IMG/VR virus record: IMGVR_UViG_3300033151_000226 | Coordinates: 1-58,994 of that record | Strand: one strand, 5' to 3' | DNA: 58,994 bases | Source of the DNA: a virus | Shown: in pieces, positions 1 through 58,994 of the stretch | How positions within the stretch are numbered: the first letter of the stretch is position 1 | How the letters are laid out: each line of letters starts with the position of its first letter | Made by a program: the position numbers and the translations under genes | The notes under the pieces: model-generated | Told to the model about the DNA's origin: nothing | Databases searched by the model: none | The model's input: the letters and a program-made list of their open reading frames with translations, nothing else

Positions 1-51
1 TGGTGGATAGTCCCTGCCGCATTTAGGGCAATGTATGTCTCTCTCTTTCAT
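1..51 (-). CDS. 5' part of zinc-ribbon gene, cut by the window edge
   Basis: This is the duplicated first 17 codons of the gene that is complete at 58704-58931. It exists here only because of the terminal repeat and should not be counted as a second gene. It links the leftward early operon across the joint: transcription that has read the gene at 99-806 enters this reading frame next. Confidence 0.9.
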   Translation of the reverse strand, partial: MKERDIHCPKCGRDYPP

Positions 52-68
52 GTTGTTCCCCAAGGGTA

Positions 69-91
69 AGGCGGGGCACACGGCCCCGCCT
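69..91. other. GC-rich hairpin between two early genes
   Basis: AGGCGGGGC at 69-77 pairs with GCCCCGCCT at 83-91 around a 5-base loop (9 bp stem). It lies just past the stop of the 99-806 gene on the leftward transcript. No T-tract follows on either strand, so it is not a convincing intrinsic terminator. It may stabilise or process mRNA. The same hairpin is at 58949-58971 in the right-hand repeat. Confidence 0.6.
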
Positions 92-98
92 GTGGTGG

Positions 99-806
99 TT
101 ACGGCTGGCCTTTTACAAACTTCGGCCGTACTACGTTCGGACCATCTTCGGCACGTCTGCGGGCCACATCAACCGCTTGCTCCATGCGCCGGATAACTTC
201 GGCCGGGAGTTTCTCGGTCATGTATTCTTTCCATAACGGGCTTCGCGGATCCACGGCATTACCCCAACCTACCGAACGGTGGTTCGCTACAGTCTCTCCG
301 CGATAGTTCGGGTTCCTGCGCCACTGGCGGCTATACCGCTGCTCTGGTGTAAGTTTGCTGGCTGTTTCGTCGGTGCGCGTGTTGTAGTAACGATCACCGT
401 ACATGGCAAACTGCCCAAGCCGCAAGCCAACATTCATAAGCCAAAGCCCCTGATTGTTTGCATACACGTTCTTGCGCTGCTCGTCGGTATATTCCCGATC
501 AGGCACAAGGATCCCGTAATGCTGGCTTGACTTCTCCGCGGCTTCCACCTGGAACACGTCGCCATTGGCCAGCCAGTCGGCAACATACTCGTCGATCGCA
601 CGGATCCTCACACAACCATACTGATCGTGATCGCTGAAACCGTACTCGTCATACGTCACAATGTTGAGATCCGTCACATTCTGGTTTCCGCTATTCAGGA
701 TCAAGATCCCGTCTACGCGCACAGTACCAGTAATGCGGCCGTCGTCGATCAGTGGTGATATCGCGTCAATGATATCGCCGGTTGAAATATCTTGTAGTTC
801 ATTCAT
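99..806 (-). CDS. Hypothetical early protein, 235 aa
   Basis: I do not recognise the family. The product is soluble and acidic-to-neutral, with no signal peptide or membrane segment. The N-terminal 70 residues are rich in Ile, Val and Asp and look like a beta domain. The C-terminal third is rich in Arg and Trp (for example SRQWRRNPNYRGETVANH) and ends in basic helices. The start at 806 follows a GGAGTAAAAGGT ribosome-binding region. It is the last complete gene of the leftward early operon before the circular joint, 31 bases after the DUF2303-type gene, so a role in early takeover or in DNA metabolism with the recombination genes is likely but unproven. Confidence 0.75.
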   Translation of the reverse strand: MNELQDISTGDIIDAISPLIDDGRITGTVRVDGILILNSGNQNVTDLNIVTYDEYGFSDHDQYGCVRIRAIDEYVADWLANGDVFQVEAAEKSSQHYGILVPDREYTDEQRKNVYANNQGLWLMNVGLRLGQFAMYGDRYYNTRTDETASKLTPEQRYSRQWRRNPNYRGETVANHRSVGWGNAVDPRSPLWKEYMTEKLPAEVIRRMEQAVDVARRRAEDGPNVVRPKFVKGQP

Positions 807-837
807 ACCTTTTACTCCATGGTTAAAAACAATTTAC

Positions 838-1680
838 TTACTTACACCGATATACCGGCACCTTGGTATCCTTGGCGATCTGCTTCTCGATATCGCCTGA
901 CATTGCTTCCAGGGCGTCACCAAGGCGATAAAACCGATAACCAAGTAATACAGGATCCCCGTCGGCCTTCGGTGCTTCGATGATGATATCAGCCGTAAGC
1001 GTGATTTCGGGCCCACCATAAAACGGCGTTACCTTGATCGTCATTTGCTTTGGCAACGTCAACACCTTCTCGGTGGTGCTGTCGCTGCGGGTTGATACCT
1101 TCATGCTGTAAAGCAGCTCGGCACTGCCAGTATGCAGATCCTTACTTTCTTTGAACTCGCCCTTTGATAACAGTCGCAAGGTTTGGATGATCTCAAGAAG
1201 CTCCGCGCCTGCGGGATCCATCACGTCTGCCATGTTCTGATAAATGAAATCGGCAAACGTGGACTGCTTGAACTTGCGATCGTTCCCATTGAACCACGCC
1301 ACCCAGGACGGTGTAGATCTCGTCTGGTAGATAGCAAGGTGCTGGCCCCACATGGGCCCGTTCTTTGCTGCGCCGTCACCTGGGGCTTGGTGGTAGTCGA
1401 TAATTGCGCGGGCCGTGAGATCCCCGTTACCAACCGCGTCAAACTTGATGATCGTGGATTGCTCTTTGTGCTTGAGCAAATACGCCACAAACGATTTGAG
1501 ACACGTAATCTGGATAGTCTCTTTAACGCGCCGGGGCTTCTCCATACAATCGTCAAGCTGCGTGGTGGTCCAGCCTGGGGGAGCCACAACTACCGGCACT
1601 TCGTTTACATGGCCCAGGTACGGCGTTTCTGCCGCCATGATAGGAAACTCTTGTCCTGGGTTCTGTGTTGTTTCATTCAT
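838..1680 (-). CDS. DUF2303 (YfdQ-like) family protein
   Basis: This 280-residue protein matches the pattern I know for DUF2303, a phage and prophage family of unknown function. It has an N-terminal PPGW motif, a central region with an IIDYH motif followed by a His/Thr/Trp-rich stretch (QTRSTPSWVAWF) and the segment FADFIYQNMADV, then a C-terminal beta-rich half with TPFYGGPEITLTADI. In other phages the family sits in early recombination or replication operons, as here. The ATG overlaps the stop of the upstream gene (ATGAATGA), implying coupled translation. No catalytic motif is evident. Function is inferred only from its place in the recombination operon. Confidence 0.8.
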   Translation of the reverse strand: MNETTQNPGQEFPIMAAETPYLGHVNEVPVVVAPPGWTTTQLDDCMEKPRRVKETIQITCLKSFVAYLLKHKEQSTIIKFDAVGNGDLTARAIIDYHQAPGDGAAKNGPMWGQHLAIYQTRSTPSWVAWFNGNDRKFKQSTFADFIYQNMADVMDPAGAELLEIIQTLRLLSKGEFKESKDLHTGSAELLYSMKVSTRSDSTTEKVLTLPKQMTIKVTPFYGGPEITLTADIIIEAPKADGDPVLLGYRFYRLGDALEAMSGDIEKQIAKDTKVPVYRCK

Positions 1681-2027
1681 TGGTTGTCGGTCCCTGTAGC
1701 TTCGGTGGCTTCAACAACACTTGCCATACCGGGCAGTGGGTTTTGAAGCGGATCGTCGCGCTGTAGGCCGTCGTCGCTATTCACGTAGAACAGTGAGATT
1801 GGCCGTCCGAGCTCTGGCGCCGTTCCCTTGATTGACGGCCGGATCTCCATTTGCTCGTTGCTTGGGCCGCGGGGGTGAAGGGCCAGTGTTACCGAGATCT
1901 TCCCGGCCCGGCCCGTTTTGCGAATAGCCGAGATCACTTCCGTCATTTCGTCGGTGAGCTCGTCAATCAGCCTTCCGTTATTGATTTCCCTCAATACATG
2001 ATCGAAGGGTCTGATAGCTTGTTTCAT
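1677..2027 (-). CDS. Conserved early phage protein, 116 aa
   Basis: The protein starts with a helical segment (IRPFDHVLREINNGRLIDELTD), then a beta segment (GKISVTLALHPRG) and ends with LFYVNSDDGLQRDDPLQ. I recall this layout from uncharacterised phage proteins next to DUF2303 genes, but no function is known to me. The start ATG overlaps the stop of the preceding gene (ATGA) and is preceded by AGAGGAAAACC, a good ribosome-binding site. It also overlaps the next gene, so both are probably made in step. Confidence 0.75.
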   Translation of the reverse strand: MKQAIRPFDHVLREINNGRLIDELTDEMTEVISAIRKTGRAGKISVTLALHPRGPSNEQMEIRPSIKGTAPELGRPISLFYVNSDDGLQRDDPLQNPLPGMASVVEATEATGTDNQ

Positions 2028-2374
2028 TGGTTTTCCTCTTTAAGTGCGGTGAGTATTTCTTCCCTCTTTGGAATGTCGGGAAGGTCGAGAATCGTTTGTG
2101 TAAAGGTTGTAGCCATGTGCATGGCGGTGGCATGGTTGCGCTTGAGTAGCGCGTCCATGGTTGGATCCCCGGTATCAGTTCGCATGATCCGAGCGCGTAA
2201 ATCTGTCAACATCTGGACGGGGCAACCGTAGTATGCAACGGCCCGCCATGGGCCCAGGCCGCTACCGTCTTTCTTTATTGCCCGCTGGTAAATGATCCAG
2301 TTCAGGGTATTGATTCCATAGGCCCAGTGATCGCCCAGGGTGAACATGGGTTTTACGTCGTATTTTTTGCTCAC
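2024..2374 (-). CDS. Hypothetical early protein, GTG start
   Basis: A 116-residue soluble protein of no family I recognise. It contains a hydrophobic aromatic stretch (LGDHWAYGINTLNWIIYQRA) and a helical C-terminus. I place the start at the GTG at 2374, which overlaps the stop of the upstream gene (GTGA) and follows AGGAAAAGAAA by a normal distance. An in-frame ATG 33 bases further upstream would force a longer overlap and has no better site. It is coupled by a 4-base overlap to the next gene. Confidence 0.65.
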   Translation of the reverse strand: MSKKYDVKPMFTLGDHWAYGINTLNWIIYQRAIKKDGSGLGPWRAVAYYGCPVQMLTDLRARIMRTDTGDPTMDALLKRNHATAMHMATTFTQTILDLPDIPKREEILTALKEENQ

Positions 2375-2568
2375 TTTCTTTTCCTGTGCTGGTTGACATT
2401 GGGGCAAGTGGCAAAATGTGAAATATGCCGTTTCGGATCGAAATCAGTCTCGTCCTCGTCGTCTACAGAATCAGGATCCACTGGGATATTTTTTCCTGCC
2501 GTTGTTTTCATCCATATAATGTAAGCGTGACAGGACCGGCATTGAGGAAGGTTTAATTTTCCGTTCAT
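2371..2568 (-). CDS. Small zinc-ribbon-like protein
   Basis: A 65-residue protein with CRSCHAYIIWMKT near the N-terminus and HISHFATC near the C-terminus. The Cys-x2-Cys and the later His/Cys pair fit a small metal-binding fold. The GKNIPVDPDS stretch between them is typical of small phage zinc-ribbon proteins of unknown role. The open frame extends 46 codons upstream, but that part overlaps two other genes. The ATG at 2568 overlaps the stop of the micro-gene before it (ATGA) and is the better start. Confidence 0.65.
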   Translation of the reverse strand: MNGKLNLPQCRSCHAYIIWMKTTAGKNIPVDPDSVDDEDETDFDPKRHISHFATCPNVNQHRKRK

Positions 2569-2672
2569 TGCTTGTACGCCATGAGTGCTTGAAGGAATCC
2601 GGCAATGTAGGCCCAAAAGACAATCATGGTAACGAACATTGCTTCGATTAACAGGTGTATGAATTTTTTCAC
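2565..2672 (-). CDS. 35-aa single-span membrane protein, GTG start
   Basis: A very small gene inside what looks like a gap. Its GTG overlaps the stop of the 2669-3034 gene (GTGA), its stop overlaps the next start (ATGA), and AAAGGA lies 9 bases upstream. The product starts MKKFIHLLIEAMFVTMIVFW and is almost wholly one hydrophobic helix with a basic N-terminus. This could be an early membrane-active peptide, a holin-like or inhibitory factor. The function is unknown. The double coupling and ribosome-binding site make a real gene more likely than chance. Confidence 0.6.
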   Translation of the reverse strand: MKKFIHLLIEAMFVTMIVFWAYIAGFLQALMAYKQ

Positions 2673-3034
2673 CACTTATATTCCTTTGGCTTTGAATCAA
2701 AGTCACTCGGCTTCAACTCTGGCAAGGTCACAACTTCCGTTCCCTTACTGATCTGGATCCTGGTGCGGAAGAAGCCCCGGTACTGCGGGTACTCCCGCAT
2801 AAACTGACGAGCCAAAAATGGCGCATGATTGTTGTTGATTTTGAAATCGTCCGGCCCAACTACTGCTTGGTCTGTTTCCCACCGGATCCGCTCGATAATA
2901 CTCTTGGCTGCTGCGTTCTGGAATCCCTGGTGTATTCTCTGAAAAGTGAATTTCAAGAATAGCTGATATACAAGTGGGTGCTTGGTGATGAAATTATCAT
3001 ACTGTTCCTGCATTTGATCGTGTCTGTTTTCCAT
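2669..3034 (-). CDS. Conserved early phage protein, 121 aa
   Basis: A soluble helical protein containing a central NNHAPFLARQFMREYPQYRG block followed by FFRTR. I remember this block from uncharacterised proteins in recombination and replication modules of many phages, but it has no firm name. An N-terminal helix with YDNFITKHPLVYQLFLKFTF precedes it. It lies 90 bases after ssb and before a chain of small overlapping genes. A DNA-binding role would fit the basic, aromatic block and the neighbours. That is inference. Confidence 0.7.
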   Translation of the reverse strand: MENRHDQMQEQYDNFITKHPLVYQLFLKFTFQRIHQGFQNAAAKSIIERIRWETDQAVVGPDDFKINNNHAPFLARQFMREYPQYRGFFRTRIQISKGTEVVTLPELKPSDFDSKPKEYKW

Positions 3035-3124
3035 GGTGCTCTCCGTTCGTTAAATTGCCCCGGCCGGAAGGGGCCGGGGACTTGTGCCCCACCCGAAGGC
3101 GGGGGCTTGGTGGTGGCGACGTAT

Positions 3125-3574
3125 TCAGAAAGGTATGTCGTCGTCCTCGAAGTCACTGGCGTTCTGGACCGGCTGCGCTGGCTTGTTTGCCTGCTGGTTC
3201 CTAAACCCGCCCTGGCCCTGCTGCTGGCCGCCGTCGCCCCGGCTACCAAGCATCTGCATATCCTTCGCTACGATCTCAGTGGTATAACGATCAGCTCCGC
3301 TTTTATCCTGCCACTTGCGGGTCTGCAACTTGCCCTCGATGTAAACCTGGGATCCTTTACGCAAGTATTCGCCTATGATCTCGGCCAACCGCTGAAACGC
3401 TACGATCCGGTGCCATTCGGTCTTGGTTACTTTTTCCCCGGTCTGCTTGTCGTTCCAGCTTTCCGACGTGGCCACACTGATATTGGCAATGGCCGCCCCG
3501 GAAGCGGTGTACTTCATTTCCGGGTCTTGACCCAGGTTGCCTACGATAATTACTTTGTTTACGCCTTTACTCAT
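3125..3574 (-). CDS. ssb: Single-stranded DNA-binding protein
   Basis: A 149-residue OB-fold protein of normal bacterial SSB size. The N-terminus ([19 protein letters not shown]), the central WHRIVAF and [11 protein letters not shown] motifs and the Gly/Gln-rich tail ending DDDIPF are all diagnostic. The acidic tip DDDIPF is the part that recruits partner proteins in bacterial SSB. It coats single-stranded DNA during replication and annealing and probably works with ERF and the exonuclease encoded just upstream in the same operon. The start overlaps the preceding stop by 4 bases. Confidence 0.97.
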
Positions 3575-3831
3575 ATTTCTCTTACTCCGTTTCTTGATTC
3601 TATCCAGTTGATTATTTCTTTAACATCACCGACCACCCTGTACCCGGTTTCTTCGTCACCAACGCCCTCGGTTGTTGTAACCCAACACTCATCTTCACGA
3701 TCATACGAAGGATAAATGGCAACGATTTTATCCCTGTCGATGTAAAGTGGCTTGGTAGTAAAACGGGGGCCATCCAGCCCGGTACCATCAGTCACAACCA
3801 TTTCAAACTCAACAAACCACTTATCTTTCAT
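3571..3831 (-). CDS. Hypothetical early protein, 86 aa
   Basis: An acidic protein with a mostly beta pattern ([13 protein letters not shown], then [20 protein letters not shown]) and a C-terminal helix ([13 protein letters not shown]). I do not recognise the family. The frame is open far upstream, but only inside the exonuclease gene. The ATG at 3831 overlaps the exonuclease stop (ATGA) and has AGGAAA in front, so it is the chosen start. It sits between the exonuclease and ssb genes, so it may be an accessory or inhibitor of recombination. Confidence 0.7.
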
Positions 3832-4514
3832 GCTGCTTTCCTCTGTGGTATTTCGACGCCAAGGCTCTCGATCTCCTGCGCCATGCTTTCGGTGAACTGG
3901 TTTATAGCAGATCTGACCTTGACCGTGTATGCGTCGGCCTTCACCAGCACGTACAACGGGGGCAACTTGGGATGATGTGATTGGAAGTACCAGCGTTGCA
4001 GGCCGGTGATCGCCATGGACCAGTGACACTGTTGCTTGTACTTGGTCGGCAAGGCTTCGGCCGTGTAGAGCTCGAAACGCCCAAACTCCTTCATCAAGTA
4101 CGGCCGGGCCATGCGTCGATATCCGATATGCGTCCGGGCCTTCGGGCACTTAGTCTCCCATCCCATCCCGGCACCTGGCAGCTCGATCAATCCATCAGGT
4201 GAGCAACCAGCTGAACCGGCGTCATTGGTGATCCACGCAACTTCCCGGATCTCCATGCCGGTTTCCATTTCAAACAATCCCCTGGCTTCTGCTTCGTACT
4301 CGATACCGCGATCGAGATCCTCAGACTTAAACTTGTCTTTCTCGCTGGTGAGTCCGAGCATGGCTTCTATCAGCTCGTCACAGTACATTGCGGCCGAACT
4401 CTGTATCTTTCCGGCGACACTTACTACCTTGCTGGCGCCGGACGCACTGGGGATCCCTTTCTTGAGCTCGAACCATTCATCGGTCATTTGTGCAATGTGG
4501 TCGTAGATAATCAT
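3828..4514 (-). CDS. YqaJ-type exonuclease
   Basis: A 228-residue nuclease of the YqaJ/lambda-exonuclease family (PD-(D/E)xK fold), which resects 5' ends of double-stranded DNA to give 3' tails for annealing. Visible motifs are the acidic helix RGIEYEAEARGLFEMETG (residues 69-86), SPDGLIE with D107, and WETKCP with E120 and K122, the core catalytic triad. It is encoded directly after the coiled-coil protein and ERF and before SSB, a classic two-component recombinase set. The start shares one base with the upstream stop (TGATG). Confidence 0.92.
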   Translation of the reverse strand: MIIYDHIAQMTDEWFELKKGIPSASGASKVVSVAGKIQSSAAMYCDELIEAMLGLTSEKDKFKSEDLDRGIEYEAEARGLFEMETGMEIREVAWITNDAGSAGCSPDGLIELPGAGMGWETKCPKARTHIGYRRMARPYLMKEFGRFELYTAEALPTKYKQQCHWSMAITGLQRWYFQSHHPKLPPLYVLVKADAYTVKVRSAINQFTESMAQEIESLGVEIPQRKAA

Positions 4515-5440
4515 CAGTAGTTCACCTGCATGTGGGGGATCTTGCCAGTGATAACCAATGTAGCAACGTCTATGGCCTGTTCGTGATTAAACCCATGTTC
4601 CATAAAAGCCGCAACAATCTCATTGTTGATTTTGCGCTGGTGTTCCAGGTCGTCTGCGCGGGCTTTATCGCCAGCTGCGCGGGCTTCCTCAATCCCGGCC
4701 AGTCGCCTGCGCTCATGCTCGGCTTCGTCGGCCGCTTTCTGCTCGGCTTCCCGTCGTGCGTTCTCTGCACGTTCCTCGGCTTCGCGTTCAGCTGTTGCGG
4801 CCCGGTCCTCGGCTTCGCGTATTTTCTCAGCACTCTCAAGCCGCACCCGTTCCCGTTCATCCTCGCGGGCCTTTTCTTCCCGTTCTCTCGTTTCTTCCTC
4901 GGCAAGCCTGAGTCGTTCCTTTTCTTCGAGTTCGGCAATGCGGGCTTCCTGGGCCTTGACCTTTTCCTCACGCAACCAAAGCTCGTGCAGGGCGTAGGCT
5001 TCTTCCTCGTCTGCTACCAGCTTGTCGGCGTCGGCTTCGGCCTGGGCAATCTTTTCCTGCTCGGCTTCCCAGTCGGTAAGTGGCTTGCGAACTTCGTCCC
5101 GAAGCTCGTCCAGGTACTCGCGGGAATGTTTACGCCGGTTGTCGATCTCTTTAATGGCCGCCTTTTGTTCGGCTACCAGATCCTTACCAGCTTTGTCGAT
5201 CGTGGTCTTGGACCGAGCCACATTGTAAGCAGTGGCCGCGATAAACTTCCGGCCGTCTACTGTTGAGAGATCCGGCACAAACGACATTGCTTCTGTGCGA
5301 ATACCCACAAGCATACCGTCCAGAAACTTACCCTCTTTATCGAACAGCTGTAGTGCGTTGACGTTCTCGATAGGTACGAGTTGTGTGGGCTCGGTTACTT
5401 TCTTTGCCGCCCGTTTCTTGGTTACTTTTTTCTTAGTCAT
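4514..5440 (-). CDS. Long coiled-coil protein of the recombination operon
   Basis: This 308-residue protein has a basic Lys/Arg-rich N-terminus (residues 1-16), a folded region to about residue 80 and a long charged helix from about 80 to 270. That helix is nearly continuous in Glu, Arg and Ala and reads as a coiled coil. A short C-terminal domain ends with DVATLVITGKIPHMQVNY. Proteins of this shape occur between annealing protein and exonuclease genes in other phages, where they may be SMC-like or nuclease-modulating, but I know no proven function. The start overlaps the ERF stop by 8 bases (ATGACTAA). Confidence 0.8.
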   Translation of the reverse strand: MTKKKVTKKRAAKKVTEPTQLVPIENVNALQLFDKEGKFLDGMLVGIRTEAMSFVPDLSTVDGRKFIAATAYNVARSKTTIDKAGKDLVAEQKAAIKEIDNRRKHSREYLDELRDEVRKPLTDWEAEQEKIAQAEADADKLVADEEEAYALHELWLREEKVKAQEARIAELEEKERLRLAEEETREREEKAREDERERVRLESAEKIREAEDRAATAEREAEERAENARREAEQKAADEAEHERRRLAGIEEARAAGDKARADDLEHQRKINNEIVAAFMEHGFNHEQAIDVATLVITGKIPHMQVNY

Positions 5441-6299
5441 TACCGTTCTCCTGCATTGAGTATTTACGCATTATCAGGTTTTCAATCACTGTCCAGTTTT
5501 GCTCCCTGATATCCTCCAGGCAATCAACCCCCTGCCATTTAAGTAGGTGCGCTTCATCAGCTGCCCCGGCTTCGATCGCTTCTTTGATTACACATACCTG
5601 CTTATCGTCGATCGTCGCTACTGGGCCGGTGTTGCCGTCGTTATCAACGTCCTGCGTAGTAGTGAAGTTAAATATCAAGCCCATCAAAATTACTCTGGCA
5701 TACGTTATGGCTGATTTGGTTCCGTGAATAACGGTTTTATTGACGGTTCCTTGTGGCCCGCGAGTATCGGCCGGAAGGTCAACGTGATACGTCTTTGTGT
5801 ACCCACCAACATGATTGAGCTCGGCCAAGGTGCGGAACCAACCATCATCAATAAGTCTCTGGCTGGCACAGTCGCCAGTGCTAAATGAAAGCGAGAAACC
5901 CTCTTTCGTGTAGTGCGGAGCCAGCGCACTTACAATGGTTGTGAGTTTTGAGTAACGGCTACCTGTTTGGTCGTTCTCAGCATCAGCAATAACCGGCTCG
6001 ATACTTTCCTGCACCGTGGCCATGGCCACAACAAATGCGTGCTTGGCCTGCCGATCTTCCCAACGCTCCTGTAGATCCATCAGTTTTTCTAACTTCTCTA
6101 CATCAACGTCCTGGGCGGCCGCGACTGCGATCATCTGAACATACGGGTTCGCATCTACGATTGCCGGGGTCAGATCCTTTTTTATGGTGAGCCCGGTATT
6201 TTCAACGTTACCGTGTTCCGGGAAAGGTTCGATGTGTTTGCTTTTGGGGGGATCCCCGAAGGGTACTACCTGTTCGTGCTCTATCGTTCTTCCGTTCAT
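5433..6299 (-). CDS. erf: ERF-family single-strand annealing protein
   Basis: The product (288 residues from the chosen start) belongs to the ERF superfamily, which anneals complementary single strands in phage recombination. Supporting motifs are the central block SKLTTIVSALAPHYTKEGF followed by SLSFSTGD, and the later GTKSAITYARVILMGLIFNF. The frame opens at 6326, but the ATG at 6299 follows AAAGGAAAGCAC, a good ribosome-binding site, so I start there. It is the first large gene of the leftward early operon, followed by a coiled-coil protein, exonuclease and SSB. Together these form a recombination system suited to circularising or concatenating the genome. Confidence 0.9.
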   Translation of the reverse strand: MNGRTIEHEQVVPFGDPPKSKHIEPFPEHGNVENTGLTIKKDLTPAIVDANPYVQMIAVAAAQDVDVEKLEKLMDLQERWEDRQAKHAFVVAMATVQESIEPVIADAENDQTGSRYSKLTTIVSALAPHYTKEGFSLSFSTGDCASQRLIDDGWFRTLAELNHVGGYTKTYHVDLPADTRGPQGTVNKTVIHGTKSAITYARVILMGLIFNFTTTQDVDNDGNTGPVATIDDKQVCVIKEAIEAGAADEAHLLKWQGVDCLEDIREQNWTVIENLIMRKYSMQENGND

Positions 6300-6426
6300 G
6301 TGCTTTCCTTTGTTGGTAGATATCAAGACGCTCGGTTGCGTCCAGGGGTATTGTGCTTGGTGTGATTATCATTCTGCGCGAATGGTCACGGCCGATCTGG
6401 CGCCGGATCCAAGCGGATAGTTTCAT
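6208..6426 (-). CDS. Possible 72-aa basic protein overlapping ERF
   Basis: The frame starts MKLSAWIRRQIGRDHSRRM, with the ATG overlapping the stop of the micro-gene before it (ATGA). It runs 92 bases into the ERF gene in another frame. The product is strongly basic and unlike any family I know. The first 42 codons lie outside ERF and would otherwise be an unexplained gap. The long overlap lowers confidence. It might be a short leader peptide that couples translation into ERF. Confidence 0.4.
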   Translation of the reverse strand: MKLSAWIRRQIGRDHSRRMIITPSTIPLDATERLDIYQQRKAHERKNDRARTGSTLRGSPQKQTHRTFPGTR

Positions 6427-6503
6427 AACTGGAACTTCCTGTAGAGCCACACGCCAGCCATGGAAGCCAGTGTGCAGACCACAAAAAGGAGGAAATAAAA
6501 CAT
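6423..6503 (-). CDS. Possible 26-aa membrane peptide, leaderless
   Basis: A tiny frame beginning MFYFLLFVVCTLASMAGVWL, one hydrophobic helix with a basic end. Its stop overlaps the next start (ATGA). No ribosome-binding site is present, but the predicted leftward start of transcription falls about on its ATG, so it would be read as a leaderless message. It would be the first product of the leftward early operon. Small size makes this tentative. Confidence 0.4.
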   Translation of the reverse strand: MFYFLLFVVCTLASMAGVWLYRKFQL

Positions 6504-6509
6504 ACATCT

Positions 6510-6538
6510 ATTAAACCAAAAGATTGGCTATCAATCAA
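6510..6538 (-). promoter_or_regulatory. Leftward early promoter
   Basis: On the minus strand, TTGATT (6538-6533) and TTTAAT (6515-6510) are separated by 17 bases and face the leftward operon. The predicted start is near 6503. Both boxes match the sigma-70 consensus at 4 of 6 positions, so this is a moderate promoter that may be regulated by the palindrome inside it. Confidence 0.5.
6522..6536. promoter_or_regulatory. Candidate operator palindrome
   Basis: GATTG and CATTC-type symmetry is exact here: GATTG (6522-6526), 5 bases, then CAATC (6532-6536). It lies across the spacer and -35 box of the leftward promoter, where a bound repressor would block polymerase. The natural candidate to bind it is the Cro/CI-like protein encoded 70 bases away. 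No second copy was found, so this is tentative. Confidence 0.4.
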
Positions 6539-6569
6539 CTATATATAAGGAGTAATGTCACATTTGTTA

Positions 6570-6599
6570 TTGACCTACTCCATTCCTTTGGCTGATAAT
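6570..6599 (+). promoter_or_regulatory. Rightward early promoter
   Basis: TTGACC (6570-6575) and GATAAT (6594-6599) with an 18-base spacer each match the sigma-70 consensus at 5 of 6 positions. The first transcribed base should be at or one base before the ATG at 6607, which would make the repressor message leaderless, as lambda cI is from its maintenance promoter. Confidence 0.65.
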
Positions 6600-6606
6600 C
6601 AGAAAC

Positions 6607-6837
6607 ATGAAAGCAAAAGACGTGAAACACATAGCCCATTGCCGCCTTGTAGCCCTTACTGAACGTCTTGGGAACAAGATTGCGGCCGTGAACATGGTTA
6701 CAGAAAACAACGGTCCATCAGAGTCTTGGACGCGGAAGTTCTTAAATGAGGAGATCACCAACCCCACGGTTGATCGCCTGGATGAGCTGATCGCTGCACT
6801 GGACCTGATTGACAAAGCGGAAAAAGCCGCCGCATAA
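6607..6837 (+). CDS. Cro/CI-like helix-turn-helix regulator
   Basis: A 76-residue, single-domain DNA-binding protein. Helices around VALTERLGNKIAAVNMVTEN and SESWTRKFLNEEITNPTVDR fit a Cro/C1-type helix-turn-helix, and the DELIAALDLIDKAEKAAA tail is a final helix. There is no C-terminal peptidase or dimer domain, so it resembles Cro rather than a cleavable CI. It is the first rightward gene and has no ribosome-binding site, consistent with a leaderless message. It probably controls the divergent promoters at 6.5 kb. With no integrase in the genome, its role is more likely timing of early expression than lysogeny. Confidence 0.75.
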   Translation: MKAKDVKHIAHCRLVALTERLGNKIAAVNMVTENNGPSESWTRKFLNEEITNPTVDRLDELIAALDLIDKAEKAAA

Positions 6838-6910
6838 CCCAAGGTACAATAATTGTACCCAACACTTTACAGGGGATAAGCGTGCTACATATAGAAAGGG
6901 CCATAATGTA

Positions 6911-7636
6911 ATGGCCAGAATAAGAACGGTAAAGCCAGAAATGGCTCAGGACGAAGATTTAGCAGGATGCACATTTGCCGCCCAGTTGTTAGCAGTTAGG
7001 ATCCTCAACCACTCAGACGATGAAGGCTACTTCAAGGCCAATGAAATGCTGGTCCGGGCCGCCTGTTTCCCACTCATGGAACATTCACTGAACGTTCACG
7101 GATTACTCACTGAGCTTTCAAACATAGGTTATTTGCAGCTGGCAGAAGGCGCCGACAAGAAGTTATACGGGTTCGTCACGAAGTTTACGTCACATCAAAA
7201 GGTGAACCGTCCATACGATAGTAAAATCAAGCCCTTAGTATCATTCACTGAACATTCACTGAACGCTCACGAACCATTCACCCCCGGAACAGGGAACAGG
7301 GAACAGGTAACAGGTAACAGGGAGCAGGGAAAGGGTAAGGGAAAACAGCCGCGCAAAAAGCGCACGGCCCTGCCGCCTGACTGGATCCTTCCTGACGGCT
7401 ACCGCGAGTACGCTGTAAAGAAACGGCCGGAGCTCTGTCCTGATAAACTCGCAGCTAACTTTCTTGATTACCACATTGGTAATGGAAAGTTAATGATGGA
7501 CTGGAAGCGAACGTGGCAACGGTGGGTGCGAGAAGATCATGGACGAAATACCCGTAAAGGAACAGATAGCACTGGCCACCGCCCTGTATCAACTCCCGCC
7601 AGCAGAGGAAAGCAAGCCCTTGAACGTACAAGCTGA
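6911..7636 (+). CDS. Lambda O-like replication initiator
   Basis: The product (241 residues from the ATG at 6911) begins MARIRTVKPEMAQDEDLAG and continues into a winged-helix-like region (QLLAVRILNHSDDEGYFKAN, then a segment ending FTSHQKVNRPYDSK), the pattern of phage replication proteins that bind the origin. Residues about 126-146 are a low-complexity linker rich in Gly, Asn, Arg, Glu and Gln, encoded by a heptanucleotide repeat. A C-terminal domain follows (LPPDWILPDGYREYAV). The frame opens at 6809 but overlaps the repressor gene. AAAGGG upstream of 6911 supports the later start. It precedes a P-like gene, as in lambdoid phages. Confidence 0.75.
   Translation: MARIRTVKPEMAQDEDLAGCTFAAQLLAVRILNHSDDEGYFKANEMLVRAACFPLMEHSLNVHGLLTELSNIGYLQLAEGADKKLYGFVTKFTSHQKVNRPYDSKIKPLVSFTEHSLNAHEPFTPGTGNREQVTGNREQGKGKGKQPRKKRTALPPDWILPDGYREYAVKKRPELCPDKLAANFLDYHIGNGKLMMDWKRTWQRWVREDHGRNTRKGTDSTGHRPVSTPASRGKQALERTS
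7286..7347 (+). repeat. Heptanucleotide tandem repeat, candidate origin
   Basis: After GGAACA come two copies of GGGAACA, two of GGTAACA and one of GGGAGCA, then a degenerate purine-rich tract to 7347. The tract lies within the O-like gene. In lambda the origin iterons also lie inside gene O, so this is the best candidate origin. The 7-base period is shorter than usual iterons, so it could instead be a neutral repeat encoding a flexible linker. Confidence 0.55.
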
Positions 7637-8141
7637 AAAGATTGCCCGGCGTTTCTGGCAGAAGATGTTAGCCATTTACGGCCGCCAGTGGGAAGCCAGT
7701 TACGGGCACGTTGATGGTGATGCGTACCCGGAATGGCGTGACGCCCTTGCAAGACTGGAAACCAATCAGATCCAACGCGGCCTACTGGCTGTCGAGAACG
7801 AAGGCAACGAACACCCGCCCAACCTGATTAAGTTCCTGCGGTTGTGTCGCACTGTTGAGCCATACAGCAACCACAACAAAGCACCAGCACTACCAAGGCC
7901 AAAGCCCAGGTACAGTGTCATGCGGATAGAAATGGCCAAGCAACGTGCACTCACCGGCAAAGCCTTCAAGGTTGCGGATATCCCGGATAGGATGGTCATG
8001 GATTGGAACAGCGACGACGAAGCGGAGCTACTGGGACTGGTTACACAGTGGGATGATTCCACCGGGCTTGACGGCCTGAACTACTTGATTAACGGATTCG
8101 AGTTTAGTCACGGATCCCAACGGGACAACACTGCGCTATGA
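7539..8141 (+). CDS. Lambda P-like replication protein (helicase loader)
   Basis: A 200-residue soluble protein. The block RFWQKMLAIYGRQWEASYGH (about residues 38-57) followed by W..AL..L...QI..GL and PPNLIKFLRLC is the pattern of the phage replication protein P family, which brings the host replicative helicase to the initiator. It is out of frame with the last 98 bases of the O-like gene, a longer overlap than lambda's, with AGAAG before its ATG. It overlaps the next gene by 4 bases. No ATPase motif is present, so it is P-like rather than DnaC-like. Confidence 0.7.
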   Translation: MDEIPVKEQIALATALYQLPPAEESKPLNVQAEKIARRFWQKMLAIYGRQWEASYGHVDGDAYPEWRDALARLETNQIQRGLLAVENEGNEHPPNLIKFLRLCRTVEPYSNHNKAPALPRPKPRYSVMRIEMAKQRALTGKAFKVADIPDRMVMDWNSDDEAELLGLVTQWDDSTGLDGLNYLINGFEFSHGSQRDNTAL

Positions 8142-8584
8142 AACGATCGCTGTTTGTTACCGACAAAGAACACATCGAAGCCGCGGCCCAGGCTGTAGAG
8201 GAAATGGCCCAGGACGTGCGGGATCTGGCCAGCAAGGACATACCGGAGTTTGGCTTTCATATCACCTTCGGGCTCAAAGCGGGCAAGCGTACAACCAAAC
8301 AACGCAACGCCATGGAGGTTTATTTCAGATTATTGGCCGAAACCCTGAATGACGCGGGCCTTGATATGAAACGGGTATTGCGGGAAGAAATAGATATCCC
8401 CTGGGTGCAGGCCAGCGTAAAAGAGCACTTGTGGCGCCCGATACAGCTTGCGCTCACTGACAAACCATCCACCGCGAATCTTGAGCGCGACGAAGTATCA
8501 AAAATCTACAAGGTTCTCGATAAGAACCTGGGCGAGAAGCTCAAAGTTCATGTGCCATTCCCACAAAACAGGTATCCAGAATGA
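8138..8584 (+). CDS. Conserved phage protein of the replication operon, 148 aa
   Basis: The central block RTTKQRNAMEVYFRLLAETL, then KRVLREEIDIPWVQASVKEH and LWRPIQ, is one I have seen in uncharacterised phage proteins near nin-region genes. It is helical, with no catalytic residues I can name. Its position resembles ninB in lambdoid phages, but the sequence does not look like NinB to me, so I do not assign that name. It is coupled to both neighbours by 4-base overlaps and probably serves replication or recombination. Confidence 0.7.
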   Translation: MKRSLFVTDKEHIEAAAQAVEEMAQDVRDLASKDIPEFGFHITFGLKAGKRTTKQRNAMEVYFRLLAETLNDAGLDMKRVLREEIDIPWVQASVKEHLWRPIQLALTDKPSTANLERDEVSKIYKVLDKNLGEKLKVHVPFPQNRYPE

Positions 8585-8916
8585 CCATGGTAGCTGAAAA
8601 GAGAATTATCATTGATCGTAATTTGGCTTGGGGTGGGGAGCTCCAGCTGTACTACGCCGAGAGAGTCACCGGGGATCCGCAACAAACGTTTTATGCCAAG
8701 CCGATCGAAATGGGCACGCTGCCAAAAGGTTATGTGGTGCCGGGGCCAATGATGCAGCTGGATGATAACGCCAGCCAGCAACTCATGGATCAACTCTGGC
8801 TTATGGGTGTTCGGCCAAGGCCCGGCCTGCGGGATCCCCTGAACACTGAACACCTGGACGGGGAGATAGACTGGCTCCGGGGCGTAGCAGATCACCTAAT
8901 GAAGCGCGGCAAATGA
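8581..8916 (+). CDS. Conserved phage protein, 111 aa
   Basis: A small soluble protein with an N-terminal beta part (RIIIDRNLAWGGELQLYYAE) and a C-terminal helical part (QQLMDQLWLMGVRPRPG) ending HLDGEIDWLRGVADHLM. The second part is familiar from many phage proteins of unknown function encoded near replication genes. The start overlaps the previous stop (ATGA). No function can be assigned from sequence. It lies between replication genes and a Ref-like nuclease. Confidence 0.65.
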   Translation: MTMVAEKRIIIDRNLAWGGELQLYYAERVTGDPQQTFYAKPIEMGTLPKGYVVPGPMMQLDDNASQQLMDQLWLMGVRPRPGLRDPLNTEHLDGEIDWLRGVADHLMKRGK

Positions 8917-9242
8917 AAACAGGACTCCCGGCAATCACGGAGCCAGAATCGCGCCGTATTGATCGAATCAAACGTGAAGTCGGTTGTATCGCCTGTTTCT
9001 TGAACGGGCACCCACTGGGTACACCGGCCGACGCTCACCACCTGATAGACCCGGCCACCGGGAACAGGATTTCCCACTTGGCCACAATTCCACTTTGCAA
9101 GGCTCACCACCTGGGCCCGTACTCAATCCACAAACGCAAACTCTGGTTTGCTGGCCGCTATGGATCCGATCAGGATCTACTTGACGAAACAAACGCCCAG
9201 GTTTTAATTCTCGAAAACAACACCATCGGGGGTCCGATATGA
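8913..9242 (+). CDS. Ref-like (RecA-dependent) HNH-type nuclease
   Basis: A 109-residue protein with CIACFLNG (first metal-binding pair), ADAHHLIDP, ISHLATIPLCKAHH (second pair and His), and a tail with SIHKRKLWFAGRYGSDQDLL. This pattern matches the Ref family of phage P1, which with RecA cuts DNA at displacement loops, and short Ref-like proteins common in nin regions. The Cys-x2-Cys, HH and Cys-x2-HH positions would build the HNH zinc site. It overlaps both neighbours by 4 bases. The likely role is recombination or processing of replication intermediates. Confidence 0.75.
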   Translation: MKTGLPAITEPESRRIDRIKREVGCIACFLNGHPLGTPADAHHLIDPATGNRISHLATIPLCKAHHLGPYSIHKRKLWFAGRYGSDQDLLDETNAQVLILENNTIGGPI

Positions 9243-9496
9243 AGTTTCTTAGTCACAGGGATGCGCTAACAGAAGCAATGGAGAAAACCGCTATACCGTA
9301 CCCGGCTCGGCCCGGCGTGCACACGGAATGGAGTTACGACGTAACCCGGTTGGCCTTGGTCCTCATGGGCCTTGCACCAAACAGGGCAAGCGACGTGGCT
9401 TTCATGTTCGGGGGAATCCCCAGGAAGCGGCTACAATCAGGAGTTGATTACGTGAACGATCACAAACGAATGTCATTTAAGGGATCCACCGAATGA
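9239..9496 (+). CDS. Hypothetical protein, 85 aa
   Basis: A small, slightly basic soluble protein. The middle (SYDVTRLALVLMGLAPNRAS) is a hydrophobic helix pair, and it ends KRMSFKGSTE. I do not recognise it. It starts on an ATG overlapping the upstream stop and its own stop overlaps the next start. It has a place in the nin-like region between two nucleases, where small accessory proteins are usual. Confidence 0.6.
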   Translation: MKFLSHRDALTEAMEKTAIPYPARPGVHTEWSYDVTRLALVLMGLAPNRASDVAFMFGGIPRKRLQSGVDYVNDHKRMSFKGSTE

Positions 9497-9795
9497 GTAA
9501 GGGTATAAAGGTTCGCTGCATTGGCGGGCCAGCTGGCGGCCAAGAAATATTGGTGCTTCACGGTGAAACGTTCCGCGTTCCAGAACACCCGGATATGGTT
9601 ACTTGCCCATCGTGCGCTGGTGCTGATATTTACTCTGAACCAGAACCTATCCACTCAACGACATACAAAATACAAATGCAACATTTTGACTCTGGCCACA
9701 AACACGCATACGCAATACCGGAAAAGAACCAGCTGGTGTCGGCTTTCAACGAAATGTGGCACGAATATAAGGAAAGTATGAGGATGAAGAATTGA
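9493..9795 (+). CDS. Hypothetical protein with CPSC motif, 100 aa
   Basis: The protein begins with CIGGPAGGQEILVLHGETF, a beta hairpin start I have seen in uncharacterised phage proteins. It has one CPSC pair at about residues 38-41 and a C-terminal helix. A single Cys pair plus His residues (HFDSGHKHAY) could hold a metal. No function is assigned. It is coupled to both neighbours by 4-base overlaps. Confidence 0.6.
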   Translation: MSKGIKVRCIGGPAGGQEILVLHGETFRVPEHPDMVTCPSCAGADIYSEPEPIHSTTYKIQMQHFDSGHKHAYAIPEKNQLVSAFNEMWHEYKESMRMKN

Positions 9796-10238
9796 GTAGA
9801 AAACGCCCGGTAGACTGGGAGCACAAAGAAGCCGTGTTATTGATGGAATGGCGCAGACTCCAGGTAGGCGCATACCCACAATTAAGGCAACTGTTTCATA
9901 TCCCTAATGGCGGGAAACGGAACAGGATCGCTGGCGCAAAACTCAAGGCCGAAGGCGTGCGGCCGGGCGTAAGTGACTACTTGCTGCCGGTTATGCGTAT
10001 GAATTGGGAGAATCACGAGATCGAGTATTGCGGGCTCTGGATCGAACTCAAGGTAAAGGGCAACTACCCTACGCCAGATCAACATGAGTTTATGAATGAT
10101 ATGCGGGACCAGTCTTACGCGGCCTACTGGTGCTTTGGATGGGAACAGGCCGTTTCAATCCTTATGCAATACATGACCGGGAAACCGATAACAGCTGGCA
10201 GGGATCCAAAGCCGCGGGGATCCTACCAACTAAAATGA
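9792..10238 (+). CDS. VRR-NUC-type nuclease, TTG start
   Basis: This 148-residue protein fits the VRR-NUC fold, a PD-(D/E)xK nuclease family known in phages as Holliday-junction or flap nucleases. It has an N-terminal Glu-bearing helix (EHKEAVLLMEW), FHIPNGGKRN, then LKAEGVRPGVSDY with the metal-binding Asp, and LWIELKVKG with the Glu and Lys. These are followed by the Gln-containing helix of the family. The start is a TTG overlapping the upstream stop (TTGA), with GAGGATGAAG in front. It probably resolves branched replication or recombination DNA before packaging. Confidence 0.85.
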   Translation: MSRKRPVDWEHKEAVLLMEWRRLQVGAYPQLRQLFHIPNGGKRNRIAGAKLKAEGVRPGVSDYLLPVMRMNWENHEIEYCGLWIELKVKGNYPTPDQHEFMNDMRDQSYAAYWCFGWEQAVSILMQYMTGKPITAGRDPKPRGSYQLK

Positions 10239-10726
10239 AAAAACGGGGCGAACGTCAACACCATCAGATAGAAGTTACGTTCGGCCGCCGTCGTCGCATG
10301 GGTGAGTTATCCAGGGTGGCAAAGATTCGCCTTTATTCCTGGGGATCTGTGATCCGGGCCGTAATCATTGCTCAAGGCCCGGCCGCCAATCCTTACAACG
10401 AACAACCATTCACCAAACAAAGGGTAGATCTCGAAACGGTGCACGCTGTAGGCCAGCTGGCCAACAAGTTTGACGAAGCAGAAGAAGTGGACGGGTGGTT
10501 GTTTCCGTTGCGCGATAGATCCCCGAACGCTTACCGGGCCACGGTCATTCGATACATTGAGCGTGAGCACGGTGGCCACCAGCTCTCCATGGCAGAACAG
10601 GTCAGACGCTACAGTTACGCCACCGGCCAAAGCAAAAGGACGTATTACAACAACCTGGACCGCGTGTTGCAGCACGTCTGCGCCGAGATCCTACTGAAAG
10701 AAAACCCGGAGTTGAAATATGAATGA
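10235..10726 (+). CDS. Candidate late-gene regulator (Q-like position)
   Basis: The product (163 residues from the ATG at 10235) has a very basic N-terminus (FGRRRRMGELSRVAKIRLY), a middle helical domain and a C-terminal helix-turn-helix-like segment (YATGQSKRTYYNNLDRVLQH). The SKRTYY stretch is like the recognition helix of phage late regulators. It comes near the end of the rightward early operon, where lambdoid phages carry the antiterminator Q. The promoter-terminator leader at 58.1 kb needs such a factor. I cannot name its family, so the role is an inference from position and charge. The upstream extension of this frame lies inside the nuclease gene and is discounted. Confidence 0.55.
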   Translation: MKKRGERQHHQIEVTFGRRRRMGELSRVAKIRLYSWGSVIRAVIIAQGPAANPYNEQPFTKQRVDLETVHAVGQLANKFDEAEEVDGWLFPLRDRSPNAYRATVIRYIEREHGGHQLSMAEQVRRYSYATGQSKRTYYNNLDRVLQHVCAEILLKENPELKYE

Positions 10727-10991
10727 GAATTGCGATCACCAAACAGTCAAGTTGTACGAGCCTGGCGTGTGGAAGTGTATGGTTTGTAGGGCGGTATTCA
10801 TCCCTGAGATCCCAGGGCGTGAACAGCTTGAGAAGCAAACAGAGATCGAGAGATCTGCCATTGAAGTGAAGTTTCGCAAGGACAACGGCCAAGATCCCGA
10901 AGGCCAGCTACCTGAATACCTGTTCTGGAAGCTGCAATGGATCGAAGCCAATGCCAAGATTGATACCGTATGCGAGTATTTAAGGAAGTAA
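10719..10991 (+). CDS. Small zinc-ribbon-like protein, 90 aa
   Basis: The N-terminus has a Cys-x-His pair (ENCDHQTVKL) and then WKCMVCRAVF, which together look like a small zinc ribbon. The rest is helical and acidic, with KLQWIEANAKIDTVCEYL at the end. No family is recognised. Its ATG overlaps the upstream gene by 8 bases (ATGAATGA). It is the last gene of the coupled rightward chain. An untranslated stretch of 155 bases follows. Confidence 0.65.
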   Translation: MNENCDHQTVKLYEPGVWKCMVCRAVFIPEIPGREQLEKQTEIERSAIEVKFRKDNGQDPEGQLPEYLFWKLQWIEANAKIDTVCEYLRK

Positions 10992-11146
10992 CGGCTCCTT
11001 GCAATACCGGCCGGGCGTGGGGTCATTAGGTAATCTGTTGTGCTGGTCCGTTACTTTCAGGCGTGGTTTATTTCTTTCCCACGCCGGACATAGTTATAAC
11101 AGCCAAGAGAACCCGCTGCGTCACCTTTTAACGAACGGAGAACGAT
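10992..11146 (+). promoter_or_regulatory. Intergenic region with hairpin and -10-like box
   Basis: A 7 bp hairpin (GGCGTGG at 11060-11066 pairing with CCACGCC at 11079-11085) has a pyrimidine-rich loop. It is not followed by a T-tract, so it is not a clear terminator. TATAAC at 11095-11100 resembles a -10 box, but no convincing -35 is at the right distance. This is the only sizeable gap in the rightward operon, and it suggests separate control of the alpha-CTD gene that follows. Confidence 0.35.
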
Positions 11147-11575
11147 ATGTATTTTGAAGAACCCAAGCACATTAGAACCGTGTGCCCGTATTGCGGCCAC
11201 ATCGAAGAAGCCCGGCATACCGGCGATAAATATAGTGGGGTTGCTGTCTGCGGAAAATGCGTTAGTGAGTATGCGTACAAGATCAGTTTGGAAGTAGTCT
11301 CTACATCTTCAAGGGTCGAGTGGCTTCCAACGCACAGCCTAACTCCCAAGACGAAGTTGGTAGTCTCGGATATACCAAAAACACCAATAAAAGGCATGTT
11401 CTCTCTCAGGGCCGTAAACACGCTTCTTAAAAATGAGGTAACAACACTGGAAATACTATTAACCTACTCGGAAGTCGGGCTCTTGAAAATGCCGCTTATG
11501 GGTAAGAAAGTTCTTACAGAAATAAAAGACGCACTCGCCATGAAAGACTTGTCTCTAAGATCAAACTCGGCTTAG
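11147..11575 (+). CDS. Zinc ribbon fused to RNA polymerase alpha-CTD-like domain
   Basis: A 142-residue protein. Residues 13-38 carry two Cys pairs (CPYC and CGKC), a zinc ribbon. Residues 85-136 closely follow the C-terminal domain of the bacterial RNA polymerase alpha subunit. The LLKMPLMGKKVLTEIKDAL segment differs at only a few places from the E. coli segment. The DNA-contact residues equivalent to E. coli R265, N268, G296, K298 and E302 are present (R88, N91, G119, K121, E125), while C269 and S299 are changed to T92 and V122. In the host this domain binds UP elements and activators. The phage protein probably competes for these or recruits polymerase to phage promoters. GGAGA lies 5 bases before the ATG. 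It ends exactly where the giant gene ends on the other strand. Confidence 0.8.
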   Translation: MYFEEPKHIRTVCPYCGHIEEARHTGDKYSGVAVCGKCVSEYAYKISLEVVSTSSRVEWLPTHSLTPKTKLVVSDIPKTPIKGMFSLRAVNTLLKNEVTTLEILLTYSEVGLLKMPLMGKKVLTEIKDALAMKDLSLRSNSA

Positions 11576-14500
11576 TTACTTCCTACCAAACATCGGTGAG
11601 AAGTATTTGTAAGCCTTCGCGTCCTGGGCGTTCCGTCGCTCAATGATCTTATTGATCTTTTCGCGCTTCGCCTTCGGGTCCATCTTCGGATCTCTGTAGA
11701 TCCGGTCAATGGCCTTCCGCATCTTAGAGCGATCGCGGGCCCACTTGCCAATACGCTTGCGGGCTTTCAGCTGTTTGCGGTTATCTTCATCCATCAATCC
11801 CTCAATGCTCTCCCGATCGCCCTGCTTCTCATACGCCTTAACTGTGCCATACAGCTCGGTTACTTCCCGGTGGATCTCGTACATTTCAGTACCGTACCGG
11901 GTATTCCAGGCCGGGCCGGATCCACGATAGAAGCCGCCCAGGACTGGCAGCTGTCGCGCTGTCATTGCTGGTACTGGCGCCCGGCCCATGATCTCGCGTG
12001 TAATCACGTCGGCCGCCATGAGTGAGTAGCTTCCCAAGGTACCCATGTAACCACGTACCAAGAACTCGCCTTGTTTCGGTGATAGTCCCATGAGCTCAAG
12101 GAATGGGCCCATTGCTACCATCGTTTCGCTTGTCGAAGCGTTGTACCTGGACCGCTTCATCTTGTTGCGATCGGCCATACCTTCAATCGGCCGGCCAGTG
12201 AACATAGATTCATTTGCGAACACTTCCATGGCAGGCCGCATGATCTGAGGAATGGGGTTAGCCGCCATGGTATCCATAAGGGCATGGCCCATACGCTCGA
12301 ACAGTTTTTCGGGGGTGTCCTTGCCAATGGCGGCCCGGTACATTCTTTCCGGGATCGTGCCGTACAAGACACCCACTTCAAACGGTTTCGGGATCCGTGT
12401 ATGGAACTTAGTGCCCGGCATTAAGTGCCAGTACGCATCCTTATCCCATTCTTCCAGTGCTTCGTAATCCTCGTCACCGGAGTTAAGAGCTGCCAGTGCG
12501 GTACTGGCCAACGCGATCCACATGCCGCGCATGGCGATCTCTTTGGCAATCAGGCCCGGTACCGGCACCGCACCGCTGCGGCCGAGTTTGTATAAGCCTT
12601 GTAACCTGGCATTGAAGAACGGGAGCATATCGTTAAACATTTGGATCCACGCCCAGGATCCGTGCATAGAGAAGTCCATCAGATCCTTGGCTTCAAAGAT
12701 CGCTTGCCTACGTTCCTTGCCATTCTTGGTGGCAGCTTCGTAAACAGCTTCACGGTTAGCGTTCTCAACCGCGTCACCAACACGCCGCCAGCGATCCCAC
12801 ACGCCAGCTGTCAGATCAATGACGGTATCAAGGTGCTCTTGTATGTATTCATTGTCGTAACCCTTCAACCGGAGCGCGACACGGATGCTCTTGCGGGATG
12901 CGTCCGGGTCGGTGCCGTTGATGTAGCCGCCCTGGAAGGATCCACCGGCAAACATCATATCGAGCATACCGCCTTCTTCTTTGGCCGACTTATACAGGCC
13001 GTGCACACTGTCGACGATCGGTATGAAGTGATCCTCGTTGATAACCCAGGCGTGCAATGTATCTCGCGTGAAGTTTCGCGCCATGAAGCCGGGCTCTGAC
13101 GTAATCATGGTGGTGAGTAGCGTCTTGGCCGCACGCATTGGTAGGAACAGGCCGCGCAAAGATTCGATATTCACGTTGGTAAGCGACTTGAGCAACATCG
13201 GATCATTGACCCGGTAATACTCAGGCTTGCCGTCGCGCATGACCTTGACTACTTCCTTCCCGGCTGGTTCGGCCATGGCCCATAGTTTCGCTATTCCGTC
13301 GAATACTCCGAGCTGGCCCATCATATCGAGTATTTCTTCGGGGATCCCATCTTGCAGCATCATTTTCTTAATGCCGCCCCTGGGTATCAGTTTCGGATTG
13401 AACTTAATGCCTTCCTTGTCGAGAGCTCCGGTGCCGTCGAGTGCGTCAACTGTCTCCAGGACGGCCAGATTCTTCATAGACGCTTCAATCAGGTGATTGA
13501 AGTTCATAACGATGTTACCAAGTGGGTCAGATAGTGCGCTCTCGCCGCCGACAAGCCTGCGGATCCCGCTTGTCTGGTGTGATAGGCCCATTCCCTTGCC
13601 AAACTTGATCCCGCCACGCTGCCGGGCGTTATCTACGCGGTAAAAGGGTATCCAATCGGCTTTATCCCACACTGGCCGGGTTTCTTCGTCGATCAGGCCA
13701 GCACGTTCCGCGAGATCAAGGATCCTGCCTTTGAACTCGGCAAAGTCCTCGGCCACTTTTTCGTAGAGATCCTTACGCTGTACTGTCACGCCGTTGCGTT
13801 CCAGGGTGCCATTGGCCAGTTCAAGCCCGGCCGCGATATCGGTATCGTCGAAGTTGCGCTCTTTTTCTTCTTCCATCAAACGCTCGGCCCGGCGTGCGAT
13901 CATCCAGCCAAGGAAATCATCAAGCTCTTGTTTGACTGGCTCGAACACGTCCAGGAGCCCGCGGCTGCCCGGTACCTTGCTGATAACTCCACCACGCCAC
14001 TCAGGAGCGCCGTGTAGCAGGATCCCGCGCATTACACTCGCGGATCCCGTTGATAGCCTTGCTGCAATGTAACCATCCATTGCCGGGGTTTCTGTTTCGT
14101 CCAGGTAGTCCCGGTACGCACGCTTGATCCCGTAGAATTTATCGAACAGGCCGTGCTGTATCGCGTCTGAAAGGTTGCGCTTGGATTCGCGCCACTGGAT
14201 ATCCATGTAACCGCGGAAGGTATCAATCAAAGATCTGCGCTGGACCTTCATGCCAGCTTTCTTCATAAACTCTTTTTGTTCTTCGGTGTACTTGCGGTTG
14301 AAGGCCGGTTCCTGGCTGGCCAGCTTGTTGCGTAACGCAATCTGTCTGTGCAGTCTCTCTCTGGCCTTTTCGGACACGGCCCTTGCCGATTCCATTTCGG
14401 CTTCCAGTCGATCAACGGCCGGATCCTTGATGATCTCCTGCATCAGCTTGACCTGGCGTAATGGTTCGACGGTCGTTCCATTCTCCCAGTCGGCTTCCAA

Positions 14501-17500
14501 CTCTTTAACCCGCCTGCGTAGTTTCAGGTTCATTGAGATCTGTTCTTTCTTCGGGGCGGCCATAAACATCTTGGCAAACCGCAAACGCTCACCGATCTGC
14601 GCTACCTTATCCCCTGCTACCTTGAGATCGTAGTTCGCATCAAGCATTTGCTTTTCGAGATCACCGGATCTCCGTTTAGTAAACTCAGACTGGAACATTG
14701 GATCTTGCCCGGCCGGGGGCGTTTCGGCTTGGCTTTCTTCATACTGCCCAAGGATCTCTTGAACGTCCGATATCATGGTGCCCAGGTCCGTGAAGTATTT
14801 ACCGGATCCCATACCGCGGGCTTTAACCTTCTTCTGGAAGGATTTGAGGATATCAATGATTGCATCCAGGATCCGCTGGAATAGGTTGCGGTCTTTCTTC
14901 GCCAGCTCCCGGATAAAGACAGGATCCATGAAGGCGTCACCAACCACGTTGGCTACCATTTCCCGGAACATCTGAGTTTCGTCGTCGGCTTCTTGCCGGG
15001 CAGTGTCCTCGGTGTCCTCTCGCATCTTGTCGGAAAACTTTTTCAGGCCGCCGAGCTGCACATGACGCATGGCCACGTTGACGATCTGATCCCACAATTC
15101 CGGGTGAGTCTGTTCCAGGGTATGCGCTAACTCATGGCCAGTGACGCCCAGGAATGGATTTTGATTATCAATGTTGACGTAGATTGTCTTGGGATCACTG
15201 GGAAGGGCCACGCCGTTGAACGGGTAGTTTAGGTGTTCATCCCCGGTAGCCTTGAAGAATACGACTTTCTTACCGTAAACCCGCTGGACCGCTTTGACAG
15301 CTCCCGAAACTTCCGTCGGTGCCGCTACTTGCCGGTACGTTCCAGTCTTGACCTTCACGCCCAGGAAGCGGGCCATTGCCTGTTCGAGCTGCTTTGTAGC
15401 CGGGGTGATCCGGCCGAGCCCAACAACCAACCGCTTAACCTTGGCGCCGAAGCCGAGATCGAGCCCGTTCTTTGCGAACATCGGGAAGCTGGCCATAGCC
15501 GCGTCGTACATATCTTCGGTAATGGTGAGTGCGTGTTGCTTTGATGTGCCGCCGTGCAACATCTTGTCCATTGCGGCTTCGGCTTCATCCTTGGTATTAA
15601 ACCCGCCTTCGTAGGTGTAGCCCTCGCCGTCGGTAACGGCCCAGTTATTCATTCCCATCAGCTGCACCGTTACTTGGTGCGGATCCAAGGCTACGCCTTC
15701 GTCCTCCATGCGTTCGTCCAACTCGATCATATCGGTGGACATATCGCGCAAAAACCCTTCTTGAGCCGGGGTTATGCTTATGGATTCATTGGTTAGAATG
15801 TCGTCCGGGTGGCTAAAATGATCGCCCTGGTGATCGAGCATCTGGTTTTCATCCATCCAGTTTTCAAAGCGCGTTTCCAGATCCCCTCTCTCGCTGCGCC
15901 CTGGTTGTTTCGGGATCTCGATCTCACCTACCCGGCCGCCCCACTTCTTAACGAACTTGTTGGTTTCTTTGACAAGGATATTGTCGTAAAAGCCCTTCAT
16001 GCCCTCGCCGCCGACTTTCAGATCCAGGCCGGAGAACATATGGCCGTTGGTTCCGAGATCTATTTGCTCGGCCAACTCGTCTGTGACCTTGTTCACTCTG
16101 GTAAAACTCGCGCCAGCCTGCTCCATATCCGTAAGTTTTGATGATAGTTCTTTTTTCTTGGCCCGGCGTGCTGCTTCCGCTTCGAGTATCTTTTCAGCCA
16201 GTTCTTTGCCGACGTGATCTTCTAATGTTTCATCAGTCGGGTATATATTCTCAATACCGCCTTTCATCAGGCCGATCTCAAGCTCCCACTCGCGGTGCTT
16301 GTCGAGCCGCAACGCGCTACCTTCCGGTAGGTTCGACTGGACACGGCCCGGCCCGGAGCCCGGCTTGTACTTCGGTTTCGCGGTGATCCATTTGACGTGC
16401 TTGCTCAGATCGTAGCGTTCGGCCTGCTGCTGCCCGGTTGTCCAGGCAATCGTATCGTAGCCATTTTCAGCTGCATAACGGATCATCCGTTTCATGGCCA
16501 GCATATTCCAGCCTTTCTTGAATGGTGCGTCCGGTACGCCGCTGCGCTTGTTTATTGATCTGTAATATGTGTTTGCCAACTCTCTGGTGGAAAACGCTAC
16601 AGAAGGATCATGTACTGCACGCAATCGCCATTTTCCATTAGCTTCGTACACCATCCCGTCTGGTATTTCTTGTGATTTATACCCTTTCTTACGCCCGGCC
16701 TGGTGCCAGTCGCTCTGGATCTCCTCAATGAAAAGGATCGTTTCGCCGTTGGGCCCGGTGCGAGTATTGAAACGAATATGAACAATGATGTTCCTTTCGT
16801 CAAAGTGCTGTCCCTTGTAGGCGTCTTTCTCAACATCAACGGTCGTAGCTTCTGGTTTGGTAAGGTGCTTCTCGGCTTCTTCCCTTGTCGGGTAGCCTTG
16901 TTCGGACCATTCGCCATGTGCGGTTATCAGGAAATAATCAACTTCGCCGGTTTCATACCCACCACGAACAGGATCAAAGTCCCTGATCTTGTGCTCTCTC
17001 ACTTCCACGAAACCCTTTTGGGTTGTCCGGGTAACGGTTTCTTTCTGTACGGGGATCCGCAATATGAGCTCTTTGTATTTATCGCCGCCCGGTAGCTGCC
17101 AGTTTGCGTACTTCGTTGGAAAGCCGGTGTTTAGAATGTTCTCGTCGTTAAGTACCTGGGTGATAGCTTCTTCTTCGGTGGAATAGCTATCGGTAACGAT
17201 ATCCATTTCCTCGTCCTGGACATAAAACCCGTCCGGGCCTTCCACGACGCCAGCGCCAGTTGGCAGCATATCAATGGAAACAGTGTCAATCGTGTAGCTG
17301 ACCGCGCCCGCATTTTTGTAAGCCAACTTTGCGAACTCACGGTAAACGTGGTGCGGAAGGTTCTTGAAGATTACCTTGTCGCCTTCATGCCGGTAGTTGT
17401 AGTCCTCGTAACCTTCGGCACCCAAGTCTGTAAGATAGTTCTCTGCCGCGTCCGGGCCGTGTGGGGAGTGCTTGAAGTTGGCTTCGCCGGATACGGTAAG

Positions 17501-20500
17501 GAGACTTTCGCCCTTTTGGTCCTCGATCAACTCAAGCTGGTTTTCAGCTACAAAGTCCTGCAACTCTTTCCGGGTAGTGGATCCTTGCTCGTCGAGCCAT
17601 TCATCCAGGCCCATCCACTCGCGTTCCTCGGCTTTGAACTTGCCACCAGTCTGTACCATTTCGCCGGTTTTCTTACTGCGCTTCAATCCCTGCTGGCCGT
17701 TGAGCCACGTTTTATACAGTTCGGCCGTGCCTTTCTTCGGCATACCCTCGGCCTGGTTGACGGTTTCCACCAGTGCGGAGAAGAATGGATCCGTACCAGC
17801 TGGCACCTTCCTATGAAACTGGGGATCCTGCTCGGTATCAGCTGCCGGGGTCTTATCACTGTCGGCACTAAGCAGATTCATTACTACTTTGTACCGGGCC
17901 CGCGCCGTTTTCAGTTCCTCGGCCTGGGCGTATGGCTTCTTAATTGCTTCACGCTTAACGGCTAACGTTTCGGTATCTTCTTTCAGACTGTGCTTGGCAT
18001 AGGGGTTTTCTTCGTCATAGGAACTTACCCGGTTCTTAATTCTGGTAAGTGCGCCTTCGCCACTGAAACTATCAATGTGGGTGTATGATTTTACGTTCTC
18101 TACCGTCTTGCCTTCGATAGACATATACATCTCTAAGTTGCCCCACATGCTATGGGCCATGGACACATCAAAGCCGCGGTAGCTGAACAGCTTAACGGGC
18201 ATTGTGCCTGGATCTCGTTTCTTGTTGGCGACGTAACCCTTAACTACACTCTCGATCGCGGTAGCGGCCTTACCAACCTTCGTATAGTTGTTTGCGCCAA
18301 CCTGGAGAGAGAATTTATCTGGTAGTGGATTGGCTTCTCTTACAGCAACAAGCCTTTTCATACGATCTACTCTTTCTTCGTATCGGCCCTGTGGCCCGCC
18401 GTCTTTCTCAAGGCGCATGATTTCTTCTTCATCGTCAAATCGGCGTCTTGTGTGTGCGGTTTCACCCAAAGAGAGTTGATTGATCTTTTGGGATAACTCT
18501 ACTTGTTCCAGCATATAAGGATTGCCGGACGCTGCCGCTTTCATTTCTGCTGCGTTGGCTGCTTCCCCGCCGATATCTTCCATTACCCGGCCTGGGTTCT
18601 CTACGTACAGCTGCATGATGTACCGGGCTTTGGTTTCCTGTACTTGCCACATGCGAGAGTCATAGGTTGATTCTGTGGCGTATCGCTTGATCTCGATCTC
18701 GAACCCGTCTGGATCCTTGGCAAAGAAACTATTGCCGCGTCGAATGATCCGGCCTTCGCGCTGAGTTATATCAGCTGGCTTCCAAGGCGCGTCCAGGTGG
18801 TGAAGTGCGACAAGCCTTTCTTGCACGTTCATACCGGCGCCCATCTTGAAGGTGGACCCAAGCAGGATTCTGATTTTCCCGCTTCTTACTTGCTCAAATA
18901 GAAGTTGCTTACGAACGTCAGTGTTGTAATCGTGAATAAACGCGATTTCATTGTCCGGTATTCCCTGGACGGCTAACTTGGCCCGCATATCGTCATAGAC
19001 GGAAAACTGGGAAGTCAGTGCCGCAACGTCGTCTGGACTGTACCTGTCGAGCTTCTTCTGTGCTGGCTTGCTTATCGTCTGGTTCGGGCTATCTGCTTTA
19101 ACCAGTAGTTCACGATACTCCCGCTGCTCTTTCTTTTGGGTTCCCTTCGGGGTTGAGAGATCAATAAACACCAACTGGGTGCCCTTATCAGCGTTCCATT
19201 TGTCGTATGTCTTTTTGATGTTGCGAACAGCAACGTTCGTTTTACTGTCTGGATTGTCCGGTAACGATGGATCAATGAGTCGCATATCCAGCGCGGCCAA
19301 CCGTGCGTGGTATGTGATCGTAAGCATGTTGTCGTCGCCCTTGCCCGGCCTGGTGGGTAGGTTCTCGGCCCGGTGGACGATCTGTGCCATAAATTCGGCT
19401 TGCTCTGCGGATCTTTCAACAATTACGTTTTCAGGTTTGCCGCCCTTGATCTTCGGTATTGGCCAACGCTTGCCCGCTTCTGCGTGGGCCTTCATCAACT
19501 GTTCGTTGGTCATTTGGTCGGCAAAGGTTCGATAGATCCCTAACAACTCTGGCAGATTCTTGAACGATCTGAATCGTTCCTTCATCTTGTAGCCTTGCGC
19601 GGTTGAGTCGAGCTCTGCTTCCGATACGATATCGGCAAACAGGGCGGCCCAACCGTCGAACATATCCATGTTCCTTTCACGTAACAGGTTCGGGGCCACA
19701 TACCTGAACATGGTGTAGAGCTCGGCCACGGTATTACTTACCGGGGTGCCAGTTAAGAACGTAACCCCGCGCTGGCTACCGTTTATTTCCCTTGTGATCT
19801 CTGTCTTGAGATACAAGTCAGAAGCCTTTTGTGAGCCCTTGGTGTCGCCCAGGCCCGCAATGCGTGTGTGTTGGGTGGTGTAAAACAGGTTCTTGAACTC
19901 ATGCGCTTCGTCAACAACCAGATCATCAACGCCCAGTTCGCGCCAATCCATGAAGTCGTCAGTCTTAATCATGGACTGGTGGGCTTCTAACTTGGCCTGT
20001 AGTGATTCCTTCTTCTTTTGAAGCTCTTTGTATGACTTGTCGGACTTACCGGCCGCCACTTCTACCGCGGCTTGGCTTATTTCGAGATCCCGGATCTGCT
20101 TCGCGGTTTGCTTGGCCTTGTCCTCTGGTGACGTGTCTATCCGGCTAAAACTCGAATGAGCAACGATTACCGCGTCCCAGTCGCCCGTCGCTATCCTGGC
20201 AAAGAACTTCCGGCGATTGTCTTTCTGGAAGTCCTGTTTAGTCGCGGCCAGTACGTTCGCGTTCGGATAAAGGAAAGCAACATCTTCGGCCCACTGGGTT
20301 ACAAGGTGGTTCGGAACAACAATCATGGGCTTATTGACCAAGCCCATGCGTTTCTTTTCCATGATCGCGGCAATCGCTAAGAAGGTTTTGCCAGCTCCGA
20401 CAACATGATCTATCAGTCCGTACCCGTCTGATATCAGTCTCCAAGCACCATTCGCTTGGTGAGGATCCAGCGTGATCGAGTTGTTCATCCCAGGGAAGGT

Positions 20501-23500
20501 TAAAAAGGATCCATCAAATTTCTTTTTAGCCTGGGTGTTGAAGTTGTCGTTGTAATGCCGTACCAGCATTGACCGGCGTTCCGGTGTTTTCCACAACCAT
20601 TCCTGGAAGTGCTCTTGCAGTTCTTTCCGCTTTGCGTTTGCTTCCTGTGTGGCCACCGCGTCAACGGACGTAGATCCGTCGTCATTCTTGAATGTGACCT
20701 TTACTTCTTTGCCCCGTATGGCGTGGTCAATAATGCGCTGCAACGATACTGCCTGTGTAGCGTATTCACGCGCTGCAGGCTTCGCTTGGGCCCATGCCTT
20801 TTGTGAACCTTCCCACCTACCCAGGGCAGGAATGTAGGCATATGACGTATTCCATCCAGTGAGATCTTTAAGATACTCGTTCATAGTGTCCGGTGGGATC
20901 CATGGCGAGTGCATATCACTACTAATCTCGATCGCCGGGATATCCGCGGGCTGTACTTCGGCCAGTGCTTTGATGTTTTCCATCATGTTCGAGTCGGTTT
21001 CTGACTCTGCGCGGGCTTCGGCCAGCTTGCGCTTGACGTTTCCTGACAGGTATTCAGATCGGATTACATACCCGTCCTTCGGATCCCGGAACAGTTCGCC
21101 GCCCTCTAACAGTTCCTCGGCTACTTCTTCTTCCGTATTGCCGGTCAATTCAGCAATGCGTTCAAGATTGGCCCGGCCAGTCTCGTTAAGTGAAATCAGA
21201 AGGCCGTCACTGGCGCTGTCGGCGTGGTTCGGTGGTGTTTGGGGTATCGCTACTGCTTTCTTGAAGATATCCGCTTTCCCGGCCTTCGACGCGGCTACCT
21301 GTTGGCCGGTGTTCTTCGCTACCGTTGCGCTAACTGGTTTTGAGTAATCAGTTTCAAGTGCCAACAACCTGGGGAAGTCTGGATCGTCACGCAAAGCCAG
21401 CTTGTTCTGTTGGTCGTGGAAATATCCATGCGCTTTCTGAAATGCGTTGTAATGCTTGTTGAGTTGGGCACGCAAGAGTTTGAGCGCGGCCGGGGGTGAG
21501 TTTGGATTGATCTCGGCTTTGAGTAGGTTGTTAAGCGAATCACGCACGCGGATCCCGCTAATCATCCGGTCCCTGGCTTTCTTGTTCCGCAGGGTTGCTG
21601 GTTCGGATCTGAATGTCGTATTCCCGTCCGGGTCAACTACGTCGGGTAAACGCTGGTACACATTGCCCTTGCTTTCAAAGTAACCATGCACCTTGGCCGT
21701 TGTATCTACTTGCAGTTCAGCGTCGGGAATGGGTTTTTCGAGTCGCTTCCTGGCCTTCGTGTCTACCTTGTAGATCCTGACTGGCAGCATTTCGACTGCA
21801 CTCTTGATCTGGTTCGGAAGGGTTCTCTTTTCGTTCGGGGCCAGTGTGGGCTCGTCCTCACGATACATGGATCCAGAACGTTGCCACGTACCGAGCATCA
21901 TTTCGGGATATCTCGCAAAATACTCGTTTGTCACGATATCTTCGCCGCCCAGGGCGTCGGGGATCTCTGCAACGTTCGTCCAGTTCAGGCTTTTACTGGG
22001 TTCACCTGGGATGCGTTTCTGCAAAAAGATGATATCCGTAACCACTTCGGTTAAGGCATTTTCCTTGAAGGCCGTGTTTGGTAGGCGGATCGCGCCCAGG
22101 AAGTCTGCTTCGCTTTCAAGGTACTTCCGGGTTTTCGCTACCTTCTTGTCCATCAGGTGACGCGAGATAACCATTGCCACCAAGCCACCAGGCCGAACCT
22201 TCTTAATGGCTTTGCCAAAGAAGTAGTTATGAATTGACCAGCCGGAGATATCACGATTGGCCATATCTGTGATCGGGTAATTGCCGAATGGCGGGTTGCC
22301 GATAACCAGATCGAAGGTGTTGTCCTGGAAGGGGATCTCTTGGAAGCCCTTTTCCGCGTGGACCGTAGCTTGTGGGTACAGCTGTTGAGCGATCCGGCCG
22401 GTGATACTGTCGAGCTCTACACCTACCAGTCGGGACTTGGCCCGCATAGTTTCAGGCAATAGGCCAAAGAAGTTACCAGTGCCTACCGCTGGCTCAAGGA
22501 TCCGGCCGCCCCGGAAGCCAAGGCGCCTTATACCCGCGTAGATCCCTTCGATAACGTCAGTGCTTGTAAAGTGAGCATTGGTTGTAGATCGGCCGGCCGC
22601 TTCCAGTTCTGATTCAGTGAGCACGGCTTCAAGCTCTGGAACTTCTGATTCCCAACCTTTTGTAATGCCCTTGCTTGGGTGCCTGAACGCTTGCGGGATC
22701 CCGCCCCAACCAACATACCGGGCAAGGGTTCTCTGTTCTTCTGGCGTGGCCATTCGTTCGGTCTGCTCAAGATCCTTGAGAAGCTCGATAGCCTTGATAT
22801 TGTCTTTGTACTTGGTTTTTGCCCCACCGGATCCGAGCTCGTCGGATGGTGTTATGACATAGTTTGACCCGGCATTGGCTCCGGTCGTTCGATCTGTACT
22901 GTCCCCAGTTCGTCCAGGTACTCGTTCGTTTCCTGCTGGAGATCCTGTAGTTCCTGCATCAACTTCTGGCCTTCCGTCAGTGGTTCCTCGTCCTCGCTCT
23001 CCGGTGGCAGTATCAGGTAGTTGTTCCGTACTTCCATCCACGCTTCTTGGTGGCTGTACCCGCCCTCCATCAGCTCGTCGATCTCCCTCGCTGTCTGGTT
23101 CGCTGCGTCCTGTAGTGCCTGTTCCAGATCCTTCGACTTCTTGAGTTCCAGGTACATCGTCGGCCGGTGCTCCTTCCAGTGCGCCCTTGCCTTCGCTACC
23201 CAACCTCTCAGCTGTCTTTTCATTTTCCGTTTCCTCTGTATTAAGTATAGCACCTAAACCCTCTTTTATGTCCCCAAACAGCTCACCTTGGTCGGTGGTG
23301 GTTGGTTGTTCGGTTTGTGCTACTGCTTCGGCTCTGGCTTCGCCGCGGCTCTGGTATTCGGCTTCTCTGTGCAACGCACGCCACGCGGCCATTACCGCAC
23401 TGTCCTCAAGGATATCGTGCCTGTCCCACATCTCCTGGACGGTGCCTTGCTTGATCGCTACTTTGAGCTCTGCAAGTGGCACGCCGATATACCCGGCATA

Positions 23501-26500
23501 TTCTTTGAGTTGCTTCGGGGTCCAGCCATGGCCGATATCGTCTGCGCCCATTTGCTCGGTATCGTCAAACTCGGCCGTGCCCATCTTTTCTTCGGTAATC
23601 CGATCGCGTATTGCCGGTACTGCTTCGCCAATGCGTTTCGAGTTGGCCCGGAGCCGGTTTGCGTCACTGGTAATGACCGGGGCTTCGTTGCCCGGCCAGT
23701 ATTCTTCGATAACCTTTTTGAGATCCAAGAGCTTCTTACGATTGGCTGCGATACCAAGCAAGTGCACGGCCTTCGGTGTTGGGCCATGCCAGTTACGAAA
23801 CAGGTTTTCGATATCTTGCGGGCTCATGGCTTCGGCTTGACTGGGGAGCCCAAGCACGTAATTACCATCACCAAACAATGCGCCCAGGTGCTTAACCGCT
23901 TCAAAGAAGCCGCCGTCACCCTTCTGGACCGGCATTATCAGATTGGTTTTCTTGGCCAGTCGCATGAGTGCGCTCATGTGTTCTTTCTGGAGCTCGATCG
24001 TGCGGGCCTGCTTGCCAACAACATCGGGAGCAACGATCCATAGTGTTTCTTTGCTGCCTGTTCCAACCGATTCTACAATAGCTTCGTACCTGGCTAATAG
24101 TTCGTCAAAGGGTAGCTCTGCCAAAGCCGTTGCAGCGTCCTTCTCGGCCTTGGTAGTGGCCTTATCGTAAGCTGCCAAGGACTGTTTGAACGCGCTGTAT
24201 GCACCGGAATCAATAAATACCGGGTGTCCATCCTTCGCCATTTCAATAACCTGGCTGGTCGCGGATCCTTGCAACTCTGGAAGTGCCACGCCTACTGCCT
24301 TGCCTGCTTTCTGGTAGCCGCTAAGATCTCCGGGCCTGCTGGCGCCGGAACGGAACGAGTACACGCCCTGGACAAACTGCGAGTCGTTGAGGATCCGTTG
24401 GGTAGTTGATACGTCCGGCTCGGCCGGGGCGGGCACCTTGAACAGATCCGCAACATCAACGACGTTGAACAGGTATAGGCTCATGCCTTCGCGCTCTGCG
24501 ATCGTTACGTTGTTTAAGCTGATACCGGCCATTGTTACCCGGTTCATGTTGTCGCCGCGGATCCGCGCTTCTTCAACGGCCGCATCAATCAACCAACGAT
24601 CGAGTTTATTGCGATCGTTCTTGGCCTTCTGGCCAACGCCAAAGCCACTATCGTTCTCGGCATTGAATAACAGGCCACGCACGTCCGGGAAGGTGAGCGT
24701 CTGCCCGCTGCGGGTTGTTACGGTGTCGGCTGTTACCTTCGGCGTGAACTCGCCTGAAACGTTGTCACCCTCGCGCATGGTGCCGGTGTAGCCTTCGACG
24801 GGTTCTACGTCCCTGGCCGTACTGTTGGCCATGAAGAACGCATACGCAAAGCCTTCCGGGGTCTGCGATCGCCGGGCCTTATCTTCTTCCACGTCACCGC
24901 GGAGTTTGTGCATTAAGGATCCGAGCGTTGCTTCGACGTTCGCGGTCGGCAATGCGGGATTGAACTCGCCCCATAACTGGGTAGTCTTGGTGTACGGGTC
25001 GCCGTAATGGTGGGGCTGGAACACCAGCAATGGTTTTGGTAGGTTCGCTTCTGTCGCTATCCGGCCAATGGGGTTCTCAAGCACGTAAAACGTGGGATCT
25101 GTGAACTCGATAATGACTTTGGTTACATCAACCAGGGTTGTGGCGTACTCAAGCGGAGTGTCGAAGTAGTCAGTAGCCCATAGGCCGTACTTCTTCTCTA
25201 CCATTGCCGAGCTCTTGAGATCGTGTTGTGTTTTCCACCACCGGGCACCGGATACCGCAAACGACGTGCAAGGGCACGCGGCCAGTATGCCTACAACCTT
25301 TTTACCAGCTTCGTGGATATCTAAAATATCCCCTGTTGGCATGAACCGGACCAGATCATCACCGTCTTTGATATCGTAACGGATCACGTCATACCCGGCG
25401 TCTACATACGGTTGACTCCATGCACCAGTGGTATCAAATAGGCTGAGTATCACTTCTCTGCTGTGATCTTCTTCCCGGCCGATCCGCTTGGCTTCACGTT
25501 TCCAGGCTTCCAGCTGTGCTGCTGCCTGCTGGCTGGTAAGTAGCTGGTCGCCAATATGTTTCTTTGCAAAGTGCTTTTCTTCGTGTGCCGGGAATATAAC
25601 GTCCTTGGTCTTGTACCCTTCTGCCTGAGTCTGAGCCAGTTCCGGCGTGATCTTCTGATCCGCACGATCCCGCAAGGTGCCGTTATACATGATCTTGACG
25701 TAAAGGTTGCCGTTTTCGTCGGTAATCTTGGCCGTACCGAGATCCCTTGAGCCCGCACCAGTCTGTTGCCGAAAATCATTCCACTTGTCAATCGCGTCCT
25801 GGACTGATTTAACTTTGAACCTGTGTGGGTTGTCGCCTTCCTTGGGGCCACCCCACTCAACAAAGAATTGCGGGCGATACGCAATCGCGCTATCCGGCGC
25901 CGTGTCGAACGATTCCAGCTGTTCCTTGATGGTTCCCGCTTCCGTTTCTGCTTCTGGTACTGGTTCTGTTGCTGGTTCCGGTTCTGCTTCTGGTTTCGGC
26001 AATACAGATTCGGCCCATTCCTCTAACCTGGAGTCGCCCCAATTCTCGGCCCGGTCGCGCCATTGAAGGTGCCCGGTTACTTCCCGGCCGTCTGCTGATC
26101 GAACTACAGTCTTGTTGGCACCACCGCGGGTATCCTTGAGCTGCATCTTGATTGCCGTACCGTTTGGTAGCTTGATAGTCCTCGTTACGTTCGATTCTTC
26201 CCACAGTGCTTCGTCGGATTGTCTCGCTTTCTTCCAACGCTTCTCGCCTTTAAGGTGGCCTTCGAGTAGTTCAACTTCCTCGAACATGCCGCCATGCTGT
26301 TCCTCGATCTTGCCGGTGAACTCTGCCAGATCTCCCTTGAAGTAGGTTTCTTCCCGCGTGGCCGCCTGCTTGAGCTCTTTCTGTTTGCCCTGGTTGAGTT
26401 TCTTACGAACCGCAAGCCAATACTCCGTCCAAGTCGGGGATCTGCCGAGATCCTTTTCAAGCCTGTTCCAAAGTTGCGTAGCCCGGCTTTCCTGCATACT

Positions 26501-29500
26501 GGTGAAGTTGGCCGTACTGATCGACGCCATTTTCTTTGGAATAGCCCGGTCCATGGCTCCCGCTTCTTCTTTACTCCAAGCCTTTAAGAAACTATCCGGG
26601 ATCGGTGAGTCGTTCGGTTGCCCAAGGAACTCGGCCATAGACGATCGGTACTCGCTTGTTATGCCGTCCTCTTTTGGTGGGGCCGGTGGCATTTTCGCGC
26701 CTTCAAACAGATTGAAGTCGAAATTGCCAAACGGTTTGCTTTGGTTGCCATTTTCTAACCACTCTTTCAGGGCGGGTAGCGTGGTCATTGTGTGACCGGC
26801 GTATACCTGGGTGTCCTCAAAGCCTTCGCTGTAGTTGCGGAAGTAGGTTTCTTTTTCTTTGAATTGCTCGGCACCAATAATTATCTTGTGCTCGTCAAAC
26901 CTGCCAGTCTCGATATCTCGCTGGTCAACGATTGCAACACGCGGCCTGTCACTTGCCGCTTCCGGGCCCAGGAACACATCTACATGATCGCCGTCGTTGC
27001 CTTCGGTGCGTTTGATGTATCCGTAGTGGTCGACCATCGTTACTTGCCAGTCTTTGCCCTCGCGAGTGCTGCCGGACGGGTTCTCGATAGTGATATCAAA
27101 ACCGTGAAGGTTTACGTGGCCCTTCTTATAATTTCCTGCGTCCTTCTGGCCTTCGGTGGGTTCGGGTAGGTCATTGGTAGGCGACGTTGCCGCTTCGTGG
27201 GCCGCTTCGTTTAGATTTTCTTCGCCGTCACCAATTACGGGCGGGGATTTCTCCCCGCCTTCATTGACGAGATCTACTTCGGCTTGTTGCTGATCCCGTG
27301 TACGTGGTTGCTCCCTTCCTTCGCGCACTTGCCGCCGCTGTTCTTGCCCTGGTTCGCGTCCTGGACCCGGTGGTCGTTGTTCACCTTCCGGGATGGGGTC
27401 TTGCCGCCCTTCCTCTTGATCGGGTAGCCCGCTGTATTGTTGTCCATCATCTGTATCCTCTTGTGTTGCCACATCTTCAAGGGTTGTAGCGGAGCCCTGT
27501 TCTGTTGCCGGATCCCCGGTAAGATTTACCGTCTTACCTTCTTCGAGATCTTGGCCTTGTTTCTCTCTGGCACGCTGTTCAATAACGCGCCGCGCTTCTT
27601 TCGCAAGCTCCTCATGCGGGGAACGTTTCAGTTGTTCGAGTACGTGATCCGGGGCGATATCCATGGTATCGAGCAATTCATCATGGAGCCACTTGCGGGC
27701 ATTGACGCCGCGCTCTTTCAGGATATCCCAGGCTACTTGCCGGGCATTGTCGGATCTGGTTGGATCTGCCCACTCGTCGATAAGCTGCCGATCTTCCTGC
27801 TTCTCCAGGGAAGGCCGGATCTTCTTCATTCGTTTAGCGTCTGTCTCGCCGGTTATGCCACTTTCATTCGGTGAGAAGTTCTTAACATCACGATCGCGGA
27901 ACGTGTCTGCGATCATACCTGGCACTGACGCCGGGCCACCCATCATCATACCAACGCCAAAGGCCCAACCGATCCGGCCAAAGCCTTCACCAAACGTGGG
28001 GGCGTTCATTGTTTCGTCAATGTCGCCGCCAATGTGGGCCAGTTCTGTAACGGCTTCTGAACCACCTTCGGCCAAGGTGTTGATACCCAGTCCCTTCAAT
28101 CCCTTGATACCAATGGCCGCACGCTGGAACACGCCAAAGATGCGCTCTGGCACCACTTCGGCCAATGTCCTGAATACCATTTCTCTGGTTGCTTGTACGG
28201 GATCCTTACCGTCGTCGATCCGGGCCTTTACGTACTCGCCTGGTGCAACCATGGCGGCCATAACTGCTTCACCGGCCCATGGCAGCTTCGATACCGCACT
28301 GGCAAACATACCACTGGCCAGATATGGCAGGGAGTCCATTGCATCGGATCCCATTCGTAGAATGATATTCTCAGGACGTGAGAATCCCGCATGACGCATG
28401 TTGGTTGTTGCGGCTTCGTACAGATCCTTTGCAACCTGTTCGAGTGCCGGGTTCATGTTGTCCGGGTGATCGGCCGCCATTTGTGTGACGCCAGCTGCCC
28501 ACTCTTTGCCCATACCGGCATACTGCTGTACCCGGCCAAAGATCCAGTCCTTACCGTTTTTGAAGTCGGCCAATACTTCTTTTTGGAAGGCTTCTTCGTT
28601 CTCAACGCCGCGCTTACGCATTTCGAGCTTGCCCAGGTAGTCGGCCCACTGTTCATCTGAGAACATTGCCAGCATAGGATTACCGGCCATTTGCGGGGTT
28701 ATGTACTTGGTGAGATCGTTGAGCTGCGTTACGCGGGTTGCATACCGGGTAAATTCTTCGTCAGAGATCCGGCCAAGGTCCGGGTGTGAATAAATGGTAT
28801 CAGGGGCGAGTCCACGATCGACAAGAGCTTTCAATCCCTTGTGTCGCTTCTCCATGAGAGCGAAGGTTTCTGGTGTTTGTGTGACAGTGCCCTGGAACGG
28901 ACGGTCTACGCTGTAATCGTTCGGGCCGTCCAGTGCCGGGTTATCAGCACCATGGCGACGGGCGAAACGACTACGCGCCTGCGTGTCTGGTGTTGATGGG
29001 TTGATGGTAGTTTCTTGGCTGGCCGGCCACTTGATGCGATCGCCGTTATCGTCGAACTGTTCAATGCTTCCGGGCTCGTTGTCACCTTCCAGGAAGGCGT
29101 CGATTGCGGCTTCCTCGTTGTCGTATCCTGCGGTATTGACCATGTAACGCTGGCCATTATGGTCAAACGGGATGGTATCGCGCATTTCCACCCCTCGCGG
29201 GGCTGCGGTTGGCTGTTCTCGTTGGGCCGGTGCCTGCGGTGTGTTCAGATCGTAACTGTTGGCAATACCGGCGATATCCGGTTGTTCTAACTCTACGTGT
29301 TCTTCTTCTGCGGCCCTTACTGCTTCATCGGCCGTTGAATACGGATTTACCTTGCCAGCTTGTATATCAGATAGCGCGGCTTCAATCGCTTCATCGTCTG
29401 ATCCATAATCAATGCCGGTGTCTCTATCGAACCCAGGAACGTTGTACCACTTCCCATCTGGCCCTTGGGCCGTTTTGCTGAGTACCGTCGTGGTGGATCC

Positions 29501-29878
29501 ATCCTCGTTGGTTCGCTGCTTACCCTGCCTTACGGTTTCATCGTTATATTGCTGAGTGTAGCTCCGGTCCGGCTTCGGCTCCGCTGGCGTTACCTGGGAT
29601 CCAACATAGTCGGCAAAGCGTTCGCGGGAGTCTGTTGGGGGCTTGAACTCAAACCCTTGGCCTTCTGGTACCGTGCTCGGATCGTGCACAGGAATACCCG
29701 AATCCAAGATGTTGGTACGCTCATTGAACATATTGCGAAGCTCGGTTTCCCTTTCAGGTGTACCGGCCTTCGGTTTTAACTCCCGGTCATAGAAGCGATC
29801 CCGGACCGCTATTTTCTGATCGTAAGTTAAACCTTCCCAACGTTCGTCCTCTTGGATCTCCCGCCACGTACTCGCCAT
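11576..29878 (-). CDS. Giant polyvalent protein, 6,100 aa, likely ejected
   Basis: One frame of 18.3 kb. By residue: 1-330, low complexity with repeated acidic helices; about 490-640, Gly- and Ala-rich hydrophobic stretch that might touch membrane; 690-900, disordered; 905-1070, inorganic-pyrophosphatase-like (YGYIKRTEGNDGDHVDVF); 1475-1645, C5-cytosine-methyltransferase-like (ACPCTSF, LENP); 1850-2090, DpdA/TGT-like (FIDSGAYSAF, SDANRLRA); 2200-2330, disordered; 2340-2620, N6-adenine methyltransferase (EPAVGTGNFF, NPPFGN at about 2530); 3120-3730, SNF2-type helicase (VVGAGKTF near 3158, VDEAHE near 3321, QREGRIIRRG near 3700); 4130-4620, conserved polyvalent region (FIEEIQSDWHQ); 4790-5010, metallopeptidase-like (GHELAH near 4912); 5100-6100, a polyvalent-protein C-terminus resembling LPD38. 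The methyltransferase-helicase pair resembles P1 DarB. As the last late gene beside internal-type proteins, it is probably packaged and ejected. Domain limits are estimates. Confidence 0.9.
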   Translation of the reverse strand: MASTWREIQEDERWEGLTYDQKIAVRDRFYDRELKPKAGTPERETELRNMFNERTNILDSGIPVHDPSTVPEGQGFEFKPPTDSRERFADYVGSQVTPAEPKPDRSYTQQYNDETVRQGKQRTNEDGSTTTVLSKTAQGPDGKWYNVPGFDRDTGIDYGSDDEAIEAALSDIQAGKVNPYSTADEAVRAAEEEHVELEQPDIAGIANSYDLNTPQAPAQREQPTAAPRGVEMRDTIPFDHNGQRYMVNTAGYDNEEAAIDAFLEGDNEPGSIEQFDDNGDRIKWPASQETTINPSTPDTQARSRFARRHGADNPALDGPNDYSVDRPFQGTVTQTPETFALMEKRHKGLKALVDRGLAPDTIYSHPDLGRISDEEFTRYATRVTQLNDLTKYITPQMAGNPMLAMFSDEQWADYLGKLEMRKRGVENEEAFQKEVLADFKNGKDWIFGRVQQYAGMGKEWAAGVTQMAADHPDNMNPALEQVAKDLYEAATTNMRHAGFSRPENIILRMGSDAMDSLPYLASGMFASAVSKLPWAGEAVMAAMVAPGEYVKARIDDGKDPVQATREMVFRTLAEVVPERIFGVFQRAAIGIKGLKGLGINTLAEGGSEAVTELAHIGGDIDETMNAPTFGEGFGRIGWAFGVGMMMGGPASVPGMIADTFRDRDVKNFSPNESGITGETDAKRMKKIRPSLEKQEDRQLIDEWADPTRSDNARQVAWDILKERGVNARKWLHDELLDTMDIAPDHVLEQLKRSPHEELAKEARRVIEQRAREKQGQDLEEGKTVNLTGDPATEQGSATTLEDVATQEDTDDGQQYSGLPDQEEGRQDPIPEGEQRPPGPGREPGQEQRRQVREGREQPRTRDQQQAEVDLVNEGGEKSPPVIGDGEENLNEAAHEAATSPTNDLPEPTEGQKDAGNYKKGHVNLHGFDITIENPSGSTREGKDWQVTMVDHYGYIKRTEGNDGDHVDVFLGPEAASDRPRVAIVDQRDIETGRFDEHKIIIGAEQFKEKETYFRNYSEGFEDTQVYAGHTMTTLPALKEWLENGNQSKPFGNFDFNLFEGAKMPPAPPKEDGITSEYRSSMAEFLGQPNDSPIPDSFLKAWSKEEAGAMDRAIPKKMASISTANFTSMQESRATQLWNRLEKDLGRSPTWTEYWLAVRKKLNQGKQKELKQAATREETYFKGDLAEFTGKIEEQHGGMFEEVELLEGHLKGEKRWKKARQSDEALWEESNVTRTIKLPNGTAIKMQLKDTRGGANKTVVRSADGREVTGHLQWRDRAENWGDSRLEEWAESVLPKPEAEPEPATEPVPEAETEAGTIKEQLESFDTAPDSAIAYRPQFFVEWGGPKEGDNPHRFKVKSVQDAIDKWNDFRQQTGAGSRDLGTAKITDENGNLYVKIMYNGTLRDRADQKITPELAQTQAEGYKTKDVIFPAHEEKHFAKKHIGDQLLTSQQAAAQLEAWKREAKRIGREEDHSREVILSLFDTTGAWSQPYVDAGYDVIRYDIKDGDDLVRFMPTGDILDIHEAGKKVVGILAACPCTSFAVSGARWWKTQHDLKSSAMVEKKYGLWATDYFDTPLEYATTLVDVTKVIIEFTDPTFYVLENPIGRIATEANLPKPLLVFQPHHYGDPYTKTTQLWGEFNPALPTANVEATLGSLMHKLRGDVEEDKARRSQTPEGFAYAFFMANSTARDVEPVEGYTGTMREGDNVSGEFTPKVTADTVTTRSGQTLTFPDVRGLLFNAENDSGFGVGQKAKNDRNKLDRWLIDAAVEEARIRGDNMNRVTMAGISLNNVTIAEREGMSLYLFNVVDVADLFKVPAPAEPDVSTTQRILNDSQFVQGVYSFRSGASRPGDLSGYQKAGKAVGVALPELQGSATSQVIEMAKDGHPVFIDSGAYSAFKQSLAAYDKATTKAEKDAATALAELPFDELLARYEAIVESVGTGSKETLWIVAPDVVGKQARTIELQKEHMSALMRLAKKTNLIMPVQKGDGGFFEAVKHLGALFGDGNYVLGLPSQAEAMSPQDIENLFRNWHGPTPKAVHLLGIAANRKKLLDLKKVIEEYWPGNEAPVITSDANRLRANSKRIGEAVPAIRDRITEEKMGTAEFDDTEQMGADDIGHGWTPKQLKEYAGYIGVPLAELKVAIKQGTVQEMWDRHDILEDSAVMAAWRALHREAEYQSRGEARAEAVAQTEQPTTTDQGELFGDIKEGLGAILNTEETENEKTAERLGSEGKGALEGAPADDVPGTQEVEGSGTGTTGRSEPDSEGDRRADGGRVQPPRSVDGSTEQLPDTATGERGRGTTDGRPEVDAGTTGSPAGNERVPGRTGDSTDRTTGANAGSNYVITPSDELGSGGAKTKYKDNIKAIELLKDLEQTERMATPEEQRTLARYVGWGGIPQAFRHPSKGITKGWESEVPELEAVLTESELEAAGRSTTNAHFTSTDVIEGIYAGIRRLGFRGGRILEPAVGTGNFFGLLPETMRAKSRLVGVELDSITGRIAQQLYPQATVHAEKGFQEIPFQDNTFDLVIGNPPFGNYPITDMANRDISGWSIHNYFFGKAIKKVRPGGLVAMVISRHLMDKKVAKTRKYLESEADFLGAIRLPNTAFKENALTEVVTDIIFLQKRIPGEPSKSLNWTNVAEIPDALGGEDIVTNEYFARYPEMMLGTWQRSGSMYREDEPTLAPNEKRTLPNQIKSAVEMLPVRIYKVDTKARKRLEKPIPDAELQVDTTAKVHGYFESKGNVYQRLPDVVDPDGNTTFRSEPATLRNKKARDRMISGIRVRDSLNNLLKAEINPNSPPAALKLLRAQLNKHYNAFQKAHGYFHDQQNKLALRDDPDFPRLLALETDYSKPVSATVAKNTGQQVAASKAGKADIFKKAVAIPQTPPNHADSASDGLLISLNETGRANLERIAELTGNTEEEVAEELLEGGELFRDPKDGYVIRSEYLSGNVKRKLAEARAESETDSNMMENIKALAEVQPADIPAIEISSDMHSPWIPPDTMNEYLKDLTGWNTSYAYIPALGRWEGSQKAWAQAKPAAREYATQAVSLQRIIDHAIRGKEVKVTFKNDDGSTSVDAVATQEANAKRKELQEHFQEWLWKTPERRSMLVRHYNDNFNTQAKKKFDGSFLTFPGMNNSITLDPHQANGAWRLISDGYGLIDHVVGAGKTFLAIAAIMEKKRMGLVNKPMIVVPNHLVTQWAEDVAFLYPNANVLAATKQDFQKDNRRKFFARIATGDWDAVIVAHSSFSRIDTSPEDKAKQTAKQIRDLEISQAAVEVAAGKSDKSYKELQKKKESLQAKLEAHQSMIKTDDFMDWRELGVDDLVVDEAHEFKNLFYTTQHTRIAGLGDTKGSQKASDLYLKTEITREINGSQRGVTFLTGTPVSNTVAELYTMFRYVAPNLLRERNMDMFDGWAALFADIVSEAELDSTAQGYKMKERFRSFKNLPELLGIYRTFADQMTNEQLMKAHAEAGKRWPIPKIKGGKPENVIVERSAEQAEFMAQIVHRAENLPTRPGKGDDNMLTITYHARLAALDMRLIDPSLPDNPDSKTNVAVRNIKKTYDKWNADKGTQLVFIDLSTPKGTQKKEQREYRELLVKADSPNQTISKPAQKKLDRYSPDDVAALTSQFSVYDDMRAKLAVQGIPDNEIAFIHDYNTDVRKQLLFEQVRSGKIRILLGSTFKMGAGMNVQERLVALHHLDAPWKPADITQREGRIIRRGNSFFAKDPDGFEIEIKRYATESTYDSRMWQVQETKARYIMQLYVENPGRVMEDIGGEAANAAEMKAAASGNPYMLEQVELSQKINQLSLGETAHTRRRFDDEEEIMRLEKDGGPQGRYEERVDRMKRLVAVREANPLPDKFSLQVGANNYTKVGKAATAIESVVKGYVANKKRDPGTMPVKLFSYRGFDVSMAHSMWGNLEMYMSIEGKTVENVKSYTHIDSFSGEGALTRIKNRVSSYDEENPYAKHSLKEDTETLAVKREAIKKPYAQAEELKTARARYKVVMNLLSADSDKTPAADTEQDPQFHRKVPAGTDPFFSALVETVNQAEGMPKKGTAELYKTWLNGQQGLKRSKKTGEMVQTGGKFKAEEREWMGLDEWLDEQGSTTRKELQDFVAENQLELIEDQKGESLLTVSGEANFKHSPHGPDAAENYLTDLGAEGYEDYNYRHEGDKVIFKNLPHHVYREFAKLAYKNAGAVSYTIDTVSIDMLPTGAGVVEGPDGFYVQDEEMDIVTDSYSTEEEAITQVLNDENILNTGFPTKYANWQLPGGDKYKELILRIPVQKETVTRTTQKGFVEVREHKIRDFDPVRGGYETGEVDYFLITAHGEWSEQGYPTREEAEKHLTKPEATTVDVEKDAYKGQHFDERNIIVHIRFNTRTGPNGETILFIEEIQSDWHQAGRKKGYKSQEIPDGMVYEANGKWRLRAVHDPSVAFSTRELANTYYRSINKRSGVPDAPFKKGWNMLAMKRMIRYAAENGYDTIAWTTGQQQAERYDLSKHVKWITAKPKYKPGSGPGRVQSNLPEGSALRLDKHREWELEIGLMKGGIENIYPTDETLEDHVGKELAEKILEAEAARRAKKKELSSKLTDMEQAGASFTRVNKVTDELAEQIDLGTNGHMFSGLDLKVGGEGMKGFYDNILVKETNKFVKKWGGRVGEIEIPKQPGRSERGDLETRFENWMDENQMLDHQGDHFSHPDDILTNESISITPAQEGFLRDMSTDMIELDERMEDEGVALDPHQVTVQLMGMNNWAVTDGEGYTYEGGFNTKDEAEAAMDKMLHGGTSKQHALTITEDMYDAAMASFPMFAKNGLDLGFGAKVKRLVVGLGRITPATKQLEQAMARFLGVKVKTGTYRQVAAPTEVSGAVKAVQRVYGKKVVFFKATGDEHLNYPFNGVALPSDPKTIYVNIDNQNPFLGVTGHELAHTLEQTHPELWDQIVNVAMRHVQLGGLKKFSDKMREDTEDTARQEADDETQMFREMVANVVGDAFMDPVFIRELAKKDRNLFQRILDAIIDILKSFQKKVKARGMGSGKYFTDLGTMISDVQEILGQYEESQAETPPAGQDPMFQSEFTKRRSGDLEKQMLDANYDLKVAGDKVAQIGERLRFAKMFMAAPKKEQISMNLKLRRRVKELEADWENGTTVEPLRQVKLMQEIIKDPAVDRLEAEMESARAVSEKARERLHRQIALRNKLASQEPAFNRKYTEEQKEFMKKAGMKVQRRSLIDTFRGYMDIQWRESKRNLSDAIQHGLFDKFYGIKRAYRDYLDETETPAMDGYIAARLSTGSASVMRGILLHGAPEWRGGVISKVPGSRGLLDVFEPVKQELDDFLGWMIARRAERLMEEEKERNFDDTDIAAGLELANGTLERNGVTVQRKDLYEKVAEDFAEFKGRILDLAERAGLIDEETRPVWDKADWIPFYRVDNARQRGGIKFGKGMGLSHQTSGIRRLVGGESALSDPLGNIVMNFNHLIEASMKNLAVLETVDALDGTGALDKEGIKFNPKLIPRGGIKKMMLQDGIPEEILDMMGQLGVFDGIAKLWAMAEPAGKEVVKVMRDGKPEYYRVNDPMLLKSLTNVNIESLRGLFLPMRAAKTLLTTMITSEPGFMARNFTRDTLHAWVINEDHFIPIVDSVHGLYKSAKEEGGMLDMMFAGGSFQGGYINGTDPDASRKSIRVALRLKGYDNEYIQEHLDTVIDLTAGVWDRWRRVGDAVENANREAVYEAATKNGKERRQAIFEAKDLMDFSMHGSWAWIQMFNDMLPFFNARLQGLYKLGRSGAVPVPGLIAKEIAMRGMWIALASTALAALNSGDEDYEALEEWDKDAYWHLMPGTKFHTRIPKPFEVGVLYGTIPERMYRAAIGKDTPEKLFERMGHALMDTMAANPIPQIMRPAMEVFANESMFTGRPIEGMADRNKMKRSRYNASTSETMVAMGPFLELMGLSPKQGEFLVRGYMGTLGSYSLMAADVITREIMGRAPVPAMTARQLPVLGGFYRGSGPAWNTRYGTEMYEIHREVTELYGTVKAYEKQGDRESIEGLMDEDNRKQLKARKRIGKWARDRSKMRKAIDRIYRDPKMDPKAKREKINKIIERRNAQDAKAYKYFSPMFGRK
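22852..23223 (-). CDS. Gene nested out of frame inside the giant gene
   Basis: A 123-residue frame lies on the same strand as the giant gene but in another frame, over one of its disordered linkers. Its ATG has AGAGGA 8 bases upstream, a very good ribosome-binding site. The product is well mixed and helical (starting MKRQLRGWVAKARAHWKEHR; later GGYSHQEAWMEVRNNYLIL) and looks like a folded domain I associate with phage and polyvalent-protein families, with no known function. The giant frame here is only Gly, Thr, Glu and Arg repeats. This fits a real gene overprinted on a linker. The frame continues 10 codons upstream of the chosen start. Confidence 0.6.
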   Translation of the reverse strand: MKRQLRGWVAKARAHWKEHRPTMYLELKKSKDLEQALQDAANQTAREIDELMEGGYSHQEAWMEVRNNYLILPPESEDEEPLTEGQKLMQELQDLQQETNEYLDELGTVQIERPEPMPGQTMS

Positions 29879-29884
29879 TACCGC

Positions 29885-31051
29885 TTACCCCTCACCCATT
29901 GCAGCATCAAGTATCGCACCTATATCGTCGTTGTTTCCACCACCGCGCATTAACTCGCGTGCGTCGTCTTTGGCCCGCTGCATAGAGGAGTCTCTATCCT
30001 CGTCGTCGTATGAGTTTTCTGCATAGATCTTATACAGCTCCGCGGCAACCTTTCTCTCTGCTACAACCGGGTCAATGGCTCCGCGCTGTACCGCTATCTG
30101 ATAGGCTTCGAGTCGAACTTCGGCCGGGTTACGGCCTTCGTTCTCTGGCATTTGCAACAAGAGCTGGTTGATATCATCTACCGTGCGTTCTTTCTCGGTT
30201 GAAGGCGCTGGACCACCACGATAACCACTGCTGCGGCTTCCACGGACCCCGCCATAGCCACCACGGTTCTGGCCAATGTTGCCGTAACCGCTTAACCGAT
30301 TCACGATCTCTGGATTGGTAAAGGTTTGCATGAAGCCCTGGCGTAGCTGCTCCATGCTCTCAGCCTTGTGCACCTGCCCATCATCCATGGTAATGATGTA
30401 CCCGCCCGGTACGTCTGGATCCTCAGTCGTTGTGGTTCCAGGTGTGTTCGGGAAAAACTCGTCGTAGAAATCATCAAAGGCTTGCGGGCTGCCTGATATC
30501 TCTACCAGCTGATCTGCGTCTTGTGCACCACGAATCTTCTGTTGATCGTCGTACTGCTGTTCCTGCTGATTGGCAACCATACCGCCGATCTTGTCTCTGC
30601 GTTCGGCTGCCCGGTCGTTGTAGTCAACCGCTTTCATGCGCCCAGGGTGTTCCCTGTTGGCTATTTCTTCGTCACGACGGATCCCGGATATCCTGCCCGG
30701 CTGTGAAACTATGTCGGCTTGTTCGTCACGAGCGGCCCCGGATTCCTGTCTATCAATAACGTTCCGGTCGTTTTTCTTTGCATACTCGGAGCTCTCATCG
30801 TTACGGATCCCGCGCCTTGCCTTTTGCTCCCGCGCCCGCTGGTCGAAGTCCACGTTAGCTTGATCGTTCGGCCGTTCCATTTCTGACTGTTCATCCCGGC
30901 GTTCGGCTGAACGGATCTCGATCGGATCCAAGATCTCGTCAAGCATCTTGTCTCGATCAAAGGTGTAATCAGTCTGCCTGCTTTGATCGCGCATCTGTTT
31001 ACCGTTGTAGTAACCCCTGATTCCCAGTCCTGCGCCTGTTCCTGCACCCAT
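29885..31051 (-). CDS. Candidate internal virion protein, 388 aa
   Basis: The protein starts with a Gly-rich hydrophobic segment (MGAGTGAGLGIRGYYNG). It is followed by about 150 residues of highly charged helix rich in Arg, Asp, Glu and Gln, then a folded region (FDDFYDEFFPN, YIITMDDGQVHKAE), a Gly/Arg-rich linker and a C-terminal helical part. There are no enzyme motifs. The gene lies 6 bases before the giant gene, and its start shares a base with the previous stop (TAATG). Podoviruses often place internal, ejected proteins here, so I infer a scaffold or ejection partner of the giant protein. Confidence 0.6.
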   Translation of the reverse strand: MGAGTGAGLGIRGYYNGKQMRDQSRQTDYTFDRDKMLDEILDPIEIRSAERRDEQSEMERPNDQANVDFDQRAREQKARRGIRNDESSEYAKKNDRNVIDRQESGAARDEQADIVSQPGRISGIRRDEEIANREHPGRMKAVDYNDRAAERRDKIGGMVANQQEQQYDDQQKIRGAQDADQLVEISGSPQAFDDFYDEFFPNTPGTTTTEDPDVPGGYIITMDDGQVHKAESMEQLRQGFMQTFTNPEIVNRLSGYGNIGQNRGGYGGVRGSRSSGYRGGPAPSTEKERTVDDINQLLLQMPENEGRNPAEVRLEAYQIAVQRGAIDPVVAERKVAAELYKIYAENSYDDEDRDSSMQRAKDDARELMRGGGNNDDIGAILDAAMGEG

Positions 31052-31938
31052 TACGCTACCCTCCGTGACGATCCAAACAGGCCGTCATAATCTACATACA
31101 AGAACCCGTTTTCAGCTTCGTGGACGAATCCTGAATCAAGGTGTTCTTGGGCAATAACGCCAGTGGTTAAGCCCTTAATTCCGTGCTTCCTGGCCAGATC
31201 GTTCCAATCCCATGAATAAAGGTTGATACCGTTCCAGCTGCCAGTTTTAACAATGTTGTCTTTAAGGCGCCTGTCACTAAAAAAGCCAGCCGCCTTGCCC
31301 CAGGCACCTGCCCAGTCAATACCGCCAATAGTTTCACCCCAACCAGCTGCGTCTGAGGATCCGGTACCCCGCGTTCCAGCTGATTGCTTGAAGCGTGAAC
31401 CGGCCATATCTTGCATTGAGTTGCCAACTTGCCCGTATGAAGCCCTAACCCCCTGGCCGAGTGATGATTGAACACCCAACAATGAGTTATGAACACCAGA
31501 AAGCCGAGAGTATTTAAGCCCGGCCGAGTCTTGCCGGGCCTTGTTGCGGATCCCGGAATGTGCAGCTGATCGTTTGATAGCGTAGTCGCGTTCACTGTGG
31601 CCATAGGCACCATCGGTAGGTTTAATGCCATATCGCTTCATTTCGCGGCGCTCCATCCCTTGAGCTGAATCAAACGACGTGTTTATGTCCCCGGCGATCG
31701 CGTTGTAGTCCGGGGTAATGCCGTCGTCGATGTGACTCATCATATCGTCGTACACCGGATCGTAGCGCCCTTGCCAGTCGGCATACTGCTCTTTCGAGAA
31801 GTCCAGTCCCTCGCGTTGCAGGGCCAGTTCATCCTCCTGGATCCCGTAACCTTTCTTCCACTGCTTGTCGGCCCGCTTATCGGACTTGTGTTTCATTATG
31901 CCGCCGACTACGGCCGCGCCAATTGCTATCCATGGCAT
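31051..31938 (-). CDS. Virion protein with S74-type chaperone-like C-terminus
   Basis: The N-terminus is a hydrophobic helix (MPWIAIGAAVVGGIMKHK). A helical body of about 190 residues follows. From about residue 218 the sequence FFSDRRLKDNIVKTGSWNG, then YSWDW, GVIAQEH and YVDYDGL, matches the intramolecular chaperone (peptidase S74) domain known at the ends of tail spikes and in some internal phage proteins. The domain usually folds a trimer and may cut itself off. The catalytic Ser/Lys pair could be the SD..LK segment. Its place beside the giant gene suggests an internal or tail-tip component. Confidence 0.7.
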   Translation of the reverse strand: MPWIAIGAAVVGGIMKHKSDKRADKQWKKGYGIQEDELALQREGLDFSKEQYADWQGRYDPVYDDMMSHIDDGITPDYNAIAGDINTSFDSAQGMERREMKRYGIKPTDGAYGHSERDYAIKRSAAHSGIRNKARQDSAGLKYSRLSGVHNSLLGVQSSLGQGVRASYGQVGNSMQDMAGSRFKQSAGTRGTGSSDAAGWGETIGGIDWAGAWGKAAGFFSDRRLKDNIVKTGSWNGINLYSWDWNDLARKHGIKGLTTGVIAQEHLDSGFVHEAENGFLYVDYDGLFGSSRRVA

Positions 31939-31949
31939 GATTTCATCTC

Positions 31950-33758
31950 CTACCTAATTCCCATTAAAAGACCGCGAAGGCTGTTTACTGTTGGCCGGTG
32001 CCCGTCAAAACCAGCCGCACTAAATCTAAACCACGTTTTTCCGTCCCTTCTCTCAAAAGGAAGGACTGCCGAGACATTCCTCGAACCGCCGTACTGTGCA
32101 ATATCGTGAACGGTGTAATGCACAGGTATCCAAGCACCTTCCACGGTTATTTTGTATTCAAGCCGTGTGGATCCTGCTTTCTCTCCGTCGCCGTACATCA
32201 AAAAACCAATATCGGCGTATGGTATGTGTCCGGTGTCAAAGGGCGGTTCTGGCAGTTCCCATACACCCAGTTCCAGCCAAAAGCGTTCTTCCCATGTGGA
32301 TATATCGCCTTTACCTAACTTGCCCCCTGGTGGCTTTGGAACTTGCCGGGGGCCGTCATGGTAAATGATCGCCGTCCGGCTGATCTCCCCGGATACGAAC
32401 TCCGCTTCAACCGTGCCCCGGAATACTGCGTTACCCATGTTGTCAATAAAGAATACGGGTTTACTGTCTAATGTTGGATCTTCCTCATGGGGAATATCAC
32501 CAACACCTGTAAGGCCGCTACCGGCCCACACCAAGAAGTCTGTATTTGGCCCGCCGATCTCGATACGCATGGCCCTGTAATCGGGCTCACCATGGCCGTC
32601 CTCGTCAAACAGGACGTTCCCGGCAAAGAATTTGCCAATGCCTGTGACGTACAACTCCCCGGACAGGAACATTGAGGACGTGTAGAGGGAGTTGCCCTCG
32701 TCGTCCTTGGTCAGATATCGCTGGATCCAGAACAGGCCACCGTCGCCGCCTGTTTCTTCCCGGCCGTACCATAGCGGGAAGCTCTCGTATGTTGTTCCCT
32801 CGCCATTGATCTCAAGACGCCAGTCCGGGTAGGGCCGCGTGGTAAATGTCGAAGTAATGATGTTGTTGGCCGTCATTAGCCCGGCCCAAATTGACTGTGC
32901 GTAGATCTCTCGCGCTCCGATCGTTCCGGCCTGGATAGCCTTGGCCGTGATCGTTCCATTAACGAGAAAGTGACCATCAAGGCCAATGGCCAGTGTCGTG
33001 ATCGGTTCCCCATCCTCGTTTAAGCTGTCGATCTCACCAACGATAAACGGGGCGATACTTCCGTATTCCGGGTGCTCACTGCTTGCAAGCCGGAATGTTT
33101 CAATAAAGAAATCAATATCAGTGGCCGTTTCGCCGCGTACACCATCTTGGTATTCATACGGGGACCACTCGGTAACTTCGAGCTCCCCGGTAGTAGGATT
33201 GTTCCACTCGAAGCGTACCCAGTAATATCGAACACCTGGCGATACTTCGTCTGGATCCCCGGTGGGATCACTAAAACCAATGTTTGAGTGCACGAATACA
33301 TCTGTTGCCGAGTAACCGACGATATTACCATCATCAAACAAGGTCGTTGCCGACGAATGTACCGCGGCCCGGTCCCAAGTGATATTTGGATCCCCTTGAT
33401 CTGGCCAATCCCACAAGACCATGATTCCATCCCATACGGCCTGTGTTCTTACGTTTGTCGGCCGTCCAGGTAGGTAATTGTCGCCGGGATCCACTCCGGG
33501 CGGGAATGGGCCGCCGGGTGGTGGTCGGGGGCCACCTGGGTTCGCTGGCGCTCCAATGATTGCGCCTTCAAGGTTATGATCCAAGCCGGTATTACCGTCG
33601 CGGATATCCCGGAAGGTTACGTATGCGTCCAGTGTGTCGCCGCGGTCGATATCGCGGATCCCCACTTCTACGATCTCTTTCAGTGCATTAAGCACGTCAA
33701 GGTGGTTATCTGGTGTTGGTACTGGAACCGACGGTAGCTTTGTCTTGCGTACACCCAT
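31950..33758 (-). CDS. Host-contact tail protein (tail-tip J-like C-terminus)
   Basis: A 602-residue beta-rich protein. After a 50-residue helical start and a Pro/Gly-rich linker there is a fibronectin-like domain (residues about 90-190, with VRYYWVRFEWNN). Next come GTITAKAIQAGTIGAREIYA and WAGLMTANNI, the short-repeat helical shaft seen in central tail fibres, and then beta domains. These features point to host recognition. The frame opens at 33854, but the ATG at 33758 overlaps the upstream stop (TAATG) and is chosen. It follows a sulfotransferase-like gene in the tail cluster. Confidence 0.75.
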   Translation of the reverse strand: MGVRKTKLPSVPVPTPDNHLDVLNALKEIVEVGIRDIDRGDTLDAYVTFRDIRDGNTGLDHNLEGAIIGAPANPGGPRPPPGGPFPPGVDPGDNYLPGRPTNVRTQAVWDGIMVLWDWPDQGDPNITWDRAAVHSSATTLFDDGNIVGYSATDVFVHSNIGFSDPTGDPDEVSPGVRYYWVRFEWNNPTTGELEVTEWSPYEYQDGVRGETATDIDFFIETFRLASSEHPEYGSIAPFIVGEIDSLNEDGEPITTLAIGLDGHFLVNGTITAKAIQAGTIGAREIYAQSIWAGLMTANNIITSTFTTRPYPDWRLEINGEGTTYESFPLWYGREETGGDGGLFWIQRYLTKDDEGNSLYTSSMFLSGELYVTGIGKFFAGNVLFDEDGHGEPDYRAMRIEIGGPNTDFLVWAGSGLTGVGDIPHEEDPTLDSKPVFFIDNMGNAVFRGTVEAEFVSGEISRTAIIYHDGPRQVPKPPGGKLGKGDISTWEERFWLELGVWELPEPPFDTGHIPYADIGFLMYGDGEKAGSTRLEYKITVEGAWIPVHYTVHDIAQYGGSRNVSAVLPFERRDGKTWFRFSAAGFDGHRPTVNSLRGLLMGIR

Positions 33759-34384
33759 TACATGACTGCCTTCGGTTCGTATGCTGGCCGCAAGTGTGGC
33801 GGCATGTAGGCTTCTGTTACCAGCTGGCCAAACATTTCCTTCGCTTCTTCGCAACCTTCGTCAGTTGCGAACCGGCCAAAGCCCTTTATCCGGCCGTCCT
33901 CTACCAAGATCTCGCGCAACATTTCAAGACGCTGGACCGGGAAAGGCGCCGGGATCTCCAAGTATTGCCACAAGGCCCGCAACGTATCGTGCTGGAATAG
34001 ATGTTTGTATTGGATCACCGGGACGTTTGGTACGTTCTTTACCAACCAGTGCAGGCCCGCCCACACAGCTGGCATTGATTCGTCACTACAGGATATGGTT
34101 TTAAGCGATTTGCGTACATCGTCTGCCGGTCGCAGTACCACAAAAAACCTATATCCAAGCGGCCGGAGTTGTGCCGCCAGTGTTGGCGCTATCACTCCTG
34201 CGGCTGTATCAATGCTGCCCTTAACCGGCGTATCCAGACTGTCTATTGAACTGATAAACCCATTGATACTGTCACAACCATACAGGGCTTCATGCCTGCA
34301 AAATGACGATTCCCCATGACAAAGGAAGTTTGATAACCAAGCAGTTCCGCTACGTGGAGTCGCAAAACCGAGAAACTTCATCAC
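33758..34384 (-). CDS. Sulfotransferase-like protein in the tail cluster
   Basis: A 208-residue protein with the 5'-phosphosulfate-binding loop of the sulfotransferase fold at the N-terminus (GFATPRSGTAWLSNFL, residues 6-21, with R11-S-G-T) and a likely 3'-phosphate-binding strand (FFVVLRPADDVRKSL, R85 and S93). Family members move sulfate from PAPS to a sugar, lipid or protein. The length is normal for small bacterial and phage members. It sits between a propeller-like tail protein and the host-contact protein, with 4-base and 1-base overlaps. Modification of a virion or host surface group is possible. Substrate is unknown. Confidence 0.75.
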   Translation of the reverse strand: MMKFLGFATPRSGTAWLSNFLCHGESSFCRHEALYGCDSINGFISSIDSLDTPVKGSIDTAAGVIAPTLAAQLRPLGYRFFVVLRPADDVRKSLKTISCSDESMPAVWAGLHWLVKNVPNVPVIQYKHLFQHDTLRALWQYLEIPAPFPVQRLEMLREILVEDGRIKGFGRFATDEGCEEAKEMFGQLVTEAYMPPHLRPAYEPKAVM

Positions 34385-36435
34385 CTGGACATTGCCCCGC
34401 GCAACCCTTCGACTGTTTCAGATACGAACACGGCCTGAATAGGCTTTGTTGTTTTGATTCTTATCTGCCATTGCCAACCCAGGAAGCCGCCCGGTAGCCT
34501 GATTGGTTCCGCGGTATCCACGTCGATCGTGTATTGGCTTACGCCGTCCACAACGAACTCGATACTTATGGTCGCTTCTGGATCTGGCCAAGCTGTGTCG
34601 TACAACACTTGCATGATCCCCAGGTTCGATTCAAATGGCATTACGAACACCTGTGACCACCATTCAGCCTGCAGGCTTTCAGGATCAAGGTCGGGGTTCC
34701 ATTCAAGTACGACGGGCCTGCGCGGGAGATCCGTGCGATCGGCCAGCCAGTAAAGCCGGTCCTCGTCACGATCAACCAACATGCCAGAACAACGATCGGG
34801 AGTTACTTCACTGATCCGTAATAACTGAGCTTCCGGGTCGAAGATAAACGTCTTTGATACCATCGTCGGCTCATTGAAGAACGTCAGATAGTATTTGCCG
34901 TCGTGAACAACCGCGAACGAATCACTGTAGTTCCTGAACCATGCCCGCCAGTCCTTTTCGTCCCACACGTCTTTCAAAACGTTCTTTGTGCCGCCCGGCA
35001 AGGCCAGTTGCAGGCCGTTTGGACTGGGATACATGACGCCATAGCCCAGGGACTTCATAGCCCGCTTAGATATGCACGGTTCTACCGTTGGCAGCTTTGA
35101 AAAGGTCATGCTGAGTGGATCGCTGGCCGTGCCGATATACGGGTTTTCTTCCGTGCCGACTACCAGCTGTTGCCCGAAGGCCGCAAGGCCGACAATAGGA
35201 TTGTCCATGTTCTTTGTGTACGCGGCTGGCCATGCGTGCGGTTGGTACGGTTCGCACAGATAGAGTGTCCTATCAACAAAACCGGCCATAACACCGTTGG
35301 GCAGGACCACAAGCCCGCGTAATTCAGCTGGTGGTGGATACCATTCGAGTGATTGCAGTTCCTCTCCGAGCCCGATTACTTCTATGCTGTCCTCGTAGAG
35401 CTCTTGGCTGATCTCGATTTCAGCTACAAAGTAGTACCTGGCTTCCCCGGTGGACGTTGGGACCGTGCGATAGATCCTCTTGTGTGTGTAGATCGCGCCG
35501 GGATCGTCAATGCTGGTCGGTGTCTGCACTCGAACCGTTTGACCGAAGCCAACCGATACCAGAACCGACGGTAGCGACGGTGGGCCTTCCTCTCCGAGCT
35601 CCGTGACCAGGGTATAAACATAAAACCGATCTTCAACTTGGGAGATCTCAAACTCTTGCTGCCAGTTCACTGAATCAGAAAAGAACAGCTGTAGCGGTTG
35701 CGGTGCATCAGGATTGAGTAGATCTGTTGCAGTGTCGTACCCTTCCGGCACCAAATCGCTGGTATCCAGTGCTTTTAGCGTAAGGAAACTAAGGTGCCCG
35801 TACTCTCCGGGCTCTGCACGCTCTATGAGATAAACCTGATTGTTTACCCGGTCCCATCCTTCATTTTCCGCGGCCGAGATCTTAATGCGGGTTCCAGTGA
35901 CAACCGAATCACCTGGGCCCGGCGTGTAGCTAAGTGGGCCGCTTGCATCAAGCTGCAGTACCGTCGGGGATCCTGCAACCAAGTGGCCTATGCCGTTCAA
36001 TGCTTCCGGCACTGAGACTATCGGCTTTACTGGCCCTGGGATCACGCCGAGCTTGCGCCAGTTGATCGGTGCACCGTAGTAAGTGGCGTCGGCATTTGGC
36101 AGGCCCAGTCGTTTCGTGCTGTAGGTTGGGAACTCTTGGAAGCCATACGAAAGGAATACGCGGTTGTCGATTTCTTCTTCTGCCCGGACGGGCCCGTATG
36201 TCGCGTCCACGTCCTGATTGAAGATAAACATCTGCTGATCGTTGAACACAAAGCCGGATCGGTGCACGAATAACGTTGAGGTTATGTAAGCAAGCTCAGA
36301 CAGGGGTGAGAATGTTCTTAGGTCCGTACCCTGCAAGTCAGAGTTAATGGCCTGCTCCGCGCTACCATCAAGTAACTTCTTTGGATCCTGTATTGGTAGG
36401 ATCCCGCCAAAGTTTGTTACGGCAAAGCCCTTCAT
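34381..36435 (-). CDS. Tail or head-completion structural protein, 684 aa
   Basis: A large all-beta protein beginning MKGFAVTNFGGILPIQDPKK, with repeated short strands such as IVGLAAFGQQLVVGTEENPY and VVLEWNPDL that suggest a beta-propeller. The opening motif and layout are familiar from podovirus-like phages, where this protein follows the adaptors and probably closes or extends the connector. There is no enzyme motif or signal peptide. GGAAGG precedes the ATG, and the start overlaps the previous stop. The exact role is inferred from gene order. Confidence 0.7.
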   Translation of the reverse strand: MKGFAVTNFGGILPIQDPKKLLDGSAEQAINSDLQGTDLRTFSPLSELAYITSTLFVHRSGFVFNDQQMFIFNQDVDATYGPVRAEEEIDNRVFLSYGFQEFPTYSTKRLGLPNADATYYGAPINWRKLGVIPGPVKPIVSVPEALNGIGHLVAGSPTVLQLDASGPLSYTPGPGDSVVTGTRIKISAAENEGWDRVNNQVYLIERAEPGEYGHLSFLTLKALDTSDLVPEGYDTATDLLNPDAPQPLQLFFSDSVNWQQEFEISQVEDRFYVYTLVTELGEEGPPSLPSVLVSVGFGQTVRVQTPTSIDDPGAIYTHKRIYRTVPTSTGEARYYFVAEIEISQELYEDSIEVIGLGEELQSLEWYPPPAELRGLVVLPNGVMAGFVDRTLYLCEPYQPHAWPAAYTKNMDNPIVGLAAFGQQLVVGTEENPYIGTASDPLSMTFSKLPTVEPCISKRAMKSLGYGVMYPSPNGLQLALPGGTKNVLKDVWDEKDWRAWFRNYSDSFAVVHDGKYYLTFFNEPTMVSKTFIFDPEAQLLRISEVTPDRCSGMLVDRDEDRLYWLADRTDLPRRPVVLEWNPDLDPESLQAEWWSQVFVMPFESNLGIMQVLYDTAWPDPEATISIEFVVDGVSQYTIDVDTAEPIRLPGGFLGWQWQIRIKTTKPIQAVFVSETVEGLRGAMSR

Positions 36436-36614
36436 TTCTTTTTACCTTCCTTTTCGGGCTCGTCTTGTGTGGCCGCCACAATAGTCCTCATGTGGATGCT
36501 GGCCACGTCTGCGACTGGCTTTCTGGCTACCGGATCCAACGTGTTCACGTAAGACGCGATCGCTTCTGCCATGAAGTTCAATGCTTCTTTCAAAACCTTT
36601 TGGTCATTGCTCAT
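36432..36614 (-). CDS. Small acidic-basic helical protein, 60 aa
   Basis: A short soluble protein (MSNDQKVLKEALNFMAEAIA at the start, a Lys/Glu-rich tail at the end) predicted as two helices. It is coupled by overlaps to both neighbours. I do not recognise a family. It could be an assembly helper for the large tail protein encoded next. That is a guess from position only. Confidence 0.6.
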   Translation of the reverse strand: MSNDQKVLKEALNFMAEAIASYVNTLDPVARKPVADVASIHMRTIVAATQDEPEKEGKKK

Positions 36615-36943
36615 GGCGTTTCCCTTACCCGGATCTTGAACTCAAGTTCTTCCTGGCGCCCCAAGAATGTCGTGATTTTACAGGTGATAATATAGTCAAT
36701 CTTGTCCAGGCCACCACCGATCCATACCTTGCCGCGACGAAGCAGACCACCCCGGCCCGGTAGAAACTGCGTATCGGGTAAAGGATCCGGGCCAAGTTCA
36801 ATCTCTGGCAGTGCTCCAAAGGGCGGTACACTGGTGGCCGCGATATCTACGAGATAGTCCTGATCGTCGCGTTCATCGAAGTAATCTTCGAGCTCAATGT
36901 CGTAGTCGAACAGTTCCCACGGCTGTTTTGTAAAGGTTCTCAT
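36611..36943 (-). CDS. Hypothetical structural protein, 110 aa
   Basis: A beta-rich protein starting MRTFTKQPWELFDYDIELED and ending with KIDYIITCKITTFLGRQEEL and EFKIRVRETP. I start at 36943 because that ATG overlaps the upstream stop (ATGA). The frame opens 51 bases earlier inside that gene. The sequence resembles small phage proteins with an acidic N-terminal strand and a domain that could fit a decoration or tail-completion role. I cannot assign a family. Confidence 0.65.
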   Translation of the reverse strand: MRTFTKQPWELFDYDIELEDYFDERDDQDYLVDIAATSVPPFGALPEIELGPDPLPDTQFLPGRGGLLRRGKVWIGGGLDKIDYIITCKITTFLGRQEELEFKIRVRETP

Positions 36944-38418
36944 AATAAACTGGTGTCCTTTCGGCATAAAGCGATTGATCGGTCTACCGGGCACATGAAT
37001 ATCGTGCGTTCATCCGGTGCCGGTTCACCATACCGTGAACGGAGATCGGCTCTTGGTATGCTGAATACGATTACTGGTTGTGCAAGCTGCTCTTGCAGTC
37101 GGGATAGATTGTCTACGCCGCCCAAGGTGAAGAAAAGAGTTGGGTTGGATTCAAGGTGTCGAGAATAGCCGATATCAGCTTCAATGCTGAACTCAATACA
37201 CATTCCATCCAATGTATCGTCGCAGTCGGCCATGAAGTTAATATCACCTTCAAGGGCCGGGGGTTGCATACTGAGCACCATGAACGGAACTGCGCCCAGG
37301 TCGTATCTCAGCACCAGTGCCGGACTCGGCATTGTGAGGTGTAACCAATCTACATCTTGATTAACAGCCAGATTCAGTATGTGCTCAAACTCATGGAACA
37401 GGCTTAAAGTAAAGCCCGGAGCCGCGGCCATATCGGTTCTTGTTCCGGCGCCATAGGCCACCATGCTGAACTCAAGAAGGAGCTCGGCTTCGATATCAAT
37501 GTGTTTGATTAACTCAAAGCCGGTATCGTCAAGCGTGATCTCAAGCAACGGGAACGCGGTGCTATCAATATAGGTGGTGCCTTCGCTGATATCGTTTGGC
37601 GTGCTGAAAACGATTTCGGGGGCGGCTTCCAGGTTCGTTATACCGCCGAGTACCGCTTCCATCGAGAACGAAACAAGCGGGCCTGCTTCCAATCCCAGGA
37701 CCGGCACAAGTTCGATCGGTGATTCAATCGTAAATGCCTTGGTTGGATCCGCTTCAAGGTCAATATCTGTGGTCGGAATATCATAATGGATCTTCATTTC
37801 CACATATTGAAGATAAATTGACGCTTCAACGTAAGGGTATTCTTCACCGCCCCGATAATTAAGAAGCGTATGGAACGCACCATCAGGATTAACAAGTGAT
37901 GCGTGAGTAAAGAATTCAGATACCAACTTGTCGGTAGCCAAGCCAAACAGCTGCCCAGGCCCACCAACAACGACATTGTGCGTGGGTGGATCTGTTCTTA
38001 GTGGCCCAGTTGAACCGCCCGGAAGGTCGTTTGGATCTTCTACAAGGTAAGGTGTCGTTGCTGGATTCCCCGGCGCTTCATCAATAATGGTTCGCTGTCC
38101 AGATAGCATATTAACTGGATTTAGGCTGACGTTAGGTGGGGTGACTCCAGCTTGATATTGGTAGGCCCAAATACGGTATTCAAGCCCGGTGATAATAGCA
38201 TTGTTGGGATAAGCGCCTACCGGAACTACCCAGTTCCATGCAATCGTATCCGTTACAGGTGGGAACCGTGAATCATTCGACGCGCACCAGCTACTTGCGC
38301 CAAAGTTCTGCCACAATGCCAACCATTCAGTGTAATACCACGGATTCCCCCCCTCGCCTGGAGGGGGAGAAGTCGATATCTCACTTGCTGCCGGTTTTAA
38401 CCACCCAGTATCAGCCAT
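36940..38418 (-). CDS. Repeat-containing virion protein, 492 aa
   Basis: The N-terminal half (residues 1-210) is a mixed domain with several Trp residues (WYYTEWLALWQNF). The C-terminal half is a series of imperfect repeats of about 35 to 45 residues. Each centres on a motif like LEAGPLVSFSMEA, LEAAPEIVFS or IEAELLLEFSMVA, followed by a Gly- or Asp-rich turn. The repeats read as beta strands, which suggests a fibre or surface layer. No known domain is recognised. The gene lies between the small tail genes and a decoration-like protein. A similar FS(I/M)E repeat occurs in the product of 55704-56201. Confidence 0.65.
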   Translation of the reverse strand: MADTGWLKPAASEISTSPPPGEGGNPWYYTEWLALWQNFGASSWCASNDSRFPPVTDTIAWNWVVPVGAYPNNAIITGLEYRIWAYQYQAGVTPPNVSLNPVNMLSGQRTIIDEAPGNPATTPYLVEDPNDLPGGSTGPLRTDPPTHNVVVGGPGQLFGLATDKLVSEFFTHASLVNPDGAFHTLLNYRGGEEYPYVEASIYLQYVEMKIHYDIPTTDIDLEADPTKAFTIESPIELVPVLGLEAGPLVSFSMEAVLGGITNLEAAPEIVFSTPNDISEGTTYIDSTAFPLLEITLDDTGFELIKHIDIEAELLLEFSMVAYGAGTRTDMAAAPGFTLSLFHEFEHILNLAVNQDVDWLHLTMPSPALVLRYDLGAVPFMVLSMQPPALEGDINFMADCDDTLDGMCIEFSIEADIGYSRHLESNPTLFFTLGGVDNLSRLQEQLAQPVIVFSIPRADLRSRYGEPAPDERTIFMCPVDRSIALCRKDTSLL

Positions 38419-38428
38419 GGTGTGCTAC

Positions 38429-38821
38429 TTACGCAGCTTTCGGCGTAAGGGATCCCGTTGGGAACCTTGGCACGTCATTCTGACTGAACACCTTGGACGT
38501 TGATAATGGCGCGTATTCAAGCAAGTTACCGCCTGATACTGCATCCCATATACCAACATGGGTAATGGTGAACGGTCCGGCGTCTGCAATGGCAGCAAAC
38601 TCGATAGCCGCGCTATTACTTACAGTGCCAGCACCCATGATCGGGGCACTCCAGGCAGCAACAATACGGGCATAACCAGCATCGGTAAGCTCGGTATCGG
38701 CCGCGGCGTCGGTCGGGTCAGCTGTGTGAAGTGACACGTATGTAGCGGCCACTGAAAAGGGTTCGTTAAGGAAAATGGCACGTTGTACCTTATCTTCCAG
38801 ATAATCTGTTGCAGCAGTCAT
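38429..38821 (-). CDS. Decoration or fibre-tip-like protein, 130 aa
   Basis: The product has the pattern of a small phage surface protein: ATYVSLHTADPTDAAADTE near the start, an AGYARIVAAW motif, NSAAIEFAA, then THVGIWDAVSGGNLLEYAPL and a final FPTGSLTPKAA. I know this order from head-fibre or tail-fibre-associated proteins of many phages. It is soluble, all-beta and likely exposed on the virion. AGGAG lies 9 bases before the ATG. It is 10 bases upstream of the repeat protein. Confidence 0.75.
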   Translation of the reverse strand: MTAATDYLEDKVQRAIFLNEPFSVAATYVSLHTADPTDAAADTELTDAGYARIVAAWSAPIMGAGTVSNSAAIEFAAIADAGPFTITHVGIWDAVSGGNLLEYAPLSTSKVFSQNDVPRFPTGSLTPKAA

Positions 38822-38887
38822 TAAAATGATCTCCTAATTGCGGTTATGGATAACAAAAGAGGACCATGGCTGGCCCGGTTAGAACTC

Positions 38888-39535
38888 TTACCAGAACTTG
38901 CGTAGCGCGACTTTCAAATCGGCTACGGATTCATCCTTGTTCGTGTTTGCATTGATCTTGGATATCTCTACTTGGAACTCGATTTCTCTGTCGGTTGCCG
39001 CGGCACGGTCATACCAAGCCATATTTTTGATTCGTAACAGCTTGGCCAAGGTACCGGCAACGATCGCTTCCTTGTAGTAGTAAAAGAAACGATCATCTAT
39101 GCGTGGTGTGCGCGGATCCGGCACAAAGGCCACATGCGCGGTAAAACCATCCTCTATGGCCTTTGTCGGGCCTGGGATCAGCTGTATTGTGCTGGCGTCT
39201 ATGTTGATAAACGAGTACGCGGCTTCCCCGGTATCCTGTTCCCAGTCTTTGTTTTCTGAGATCAGGTTACGCCGGGCGGCCTGCGTCAATATCCGGCCTT
39301 GTGATTTCACCCACAACACCCGCCAGATCCTCAAGCATGAGCTCGGAGTCTCCAGCCTGTAGATTGATACGCCGTCCTCGATTTCTACGGGATCCAAGGT
39401 GGCATTGGATATCATGGTACGTTTGCACACTTCGGCCGTGGCCATGATGATTCGATGTTTTACCAGTGGCTTCGGTGCACCGGGCACTTCAAGCAAGATA
39501 TCGTCATACCATTTATCTACGCCCATAAGGTTCAT
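38888..39535 (-). CDS. Head-tail adaptor-like protein, 215 aa
   Basis: A helical protein with two hallmark stretches of connector adaptors. The first is an N-terminal helix pair (LVKHRIIMATAEVCKRTMIS), which would bind the portal. The second is a C-terminal helix set (YYYKEAIVAGTLAKLLRIKN) followed by a long helix to the end. A beta insertion lies between (VSIYRLETPSSCLRIWRV). The pair with the next adaptor gene and its place between coat and tail genes support the role. No enzyme motif is seen. The start shares a base with the previous stop. Confidence 0.65.
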   Translation of the reverse strand: MNLMGVDKWYDDILLEVPGAPKPLVKHRIIMATAEVCKRTMISNATLDPVEIEDGVSIYRLETPSSCLRIWRVLWVKSQGRILTQAARRNLISENKDWEQDTGEAAYSFINIDASTIQLIPGPTKAIEDGFTAHVAFVPDPRTPRIDDRFFYYYKEAIVAGTLAKLLRIKNMAWYDRAAATDREIEFQVEISKINANTNKDESVADLKVALRKFW

Positions 39536-40206
39536 TAGGCTGTCTCCTCGGTTTCACGTATCTGTTGGGTTTGTTTCTCGCCTTCTGTCTTGGCGCCGAC
39601 AACCAGGCCAAACTTAGTAAGGAACATTTCGGCTTGTGGGGATCCTGCAAACTTCTCGTCTTTCTCAAGCAGTCGCATCATGGCGAAGTAATACACGCCG
39701 TTGATACCTTCGTCAGTAACGCCGAGCTCTGTACCTGGGCCGGAGATAATGCCGGGCCTGCGGGCATAACGCATTTCCACCCACCCTGGCTGGCTTGTTT
39801 CTGGATCCTCACCGACTGGCGGGTAAACCCAAAAGAACTCACGTTCACGCTCTGATTGCATCCAGTGGTCTACTTGGGTATCGCTCGGCTCACTCATCCA
39901 GTGTGTAACGGCCCGGTCCATCAATGGTCGCTCAACCTTTGTCACTGTCGAGATCGGATCCATATCCGCACTCAGGTTATAGGCCAGATCAAACAGTGAA
40001 TAGCAATCGGCCGGCACTGGCTGTTTCGGCCCCAGGATCATCTGGACCGGCTCGGTTACTTCAAACATATCCGGCCGGGCTTCGAGTAGGGCTTTCTGTG
40101 CATCATCAATGCTTTCGTACATTTCATCTTCCGGCCAACGCACCTTGGTTATATCGTGCAGTGTTCGGGCCAGTCGCTTAGTCAGATCTGATGCAAGAAT
40201 TGTCAT
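39535..40206 (-). CDS. Phage adaptor protein (DUF6682-like), 223 aa
   Basis: The protein opens TRLARTLHDITKVRWPEDEM-like (residues 9-30), the pattern of a widespread adaptor family in short-tailed phages, and continues with YESIDDAQKALLEARPD and PADCYSLFDLAYNLSAD. A long helix near the C-terminus (YYFAMMRLLEKDEKFAG) would pack into the connector ring. It most likely joins portal to tail. It is followed directly by a second adaptor. The identification is from memory of the family pattern and was not tested by a search. Confidence 0.75.
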   Translation of the reverse strand: MTILASDLTKRLARTLHDITKVRWPEDEMYESIDDAQKALLEARPDMFEVTEPVQMILGPKQPVPADCYSLFDLAYNLSADMDPISTVTKVERPLMDRAVTHWMSEPSDTQVDHWMQSEREREFFWVYPPVGEDPETSQPGWVEMRYARRPGIISGPGTELGVTDEGINGVYYFAMMRLLEKDEKFAGSPQAEMFLTKFGLVVGAKTEGEKQTQQIRETEETA

Positions 40207-40210
40207 TCGT

Positions 40211-40561
40211 TTACCCTGCTACGGCCGTGGCGCTAATGTGTGACGCAACCCACCCGATAAAAGGCGGTACGCTCAATATGCAAACAGCAATTATCAGACT
40301 GAGACTGATCCTGTTTGTGTGTACTTGCTTTTCGAGATCTTCCACCTTCTGAGGAGGAACCAGTTTTTCCCTGATAGCGGATAACTGTTTTTGAATACAT
40401 ATCGTGTCCCGATTGTTCGATTCGATATGTTCATCAATCTTCTTGTTTAGAACCGTGTCCTTACGGTCTAACTTGTGGTGAATATCACGTATATCCTGGC
40501 GCATTTCGCGCAACATTTCCGAATCACTCATTCCCTTAGTATCCTTACATTCAGTTCCCAT
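40211..40561 (-). CDS. Membrane-anchored coiled-coil protein, 116 aa
   Basis: Residues 10-80 are a charged helix with heptad spacing (REMRQDIRDIHHKLDRKD). Residues about 86-110 are a membrane span (ISLSLIIAVCILSVPPFIGW) followed by a short tail. The ATG at 40561 is preceded by GGGAGGG. A GTG 15 bases upstream is possible but has a worse site. Small coiled-coil membrane proteins in a late operon can be holins, pinholins or spanin-like partners. Here it lies among structural genes, far from the lysozyme. I leave the role open. Confidence 0.6.
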   Translation of the reverse strand: MGTECKDTKGMSDSEMLREMRQDIRDIHHKLDRKDTVLNKKIDEHIESNNRDTICIQKQLSAIREKLVPPQKVEDLEKQVHTNRISLSLIIAVCILSVPPFIGWVASHISATAVAG

Positions 40562-40572
40562 GATTCCCTCCC

Positions 40573-40980
40573 TCACAATGCAGCTGGTATAAGTTTGGCA
40601 AGTCGAAGGATCTCGGCTTGCGAAGTGTTCCCCGCTGAATTACTTGGTACGACTGCTACCCCAGTAGCGACCAACACATCGACAATGTTGTTATTGGATC
40701 CGATTAGATCTACTCGCTCGGCTGCTCCAGAAAACTGGATCGTGTAATTATTTATGATTTCATCAAAACCTGCGTAATCAACGCCTGCGAAATCGAACCG
40801 AGTATTTGAATGTACGAGTATTTGCGGAGCCCAAAGACCGTCGGCCGGATTCCATTCCAGCCTGCGAATCTCTTGCATAAAGTCCGTCATATCGAGTCGG
40901 TAATGCGTGCCCGATACCAACGTCAAGTCAGACGTTGGTATCGTGACAGCTTTATTAACCCAATCGACGGTATAAGCCAT
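40573..40980 (-). CDS. Conserved virion-module protein, 135 aa
   Basis: The sequence MAYTVDWVNKAVTIPTSDLT, then LDMTDFMQEIRRLEWNPADG, YTIQFSGAAERVDLIGSNNN and SNSAGNTSQAEI follows a pattern I know in many tailed-phage structural modules, often just after appendage genes. It is beta-rich and soluble. Its role is thought to be structural, but I know no proven function. It overlaps the next gene by a few bases and stands 3 bases after the preceding one. Confidence 0.7.
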   Translation of the reverse strand: MAYTVDWVNKAVTIPTSDLTLVSGTHYRLDMTDFMQEIRRLEWNPADGLWAPQILVHSNTRFDFAGVDYAGFDEIINNYTIQFSGAAERVDLIGSNNNIVDVLVATGVAVVPSNSAGNTSQAEILRLAKLIPAAL

Positions 40981-40983
40981 TGG

Positions 40984-42741
40984 TTAGCTCTCAGTATCGA
41001 GAACTACGGTCAATGACAACCCGTTTGACGTAACCGTACCTGAGATCGGTACTGGCTTGTCCGGGGCGGCCGGATCGCCATGGCGTACCCAACCAATAAC
41101 GTCCATGTCTGCGTTGTAGACATAAGTATTACTGATTGTCTTGGTAGTGCCACCACCTGTTGCGGAGTCGTACAAGATCGCTTCAAAGGCCGGATCGCCA
41201 CTCGTGAGAGTTTCATCCAGGCCGCCTGCGTGATCTGTTATATCCAAGGTATAGGTTGAGCCAGTCCATGAGGAATGGTGATACGCCTTGTACGTTGTGG
41301 CGCCACCAGTCGTATCAAGCACCATGATCCAACCATCCTGCGGAACGTCAGAAGCAATGGCTGTTGTCATTACAAGATCTGGATCCGCGGCCGTGTTGCC
41401 CACGCCAATGGTGTTGGTCGTGTAGTCCGGGGCGTTGAGTCCACCATCCTTTTCGGCTAAGAACACATGCGGATCGTGGCCAGAAGCATTGGCTTCAACC
41501 GTGATAAGCACCGTAACGTTCTGCGGAACGACTGGGCTCACACCATCAAGCGACGTAACCGCATCACCAAAGGTCAGTTCGTTTGCGATAATGCCGATAC
41601 CATACGCACCGATCCAATTAGAGCCGGTGTAAAGGCCCAGGTGGTTCGGGTCCGTGGTGAGTTTGGCCGGTGTGCCTGAAATAACGCCTGTTGCCGATCC
41701 TAAACCCGTTACCGTCAATGCGGCTTCCGGGAACACGCCGGTATTCAAGTGGAGCACCAAGCGGGCCGTTGTTGTGCCGTCGGTATCATCAACGGCCATG
41801 AGATTGCCGGTGCCAGCTGTGGCGCCGGATCCCCATGACAGTGTTTCATTCTGTGCCCAGGTGCCCGTACCAGATCCGATAACGCAGTCATATACCCGGC
41901 CGGTCCACAAGTTGCCGTCTACGCCATAAAGCGTTTCTACTGTTCCATCAACCAGTAGTGATTTGACGAACTCGGACAATGCTTTCTTGCCAAGCGCGTT
42001 GTGACTCCACTCACCCAGGAAGGGCTCGTCGCCATTACCGTCAACATCAATCAGCTTGTAGCCTTCCGACGGGGTAATTGCATACGCTTCAACCGTGACT
42101 TGCGCGGTATCATTCTGCGGATCGTTCGCGGTAATGATCGCGGCCGTTTTCTCGCCAACACCCAGGATAACGCCCCAAACTGCGTAAGTGTCAAACCACT
42201 TACTCGCTTTTACGTGAACCTGTTTGTTATCAATGTCTGCCCCGGCCGTGCGACATTTGACCATGATGCGAAGCAGGGTGTTTGAATCGGTCTGGTTCTT
42301 GCCTGTTCCCCAGTGAGAAGTAAGCTCCCCATGGTCCTGGATGATCTTCAATGGCGTGGCCGTGGCTGTTTGCCCCTGCACCCAAAGGCCGTAATAACCT
42401 TCGTCGCCGCCGTCAGTTTCAACGGATCCACCGAAATGCTGCTCCATGACCGTATCAGTTACCGTGTAGTTCACACTGAAATCGGTTGTGTGGTCCAGCA
42501 AGGTAATGATCGTGCCCAAGGCTTCCGACGTGCTTGGGTTCGGCTTGGTCAGATTGATACCATCATCACCCGATATGGTGAAGTCCCACGCGATCTTCTG
42601 TAAGGATCTGTGAAGCCACCAAACATGGAACGTGTCTGTTCCGGTGTTGAAGGTAATAGTGCCGTCGGCGTCTACTGTGTATTGTGCTAACCAGGCTGCT
42701 ACGGCTGTGGCAGCGTCAGCTGATCTATCATAAATAGCCAT
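40984..42741 (-). CDS. Appendage-like virion protein, 585 aa
   Basis: A long, Thr-, Gly- and Asp-rich beta protein without helices beyond the first 20 residues, typical of a fibre or spike. The start (MAIYDRSADAATAVAAWLAQ) and the domain with GLWVQGQTATATPLKIIQDH resemble phage appendage proteins I have seen. The last 60 residues (YVYNADMDVIGWVRH, then ISGTVTSNGLSLTVVLD) closely parallel the end of the next upstream gene's product, so the two share a C-terminal module. No polysaccharide-degrading motif is visible. It is likely exposed and could bind host or polymer. Confidence 0.65.
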   Translation of the reverse strand: MAIYDRSADAATAVAAWLAQYTVDADGTITFNTGTDTFHVWWLHRSLQKIAWDFTISGDDGINLTKPNPSTSEALGTIITLLDHTTDFSVNYTVTDTVMEQHFGGSVETDGGDEGYYGLWVQGQTATATPLKIIQDHGELTSHWGTGKNQTDSNTLLRIMVKCRTAGADIDNKQVHVKASKWFDTYAVWGVILGVGEKTAAIITANDPQNDTAQVTVEAYAITPSEGYKLIDVDGNGDEPFLGEWSHNALGKKALSEFVKSLLVDGTVETLYGVDGNLWTGRVYDCVIGSGTGTWAQNETLSWGSGATAGTGNLMAVDDTDGTTTARLVLHLNTGVFPEAALTVTGLGSATGVISGTPAKLTTDPNHLGLYTGSNWIGAYGIGIIANELTFGDAVTSLDGVSPVVPQNVTVLITVEANASGHDPHVFLAEKDGGLNAPDYTTNTIGVGNTAADPDLVMTTAIASDVPQDGWIMVLDTTGGATTYKAYHHSSWTGSTYTLDITDHAGGLDETLTSGDPAFEAILYDSATGGGTTKTISNTYVYNADMDVIGWVRHGDPAAPDKPVPISGTVTSNGLSLTVVLDTES

Positions 42742-42753
42742 GGGTAAATCTCC

Positions 42754-44382
42754 TTATGAAATTGGCTCAAGTCGAATGGTTAATGAAAAACCAGCGTCGG
42801 TTATAGTGCCGCTGAAATCTTTTTGTACGTAATCGGTGCCTGACAAGTCCATCTGCCTGGCCCAACCAACGATATCGAGATCCGCGACATACGTGTACTG
42901 GAACGTTACTTCGCCATTAACGTCAGTGGCGTCGTTTAGTAATTCGCTCTTATCGGAATCTTTACCAATCCACACATGAGCGAATTGGAGGGCAAGGCCG
43001 GTAGAATCATCGAGAACCTTGATCGTTACTGTTACCGGGGCGATAACCACGTCGATCGTCGCGCCGTCGCTTCGGTATGAGAACTCTCCAGTACAACCAA
43101 TAAGGTTGATTGTGATTGTCCCGCCAGTGTCCTTGAAATGGAATGTGCTGTCGTCTTGGGTATCAGAAGCGTTGTAGCCGCTGAATATGCAATTCCTCAA
43201 TGTGATATCGGCCGGGATATCTACACCGAACTCGATCGCGTGCGTGGCCGCGGCACCCTTGGTTATCGTGAGCCCGTCAAACTCGCCGTCTGGATCCGCG
43301 CTGTTGTTGTAAACGATCGCACTGGTATTGTCGGTACCCTCATACCCCGATACCGTGCTGCCGCGTATATCCGCGCCGTCTGGTGTGATCTGTTCGCACC
43401 CAACATAGGTAATGTTCTTGCAGTCCTGCCCGGTAACGTAAAGGAACTCGCCCAGGTTAAGCATGGTTCCGTTGAAAAGGACGGTTCCAATATCGGGATC
43501 CGTCCAATCAACATGCGGGCCGAAAGGACCATCATTGCTCCATATCGCGCCTTGGATATCAATGTCAGTGGTGGCCGTGGCCGAAGCAACTGCCCTTATC
43601 TCGTAGAAACCATCCCTGATATTGTTGTTTTGGAATACGATCTGTTCATTGAGCGATACCAGATTGCACGTTGCAGATCCGGTATCGTCACCCAGGATCA
43701 TGCCGCCCTGGGCCGCAAGGATCCCTGTTACCTTTTGAATGACCGTGTAGTAGTTTGCTACCAACACATCATCCTCTGCGATATCCAAGAAATTGAAGGC
43801 TTCTGTCGTTGCGGATTCGATTTGCAGGCCGTCGCCATATCGAACGCAATCAATCCAGGTGTTATCAACGATCCTGATATTGCCGGAATTACTCGCGTCC
43901 GTGTAGAACGTAATGATATCCACGTCGGCCAGCGACAAAGTACCAGATGAAGTATGCACGTCGGCCGTGTTGGTCAGATCAAGTACAAAGTTACGCCAGC
44001 CACCATCCCACTGATCGGCCCCGGTTACATGCCATTGCGTCCAGTTGCCCGAACCGTCCGTCACGCGAACCATAAGGCCGGAGTTGGTTGTGCTTGTGTT
44101 CAGATCCTCGCAGAACGGGAACACGTCACAACGCATCACCCAGTAAAGGTGGGGATACGTGTAATTGCTCGTCATGTCCTCATTGGTCGGTAGCGTGAGT
44201 ATCGCTGTTGCCAATGTGTTCTTGCCGGTCTGGTAGTTGTAGGATCCGTCCGTACCGATCGAGCCAGCCTGCTTATAGACTTCGGTATCAATCGCTTCCG
44301 AAGATGCGTCCCAGTCGCCCAGGGACGTATTGCCAGTAGTGGTAAGGGAAATGTCAATCAGGTTTTTTGTGACTGCAACCAT
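42754..44382 (-). CDS. Spike-like beta-helix protein, 542 aa
   Basis: Residues about 1-190 form a beta-sandwich-like domain (WIDCVRYGDGLQIES at its end). Residues about 195-440 show the short, repeated strand pattern of a right-handed beta-helix (ITYVGCEQI, FDGLTITKGA, ITLRNCIFSGYN). Residues 440-542 are a carboxypeptidase-regulatory-like beta domain (VTIKVLDDSTGLALQFAHVW) with the shared C-terminal motif (YTYVADLDIVGWARQ, FSGTITDAGFSLTIRL). Beta-helix appendages often bind or cut surface sugars. No active site can be assigned by eye. It is followed 12 bases later by its relative. Confidence 0.65.
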   Translation of the reverse strand: MVAVTKNLIDISLTTTGNTSLGDWDASSEAIDTEVYKQAGSIGTDGSYNYQTGKNTLATAILTLPTNEDMTSNYTYPHLYWVMRCDVFPFCEDLNTSTTNSGLMVRVTDGSGNWTQWHVTGADQWDGGWRNFVLDLTNTADVHTSSGTLSLADVDIITFYTDASNSGNIRIVDNTWIDCVRYGDGLQIESATTEAFNFLDIAEDDVLVANYYTVIQKVTGILAAQGGMILGDDTGSATCNLVSLNEQIVFQNNNIRDGFYEIRAVASATATTDIDIQGAIWSNDGPFGPHVDWTDPDIGTVLFNGTMLNLGEFLYVTGQDCKNITYVGCEQITPDGADIRGSTVSGYEGTDNTSAIVYNNSADPDGEFDGLTITKGAAATHAIEFGVDIPADITLRNCIFSGYNASDTQDDSTFHFKDTGGTITINLIGCTGEFSYRSDGATIDVVIAPVTVTIKVLDDSTGLALQFAHVWIGKDSDKSELLNDATDVNGEVTFQYTYVADLDIVGWARQMDLSGTDYVQKDFSGTITDAGFSLTIRLEPIS

Positions 44383-44387
44383 TACCG

Positions 44388-44663
44388 TTATCCGTAAGTG
44401 TAGGTGAGCCGGTTGATCCAGCTCTTGTCAAAGTTTGCGTTACTGTCGGCCCACTCGATCACGATATCGTCACCCCACTGGTCCGTATCTACCTGAGTGA
44501 TCCGTTTAATGCGCCATGTTGAATCTGTGTCCAAGGATCCCGGTACCGCTTCACCGACGTAACAGACGGTATCTGACGCCAGTTCCACCAGTTTCGCGTA
44601 GTTCCCGGACGTTCCACCAGATTCGCCACCGGGGGGCCAGCGAGATAAGCCGCCACCCGTCAC
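44388..44663 (-). CDS. Small virion-module protein, 91 aa, GTG start
   Basis: A small protein with DTVCYVGEAVPGS, STWRIKRITQVDTDQWGDDI and a final FDKSWINRLTYTYG. I know the last pattern (WADSN..FDK.W..R) from small structural-module proteins of many phages, without a proven function. It starts on a GTG overlapping the upstream stop (GTGA). It lies between a repeat-free beta protein and the spike-like gene. Confidence 0.65.
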   Translation of the reverse strand: MTGGGLSRWPPGGESGGTSGNYAKLVELASDTVCYVGEAVPGSLDTDSTWRIKRITQVDTDQWGDDIVIEWADSNANFDKSWINRLTYTYG

Positions 44664-45037
44664 GCTTGGCCCCTCGTTGACGAAAGCACTATTGTTAGAA
44701 TTGCGTCCGGTCCGAAGCTCTCAAGCTCAACCAACTCGATACCGCGTAGCACCCCGGAGAATGTAGCGATCGCTGATTTGTTGTTATCCAGGGTAAGCAC
44801 CTGGCCGATATCTACCGAGTCCAGTATCACGGATCCTATTGTGTCCGGGATGATCCTCGCATTGACGGATCCACTAACAGGCACCGGGGAAGTAATTGTC
44901 AGCTGGTGTTGCGTCATGTGCCGGTGGCCGTCGGTCAGTCGTCGCATGGTGGCCGAGTGCCACACTTGGTTAAGAAACAGTACCGTCGTTGATACGTTGC
45001 CGTCTGTAAGAAAGTCGCCACTCGGTTTCTCAGACAT
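44660..45037 (-). CDS. Hypothetical virion-module protein, 125 aa
   Basis: A soluble, beta-rich protein (LTITSPVPVSGSVNARIIPD, VILDSVDIGQVLTLDNNKSA) with no recognised family. I start at 45037, where the ATG overlaps the upstream stop (TAATG). The frame opens 24 bases earlier inside that gene. It is coupled by a 4-base overlap to the next gene. The pattern is typical of a small phage structural protein. Confidence 0.65.
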   Translation of the reverse strand: MSEKPSGDFLTDGNVSTTVLFLNQVWHSATMRRLTDGHRHMTQHQLTITSPVPVSGSVNARIIPDTIGSVILDSVDIGQVLTLDNNKSAIATFSGVLRGIELVELESFGPDAILTIVLSSTRGQA

Positions 45038-45375
45038 TAGCACTGATCCCGGCGTATGCACTCGATCGTCTTTTCATTCTTCTTGATCTGTTTGTTTATG
45101 AAATCAATTTGTGATTTCGTAAGGCCGCCACTTAACAGCTGGAAATCATAATCGGTATTCCGCTGTTCCAGATCAGCAATCCGCGTGTTCTTTTCCTTCG
45201 TGGCCTGGGTAGCAACGTGCTGATCCCGCCACTCGGCCGCTTCCGCGTCGAACTGGATAAGGCCATAGCCGGTAATGATGGAAGCAAGCATCCCGAACAC
45301 AAGTACAAGAGCACCGACGATAACCGTCACTGCCCGCGCCTTCTTCTCGCACTGCTCCCACCACTCCTTAACCAT
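45037..45375 (-). CDS. Membrane protein with C-terminal coiled coil, 112 aa
   Basis: Residues about 15-40 form a membrane span (VTVIVGALVLVFGMLASIIT), followed by a helix with heptad-like spacing to the end, including IADLEQRNTDYDF and a tail with two Cys residues. The best start is the second of two ATGs: AGAAGGA lies 8 bases before the ATG at 45375 and only 2 bases before the one at 45381. One span with an outside coiled coil resembles a holin or inner-membrane spanin in shape, but the gene is away from the lysis genes. Function is open. Confidence 0.6.
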   Translation of the reverse strand: MVKEWWEQCEKKARAVTVIVGALVLVFGMLASIITGYGLIQFDAEAAEWRDQHVATQATKEKNTRIADLEQRNTDYDFQLLSGGLTKSQIDFINKQIKKNEKTIECIRRDQC

Positions 45376-45394
45376 GGCCATATTCCTTCTGGAT

Positions 45395-46075
45395 TTACCG
45401 CGAAACGGTACAGCTGAGTTTCGTTTTATTCCCGGCACTTGCGATCTCGGCCATGGCAAACTCATTGTCACCACTACCCAGGTCGATCGTACCAATGAAG
45501 TCAGCTGTCTTGCTGGCTGCGACAAGCCACGTTACGCCGTCCTCGGCTCTGACCAGAATGTTGACGGTTGCACCATCCCAACCAATACTCTTGCGAACAA
45601 CGGATATGCCCGATATGTCACCATCGAAGTCCAGATCGGCCCTAATATCAATATCAGTACCGGCGCCAGCAGTAATTTCCTCGATGTAAACACCATCAGC
45701 CGCACGATCAGTGCCTTCCTGGTCGCCAACAACCGGAGTTACGTTACCAGCAGTCTGACCCGTTATAGCGAAAGTAACTTCGTACACTTCACCATCCACC
45801 AATGCAACGGCCGGGGTCTGAGTGAGATCCGAATCGCCGGTCTGTGAAGCATCACTTGACGCAAGATCATTGGCAATCGTCCAGCCTGTGCCTTTGATCC
45901 AGTCCGTATCAGTGGCGAAAAGGCCATTGAGGACATAATTCACGCTATCAGTTATTACACCCCATACCTTTACGTGCAATTTACCTTCGTGCACTTCGAT
46001 AGTTCGTGCTCCAGCACCATCAACAATCTGGTCTTGAAGCAACCACTCAAAAAACTTCTGTCCAATCCTCGGCAT
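45395..46075 (-). CDS. Decoration protein with jelly-roll module, 226 aa
   Basis: Residues about 48-150 carry the pattern LNGLFATDTDWIKGTGWTIA followed by a beta-sandwich, a carbohydrate-binding-module-like fold frequent in phage decoration and fibre proteins. The remaining residues form further beta strands ending GSGDNEFAMAEIASAGN. It is soluble and has no signal. Encoded just after the coat gene and its small helper, it is probably on the capsid or tail surface, where it may hold the particle to sugars or mucus. The assignment rests on pattern recall. Confidence 0.7.
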   Translation of the reverse strand: MPRIGQKFFEWLLQDQIVDGAGARTIEVHEGKLHVKVWGVITDSVNYVLNGLFATDTDWIKGTGWTIANDLASSDASQTGDSDLTQTPAVALVDGEVYEVTFAITGQTAGNVTPVVGDQEGTDRAADGVYIEEITAGAGTDIDIRADLDFDGDISGISVVRKSIGWDGATVNILVRAEDGVTWLVAASKTADFIGTIDLGSGDNEFAMAEIASAGNKTKLSCTVSR

Positions 46076-46096
46076 ATCATTATCCTCTCGTAGTTA

Positions 46097-46495
46097 CTAT
46101 TTCAATGCCGCCAGCTCTTGAAGCCGAACAGACAACTTGGCCTGCATCGTTGAAGGCTTCATTGCCTTTGACAGTTTGATATCGAGCTGCTTGCCAAACT
46201 TGACGAGCTCGTCCTTGTCCTCGGTGGACATAATCGCAGTCAAGAGATCCGAGCTTCCTGGGGTCTTGGCTGCGGGTTCATCAGCTGCCGGGGCTTCCAC
46301 CATGGGAGCTGCTTCTTTTGCGGCTACAGATACCTTCGCGGGCTCCGGGCCAGCTGCCGTTGCACATGGAACGAAGTACGGTTCCCCGTTTTCGTCTTTG
46401 CGTGCAAGTTTCGCTTCTGTGGCCACCATAACGCGGCCATTTCGTAAGTTAATCAGGTAGGGCAATGCGCCCTTGGGTGTTTTATTGCGTGACAT
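46097..46495 (-). CDS. Capsid-associated protein with HeH-like end, 132 aa
   Basis: The N-terminal 35 residues are basic, the middle is a flexible Ala-, Pro- and Glu-rich linker, and the C-terminal 40 residues are a small helical domain (DELVKFGKQLDIKLSKAMKP). The latter is a helix-extended-loop-helix pattern of the HeH/SAP kind. Such small proteins stand just after the coat gene in several phages and may bind DNA or decorate the head. It is separated from the coat gene by a terminator-like hairpin. Function is inferred. Confidence 0.65.
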   Translation of the reverse strand: MSRNKTPKGALPYLINLRNGRVMVATEAKLARKDENGEPYFVPCATAAGPEPAKVSVAAKEAAPMVEAPAADEPAAKTPGSSDLLTAIMSTEDKDELVKFGKQLDIKLSKAMKPSTMQAKLSVRLQELAALK

Positions 46496-46524
46496 GCGTA
46501 GATCCTCTCATTGAATAAAACACC

Positions 46525-46554
46525 GATATAAGAGAAAGCCCCCCGAAGGGGGCT
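46525..46554 (-). terminator. Hairpin terminator after the coat gene
   Basis: On the minus strand AGCCCCC pairs with GGGGGCT (46554-46548 with 46543-46537) around a TTCG tetraloop. It is followed by TTCTCTTAT, a moderate T-rich tract. It stands 17 bases after the coat stop. It is likely a partial terminator or mRNA stabiliser that sets coat protein above the downstream genes. Confidence 0.65.
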
Positions 46555-46570
46555 AACTCAGACTGGTCGC

Positions 46571-47491
46571 TTAGGTTTGTGCTGCGTACAACACGCCCAT
46601 AGCTTCTGGCTTGACTACCTTGTAGCCGTACACGTTCAGGCCGCGGAAAAGCGTACCGAAGGTGGTCGGGGAAGGCAGGCTTTCGTTCTTCACGAACTGA
46701 CCGGCAAAGGTCAAAGCCGTCTTGTGACCAAACAGGCAGCTGGTAACGTTCGTGCCGCCGTCGTTAGTTACCTCAAGCAAATTGCTGCGGTAAATCTCGT
46801 AGCGGTCGATCATACCAATACGGCCGTTGCGGAGGATGGAAGTGCCGTCGCCCGCGAGACTTGCGTCTTGCAGATCGGACTTCTTAATCATTCCGCACAT
46901 CCAGACTGGGAGTACCATCCAACGATCCGATTCAGGAACGTCTTGCTCATCGAGCACGGAACCAGTGTCAACGATGTAATCGAGAACATTGGTCTTGGAT
47001 ACAACTTCCCAGGCACCGGCCGCGCCAAGGTCAAACGATGCGGTGCGTACACCGGCCGTAGCCCCTGCGTTGCTGGCGTGAACATCGGCGTCGATATCAG
47101 CAAGGATTTCCGTATCAACGGTAATCTTCATCTGCTCGGCCGCGTCACTGGTCCAATCTTCGGTCATGCCGTAATCCGCTTGCTTGACGTCAACATCATC
47201 AGCTACGAACGCCCAATACTTGCCCTGGTCGATATTCAGGGAGATCTTGGTCGGAGTTGGCTGCTCGTAAGTGAGGGCCAATCCCTTCGTGTAGTTGTTG
47301 ATGGTGATATCCGGCGTGGTGCGGATCTCTACCTTATCACCGTAATCTGAGATTTCACCCTCGTAATCGGTGTTACTGATTGCCGGAATTACGCTGGCTT
47401 CATAAAACTTTACCAACAATTTACCGGACCATATTGTAGGGATTGTGATCCCTGACAGTTGGGGTGTTGCCCCGTCTACTGGAAAAGGCAT
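46571..47491 (-). CDS. Major capsid protein, 306 aa
   Basis: The N-terminal part, IPTIWSGKLLVKFYEASVIP followed by NTDYEGEISDYGDKVEIRT and PDITINNYTKG, is the pattern of a widespread coat family in short-tailed phages, which I expect to have the HK97 fold. Length is usual for a coat protein. A strong GGAGGAT ribosome-binding site precedes the ATG, the scaffold gene is directly upstream, and a hairpin terminator follows, all as expected for the most abundant virion protein. The C-terminal part (LTFAGQFVKNESL, RGLNVYGYKVVKPEAMG) fits the last domain. There is no protease gene nearby. Confidence 0.85.
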   Translation of the reverse strand: MPFPVDGATPQLSGITIPTIWSGKLLVKFYEASVIPAISNTDYEGEISDYGDKVEIRTTPDITINNYTKGLALTYEQPTPTKISLNIDQGKYWAFVADDVDVKQADYGMTEDWTSDAAEQMKITVDTEILADIDADVHASNAGATAGVRTASFDLGAAGAWEVVSKTNVLDYIVDTGSVLDEQDVPESDRWMVLPVWMCGMIKKSDLQDASLAGDGTSILRNGRIGMIDRYEIYRSNLLEVTNDGGTNVTSCLFGHKTALTFAGQFVKNESLPSPTTFGTLFRGLNVYGYKVVKPEAMGVLYAAQT

Positions 47492-47568
47492 TATCCTTAT
47501 CCTCCATGGTTGTAAATGACAATAGAGCCGTCACGCCAACACATTGAAGGTGCCTTCAACCGATAGAG

Positions 47569-48528
47569 TTACTTGCCTAAATTCACCCTATCGCTATTAA
47601 CAGCATCAATGTACAGGCGTTCCATACGCTCTGCTTCTTTGGTGTTGCCTTTGAACTTGCCGTTTGGATTGGCCCACTCCTTGTAAAACGCCTGAATGGT
47701 CGATTCGTTATATCGAACATCAGATGTATCTACAGGTTTGGCATTCCCACCGCCGTCTGCGGGCACCACATGACGTTGTTTTTCGGTATCAGGCTTTGCT
47801 CGTTCTTTGAACGCGGTAAGCTGGTTGATGATTGGCTTCGGATCTCCACGCTGAACCGCACGATCAACAATCTCTTGTCGTGTCACTCCCAGGTCCGGGA
47901 GTTCTTCATTCAAGAAGTTGATAAAGGCCGTGGTCGTGTCGATCTGTTCCCAGTCGGAGTGTGCCGCTTTGATCGAGTCAAAGAACACGTCGCGTTTGTC
48001 CGTCTGGTCACGTTTCGTCAGATCCTCAACCTTGTTGGTTAAGCTGTCGATTTTGTCCTGGGCCTTCTTATCCCGGCTCCGCATGAAGTCAGTAAACTCA
48101 GTACCGAACATTTCTTCGATATCAGCAGGAATCTCGTCCGTGCCTGATTCGGAATTGTTGGTAGTGGTTCCAGCTGCGATATCGTCTGGTTTGACGGTCT
48201 TCAACTGTCTAACTTCTTCTTGGAGCCTGGGGATCTCGGCGTTGTACTTGCCTTGAAGCGTACTGTATTGATGCTTGAGCGCGTTATTTTGCTCCTGCAA
48301 CAACTTGTACTCTTTCTCCCAGTCGAGCTTTGTATCATCATCTGGCTTGGCTGCTTCGGCCGGTTTCCCGGTTTCTTCTACCTCGCCAGCAGGCTTCCCA
48401 GTTTCCTCGATATCCGGGTTCGGGGTAATAATCCCACCATCCGGGTCAAGTCCCTGTTCTTCCTGTAAAGCCTTTATCGCGTCGTCAGACCGTTGGCCTG
48501 CTTCAATTACCTGTTTAGGTAAACCCAT
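47569..48528 (-). CDS. Scaffolding protein, 319 aa
   Basis: A highly charged, mostly helical protein with no large hydrophobic core. A disordered start is rich in Pro, Glu and Lys. Then comes a coiled coil (KEYKLLQEQNNALKHQYSTL) and a middle helix domain (SRDKKAQDKIDSLTNKVEDL). The C-terminus is basic, with EAERMERLYIDAVNSDR, the usual coat-binding end of scaffolds. It is placed directly before the coat gene. The start at 48528 has AGGAG 10 bases upstream. The frame opens 42 bases earlier without a better site. The chaperoning role in procapsid assembly follows from these features. Confidence 0.8.
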   Translation of the reverse strand: MGLPKQVIEAGQRSDDAIKALQEEQGLDPDGGIITPNPDIEETGKPAGEVEETGKPAEAAKPDDDTKLDWEKEYKLLQEQNNALKHQYSTLQGKYNAEIPRLQEEVRQLKTVKPDDIAAGTTTNNSESGTDEIPADIEEMFGTEFTDFMRSRDKKAQDKIDSLTNKVEDLTKRDQTDKRDVFFDSIKAAHSDWEQIDTTTAFINFLNEELPDLGVTRQEIVDRAVQRGDPKPIINQLTAFKERAKPDTEKQRHVVPADGGGNAKPVDTSDVRYNESTIQAFYKEWANPNGKFKGNTKEAERMERLYIDAVNSDRVNLGK

Positions 48529-48603
48529 AACAATGTCTCTCCTGGCCGGTCGCTTGCGCGGTATCGGCACGTCATTTACGGAGTCGGTTAGTTCCGGTGT
48601 TCC

Positions 48604-48660
48604 GCTGGTAAAAACCTACTGCCTTCCATATCTTCATAGCAGTAGGTCCGAGTCACCAGC
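48604..48660. other. Two-part hairpin upstream of scaffold
   Basis: Outer arms GCTGGT (48604-48609) and ACCAGC (48655-48660) enclose inner arms ACCTACTGC (48614-48622) and GCAGTAGGT (48639-48647), with a 16-base loop. The unpaired 4 and 7 bases between them form an internal loop. This resembles RNase III processing sites of T7-like phages. The 9 bp inner stem is perfect. Confidence 0.65.
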
Positions 48661-48719
48661 TGCGCGGCCGGTAGTATTCGGATCTACTGAGAAGGTAGAA
48701 AGTAGTAGGGCGTTTTGCT

Positions 48720-48739
48720 CCCTGGACGGAGATCCAGGG
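48720..48739. other. Perfect 7 bp hairpin after a stop codon
   Basis: CCCTGGA (48720-48726) pairs with TCCAGGG (48733-48739) around 6 bases and abuts the stop of the 48740-48991 gene. No T-tract follows on the leftward transcript, so it is more likely a 3'-end stabiliser than a terminator. Confidence 0.6.
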
Positions 48740-48991
48740 TTACAAACTTTGGCTCATGCGATTCACATGGCCTGACCGTTGTCGGTGTGCTTCTCGCGCA
48801 CCATCAACGGTTTTAATCAATTCAATAAATGCTTGTGCCCGGCCTTGGTGCCGAGCCGGGTTATCTTCTTCAATACACATTGCAATCGCTTCGGCCTGTT
48901 GCTTACGAACCAGATCCATGAATATCTCAAAGTCTTGGTTCTGCGACAACCGGGCGATCGCCATAAGTATCTTTTCGTCTTGGATCCTCAC
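48740..48991 (-). CDS. Small post-portal protein, 83 aa, GTG start
   Basis: A short helical protein (LMAIARLSQNQDFEIFMDLV, then a region rich in Arg and Gln). I have seen similar proteins after portal genes in podovirus-like phages, without a known role. It begins on a GTG that overlaps the upstream stop (GTGA). It is the last gene before the structured leader of the scaffold and coat genes. Confidence 0.65.
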   Translation of the reverse strand: MRIQDEKILMAIARLSQNQDFEIFMDLVRKQQAEAIAMCIEEDNPARHQGRAQAFIELIKTVDGAREAHRQRSGHVNRMSQSL

Positions 48992-49410
48992 AGCACGGCT
49001 ACTGCTTTGTGCACCGCTTCTGCGATCTTCTTCCGTTTCGGCGTCAAGCCTGCTCGAATGTGCATTTCCTCACGCTTGAATATCTTTTTCATTTCACGAA
49101 CAGTCCTAACGCACGTCTTGGCCAGCTGTTCGGCAATCTGTGTGTCCTGGGCTTCGGTGAGCCCGGCTTCCATCTGGAAATCGAACACACGGCCATTCTC
49201 GCCGTCGAGACTTAAAAAGCCATGTACCACAAGGATACCTTTGGTTTGTGCCAGCGCATCTGCTTCCGCGGCCGTCGTAGGTATGTATGGCTTGATCTCT
49301 ATCGCCCGCAATACCTGTGCATCTTCTCGGAGTGCATCACGCACGGTTCTTTCAAGCTGGAGCTCGTAATCGTCCAGGCCCATACGGGCTATTTGTATCA
49401 ATCCACTCAT
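48988..49410 (-). CDS. Hypothetical head-module protein, 140 aa
   Basis: A soluble helical and beta protein (LERTVRDALREDAQVLRAIE, GILVVHGFLSLDGENGRVF, then REMKKIFKREEMHIRAGLTP). No family is recognised. The basic C-terminus could bind DNA or the portal. It overlaps the portal stop by 4 bases, which ties its synthesis to the portal. Position suggests a head assembly role. Confidence 0.65.
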   Translation of the reverse strand: MSGLIQIARMGLDDYELQLERTVRDALREDAQVLRAIEIKPYIPTTAAEADALAQTKGILVVHGFLSLDGENGRVFDFQMEAGLTEAQDTQIAEQLAKTCVRTVREMKKIFKREEMHIRAGLTPKRKKIAEAVHKAVAVL

Positions 49411-51440
49411 GCTGCCATTCCCGATACTGCTTCCTGCGGTTGCTGCGCGGGTTCCGTACCCGGCTGTTCGCCTTCTGGCGGTGGCGCCATGCTTTGTGAC
49501 ATAGCGGCCAGTAATAACTTGTCGTCGCTTGGTAACACCTTATCAACATTCACTGCATCGAGCCCACGCATTGAAGCGCGTAGCAGTTCGAGCCGTCCTT
49601 CCGGGCCCATGAGTTGAAAGTCCACCGGGTTATTGGTTGACGTGAGCATTTCATTGACGCGCATCTGTTGGGTTTCCCGGTGAATCAATGCCTGGGAAGC
49701 CTTCGCCACTACCTCAACGTCACCTTTCTCGGCAAACTCATCGTCATACAGCATGATCTCCCGGTGAGTGCGCTTGGTGCTACCAATGATTACGGAGTCC
49801 ACATTGCGGATAACCAGCTTGAACAGCCTGCTTGAAGCGTTCATCAGCATTGATAGGCCGCTGGCCGTGGATCCGGCGCCACTCATCTTGGTATCGCCGT
49901 ACTGGTACTTCGGTATGCCGGTGTACTCGTCGCTTAGTTGCGAGAAGAACTCGAACACGCCGATAAGCACCTGGGCGTGACTGTCCGGTTGATGGAAGCG
50001 TATGGCCGGGGATCCAGCTCCCTTCTTGTTCGCAGTGGTTTGAAAGATCTTCCATGGGTATATCTGCGTTACCTTCTCGCCGTCGGCCAGTCGGTCTACT
50101 TCCATTTCCACCAGTGGCCCGGATGATATGCCCATGTTGTTACTGATAGCGCGGGCCGCTGAATCACACATATCCTGTAGATCCGTCATTATCTCCGGTA
50201 CGCCCCGGCCCCAGGGCGAGTTGCGGATCCTTACGAATGAATCACTGTAGTAGGGACGTTCCCCCAGTGGATCATCATTGAGCGTGGCCCGAATAACAAA
50301 AGTACCAACCAGCCACACATTAGCTTCGTACCACTTCTCGTTGTCCTCGATCCCTTCCATGCCCCATTCTTTGAGCCATTTACCTTGGACCTTCACCCAA
50401 CATGAAAGCACGTCAATCAGGTTGCCTGAGTCGTACACGCTATCGTATGGACGGCCTTCGAGCGTGGATCTCTCCTGGTCGGCCCACAACCAATCACTGT
50501 GACCGGACCGGCCGTACTGGTCGATCGCCTTGCGGATCTCTGTCTCGTCAAAGCCGGGGATCCCAATCATTGAATAGAGTGAATCCGGGGCCATGCGGCG
50601 ACGGTGAATAAATGTTCCCTCTTGGAAAGATCGTGATTCTGGTGCCGGATAGCAATCGAATGGACTGACAGCTGAATACTTGCGCCTGGGTTCCTCGGTG
50701 ACTACGGCCTTCGCTGCGTTCGGCTTGGCTGGATCCTCGGCGCTTGCCCATGCCAGTTGCTTGGTCATGTTGATTTCCGGGCCCATAAGAACACCGGCCT
50801 TGAGTGTTATCAGATCCTCGATAACTTCTTCCATGGCTTCATACCAGCCACCCTGCTTGTATTCATCGTCAATGTGATCTTCCATGCGCTCGGCTTTCTT
50901 ATCCATTGAGTCTTTGGCTTTCTTGCGAACCATATCCTCGTACTGCTCGATACGGTCCCGGAGCTCGGCCGGAGTCGGCAAACCTGGCATGACCGCACGC
51001 ATTTCCTCGTATGCTTCTTTTGCGATCGCAGACTTGATATCTTCCGGCATTTCCGGGAGATCTGTAGATTCGGTACTGAATGGACGTTCGCCGGATCCAA
51101 ACAGAATGTCATGTAACACTGATTCGGCTGCCCGGCACTTCACGTCGGTAAGCATCATCTTGATCTCGGAGCCGCCACTATCCTTAATGGCCTGTAACTT
51201 GTTCGCGGTGTACCGGCCCTCACGTTGACGCAATGAATCAAGCATTTCACGCTCGATCGGTTGCTTCGCATCCCGGCACCTTACCCATTCAGTTCGGCAA
51301 AACCCGGCCAGATTACTTATGACGGGTGATTTGCCGTCCTCATGCTCCTGGTTCTCCTGGGCAACCTGGCGATCTTCTGCCATGAGCTGCTCATTCGTCG
51401 TGAAGCCGATCATTCCGGCTGAGTTCGCTATTCCTGCCAT
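49407..51440 (-). CDS. Portal protein, 677 aa
   Basis: A large, mostly helical protein right after the large terminase, of the size usual for portals of short-tailed phages. Features are an N-terminal helix domain (EMLDSLRQREGRYTANKLQA), a charged helix (DSMDKKAERMEDHIDDEYKQ), the wing domain with YPAPESRSFQEGTFIHRRRM, a stem-like segment (SPWGRGVPEIMTDLQDMCDS) and a C-terminal helical barrel with Pro/Gln-rich tail. Twelve copies normally form the ring through which DNA passes. It starts 2 bases after the terminase stop. Homology is inferred from order, size and pattern. Confidence 0.85.
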   Translation of the reverse strand: MAGIANSAGMIGFTTNEQLMAEDRQVAQENQEHEDGKSPVISNLAGFCRTEWVRCRDAKQPIEREMLDSLRQREGRYTANKLQAIKDSGGSEIKMMLTDVKCRAAESVLHDILFGSGERPFSTESTDLPEMPEDIKSAIAKEAYEEMRAVMPGLPTPAELRDRIEQYEDMVRKKAKDSMDKKAERMEDHIDDEYKQGGWYEAMEEVIEDLITLKAGVLMGPEINMTKQLAWASAEDPAKPNAAKAVVTEEPRRKYSAVSPFDCYPAPESRSFQEGTFIHRRRMAPDSLYSMIGIPGFDETEIRKAIDQYGRSGHSDWLWADQERSTLEGRPYDSVYDSGNLIDVLSCWVKVQGKWLKEWGMEGIEDNEKWYEANVWLVGTFVIRATLNDDPLGERPYYSDSFVRIRNSPWGRGVPEIMTDLQDMCDSAARAISNNMGISSGPLVEMEVDRLADGEKVTQIYPWKIFQTTANKKGAGSPAIRFHQPDSHAQVLIGVFEFFSQLSDEYTGIPKYQYGDTKMSGAGSTASGLSMLMNASSRLFKLVIRNVDSVIIGSTKRTHREIMLYDDEFAEKGDVEVVAKASQALIHRETQQMRVNEMLTSTNNPVDFQLMGPEGRLELLRASMRGLDAVNVDKVLPSDDKLLLAAMSQSMAPPPEGEQPGTEPAQQPQEAVSGMAA

Positions 51441-51442
51441 GG

Positions 51443-52930
51443 TTAGTATCCTGCTGCTGCTGCTGGCGCCTTCTCAACCGGCCGGGCCTTGGCTTTGTGC
51501 ACAACCTTCGTCGTGCCATGCCTTGCCAGATCCGCGAGATACTGAGCCCCGTCATGTGGGTGGCTGTACCTGTTCTTCATAGGTATGTCCTTATAGCGGG
51601 CTTCGCCTGCTAACTCCATTCGTTCGTATTGATAGCCACCGAGAAAGCCTTTCCGCAATACCCGGCACTGTCGGTCCATGATGAAACCCGGCTCACCGTC
51701 GACCATGGCTTCCAGGAAGTATTCGATGTTGCCAAGCCGGAACGCTATCACGTTGCTGCCTGCCGGTTCAGCTGGCATACCCTCCTGACCCATAACGTCG
51801 AATACCGATTCCTCATTATCGTTGAGTGTGACCCCGGAAGGATCTCCCCACACCATGATTGATTCAACTCCTGGGTACTTCTCGGCAAGGTGCGGTCGTA
51901 GCACAGAGCGCGTGAACTTACGCATACCCATGCCCTTGCCTTCGGTATCCACTACAACTTCGTCAAGGATCCGCAGTTGTCCCCTGGGTGACAGCTGGCC
52001 AATGATCGCGGCCGGTGTCCTACCAAAGTCTACGCCGATCAATAACGGGATCCCTTTGTAAACCACCAAACGCTCTGCACTTGAATGGATCGTATCATTG
52101 TATCCAGGGTAGCAAGGCCGCCCGGCGTGACTGGATCCATACTTTCCAAGTATGAAGTTGGCTATCCACTCGGTTGACTTACCCGCTACCTGACGCATCC
52201 AGTACGTGTAGCCAAGCGGTTGATGCTTGACGTTCTCACACCTTGGGTTCGGCAAATACACGTTGCCGTCGTCTGTTTCGATCTTGAGCAAGGCCGGTGG
52301 TTGCTTGAACAACACGTAATCGTCCGGCCTTTCTTCCTCGAATAGCTTGTACCACCAGTGATCGTCGTCCGGGGGGTTCGTATCCATGGTCACACATGAT
52401 CTTGTTGGCCCGCCGTCCTTCTTGGCCGGGTAACGTCCAACTCTGCCGGTGCCCATATCGAGCACGTCCTTCGGCACTTCCTTCGCTTCATTGATCCAAA
52501 GCGTAGTCAACTCCAGGGAGAGCAACTTCTTAACGTCCTTCGGCTTATCCATGGCCAGAAAGATAAACTCCATGCGATACGCATCAATGCCGCGCTCTTT
52601 GTCGCTTGCGTCACCTTCCAGTTCTATTACGGCTTCAATCGGGGATCCAAACGTAATGTTTGAGATCTGACCAAACCAATCCTGAAATGATTTGATCGTT
52701 GTCGATTTCAGTTCCGGGTAGGTATTACGCACTACACCATGGCGGCTGCGGGAGATCCCGTCCGGCCCTGGTTCTTGTTCAAGGCCAATCTTGAACTGAT
52801 CCTGAATACACCCTACTGACTTGCCGGACCCGATCGGACCCATGACCCCGCGCACAAAGCACTGTGAATTATGGAAAGCCGATAGTGTGGGTTCAGCTTC
52901 GTATCCAATGTCAATACGCGCCTGTTCCAT
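51443..52930 (-). CDS. terL: Terminase large subunit
   Basis: A 495-residue packaging motor with ATPase and nuclease halves. The Walker A loop is GPIGSGKS (residues 31-38), the Walker B strand LTTLWINE ends in the catalytic E148, and the coupling motif is TMDTNPPD (181-188). The nuclease half begins LLIGVDFGRTPAAI with D301, and WGDPSG gives D363. A third acidic residue lies near HDGAQYL (about 476). These cut concatemeric DNA and pump it into the head. The start shares a base with the terS stop (TAATG). Confidence 0.95.
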   Translation of the reverse strand: MEQARIDIGYEAEPTLSAFHNSQCFVRGVMGPIGSGKSVGCIQDQFKIGLEQEPGPDGISRSRHGVVRNTYPELKSTTIKSFQDWFGQISNITFGSPIEAVIELEGDASDKERGIDAYRMEFIFLAMDKPKDVKKLLSLELTTLWINEAKEVPKDVLDMGTGRVGRYPAKKDGGPTRSCVTMDTNPPDDDHWWYKLFEEERPDDYVLFKQPPALLKIETDDGNVYLPNPRCENVKHQPLGYTYWMRQVAGKSTEWIANFILGKYGSSHAGRPCYPGYNDTIHSSAERLVVYKGIPLLIGVDFGRTPAAIIGQLSPRGQLRILDEVVVDTEGKGMGMRKFTRSVLRPHLAEKYPGVESIMVWGDPSGVTLNDNEESVFDVMGQEGMPAEPAGSNVIAFRLGNIEYFLEAMVDGEPGFIMDRQCRVLRKGFLGGYQYERMELAGEARYKDIPMKNRYSHPHDGAQYLADLARHGTTKVVHKAKARPVEKAPAAAAGY

Positions 52931-53496
52931 TACTCTGCGGCGTCCACGGTTACGCCCTGTGGAAGCTGCCTACCATCCGGGGGGCCATAGTTCATCGTGA
53001 TATGAACACCGCCCGGCGTTGTCGTTGAAGTGTCGTTATACAGGCCCAGGTGCTTGAATAGCATATCCAAGGATGCACGCTTATCAACGAGCCGGATCTT
53101 GTGTACGTGTTCTACTTCCCGATTGCCGTCCTCGTCTGTCTCGCCAGTGGCCCGGACCACAACTTCAACTGACTGCACGGCTGCGGCAATAGCGTCCGGT
53201 AATGAACGGATATCAATCAGCTGGCCTGCTTCGGTGAACAACTCCCGGATATCAGCGAAGCTCATGTACTGGCATTGTCGAAGCACGCTCTCGGCTGTAA
53301 CGCCTGTCTCCTTGGCCCTTGCATCCATGGCCTTTTTAAGAGCCACCTGGATTACAAGTTTTGACAAGTTCTGTGGACCAATGCGATTAGCTGTCTTTTT
53401 ACTATACCCGGCCCTTATCGCCGCCTGAGTTGCACACAGATCCACAAGGTACTCTTGAACGAAGGCCGCTTGTTTGGGTGTTAGTTTGCTATTCAT
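52930..53496 (-). CDS. terS: Terminase small subunit
   Basis: This 188-residue protein has the Terminase_2 pattern: LTPKQAAFVQEYLVDLCATQ, then AAIRAGYSKKTANRIG at residues about 5-41, a helix-turn-helix that recognises packaging DNA. The next helices and the VDKRASLDMLFKHLGLY motif at about 145-161 are also typical. The C-terminus is short and acidic. It picks the packaging site and hands DNA to the large subunit encoded next. It overlaps both neighbours. No cos-like or direct-repeat pac signal stands out in the gene itself. Confidence 0.9.
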   Translation of the reverse strand: MNSKLTPKQAAFVQEYLVDLCATQAAIRAGYSKKTANRIGPQNLSKLVIQVALKKAMDARAKETGVTAESVLRQCQYMSFADIRELFTEAGQLIDIRSLPDAIAAAVQSVEVVVRATGETDEDGNREVEHVHKIRLVDKRASLDMLFKHLGLYNDTSTTTPGGVHITMNYGPPDGRQLPQGVTVDAAE

Positions 53497-54716
53497 GGCG
53501 CGGCTATAACAACCGAAGCATACCCGTCATAGCCTGACGTTCCGAACAGTGGGCTAAATGGCCCAACATTACCATCCGCGGATAACAACCTGTACCCCAT
53601 CATCATGCTTGTCCAGTTTGGCACGTTTATTACTGAATTCGCTAAATCCAATCCAGTTACGCCAGCACTCATATCCAATGGTGGGTTCTTGAAGGTGCTA
53701 AAAGCCATTCCGACATAGACGCCACCATTCACGCCTGTCCGGGCCGGGATTGGTGGTGCCGACGAGCTTCCCGCATCAGCAACCAAGGAGGTGTTCGTGA
53801 ACGATGCGGCTATCGCAGACAGTCCGTTACCACTCCGGGACAGTGTAAATGTGTATGTTTCTGGCTCGTCACTTGATGCAACCTTAGTAAGAATGTAGCA
53901 CCTTGATTCAGCCAATCCTGTAGCGCGGCTTACGTCTGCCGTAAATGGATCATGGGCACTTACAATACAGTTTCTTGTCACTATGCCAATGACAATCATA
54001 TCGCCCTCGTTGGTGGGCGGCATATTTATAACCGCAGTCAACCCGTTGGTTACTAATGATATTACACTACCAATATAGAACCCCTTGCTGGTCTGCGGCC
54101 TGCCTGGATCGTAAGGGCCGCTACCAACAAGACTTTTGAAACTGTACTGCAACCGATTATGGATATTCATTCCAACGGTGTCGAGCCAACCAGGGGGGCC
54201 GTCTACAGGCCACTCCCAAAGCGGCCACTCAACCTCATACCTGTCTCTTTGTTCGCGGTAGTACAGATTGTCACCGCGCAAATAAACAATATGAATGTCG
54301 GATTGGCTAACCAATGCAAAACGCTTATCGTCCATGCAGCATCGGGGATTAACCACGTCTGCTGCCATTTGTTGATGAACGTACCCTGGGAGGGTCGGAT
54401 CATACCAATAATAATAGGCTTGCTCATTGACCACATAAACAACAAAAGGATCCATGTTTTGATCGAAGGCTATACTTGCTTCGGTTATTCCAGCAAGCGT
54501 GAATAGTGTTGTTGGTGCACCTGTCGTTTGGGGGGTTACGATTATATCATCGTTACTGTAGCTCAGGATCCACTCTTGTACTTGTAGCCCTTGTGACGGG
54601 TCATTCAGGGCCACTCCACCCAGTTCGTAATCTTTCACGCCGGATCTTTCCTTTCCATCAGGAAAAAGAAAGTCCCCGGATATTACTGTACTGGATAATT
54701 TCGGTGACGGCATCAT
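53493..54716 (-). CDS. Virion protein of unknown role before terS, 407 aa
   Basis: Beta-rich, with a start I know from phage structural modules: QGLQVQEWILSYSNDDIIVT, then ITEASIAFDQNMDPFVVYVV and YYYWYDPTLPGYV. The remainder has strand repeats like a partial propeller or lectin fold (FYIGSVISLVTNGLTAVINM). No active site or signal is evident. It lies between a fibre-like gene and terS and overlaps both. It is likely a tail spike or fibre-tip subunit. Confidence 0.65.
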   Translation of the reverse strand: MMPSPKLSSTVISGDFLFPDGKERSGVKDYELGGVALNDPSQGLQVQEWILSYSNDDIIVTPQTTGAPTTLFTLAGITEASIAFDQNMDPFVVYVVNEQAYYYWYDPTLPGYVHQQMAADVVNPRCCMDDKRFALVSQSDIHIVYLRGDNLYYREQRDRYEVEWPLWEWPVDGPPGWLDTVGMNIHNRLQYSFKSLVGSGPYDPGRPQTSKGFYIGSVISLVTNGLTAVINMPPTNEGDMIVIGIVTRNCIVSAHDPFTADVSRATGLAESRCYILTKVASSDEPETYTFTLSRSGNGLSAIAASFTNTSLVADAGSSSAPPIPARTGVNGGVYVGMAFSTFKNPPLDMSAGVTGLDLANSVINVPNWTSMMMGYRLLSADGNVGPFSPLFGTSGYDGYASVVIAAP

Positions 54717-55693
54717 GGCGGTGTATATCTATCCCACGTAATCCGTCCCTTGAATGTGAAGTTCGTAGTGTTGTTGTGCAAAACACCCTTACCTGTGCCT
54801 TGATTGATTAAGCTAATCTGCCAGTTCCCAGAAGGAGTATCCCATCTGAGGGCTCTTATCCCTTCTGGACCAATGTTTTCGTGGGCATTTATGTCAAAAA
54901 ACAATGTATTCTCATTATAGTGATTACCATTCACATAGGGTAAATAGGTCGGGAAAGAACCAACTCCTTCGTCCTGAAGCGTCGGGGATCCAGTAACCAG
55001 TCCTAAATCCCCCGAATACACATAAAAACCCACGCACCGCCCAAGCGGACCAGTAGAGCCCGCTACTGATAGATACCCAACAACCGCGGGCCGAATCACC
55101 CAATCAAACGTCTGGCTGTCGATAACGATAGTGCCAGTTACGTCTGTTAATACTGGCTGGTAAAACCGGAACTCATAGGTAACGTCCAAAATCTCATCAA
55201 ACAACACGGTGACTGTAATTGGATCTCCGTTACCATCCTTAATCAGAGATCGCGTTGTCAGATCTCCTGTTCCAAGAGCCATACCTGCCCCAACTTCTGC
55301 CAGAATACCCTCTGCGATCCCAATCCCGAACCTGTATGTTCTCCGAGAAAACTTATAGTACGGATCACCTGCAGAACCATCACCGCCAACACCCCTTTCT
55401 TCAAATTGAAGGGCACCAGCTTCCGCTACGTGAGCAACCAAAGCCGCATCGCCAACCGCAGGCACCGGCACCGCACCAGTACCAACACGACAATAGCCAC
55501 TGTACTGTGGCGGGAGTGACGTTGTGGCGCCACTATTACCGAAATTATCCATCCCTGTATCAGTTATTAAATTATTCTGCCACGGCGCTACCGTTCGCCT
55601 GGTTCCGTCCGGCCTGGTAATCCCCATCTTAAAGAGTCCAGCTACGCCTACATGGGCGTTAAGCATTGGCTTTCTTTTTGGTGCTGCTTTCAT
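54713..55693 (-). CDS. Fibre-like virion protein, 326 aa
   Basis: A soluble, beta-rich protein that begins MKAAPKRKPMLNAHVGVAGL and contains GYCRVGTGAVPVPAVGDAAL, VAHVAEAG and RTYRFGIGIAEGILAEVGAG, the pattern of a phage fibre or spike-base protein. The ATG at 55693 follows AGGA by 8 bases. An ATG 18 bases upstream lies in the preceding gene and has no better site. No enzyme motif is visible. It is coupled with the next gene by a 4-base overlap. Confidence 0.7.
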   Translation of the reverse strand: MKAAPKRKPMLNAHVGVAGLFKMGITRPDGTRRTVAPWQNNLITDTGMDNFGNSGATTSLPPQYSGYCRVGTGAVPVPAVGDAALVAHVAEAGALQFEERGVGGDGSAGDPYYKFSRRTYRFGIGIAEGILAEVGAGMALGTGDLTTRSLIKDGNGDPITVTVLFDEILDVTYEFRFYQPVLTDVTGTIVIDSQTFDWVIRPAVVGYLSVAGSTGPLGRCVGFYVYSGDLGLVTGSPTLQDEGVGSFPTYLPYVNGNHYNENTLFFDINAHENIGPEGIRALRWDTPSGNWQISLINQGTGKGVLHNNTTNFTFKGRITWDRYTPP

Positions 55694-55703
55694 TTCTGTT
55701 TTC

Positions 55704-56201
55704 CTATACATGAATCAAGGTTGCATCCTCTATGCTGAACTCTGTAGTCGCCGTGTCTGCTGGCTGATCGTGAGCAAGGTAGCTAACAACAATGATCAAC
55801 GAAACATCTTCTACGCTGAACTCGGTCTGAGCGTTTTCATCCGGTGCTACAAAATCAACATAGCCAACAACAATGACCAGATCGGCTGAAACTGGACTAA
55901 ACGCCGACTGCGCGTATTCAGTTGGTGCGATAAAATCAATGTAATCGACAACAATCTCTAAGGACGCATCCTCAATAGAAAACGCTGTATCTGCTGTATC
56001 AACACTGATTGACCTGTTGTACGCATCGGTCAATGAAAACGCGGTTGATGCGTGATCTTCCGCATAGACCGGATACGGGACACTGGTAAGGTACACGAAC
56101 TCATAACAATGAAGCGGCAATAATGGATCTTTGGCTTCCGCGATCATTGCCGGGGTAATGGCATAAACCGGCCCAACCGAAGGGCGAATCACGTTGACCA
56201 T
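55704..56201 (-). CDS. Short tandem-repeat protein, 165 aa
   Basis: After about 45 residues the sequence is made of five imperfect repeats of 27 to 32 residues. Each has the core TAFSIEDASLEIVV or TEFSVEDVSLIIVV, followed by YVDFVAPDENAQ or a variant. The DNA shows the same repeats at about 84-96 bases. The strands would stack as a beta solenoid or fibre shaft. No family is known to me. Its place next to a fibre-like gene suggests part of a tail fibre. Repeat number could vary between related phages. Confidence 0.7.
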   Translation of the reverse strand: MVNVIRPSVGPVYAITPAMIAEAKDPLLPLHCYEFVYLTSVPYPVYAEDHASTAFSLTDAYNRSISVDTADTAFSIEDASLEIVVDYIDFIAPTEYAQSAFSPVSADLVIVVGYVDFVAPDENAQTEFSVEDVSLIIVVSYLAHDQPADTATTEFSIEDATLIHV

Positions 56202-56204
56202 GGC

Positions 56205-56354
56205 TTATCCCGTAATGTTTTTTACAAATCGTTTCAGTGCTGCCCTTGCACGTAAACAGCCTTCGCAGGGCTCAATCAGCTTGCGGATCCTCTCAATGGG
56301 GCTCCTACGTTGAATAGTTTTGGGCGGGGTGGGGGTGAACCTTCTTCTATTCAA
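56205..56354 (-). CDS. Small basic CxxC protein, 49 aa, TTG start
   Basis: A small frame fills what looks like a gap. It starts on a TTG overlapping the lipoprotein stop (TTGA), as in the nuclease gene at 9792, and ends 3 bases before the next ATG. The product is basic with a CEGC pair in KLIEPCEGCLRARAALKRF, similar to small proteins seen in phage lysis regions. No ribosome-binding site is visible, so it would depend on coupling. The start lies in an inverted repeat. Confidence is moderate. Confidence 0.55.
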   Translation of the reverse strand: MNRRRFTPTPPKTIQRRSPIERIRKLIEPCEGCLRARAALKRFVKNITG

Positions 56355-56357
56355 CGT
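56307..56357. other. 11 bp inverted repeat over a coupled start
   Basis: ACGTTGAATAG (56307-56317) and CTATTCAACGT (56347-56357) are exact inverse copies with 29 bases between, the loop being G-rich on the plus strand. It covers the lipoprotein stop and the TTG start of the small gene. In RNA it would hide that start until a ribosome opens it. Confidence 0.6.
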
Positions 56358-56623
56358 GGTGGCTGGACAAGTGGCGCAATGCTTAGAATGATATCCCGGA
56401 CCGCTTCAACGTCCCCGCCGTTGGATACTTCGCCCGCTTCCAGGTCGAAAGTGCCGGTGGATCTGTTGTACCTGATCTTGATACCGCCATTGAACTCACG
56501 GTATGAGTGCACCTTCATTTTGGTCAAGGTGCCGGTATCCGGGTTTACCCGTTCGGCTTCGTAAGTAGTTACGCACCCGGACAGGGCGAAGATGATTGTA
56601 AGTAAGAGGAATAGCGGCTTCAT
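56351..56623 (-). CDS. Lipoprotein of the lysis region, 90 aa
   Basis: A short signal peptide (MKPLFLLLTIIFALSGC) has a lipobox LSGC, so Cys17 would be lipid-linked after signal peptidase II. The mature part is about 74 residues, beta-like (KMKVHSYREFNGGIKIRYN). It could be an outer-membrane spanin-like partner or a superinfection factor. No inner-membrane spanin partner is evident next to it. It starts at 56623, where the ATG overlaps the upstream stop. It is in the same transcript as the lysozyme. Confidence 0.7.
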   Translation of the reverse strand: MKPLFLLLTIIFALSGCVTTYEAERVNPDTGTLTKMKVHSYREFNGGIKIRYNRSTGTFDLEAGEVSNGGDVEAVRDIILSIAPLVQPPR

Positions 56624-57204
56624 TTGGTGTGCTCCAGTATAAAAGTTTGGCAATACTTCCATGTGGTTCGTTTCCACCGGGGGTTAAACCAAGCTGAGTG
56701 GCCGGGGATCCTGTTGTCCTTAACGTTCGTGTTGCGGTTGTCATTGCCTTGATAGCCAACCGCGCCCATGCGTCCCCAGGGGTGCTTGAAAGGAATGAAC
56801 GTAGCCAGCTTCACCCAAAAATCATGTTTGGTGTGCAATACCAGCTGGCGCCGAACAGCTCCGGGGATCTGCGTCTTGTAGTTGAGAGCCGGGCTTATAT
56901 GGATCACAAGGATCTTGTTGTTGTAGTCCGGGCCCATCATATCGAGAGCTTGCGTTGTGAAGTTTCCACCGTTGCTGTGGTCAAGGATCACGTCAGCTGT
57001 CTCGAAGGCTTTGGCCAGTCGATACAGTACCCGGCTTTTCCGATACGCCTTGAACATGCGGATCATCCAGATATTGAAATACCCGTAATCGCCTTCGTCC
57101 TCGTCAACATCGTGGCCCCCGGCTCGTATGTAGGGTATCAGCTGGTCCGTGGTGTTTCTTCCACCGTCCCGGACATTGAAGCCGTGCACTATTACGAAAC
57201 GCAT
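56620..57204 (-). CDS. Alpha/beta-hydrolase-like protein in the lysis region
   Basis: A 194-residue protein with an N-terminal strand and oxyanion-type motif (MRFVIVHGFNVRDGG) and a nucleophile elbow-like DHSNGG at residues 75-80 (S77). A candidate His lies in RIPGHSAW near the end. The fold is that of small esterases and lipases. The strand IHISPALN would carry the acid residue region, but I cannot point to it with certainty. AAAGGAAG precedes the ATG. In the lysis region it could hydrolyse lipid or ester bonds of the envelope. There is no signal peptide. Confidence 0.65.
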   Translation of the reverse strand: MRFVIVHGFNVRDGGRNTTDQLIPYIRAGGHDVDEDEGDYGYFNIWMIRMFKAYRKSRVLYRLAKAFETADVILDHSNGGNFTTQALDMMGPDYNNKILVIHISPALNYKTQIPGAVRRQLVLHTKHDFWVKLATFIPFKHPWGRMGAVGYQGNDNRNTNVKDNRIPGHSAWFNPRWKRTTWKYCQTFILEHTK

Positions 57205-57207
57205 AAT

Positions 57208-57480
57208 CTACTTCCTTTTCTTTGCGGCCTGGTACTCACCAACACGCTTAACAGCTTGCCGGCCCTTTGTCCGGTTGACGGATCTGCCTGGCGTAACAGC
57301 TGCCTTTATGTTCTCTTTGGCTCCGCGCATATCCTGGAGGATCATGCCGTGCTCACCCATGATTTCCTTGCGCTTCTTTTTCCGGCTCTGTACCCGGTCA
57401 ATGCGCTTGTTCAATTTCTTCACGGTATGCGTGATGAAACCGTCTTTGCCAGTCTTGCTCTCGTATCTGCTGTCAGTCAT
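57208..57480 (-). CDS. Basic small protein, 90 aa
   Basis: Rich in Lys and Arg along its length, including a dense block (NKRIDRVQSRKKKRKEIMGE) and a basic tail (VGEYQAAKKRK). It is predicted helical, with no hydrophobic segment. It may bind nucleic acid or membrane lipid. I do not recognise a family. Its start overlaps the stop of a 29-residue gene (ATGA), and the lysozyme is upstream. Confidence 0.65.
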   Translation of the reverse strand: MTDSRYESKTGKDGFITHTVKKLNKRIDRVQSRKKKRKEIMGEHGMILQDMRGAKENIKAAVTPGRSVNRTKGRQAVKRVGEYQAAKKRK

Positions 57481-57566
57481 TTGCGGGATCTCCGGCGTTG
57501 TTTGCGGGCCTGTGCGTGCTTAGAAACCCTTTTGCGTGGGTTGGATCCTTCACCGTCAGTTGGCAT
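57477..57566 (-). CDS. 29-aa very basic peptide
   Basis: A micro-gene starting MPTDGEGSNPRKRVSKHAQA and ending in an Arg-rich tail. AAGGAG lies 7 bases before the ATG, one of the best ribosome-binding sites in the region, and the stop overlaps the next start (ATGA). This makes it very probably translated. The function is unknown, possibly a coupling leader. Confidence 0.65.
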   Translation of the reverse strand: MPTDGEGSNPRKRVSKHAQARKQRRRSRK

Positions 57567-57578
57567 AACATCTCTCCT

Positions 57579-58046
57579 TCATCCCATTACCCACTGGCCC
57601 TGCCAGTCAGTGTTTGCGATCGCTTCCGCGAGAGCCCTTGCGGGCCTGGGTGTTTGGTGCCACCACCGGGAATCTTTCATTTCCATTACCCAACCATCCA
57701 CGTCACCGATCATTACAGCTTCGCGCATACGAAGGAACCTGGACAGCTTGCGTATCCCCAGTTGGAAACCCATGTGAATTAACACTTCCTGCTCAACACC
57801 ATGCAAGATATCAAAACGGCCAGCATATAGAGCTTGGCACCCGGCTATTGCTTCGAGTAGATCCGATCGCACTTCAACCAGGGCGGCTACTTTGGTGACT
57901 GCTGGTGTATCAGCTGTTACTCGCTCCCCGGCCCATATCGTTGAACCGAAGCCTATGGTCCACACGCCAAGGGTGTCGAGATATGCCGCTGGCCTAAAAC
58001 CCTCGAACATACATTGGCGGCTTATCAGGTGCGATACAGTGAACAT
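57579..58046 (-). CDS. Lysozyme (GH24 endolysin)
   Basis: A 155-residue muramidase of the T4/P22 lysozyme family that cuts the peptidoglycan backbone. The catalytic pattern is exact: FEGFRPAAYLDTLGVWTIGF gives E15, D24 and T30, with the usual spacing of 8 and 5. The later LIHMGFQLGIRKLSRFLRM corresponds to the family's second conserved block. No signal peptide or anchor is present, so export needs a holin. No holin is clear in the neighbourhood. It is the first gene after the late promoter-terminator leader, starting only 9 bases past the last T of the terminator. Confidence 0.92.
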   Translation of the reverse strand: MFTVSHLISRQCMFEGFRPAAYLDTLGVWTIGFGSTIWAGERVTADTPAVTKVAALVEVRSDLLEAIAGCQALYAGRFDILHGVEQEVLIHMGFQLGIRKLSRFLRMREAVMIGDVDGWVMEMKDSRWWHQTPRPARALAEAIANTDWQGQWVMG

Positions 58047-58054
58047 AATTTTTA

Positions 58055-58092
58055 TCCAAAAAAAACCCCGGCAAGGGGGGGAGCCGGGGTTT
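58055..58092 (-). terminator. Intrinsic terminator in the late leader
   Basis: On the minus strand AAACCCCGGC (58092-58083) pairs with GCCGGGGTTT (58072-58063) around a 10-base loop. The T run continues to eight Ts, ending before GGATAAAAATT. It ends leftward early transcripts and the transcript from the promoter just upstream. Because it lies immediately before lysozyme, late genes are read only if it is passed. Confidence 0.92.
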
Positions 58093-58162
58093 GAGTATTA
58101 CACCACGAACGGTAAATGATGTAATGGCACTTAATATCAGGGATCTATTTCAAGATACACTG

Positions 58163-58192
58163 ATTCTCAGGTATTGGTGCAAGTCGTGTCAA
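58163..58192 (-). promoter_or_regulatory. Candidate late promoter (pR'-like)
   Basis: On the minus strand a perfect -35 box TTGACA (58192-58187) and GAGAAT (58168-58163, 4 of 6) are 18 bases apart. Transcription would start near 58156 and reach the terminator after about 85 bases. This is the layout of lambda pR' with tR', where an antiterminator controls late genes. Confidence 0.65.
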
Positions 58193-58198
58193 ATAATT

Positions 58199-58381
58199 TT
58201 ACCGGCCACCCCCGCCAATGTTTATAAATGGATCCTCGTTTAGATTCCGCGTAGTAGGCCAGCTCACTTCCCCGGTTGATTCATCCTTGTACTGGCCGTT
58301 CGGTAGTCTCCTGGTTATCGGATAGGTTTGTTTCTGCTCGGTGCTTTTCTCTTTATCGTCCTTCACTTTCTGTTCTCCCAT
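58199..58381 (-). CDS. Small hydrophilic protein, 60 aa
   Basis: A charged protein (start MGEQKVKDDKEKSTEQKQTY) with a Pro/Asn-rich centre (PITRRLPNGQYKDESTGEVS) and a Gly tail. It looks disordered or a simple hairpin domain. There is no family recognised. It overlaps the stop region of the membrane micro-gene before it. It is the last early leftward gene before the late promoter. Confidence 0.6.
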   Translation of the reverse strand: MGEQKVKDDKEKSTEQKQTYPITRRLPNGQYKDESTGEVSWPTTRNLNEDPFINIGGGGR

Positions 58382-58464
58382 ATTGAGTTAAGTATCCAGC
58401 CAAGGCCCACAAGGAGCCCGGCCACTATTGCTAACAATGAATAGATCCACCAGTCGTCAGTCAT
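58363..58464 (-). CDS. 33-aa single-span membrane protein
   Basis: A micro-gene with start MTDDWWIYSLLAIVAGLLVG and the ending NSIWENRK: one span, with acidic and aromatic residues before it and basic ones after it. AAAGGTGG precedes the ATG by 6 bases. The stop overlaps the next gene by 19 bases. The size and shape fit a pinholin-type or inhibitory peptide, but as an early gene it could also act on a host membrane protein. Confidence 0.65.
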   Translation of the reverse strand: MTDDWWIYSLLAIVAGLLVGLGWILNSIWENRK

Positions 58465-58467
58465 GCT

Positions 58468-58707
58468 TCACCACCTTTGAGCTTCTTGCTCTGCTGCCAG
58501 TTCGCTCTCCAGATCGTCTATACGGCTTTCCAACTCAACAATGCGCCGGGCCAAGGCCACTTCATAAGGAAGGTTCTTGTCTACCACGATCGGCGTATTG
58601 AACTGCAAGATTTCGTGATCCCCTTCGGGCCCAGGTATTCCGATCCCAACTTCTGTAATGGCGCGATCTGAGTTTGGTGCCATGCTTCGTGCGAATTTAT
58701 ACTTCAT
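58468..58707 (-). CDS. Hypothetical protein with C-terminal coiled coil, 79 aa
   Basis: An N-terminal beta part (VGIGIPGPEGDHEILQFNTP) is followed by a helix with heptad-like spacing (VALARRIVELESRIDDLESE). The frame opens with a GTG 12 bases upstream, but the ATG at 58707 overlaps the previous stop (ATGA) and is preferred. No family is recognised. The early operon context suggests a small regulatory or host-targeting protein. Confidence 0.6.
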   Translation of the reverse strand: MKYKFARSMAPNSDRAITEVGIGIPGPEGDHEILQFNTPIVVDKNLPYEVALARRIVELESRIDDLESELAAEQEAQRW

Positions 58708-58931
58708 GGAGCTGGCCACGCAAGCAACCGATTGAGCTCACTATTCACTGTGATTTCGTGACTTCTTCGATCGTGGTTAGCCTGGGAGCCGTTTCGAGCC
58801 CGGCACTTCGCCCGGCAAAAGCTACACGACTTGGCTTGCTCGGTAAATCCGCGGGCCTTCATATCTTTGACAAACTCCGCTGGTGGATAGTCCCTGCCGC
58901 ATTTAGGGCAATGTATGTCTCTCTCTTTCAT
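58704..58931 (-). CDS. Zinc-ribbon protein, 75 aa
   Basis: Two Cys pairs (CPKC in MKERDIHCPKCGRDYPPAEF, and CSFC) separated by about 26 residues form a zinc ribbon, followed by a basic stretch (RAKCRARNGSQANHDRRSHE). It resembles the small DNA- or protein-binding ribbons coded by phage early operons. GGGGAA precedes the ATG. The frame opens 30 bases earlier without a better site. The gene spans the circular joint: its first codons are duplicated at 1-51. Confidence 0.7.
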   Translation of the reverse strand: MKERDIHCPKCGRDYPPAEFVKDMKARGFTEQAKSCSFCRAKCRARNGSQANHDRRSHEITVNSELNRLLAWPAP

Positions 58932-58994
58932 GTTGTTCCCCAAGGGTAAGGCGGGGCACACGGCCCCGCCTGTGGTGGTTACGGCTGGCCTTTT
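58881..58994. repeat. Terminal direct repeat, right copy
   Basis: Identical to bases 1-114. Joining the two copies restores a continuous leftward early operon from the gene at 99-806 into the zinc-ribbon gene at 58704-58931, with no break in any reading frame. Confidence 0.95.

Follow-up and report, generated by a model that had tools for sequence, protein, structure and literature searches.

Why would a virus carry a gene that ends in the C-terminal domain of the RNA polymerase alpha subunit (alpha-CTD), the part of the enzyme where bacterial activators and UP elements mainly dock? The window analyzed here, 58,994 bases long, is an entire virus-type record, and the gene in question is laid out as follows.

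Positions 11147 to 11575, plus strand: alpha-CTD-bearing ORF of 142 aa (CxxC/CxxC N-terminal domain, linker, C-terminal alpha-CTD)
Positions 11183 to 11323, plus strand: zinc-ribbon-like N-terminal domain, residues 13 to 59 (two CxxC pairs; PHROG matches)
Positions 11384 to 11557, plus strand: alpha-CTD, residues 80 to 137 (Pfam PF03118, AlphaFold2, Foldseek, residue map)

We favor, with a probability of roughly 0.5, the reading that the product of ORF 11147-11575 is an early phage regulator that depends on the host polymerase and whose captured alpha-CTD binds A/T-rich upstream DNA. This reading is based on a true alpha-CTD, separated from the alpha assembly domain, that keeps its central DNA-gripping residues. 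Free of polymerase, the domain would sit in the minor groove of A/T-rich, UP-like stretches that precede promoters; a second contact, to DNA, RNA, or host polymerase, would come from the putative N-terminal zinc ribbon and would decide between activation and block of the bound site.

An earlier note on this DNA had matched residues 85 to 136 to the gammaproteobacterial alpha-CTD and had proposed a profile search against RpoA and a structure prediction; both agreed with it. Pfam RNA_pol_A_CTD (PF03118; cutoff, 23.8 bits) matched residues 85 to 131 with 33.3 bits (E = 4e-8; 34.3 bits in the genome search) and was the sole Pfam family above cutoff in the protein. From residue 85 on, alpha-subunit models led the NCBIfam matches, with scores far under the full-length cutoffs, as expected for a lone domain. 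In a phmmer search of the PDB, every significant match was RpoA; the E. coli alpha-CTD (E = 5.5e-6) was identical at 24 of 53 aligned residues (45%) and scored 29.9 bits versus ∼16 for Bacillus, so the gammaproteobacterial assignment held as the best match, yet the domain is far diverged. AlphaFold2, given the protein aligned to 17 viral alpha-CTDs, returned pLDDT values of 91 to 97 across residues 81 to 140, and the top Foldseek matches in the PDB were all RpoA alpha-CTDs (8y5t_A2 at 0.8 Å over 60 columns), which rules out an unrelated helix-hairpin-helix (HhH) family. Best matches to such a family, the outcome that the earlier note had named as counting against it, appeared in none of the Pfam, PDB, and Foldseek searches. 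DnaE matches to the alpha-CTD region were dismissed as HhH-like chance similarity. The RpoA N-terminal assembly/dimerization domain is absent: only 79 residues precede the CTD, and Pfam found no RpoA N-terminal family in them. We conclude that the C-terminal domain is a true alpha-CTD homolog, not a generic helix-hairpin-helix, and that the protein is not an RpoA.

Residues were mapped in E. coli numbering, and positions were assigned to DNA, CRP, and sigma contact as is established for E. coli; the assignment of R265 is also given in PMC2988021. As the earlier note had it, the equivalents of R265 (R88), N268 (N91), G296 (G119), K298 (K121), and E302 (E125) are kept, and C269 and S299 are changed (to T92 and V122); it had missed the change of N294 to L117 and a one-residue deletion at E261. 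Three of the eight residues of the DNA (265) determinant therefore differ (C269T, N294L, S299V). By its sequence, the DNA-gripping core is preserved, though incomplete, and the changes at S299, N294, and C269 may weaken or alter its binding to UP elements. Neither of the RpoA-type contact surfaces is present as a whole: positions 258, 259, and 261 of the sigma-contact (261) surface are changed or deleted, and the CRP-contact (287) surface carries E288G and R317N, with S-E-V at 285 to 287 close to T-E-V. The E. coli RpoA CTD thus shares the fold and the five named residues with the window domain, which differs from it at these positions and in being detached from the alpha N-terminal domain.

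The N-terminal half has two CxxC pairs (Cys 13, 16, 35, and 38) and matches two PHROG families (phrog_14328, E = 2.6e-5; phrog_6504, E = 8e-4), neither with an assigned function. All Pfam zinc-ribbon matches to it were subthreshold, and AlphaFold2 gave this half and the linker low pLDDT, with two short strands predicted at low confidence. These data weakly suggest a zinc ribbon. Of the earlier claim that a zinc ribbon replaces the alpha N-terminal domain, the CxxC/CxxC arrangement and the missing RpoA domain stood, and the ribbon itself is weakly supported. Short stand-alone proteins of weak similarity occur in one viral contig (L220) and in Vibrio phage eugene 12A10, where the gene for the 63-aa protein lies two genes ahead of the primase/helicase; the simplest history would be that a phage zinc-ribbon protein of this small kind became fused to an alpha-CTD.

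Whole-protein searches found no close relative in viral contigs, GTDB genome contigs, or E. coli genomes, and no relative across most of the protein in phages and plasmids. The domain itself is widespread. Searches of the viral contigs with three domain patterns yielded 22 contigs, the best 80 of 129 relatives, and 11, respectively, leaving 83 distinct sequences once identical proteins were removed; the alignment scanned with Pfam also holds 83, namely, the window protein and 82 of the distinct contig proteins. About 80 distinct viral-contig proteins thus have an alpha-CTD without an RpoA N-terminal domain. In a pattern-limited scan of genome contigs, RpoA of Gammaproteobacteria or unclassified Proteobacteria accounted for all of the best 80 matches, which agrees with the gammaproteobacterial assignment, and among the matches listed in score order for 369 gammaproteobacterial genomes, almost all frames were of RpoA length. 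Fecal "phage" records that matched the CTD proved to be mainly fragments of bacterial rpoA or dnaE and were set aside; many MT83xxxx and OR84xxxx records of the phage collection carry plain bacterial rpoA or dnaE and resemble host DNA. Full-length rpoA on Clostridioides difficile plasmids, where it is part of a ribosomal operon, was left out.

Pfam recognized the alpha-CTD in all 83 aligned proteins, sigma-70 region 4 in 21, other HTHs in several, and RpoA N-terminal families in none. The partners in viral contigs vary (sigma-70 region 4, other HTHs, short helical domains), and the alpha-CTD is C-terminal in 69 of the 79 ORFs with an intact 5' end, consistent with a portable C-terminal DNA-binding module that phages would have attached to sigma region 4, other HTHs, NinX, or a zinc ribbon. 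Two CxxC pairs ahead of the alpha-CTD were found solely in the window protein and in no relative; two contigs (L025 and L026) have the pairs and the alpha-CTD in reverse order. A recurrent family of ∼115 to 154 aa combines an "MTxE" helical N terminus with a C-terminal alpha-CTD (L156, L166, L167, L170, L173, L175, L176, L189, and L190).

The sigma-70 region 4 fusions (among them L158, L169, L185, L186, L195, and L200) join two domains that are neighbors at the −35/UP DNA in the holoenzyme. Like the window protein, those of L158, L186, and L195 have a C-terminal alpha-CTD and lack the RpoA N-terminal domain; they differ in an N-terminal sigma region 4 plus coil in place of a zinc ribbon and are nearest to Firmicutes-type RpoA. 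Pfam found no Sigma70_r4 match in the window protein. Because such fusions imply promoter-proximal use in other phages, and some zinc ribbons contact polymerase, the window protein might be an adaptor whose ribbon docks on the host polymerase, adding a third alpha-CTD and diverting the enzyme to those phage promoters whose upstream DNA is suitable. We consider this unlikely, given that polymerase binding by the ribbon is putative and that the stand-alone ribbons of other phages have no assigned function.

Conservation among the relatives points to DNA contact, in keeping with the favored regulator. R88 (R265) and E125 (E302) are invariant across the 83 aligned proteins. Because every search pattern itself dictates some of the residues of the domain, only positions outside the pattern were counted as conservation. 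Conservation of 294 to 302 in the first contig set was accordingly discarded as evidence, since the search pattern selects it, and the second set was used. Among the 67 helix-1-pattern proteins, E302 was kept in all 67, G296 in 64, K or R at 298 in 60, N294 in 58, and S299 in 54, and R265 was kept in 8 of 8 proteins that have a residue there and were found only by the other pattern. The CRP-contact residues V287 and R317 and the sigma-contact residues 258 to 261 are not conserved among the phage relatives. As far as sequence can tell, then, phage alpha-CTDs conserve the DNA contact, the trait kept while V287 and R317 drift, and not the activator and sigma surfaces; the window protein breaks this rule at N294 and S299.

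The same surfaces bear on whether the protein is a possible "mimic" or decoy: a free alpha-CTD would compete with host alpha for UP elements or for activators such as CRP and so lower host transcription. The retained R265 and the S-E-V at 285 to 287, resembling the CRP-contact surface, fit competition of this kind, and phages do attack alpha: T4 Alt and ModA ADP-ribosylate its R265 and so target the alpha-CTD/UP-element interaction (PMC2988021), and phiKMV-like Rac cleaves alpha (PMC7552054). Those proteins differ from the window protein in that they modify or cleave host alpha. We nevertheless judge a decoy improbable: the protein differs at E288, at R317, and in the 261 surface; its phage relatives let the activator and sigma surfaces drift freely; and a lone weak domain could rival polymerase only if highly expressed. 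The three changed residues of the DNA determinant likewise speak against calling the protein a mimic of host alpha. To our knowledge, none of Alt, ModA, and Rac has an alpha-CTD of its own.

Capture lineage was assigned by best-reference scoring against E. coli, Bacillus, Bacteroidetes, and cyanobacterial alpha-CTDs, and not by a tree, because 50 to 60 residues are too few for a phylogeny. Twenty-six domains, including that of the window protein, were clearly nearest E. coli, 20 were nearest Bacillus, and 8 were nearest Bacteroidetes, with 34 undecided. This split suggests that the alpha-CTD was captured repeatedly, from hosts of several lineages. A broader proposal, which we regard as rather doubtful, is that phages of many host lineages repeatedly captured the host alpha-CTD as a free-standing promoter-upstream module and that here, coupled to a zinc ribbon, an alpha-CTD in trans steers the host polymerase to phage promoters.

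The genomic setting of ORF 11147-11575 is that of an early-type gene.

Positions 6607 to 11575, plus strand: early-type operon (PHROG and Pfam matches plus ORF reading)
Within that operon, plus strand: small HTH-like ORF (ORF reading only)
Within that operon, plus strand: replication initiation protein gene (PHROG/Pfam match)
Within that operon, plus strand: match to a P-like helicase loader (PHROG/Pfam match)
Within that operon, plus strand: Ref-like nuclease gene (PHROG/Pfam match)
Within that operon, plus strand: VRR-NUC-like protein gene (PHROG/Pfam match)
Positions 10232 to 10726, plus strand: operon ORF (ORF reading)
Positions 10719 to 10991, plus strand: operon ORF (ORF reading)
Positions 10986 to 11088, plus strand: predicted structured leader in the stretch from the upstream gene to ORF 11147-11575 (two predicted hairpins, inverted repeats)

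ORF 11147-11575 is the last gene of this rightward operon, with its ATG at 11147, a Shine-Dalgarno-like GGAG just 5' of it, and its stop at 11573 to 11575, directly adjoining the end of a convergent 6100-aa gene (11576 to 29878, minus strand). The product of the latter combines inorganic pyrophosphatase, N6-methylase, SNF2 helicase, and LPD38 domains in a giant polyvalent protein. Those window genes that were scanned, with the 6100-aa protein covered in two halves, showed neither a phage RNA polymerase nor a sigma factor; for this reason, the host polymerase is the proposed target on which the ORF 11147-11575 protein would act. Searches anchored on neighboring genes (the C-terminal part of the 6100-aa protein and ORF 10232-10726) found no related phages.

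The company of Ref-like, VRR-NUC-like, and replication genes would also suit generic nucleic-acid binding, in which the helix-hairpin-helix serves replication, recombination, or nuclease targeting instead of transcription. To this we assign a low probability, since the domain is specifically an alpha-CTD, the only general HhH family seen (HHH_5) was a weaker match in a few relatives, and the recognizable partners in relatives are transcription domains. At 45.0%, the G+C content of ORF 11147-11575 is the lowest of the 34 window genes compared, and its codon fit is the poorest, which suggests late acquisition, although the gene is short. The same two traits, with no close homolog found, could describe a recent insertion that is decaying or neutral and serves no purpose; this is very improbable given an intact ORF, a plausible ribosome site, retained core residues, and a well-predicted fold.

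The hairpin stems of the leader, found by inverted-repeat search, are AAGTAACGG/CCGTTACTT and GGCGTGG/CCACGCC. Its RNA fold reached −39.3 kcal/mol (z = −2.0; 7 of 200 shuffles were equally good) and had no significance when a longer stretch was folded; with so modest a z-score, the hairpins are possibly due to chance.

The earlier note knew of no well-described phage system of this type. We likewise found no functional study of phage alpha-CTD proteins in the open-access literature (subscription papers were outside the scope), but the domain is common in phages and sometimes so named: uncultured Caudovirales phages have database entries titled "RNA polymerase, alpha subunit, C-terminal," Rhodococcus phage Finch has one such entry, and the alpha-CTD gene of Bacillus phage Goe8 is annotated as RNA polymerase subunit alpha. 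Neither the zinc-ribbon plus alpha-CTD architecture nor so broad a set of fusions appears to have been described. If phages carry a detachable alpha-CTD, these proteins are natural tests of what the domain can do without polymerase, and they form a class of regulators, for host takeover or phage promoters, that has been left unstudied in spite of its abundance in viral contigs. The fusion set is also a practical resource, in which partner domains hint at the promoter-complex surface that each protein addresses.

Four isolate phages have an alpha-CTD above the Pfam cutoff: Mecenats66, Ruegeria phage V16, Goe8, and Microbacterium phage Mazun. Morganella phage Mecenats66 (L002, positions 3617 to 4180) fuses DUF2591/NinX to the domain. 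Like the window protein, this is a small early-type phage protein with a C-terminal alpha-CTD (24.6 bits, above cutoff); it differs in its NinX partner, its linker, and a K at R265. We know of no function otherwise assigned to NinX. The Goe8 protein (∼210 aa) and Mazun gp26 (141 aa) both end in an alpha-CTD, whereas their N-terminal halves are unrelated to that of the window protein and the Goe8 domain resembles Firmicutes RpoA. In Mazun (L009), the alpha-CTD gene 26 lies near the opposite-strand 13.5-kb gene 32, an arrangement also seen in the window.
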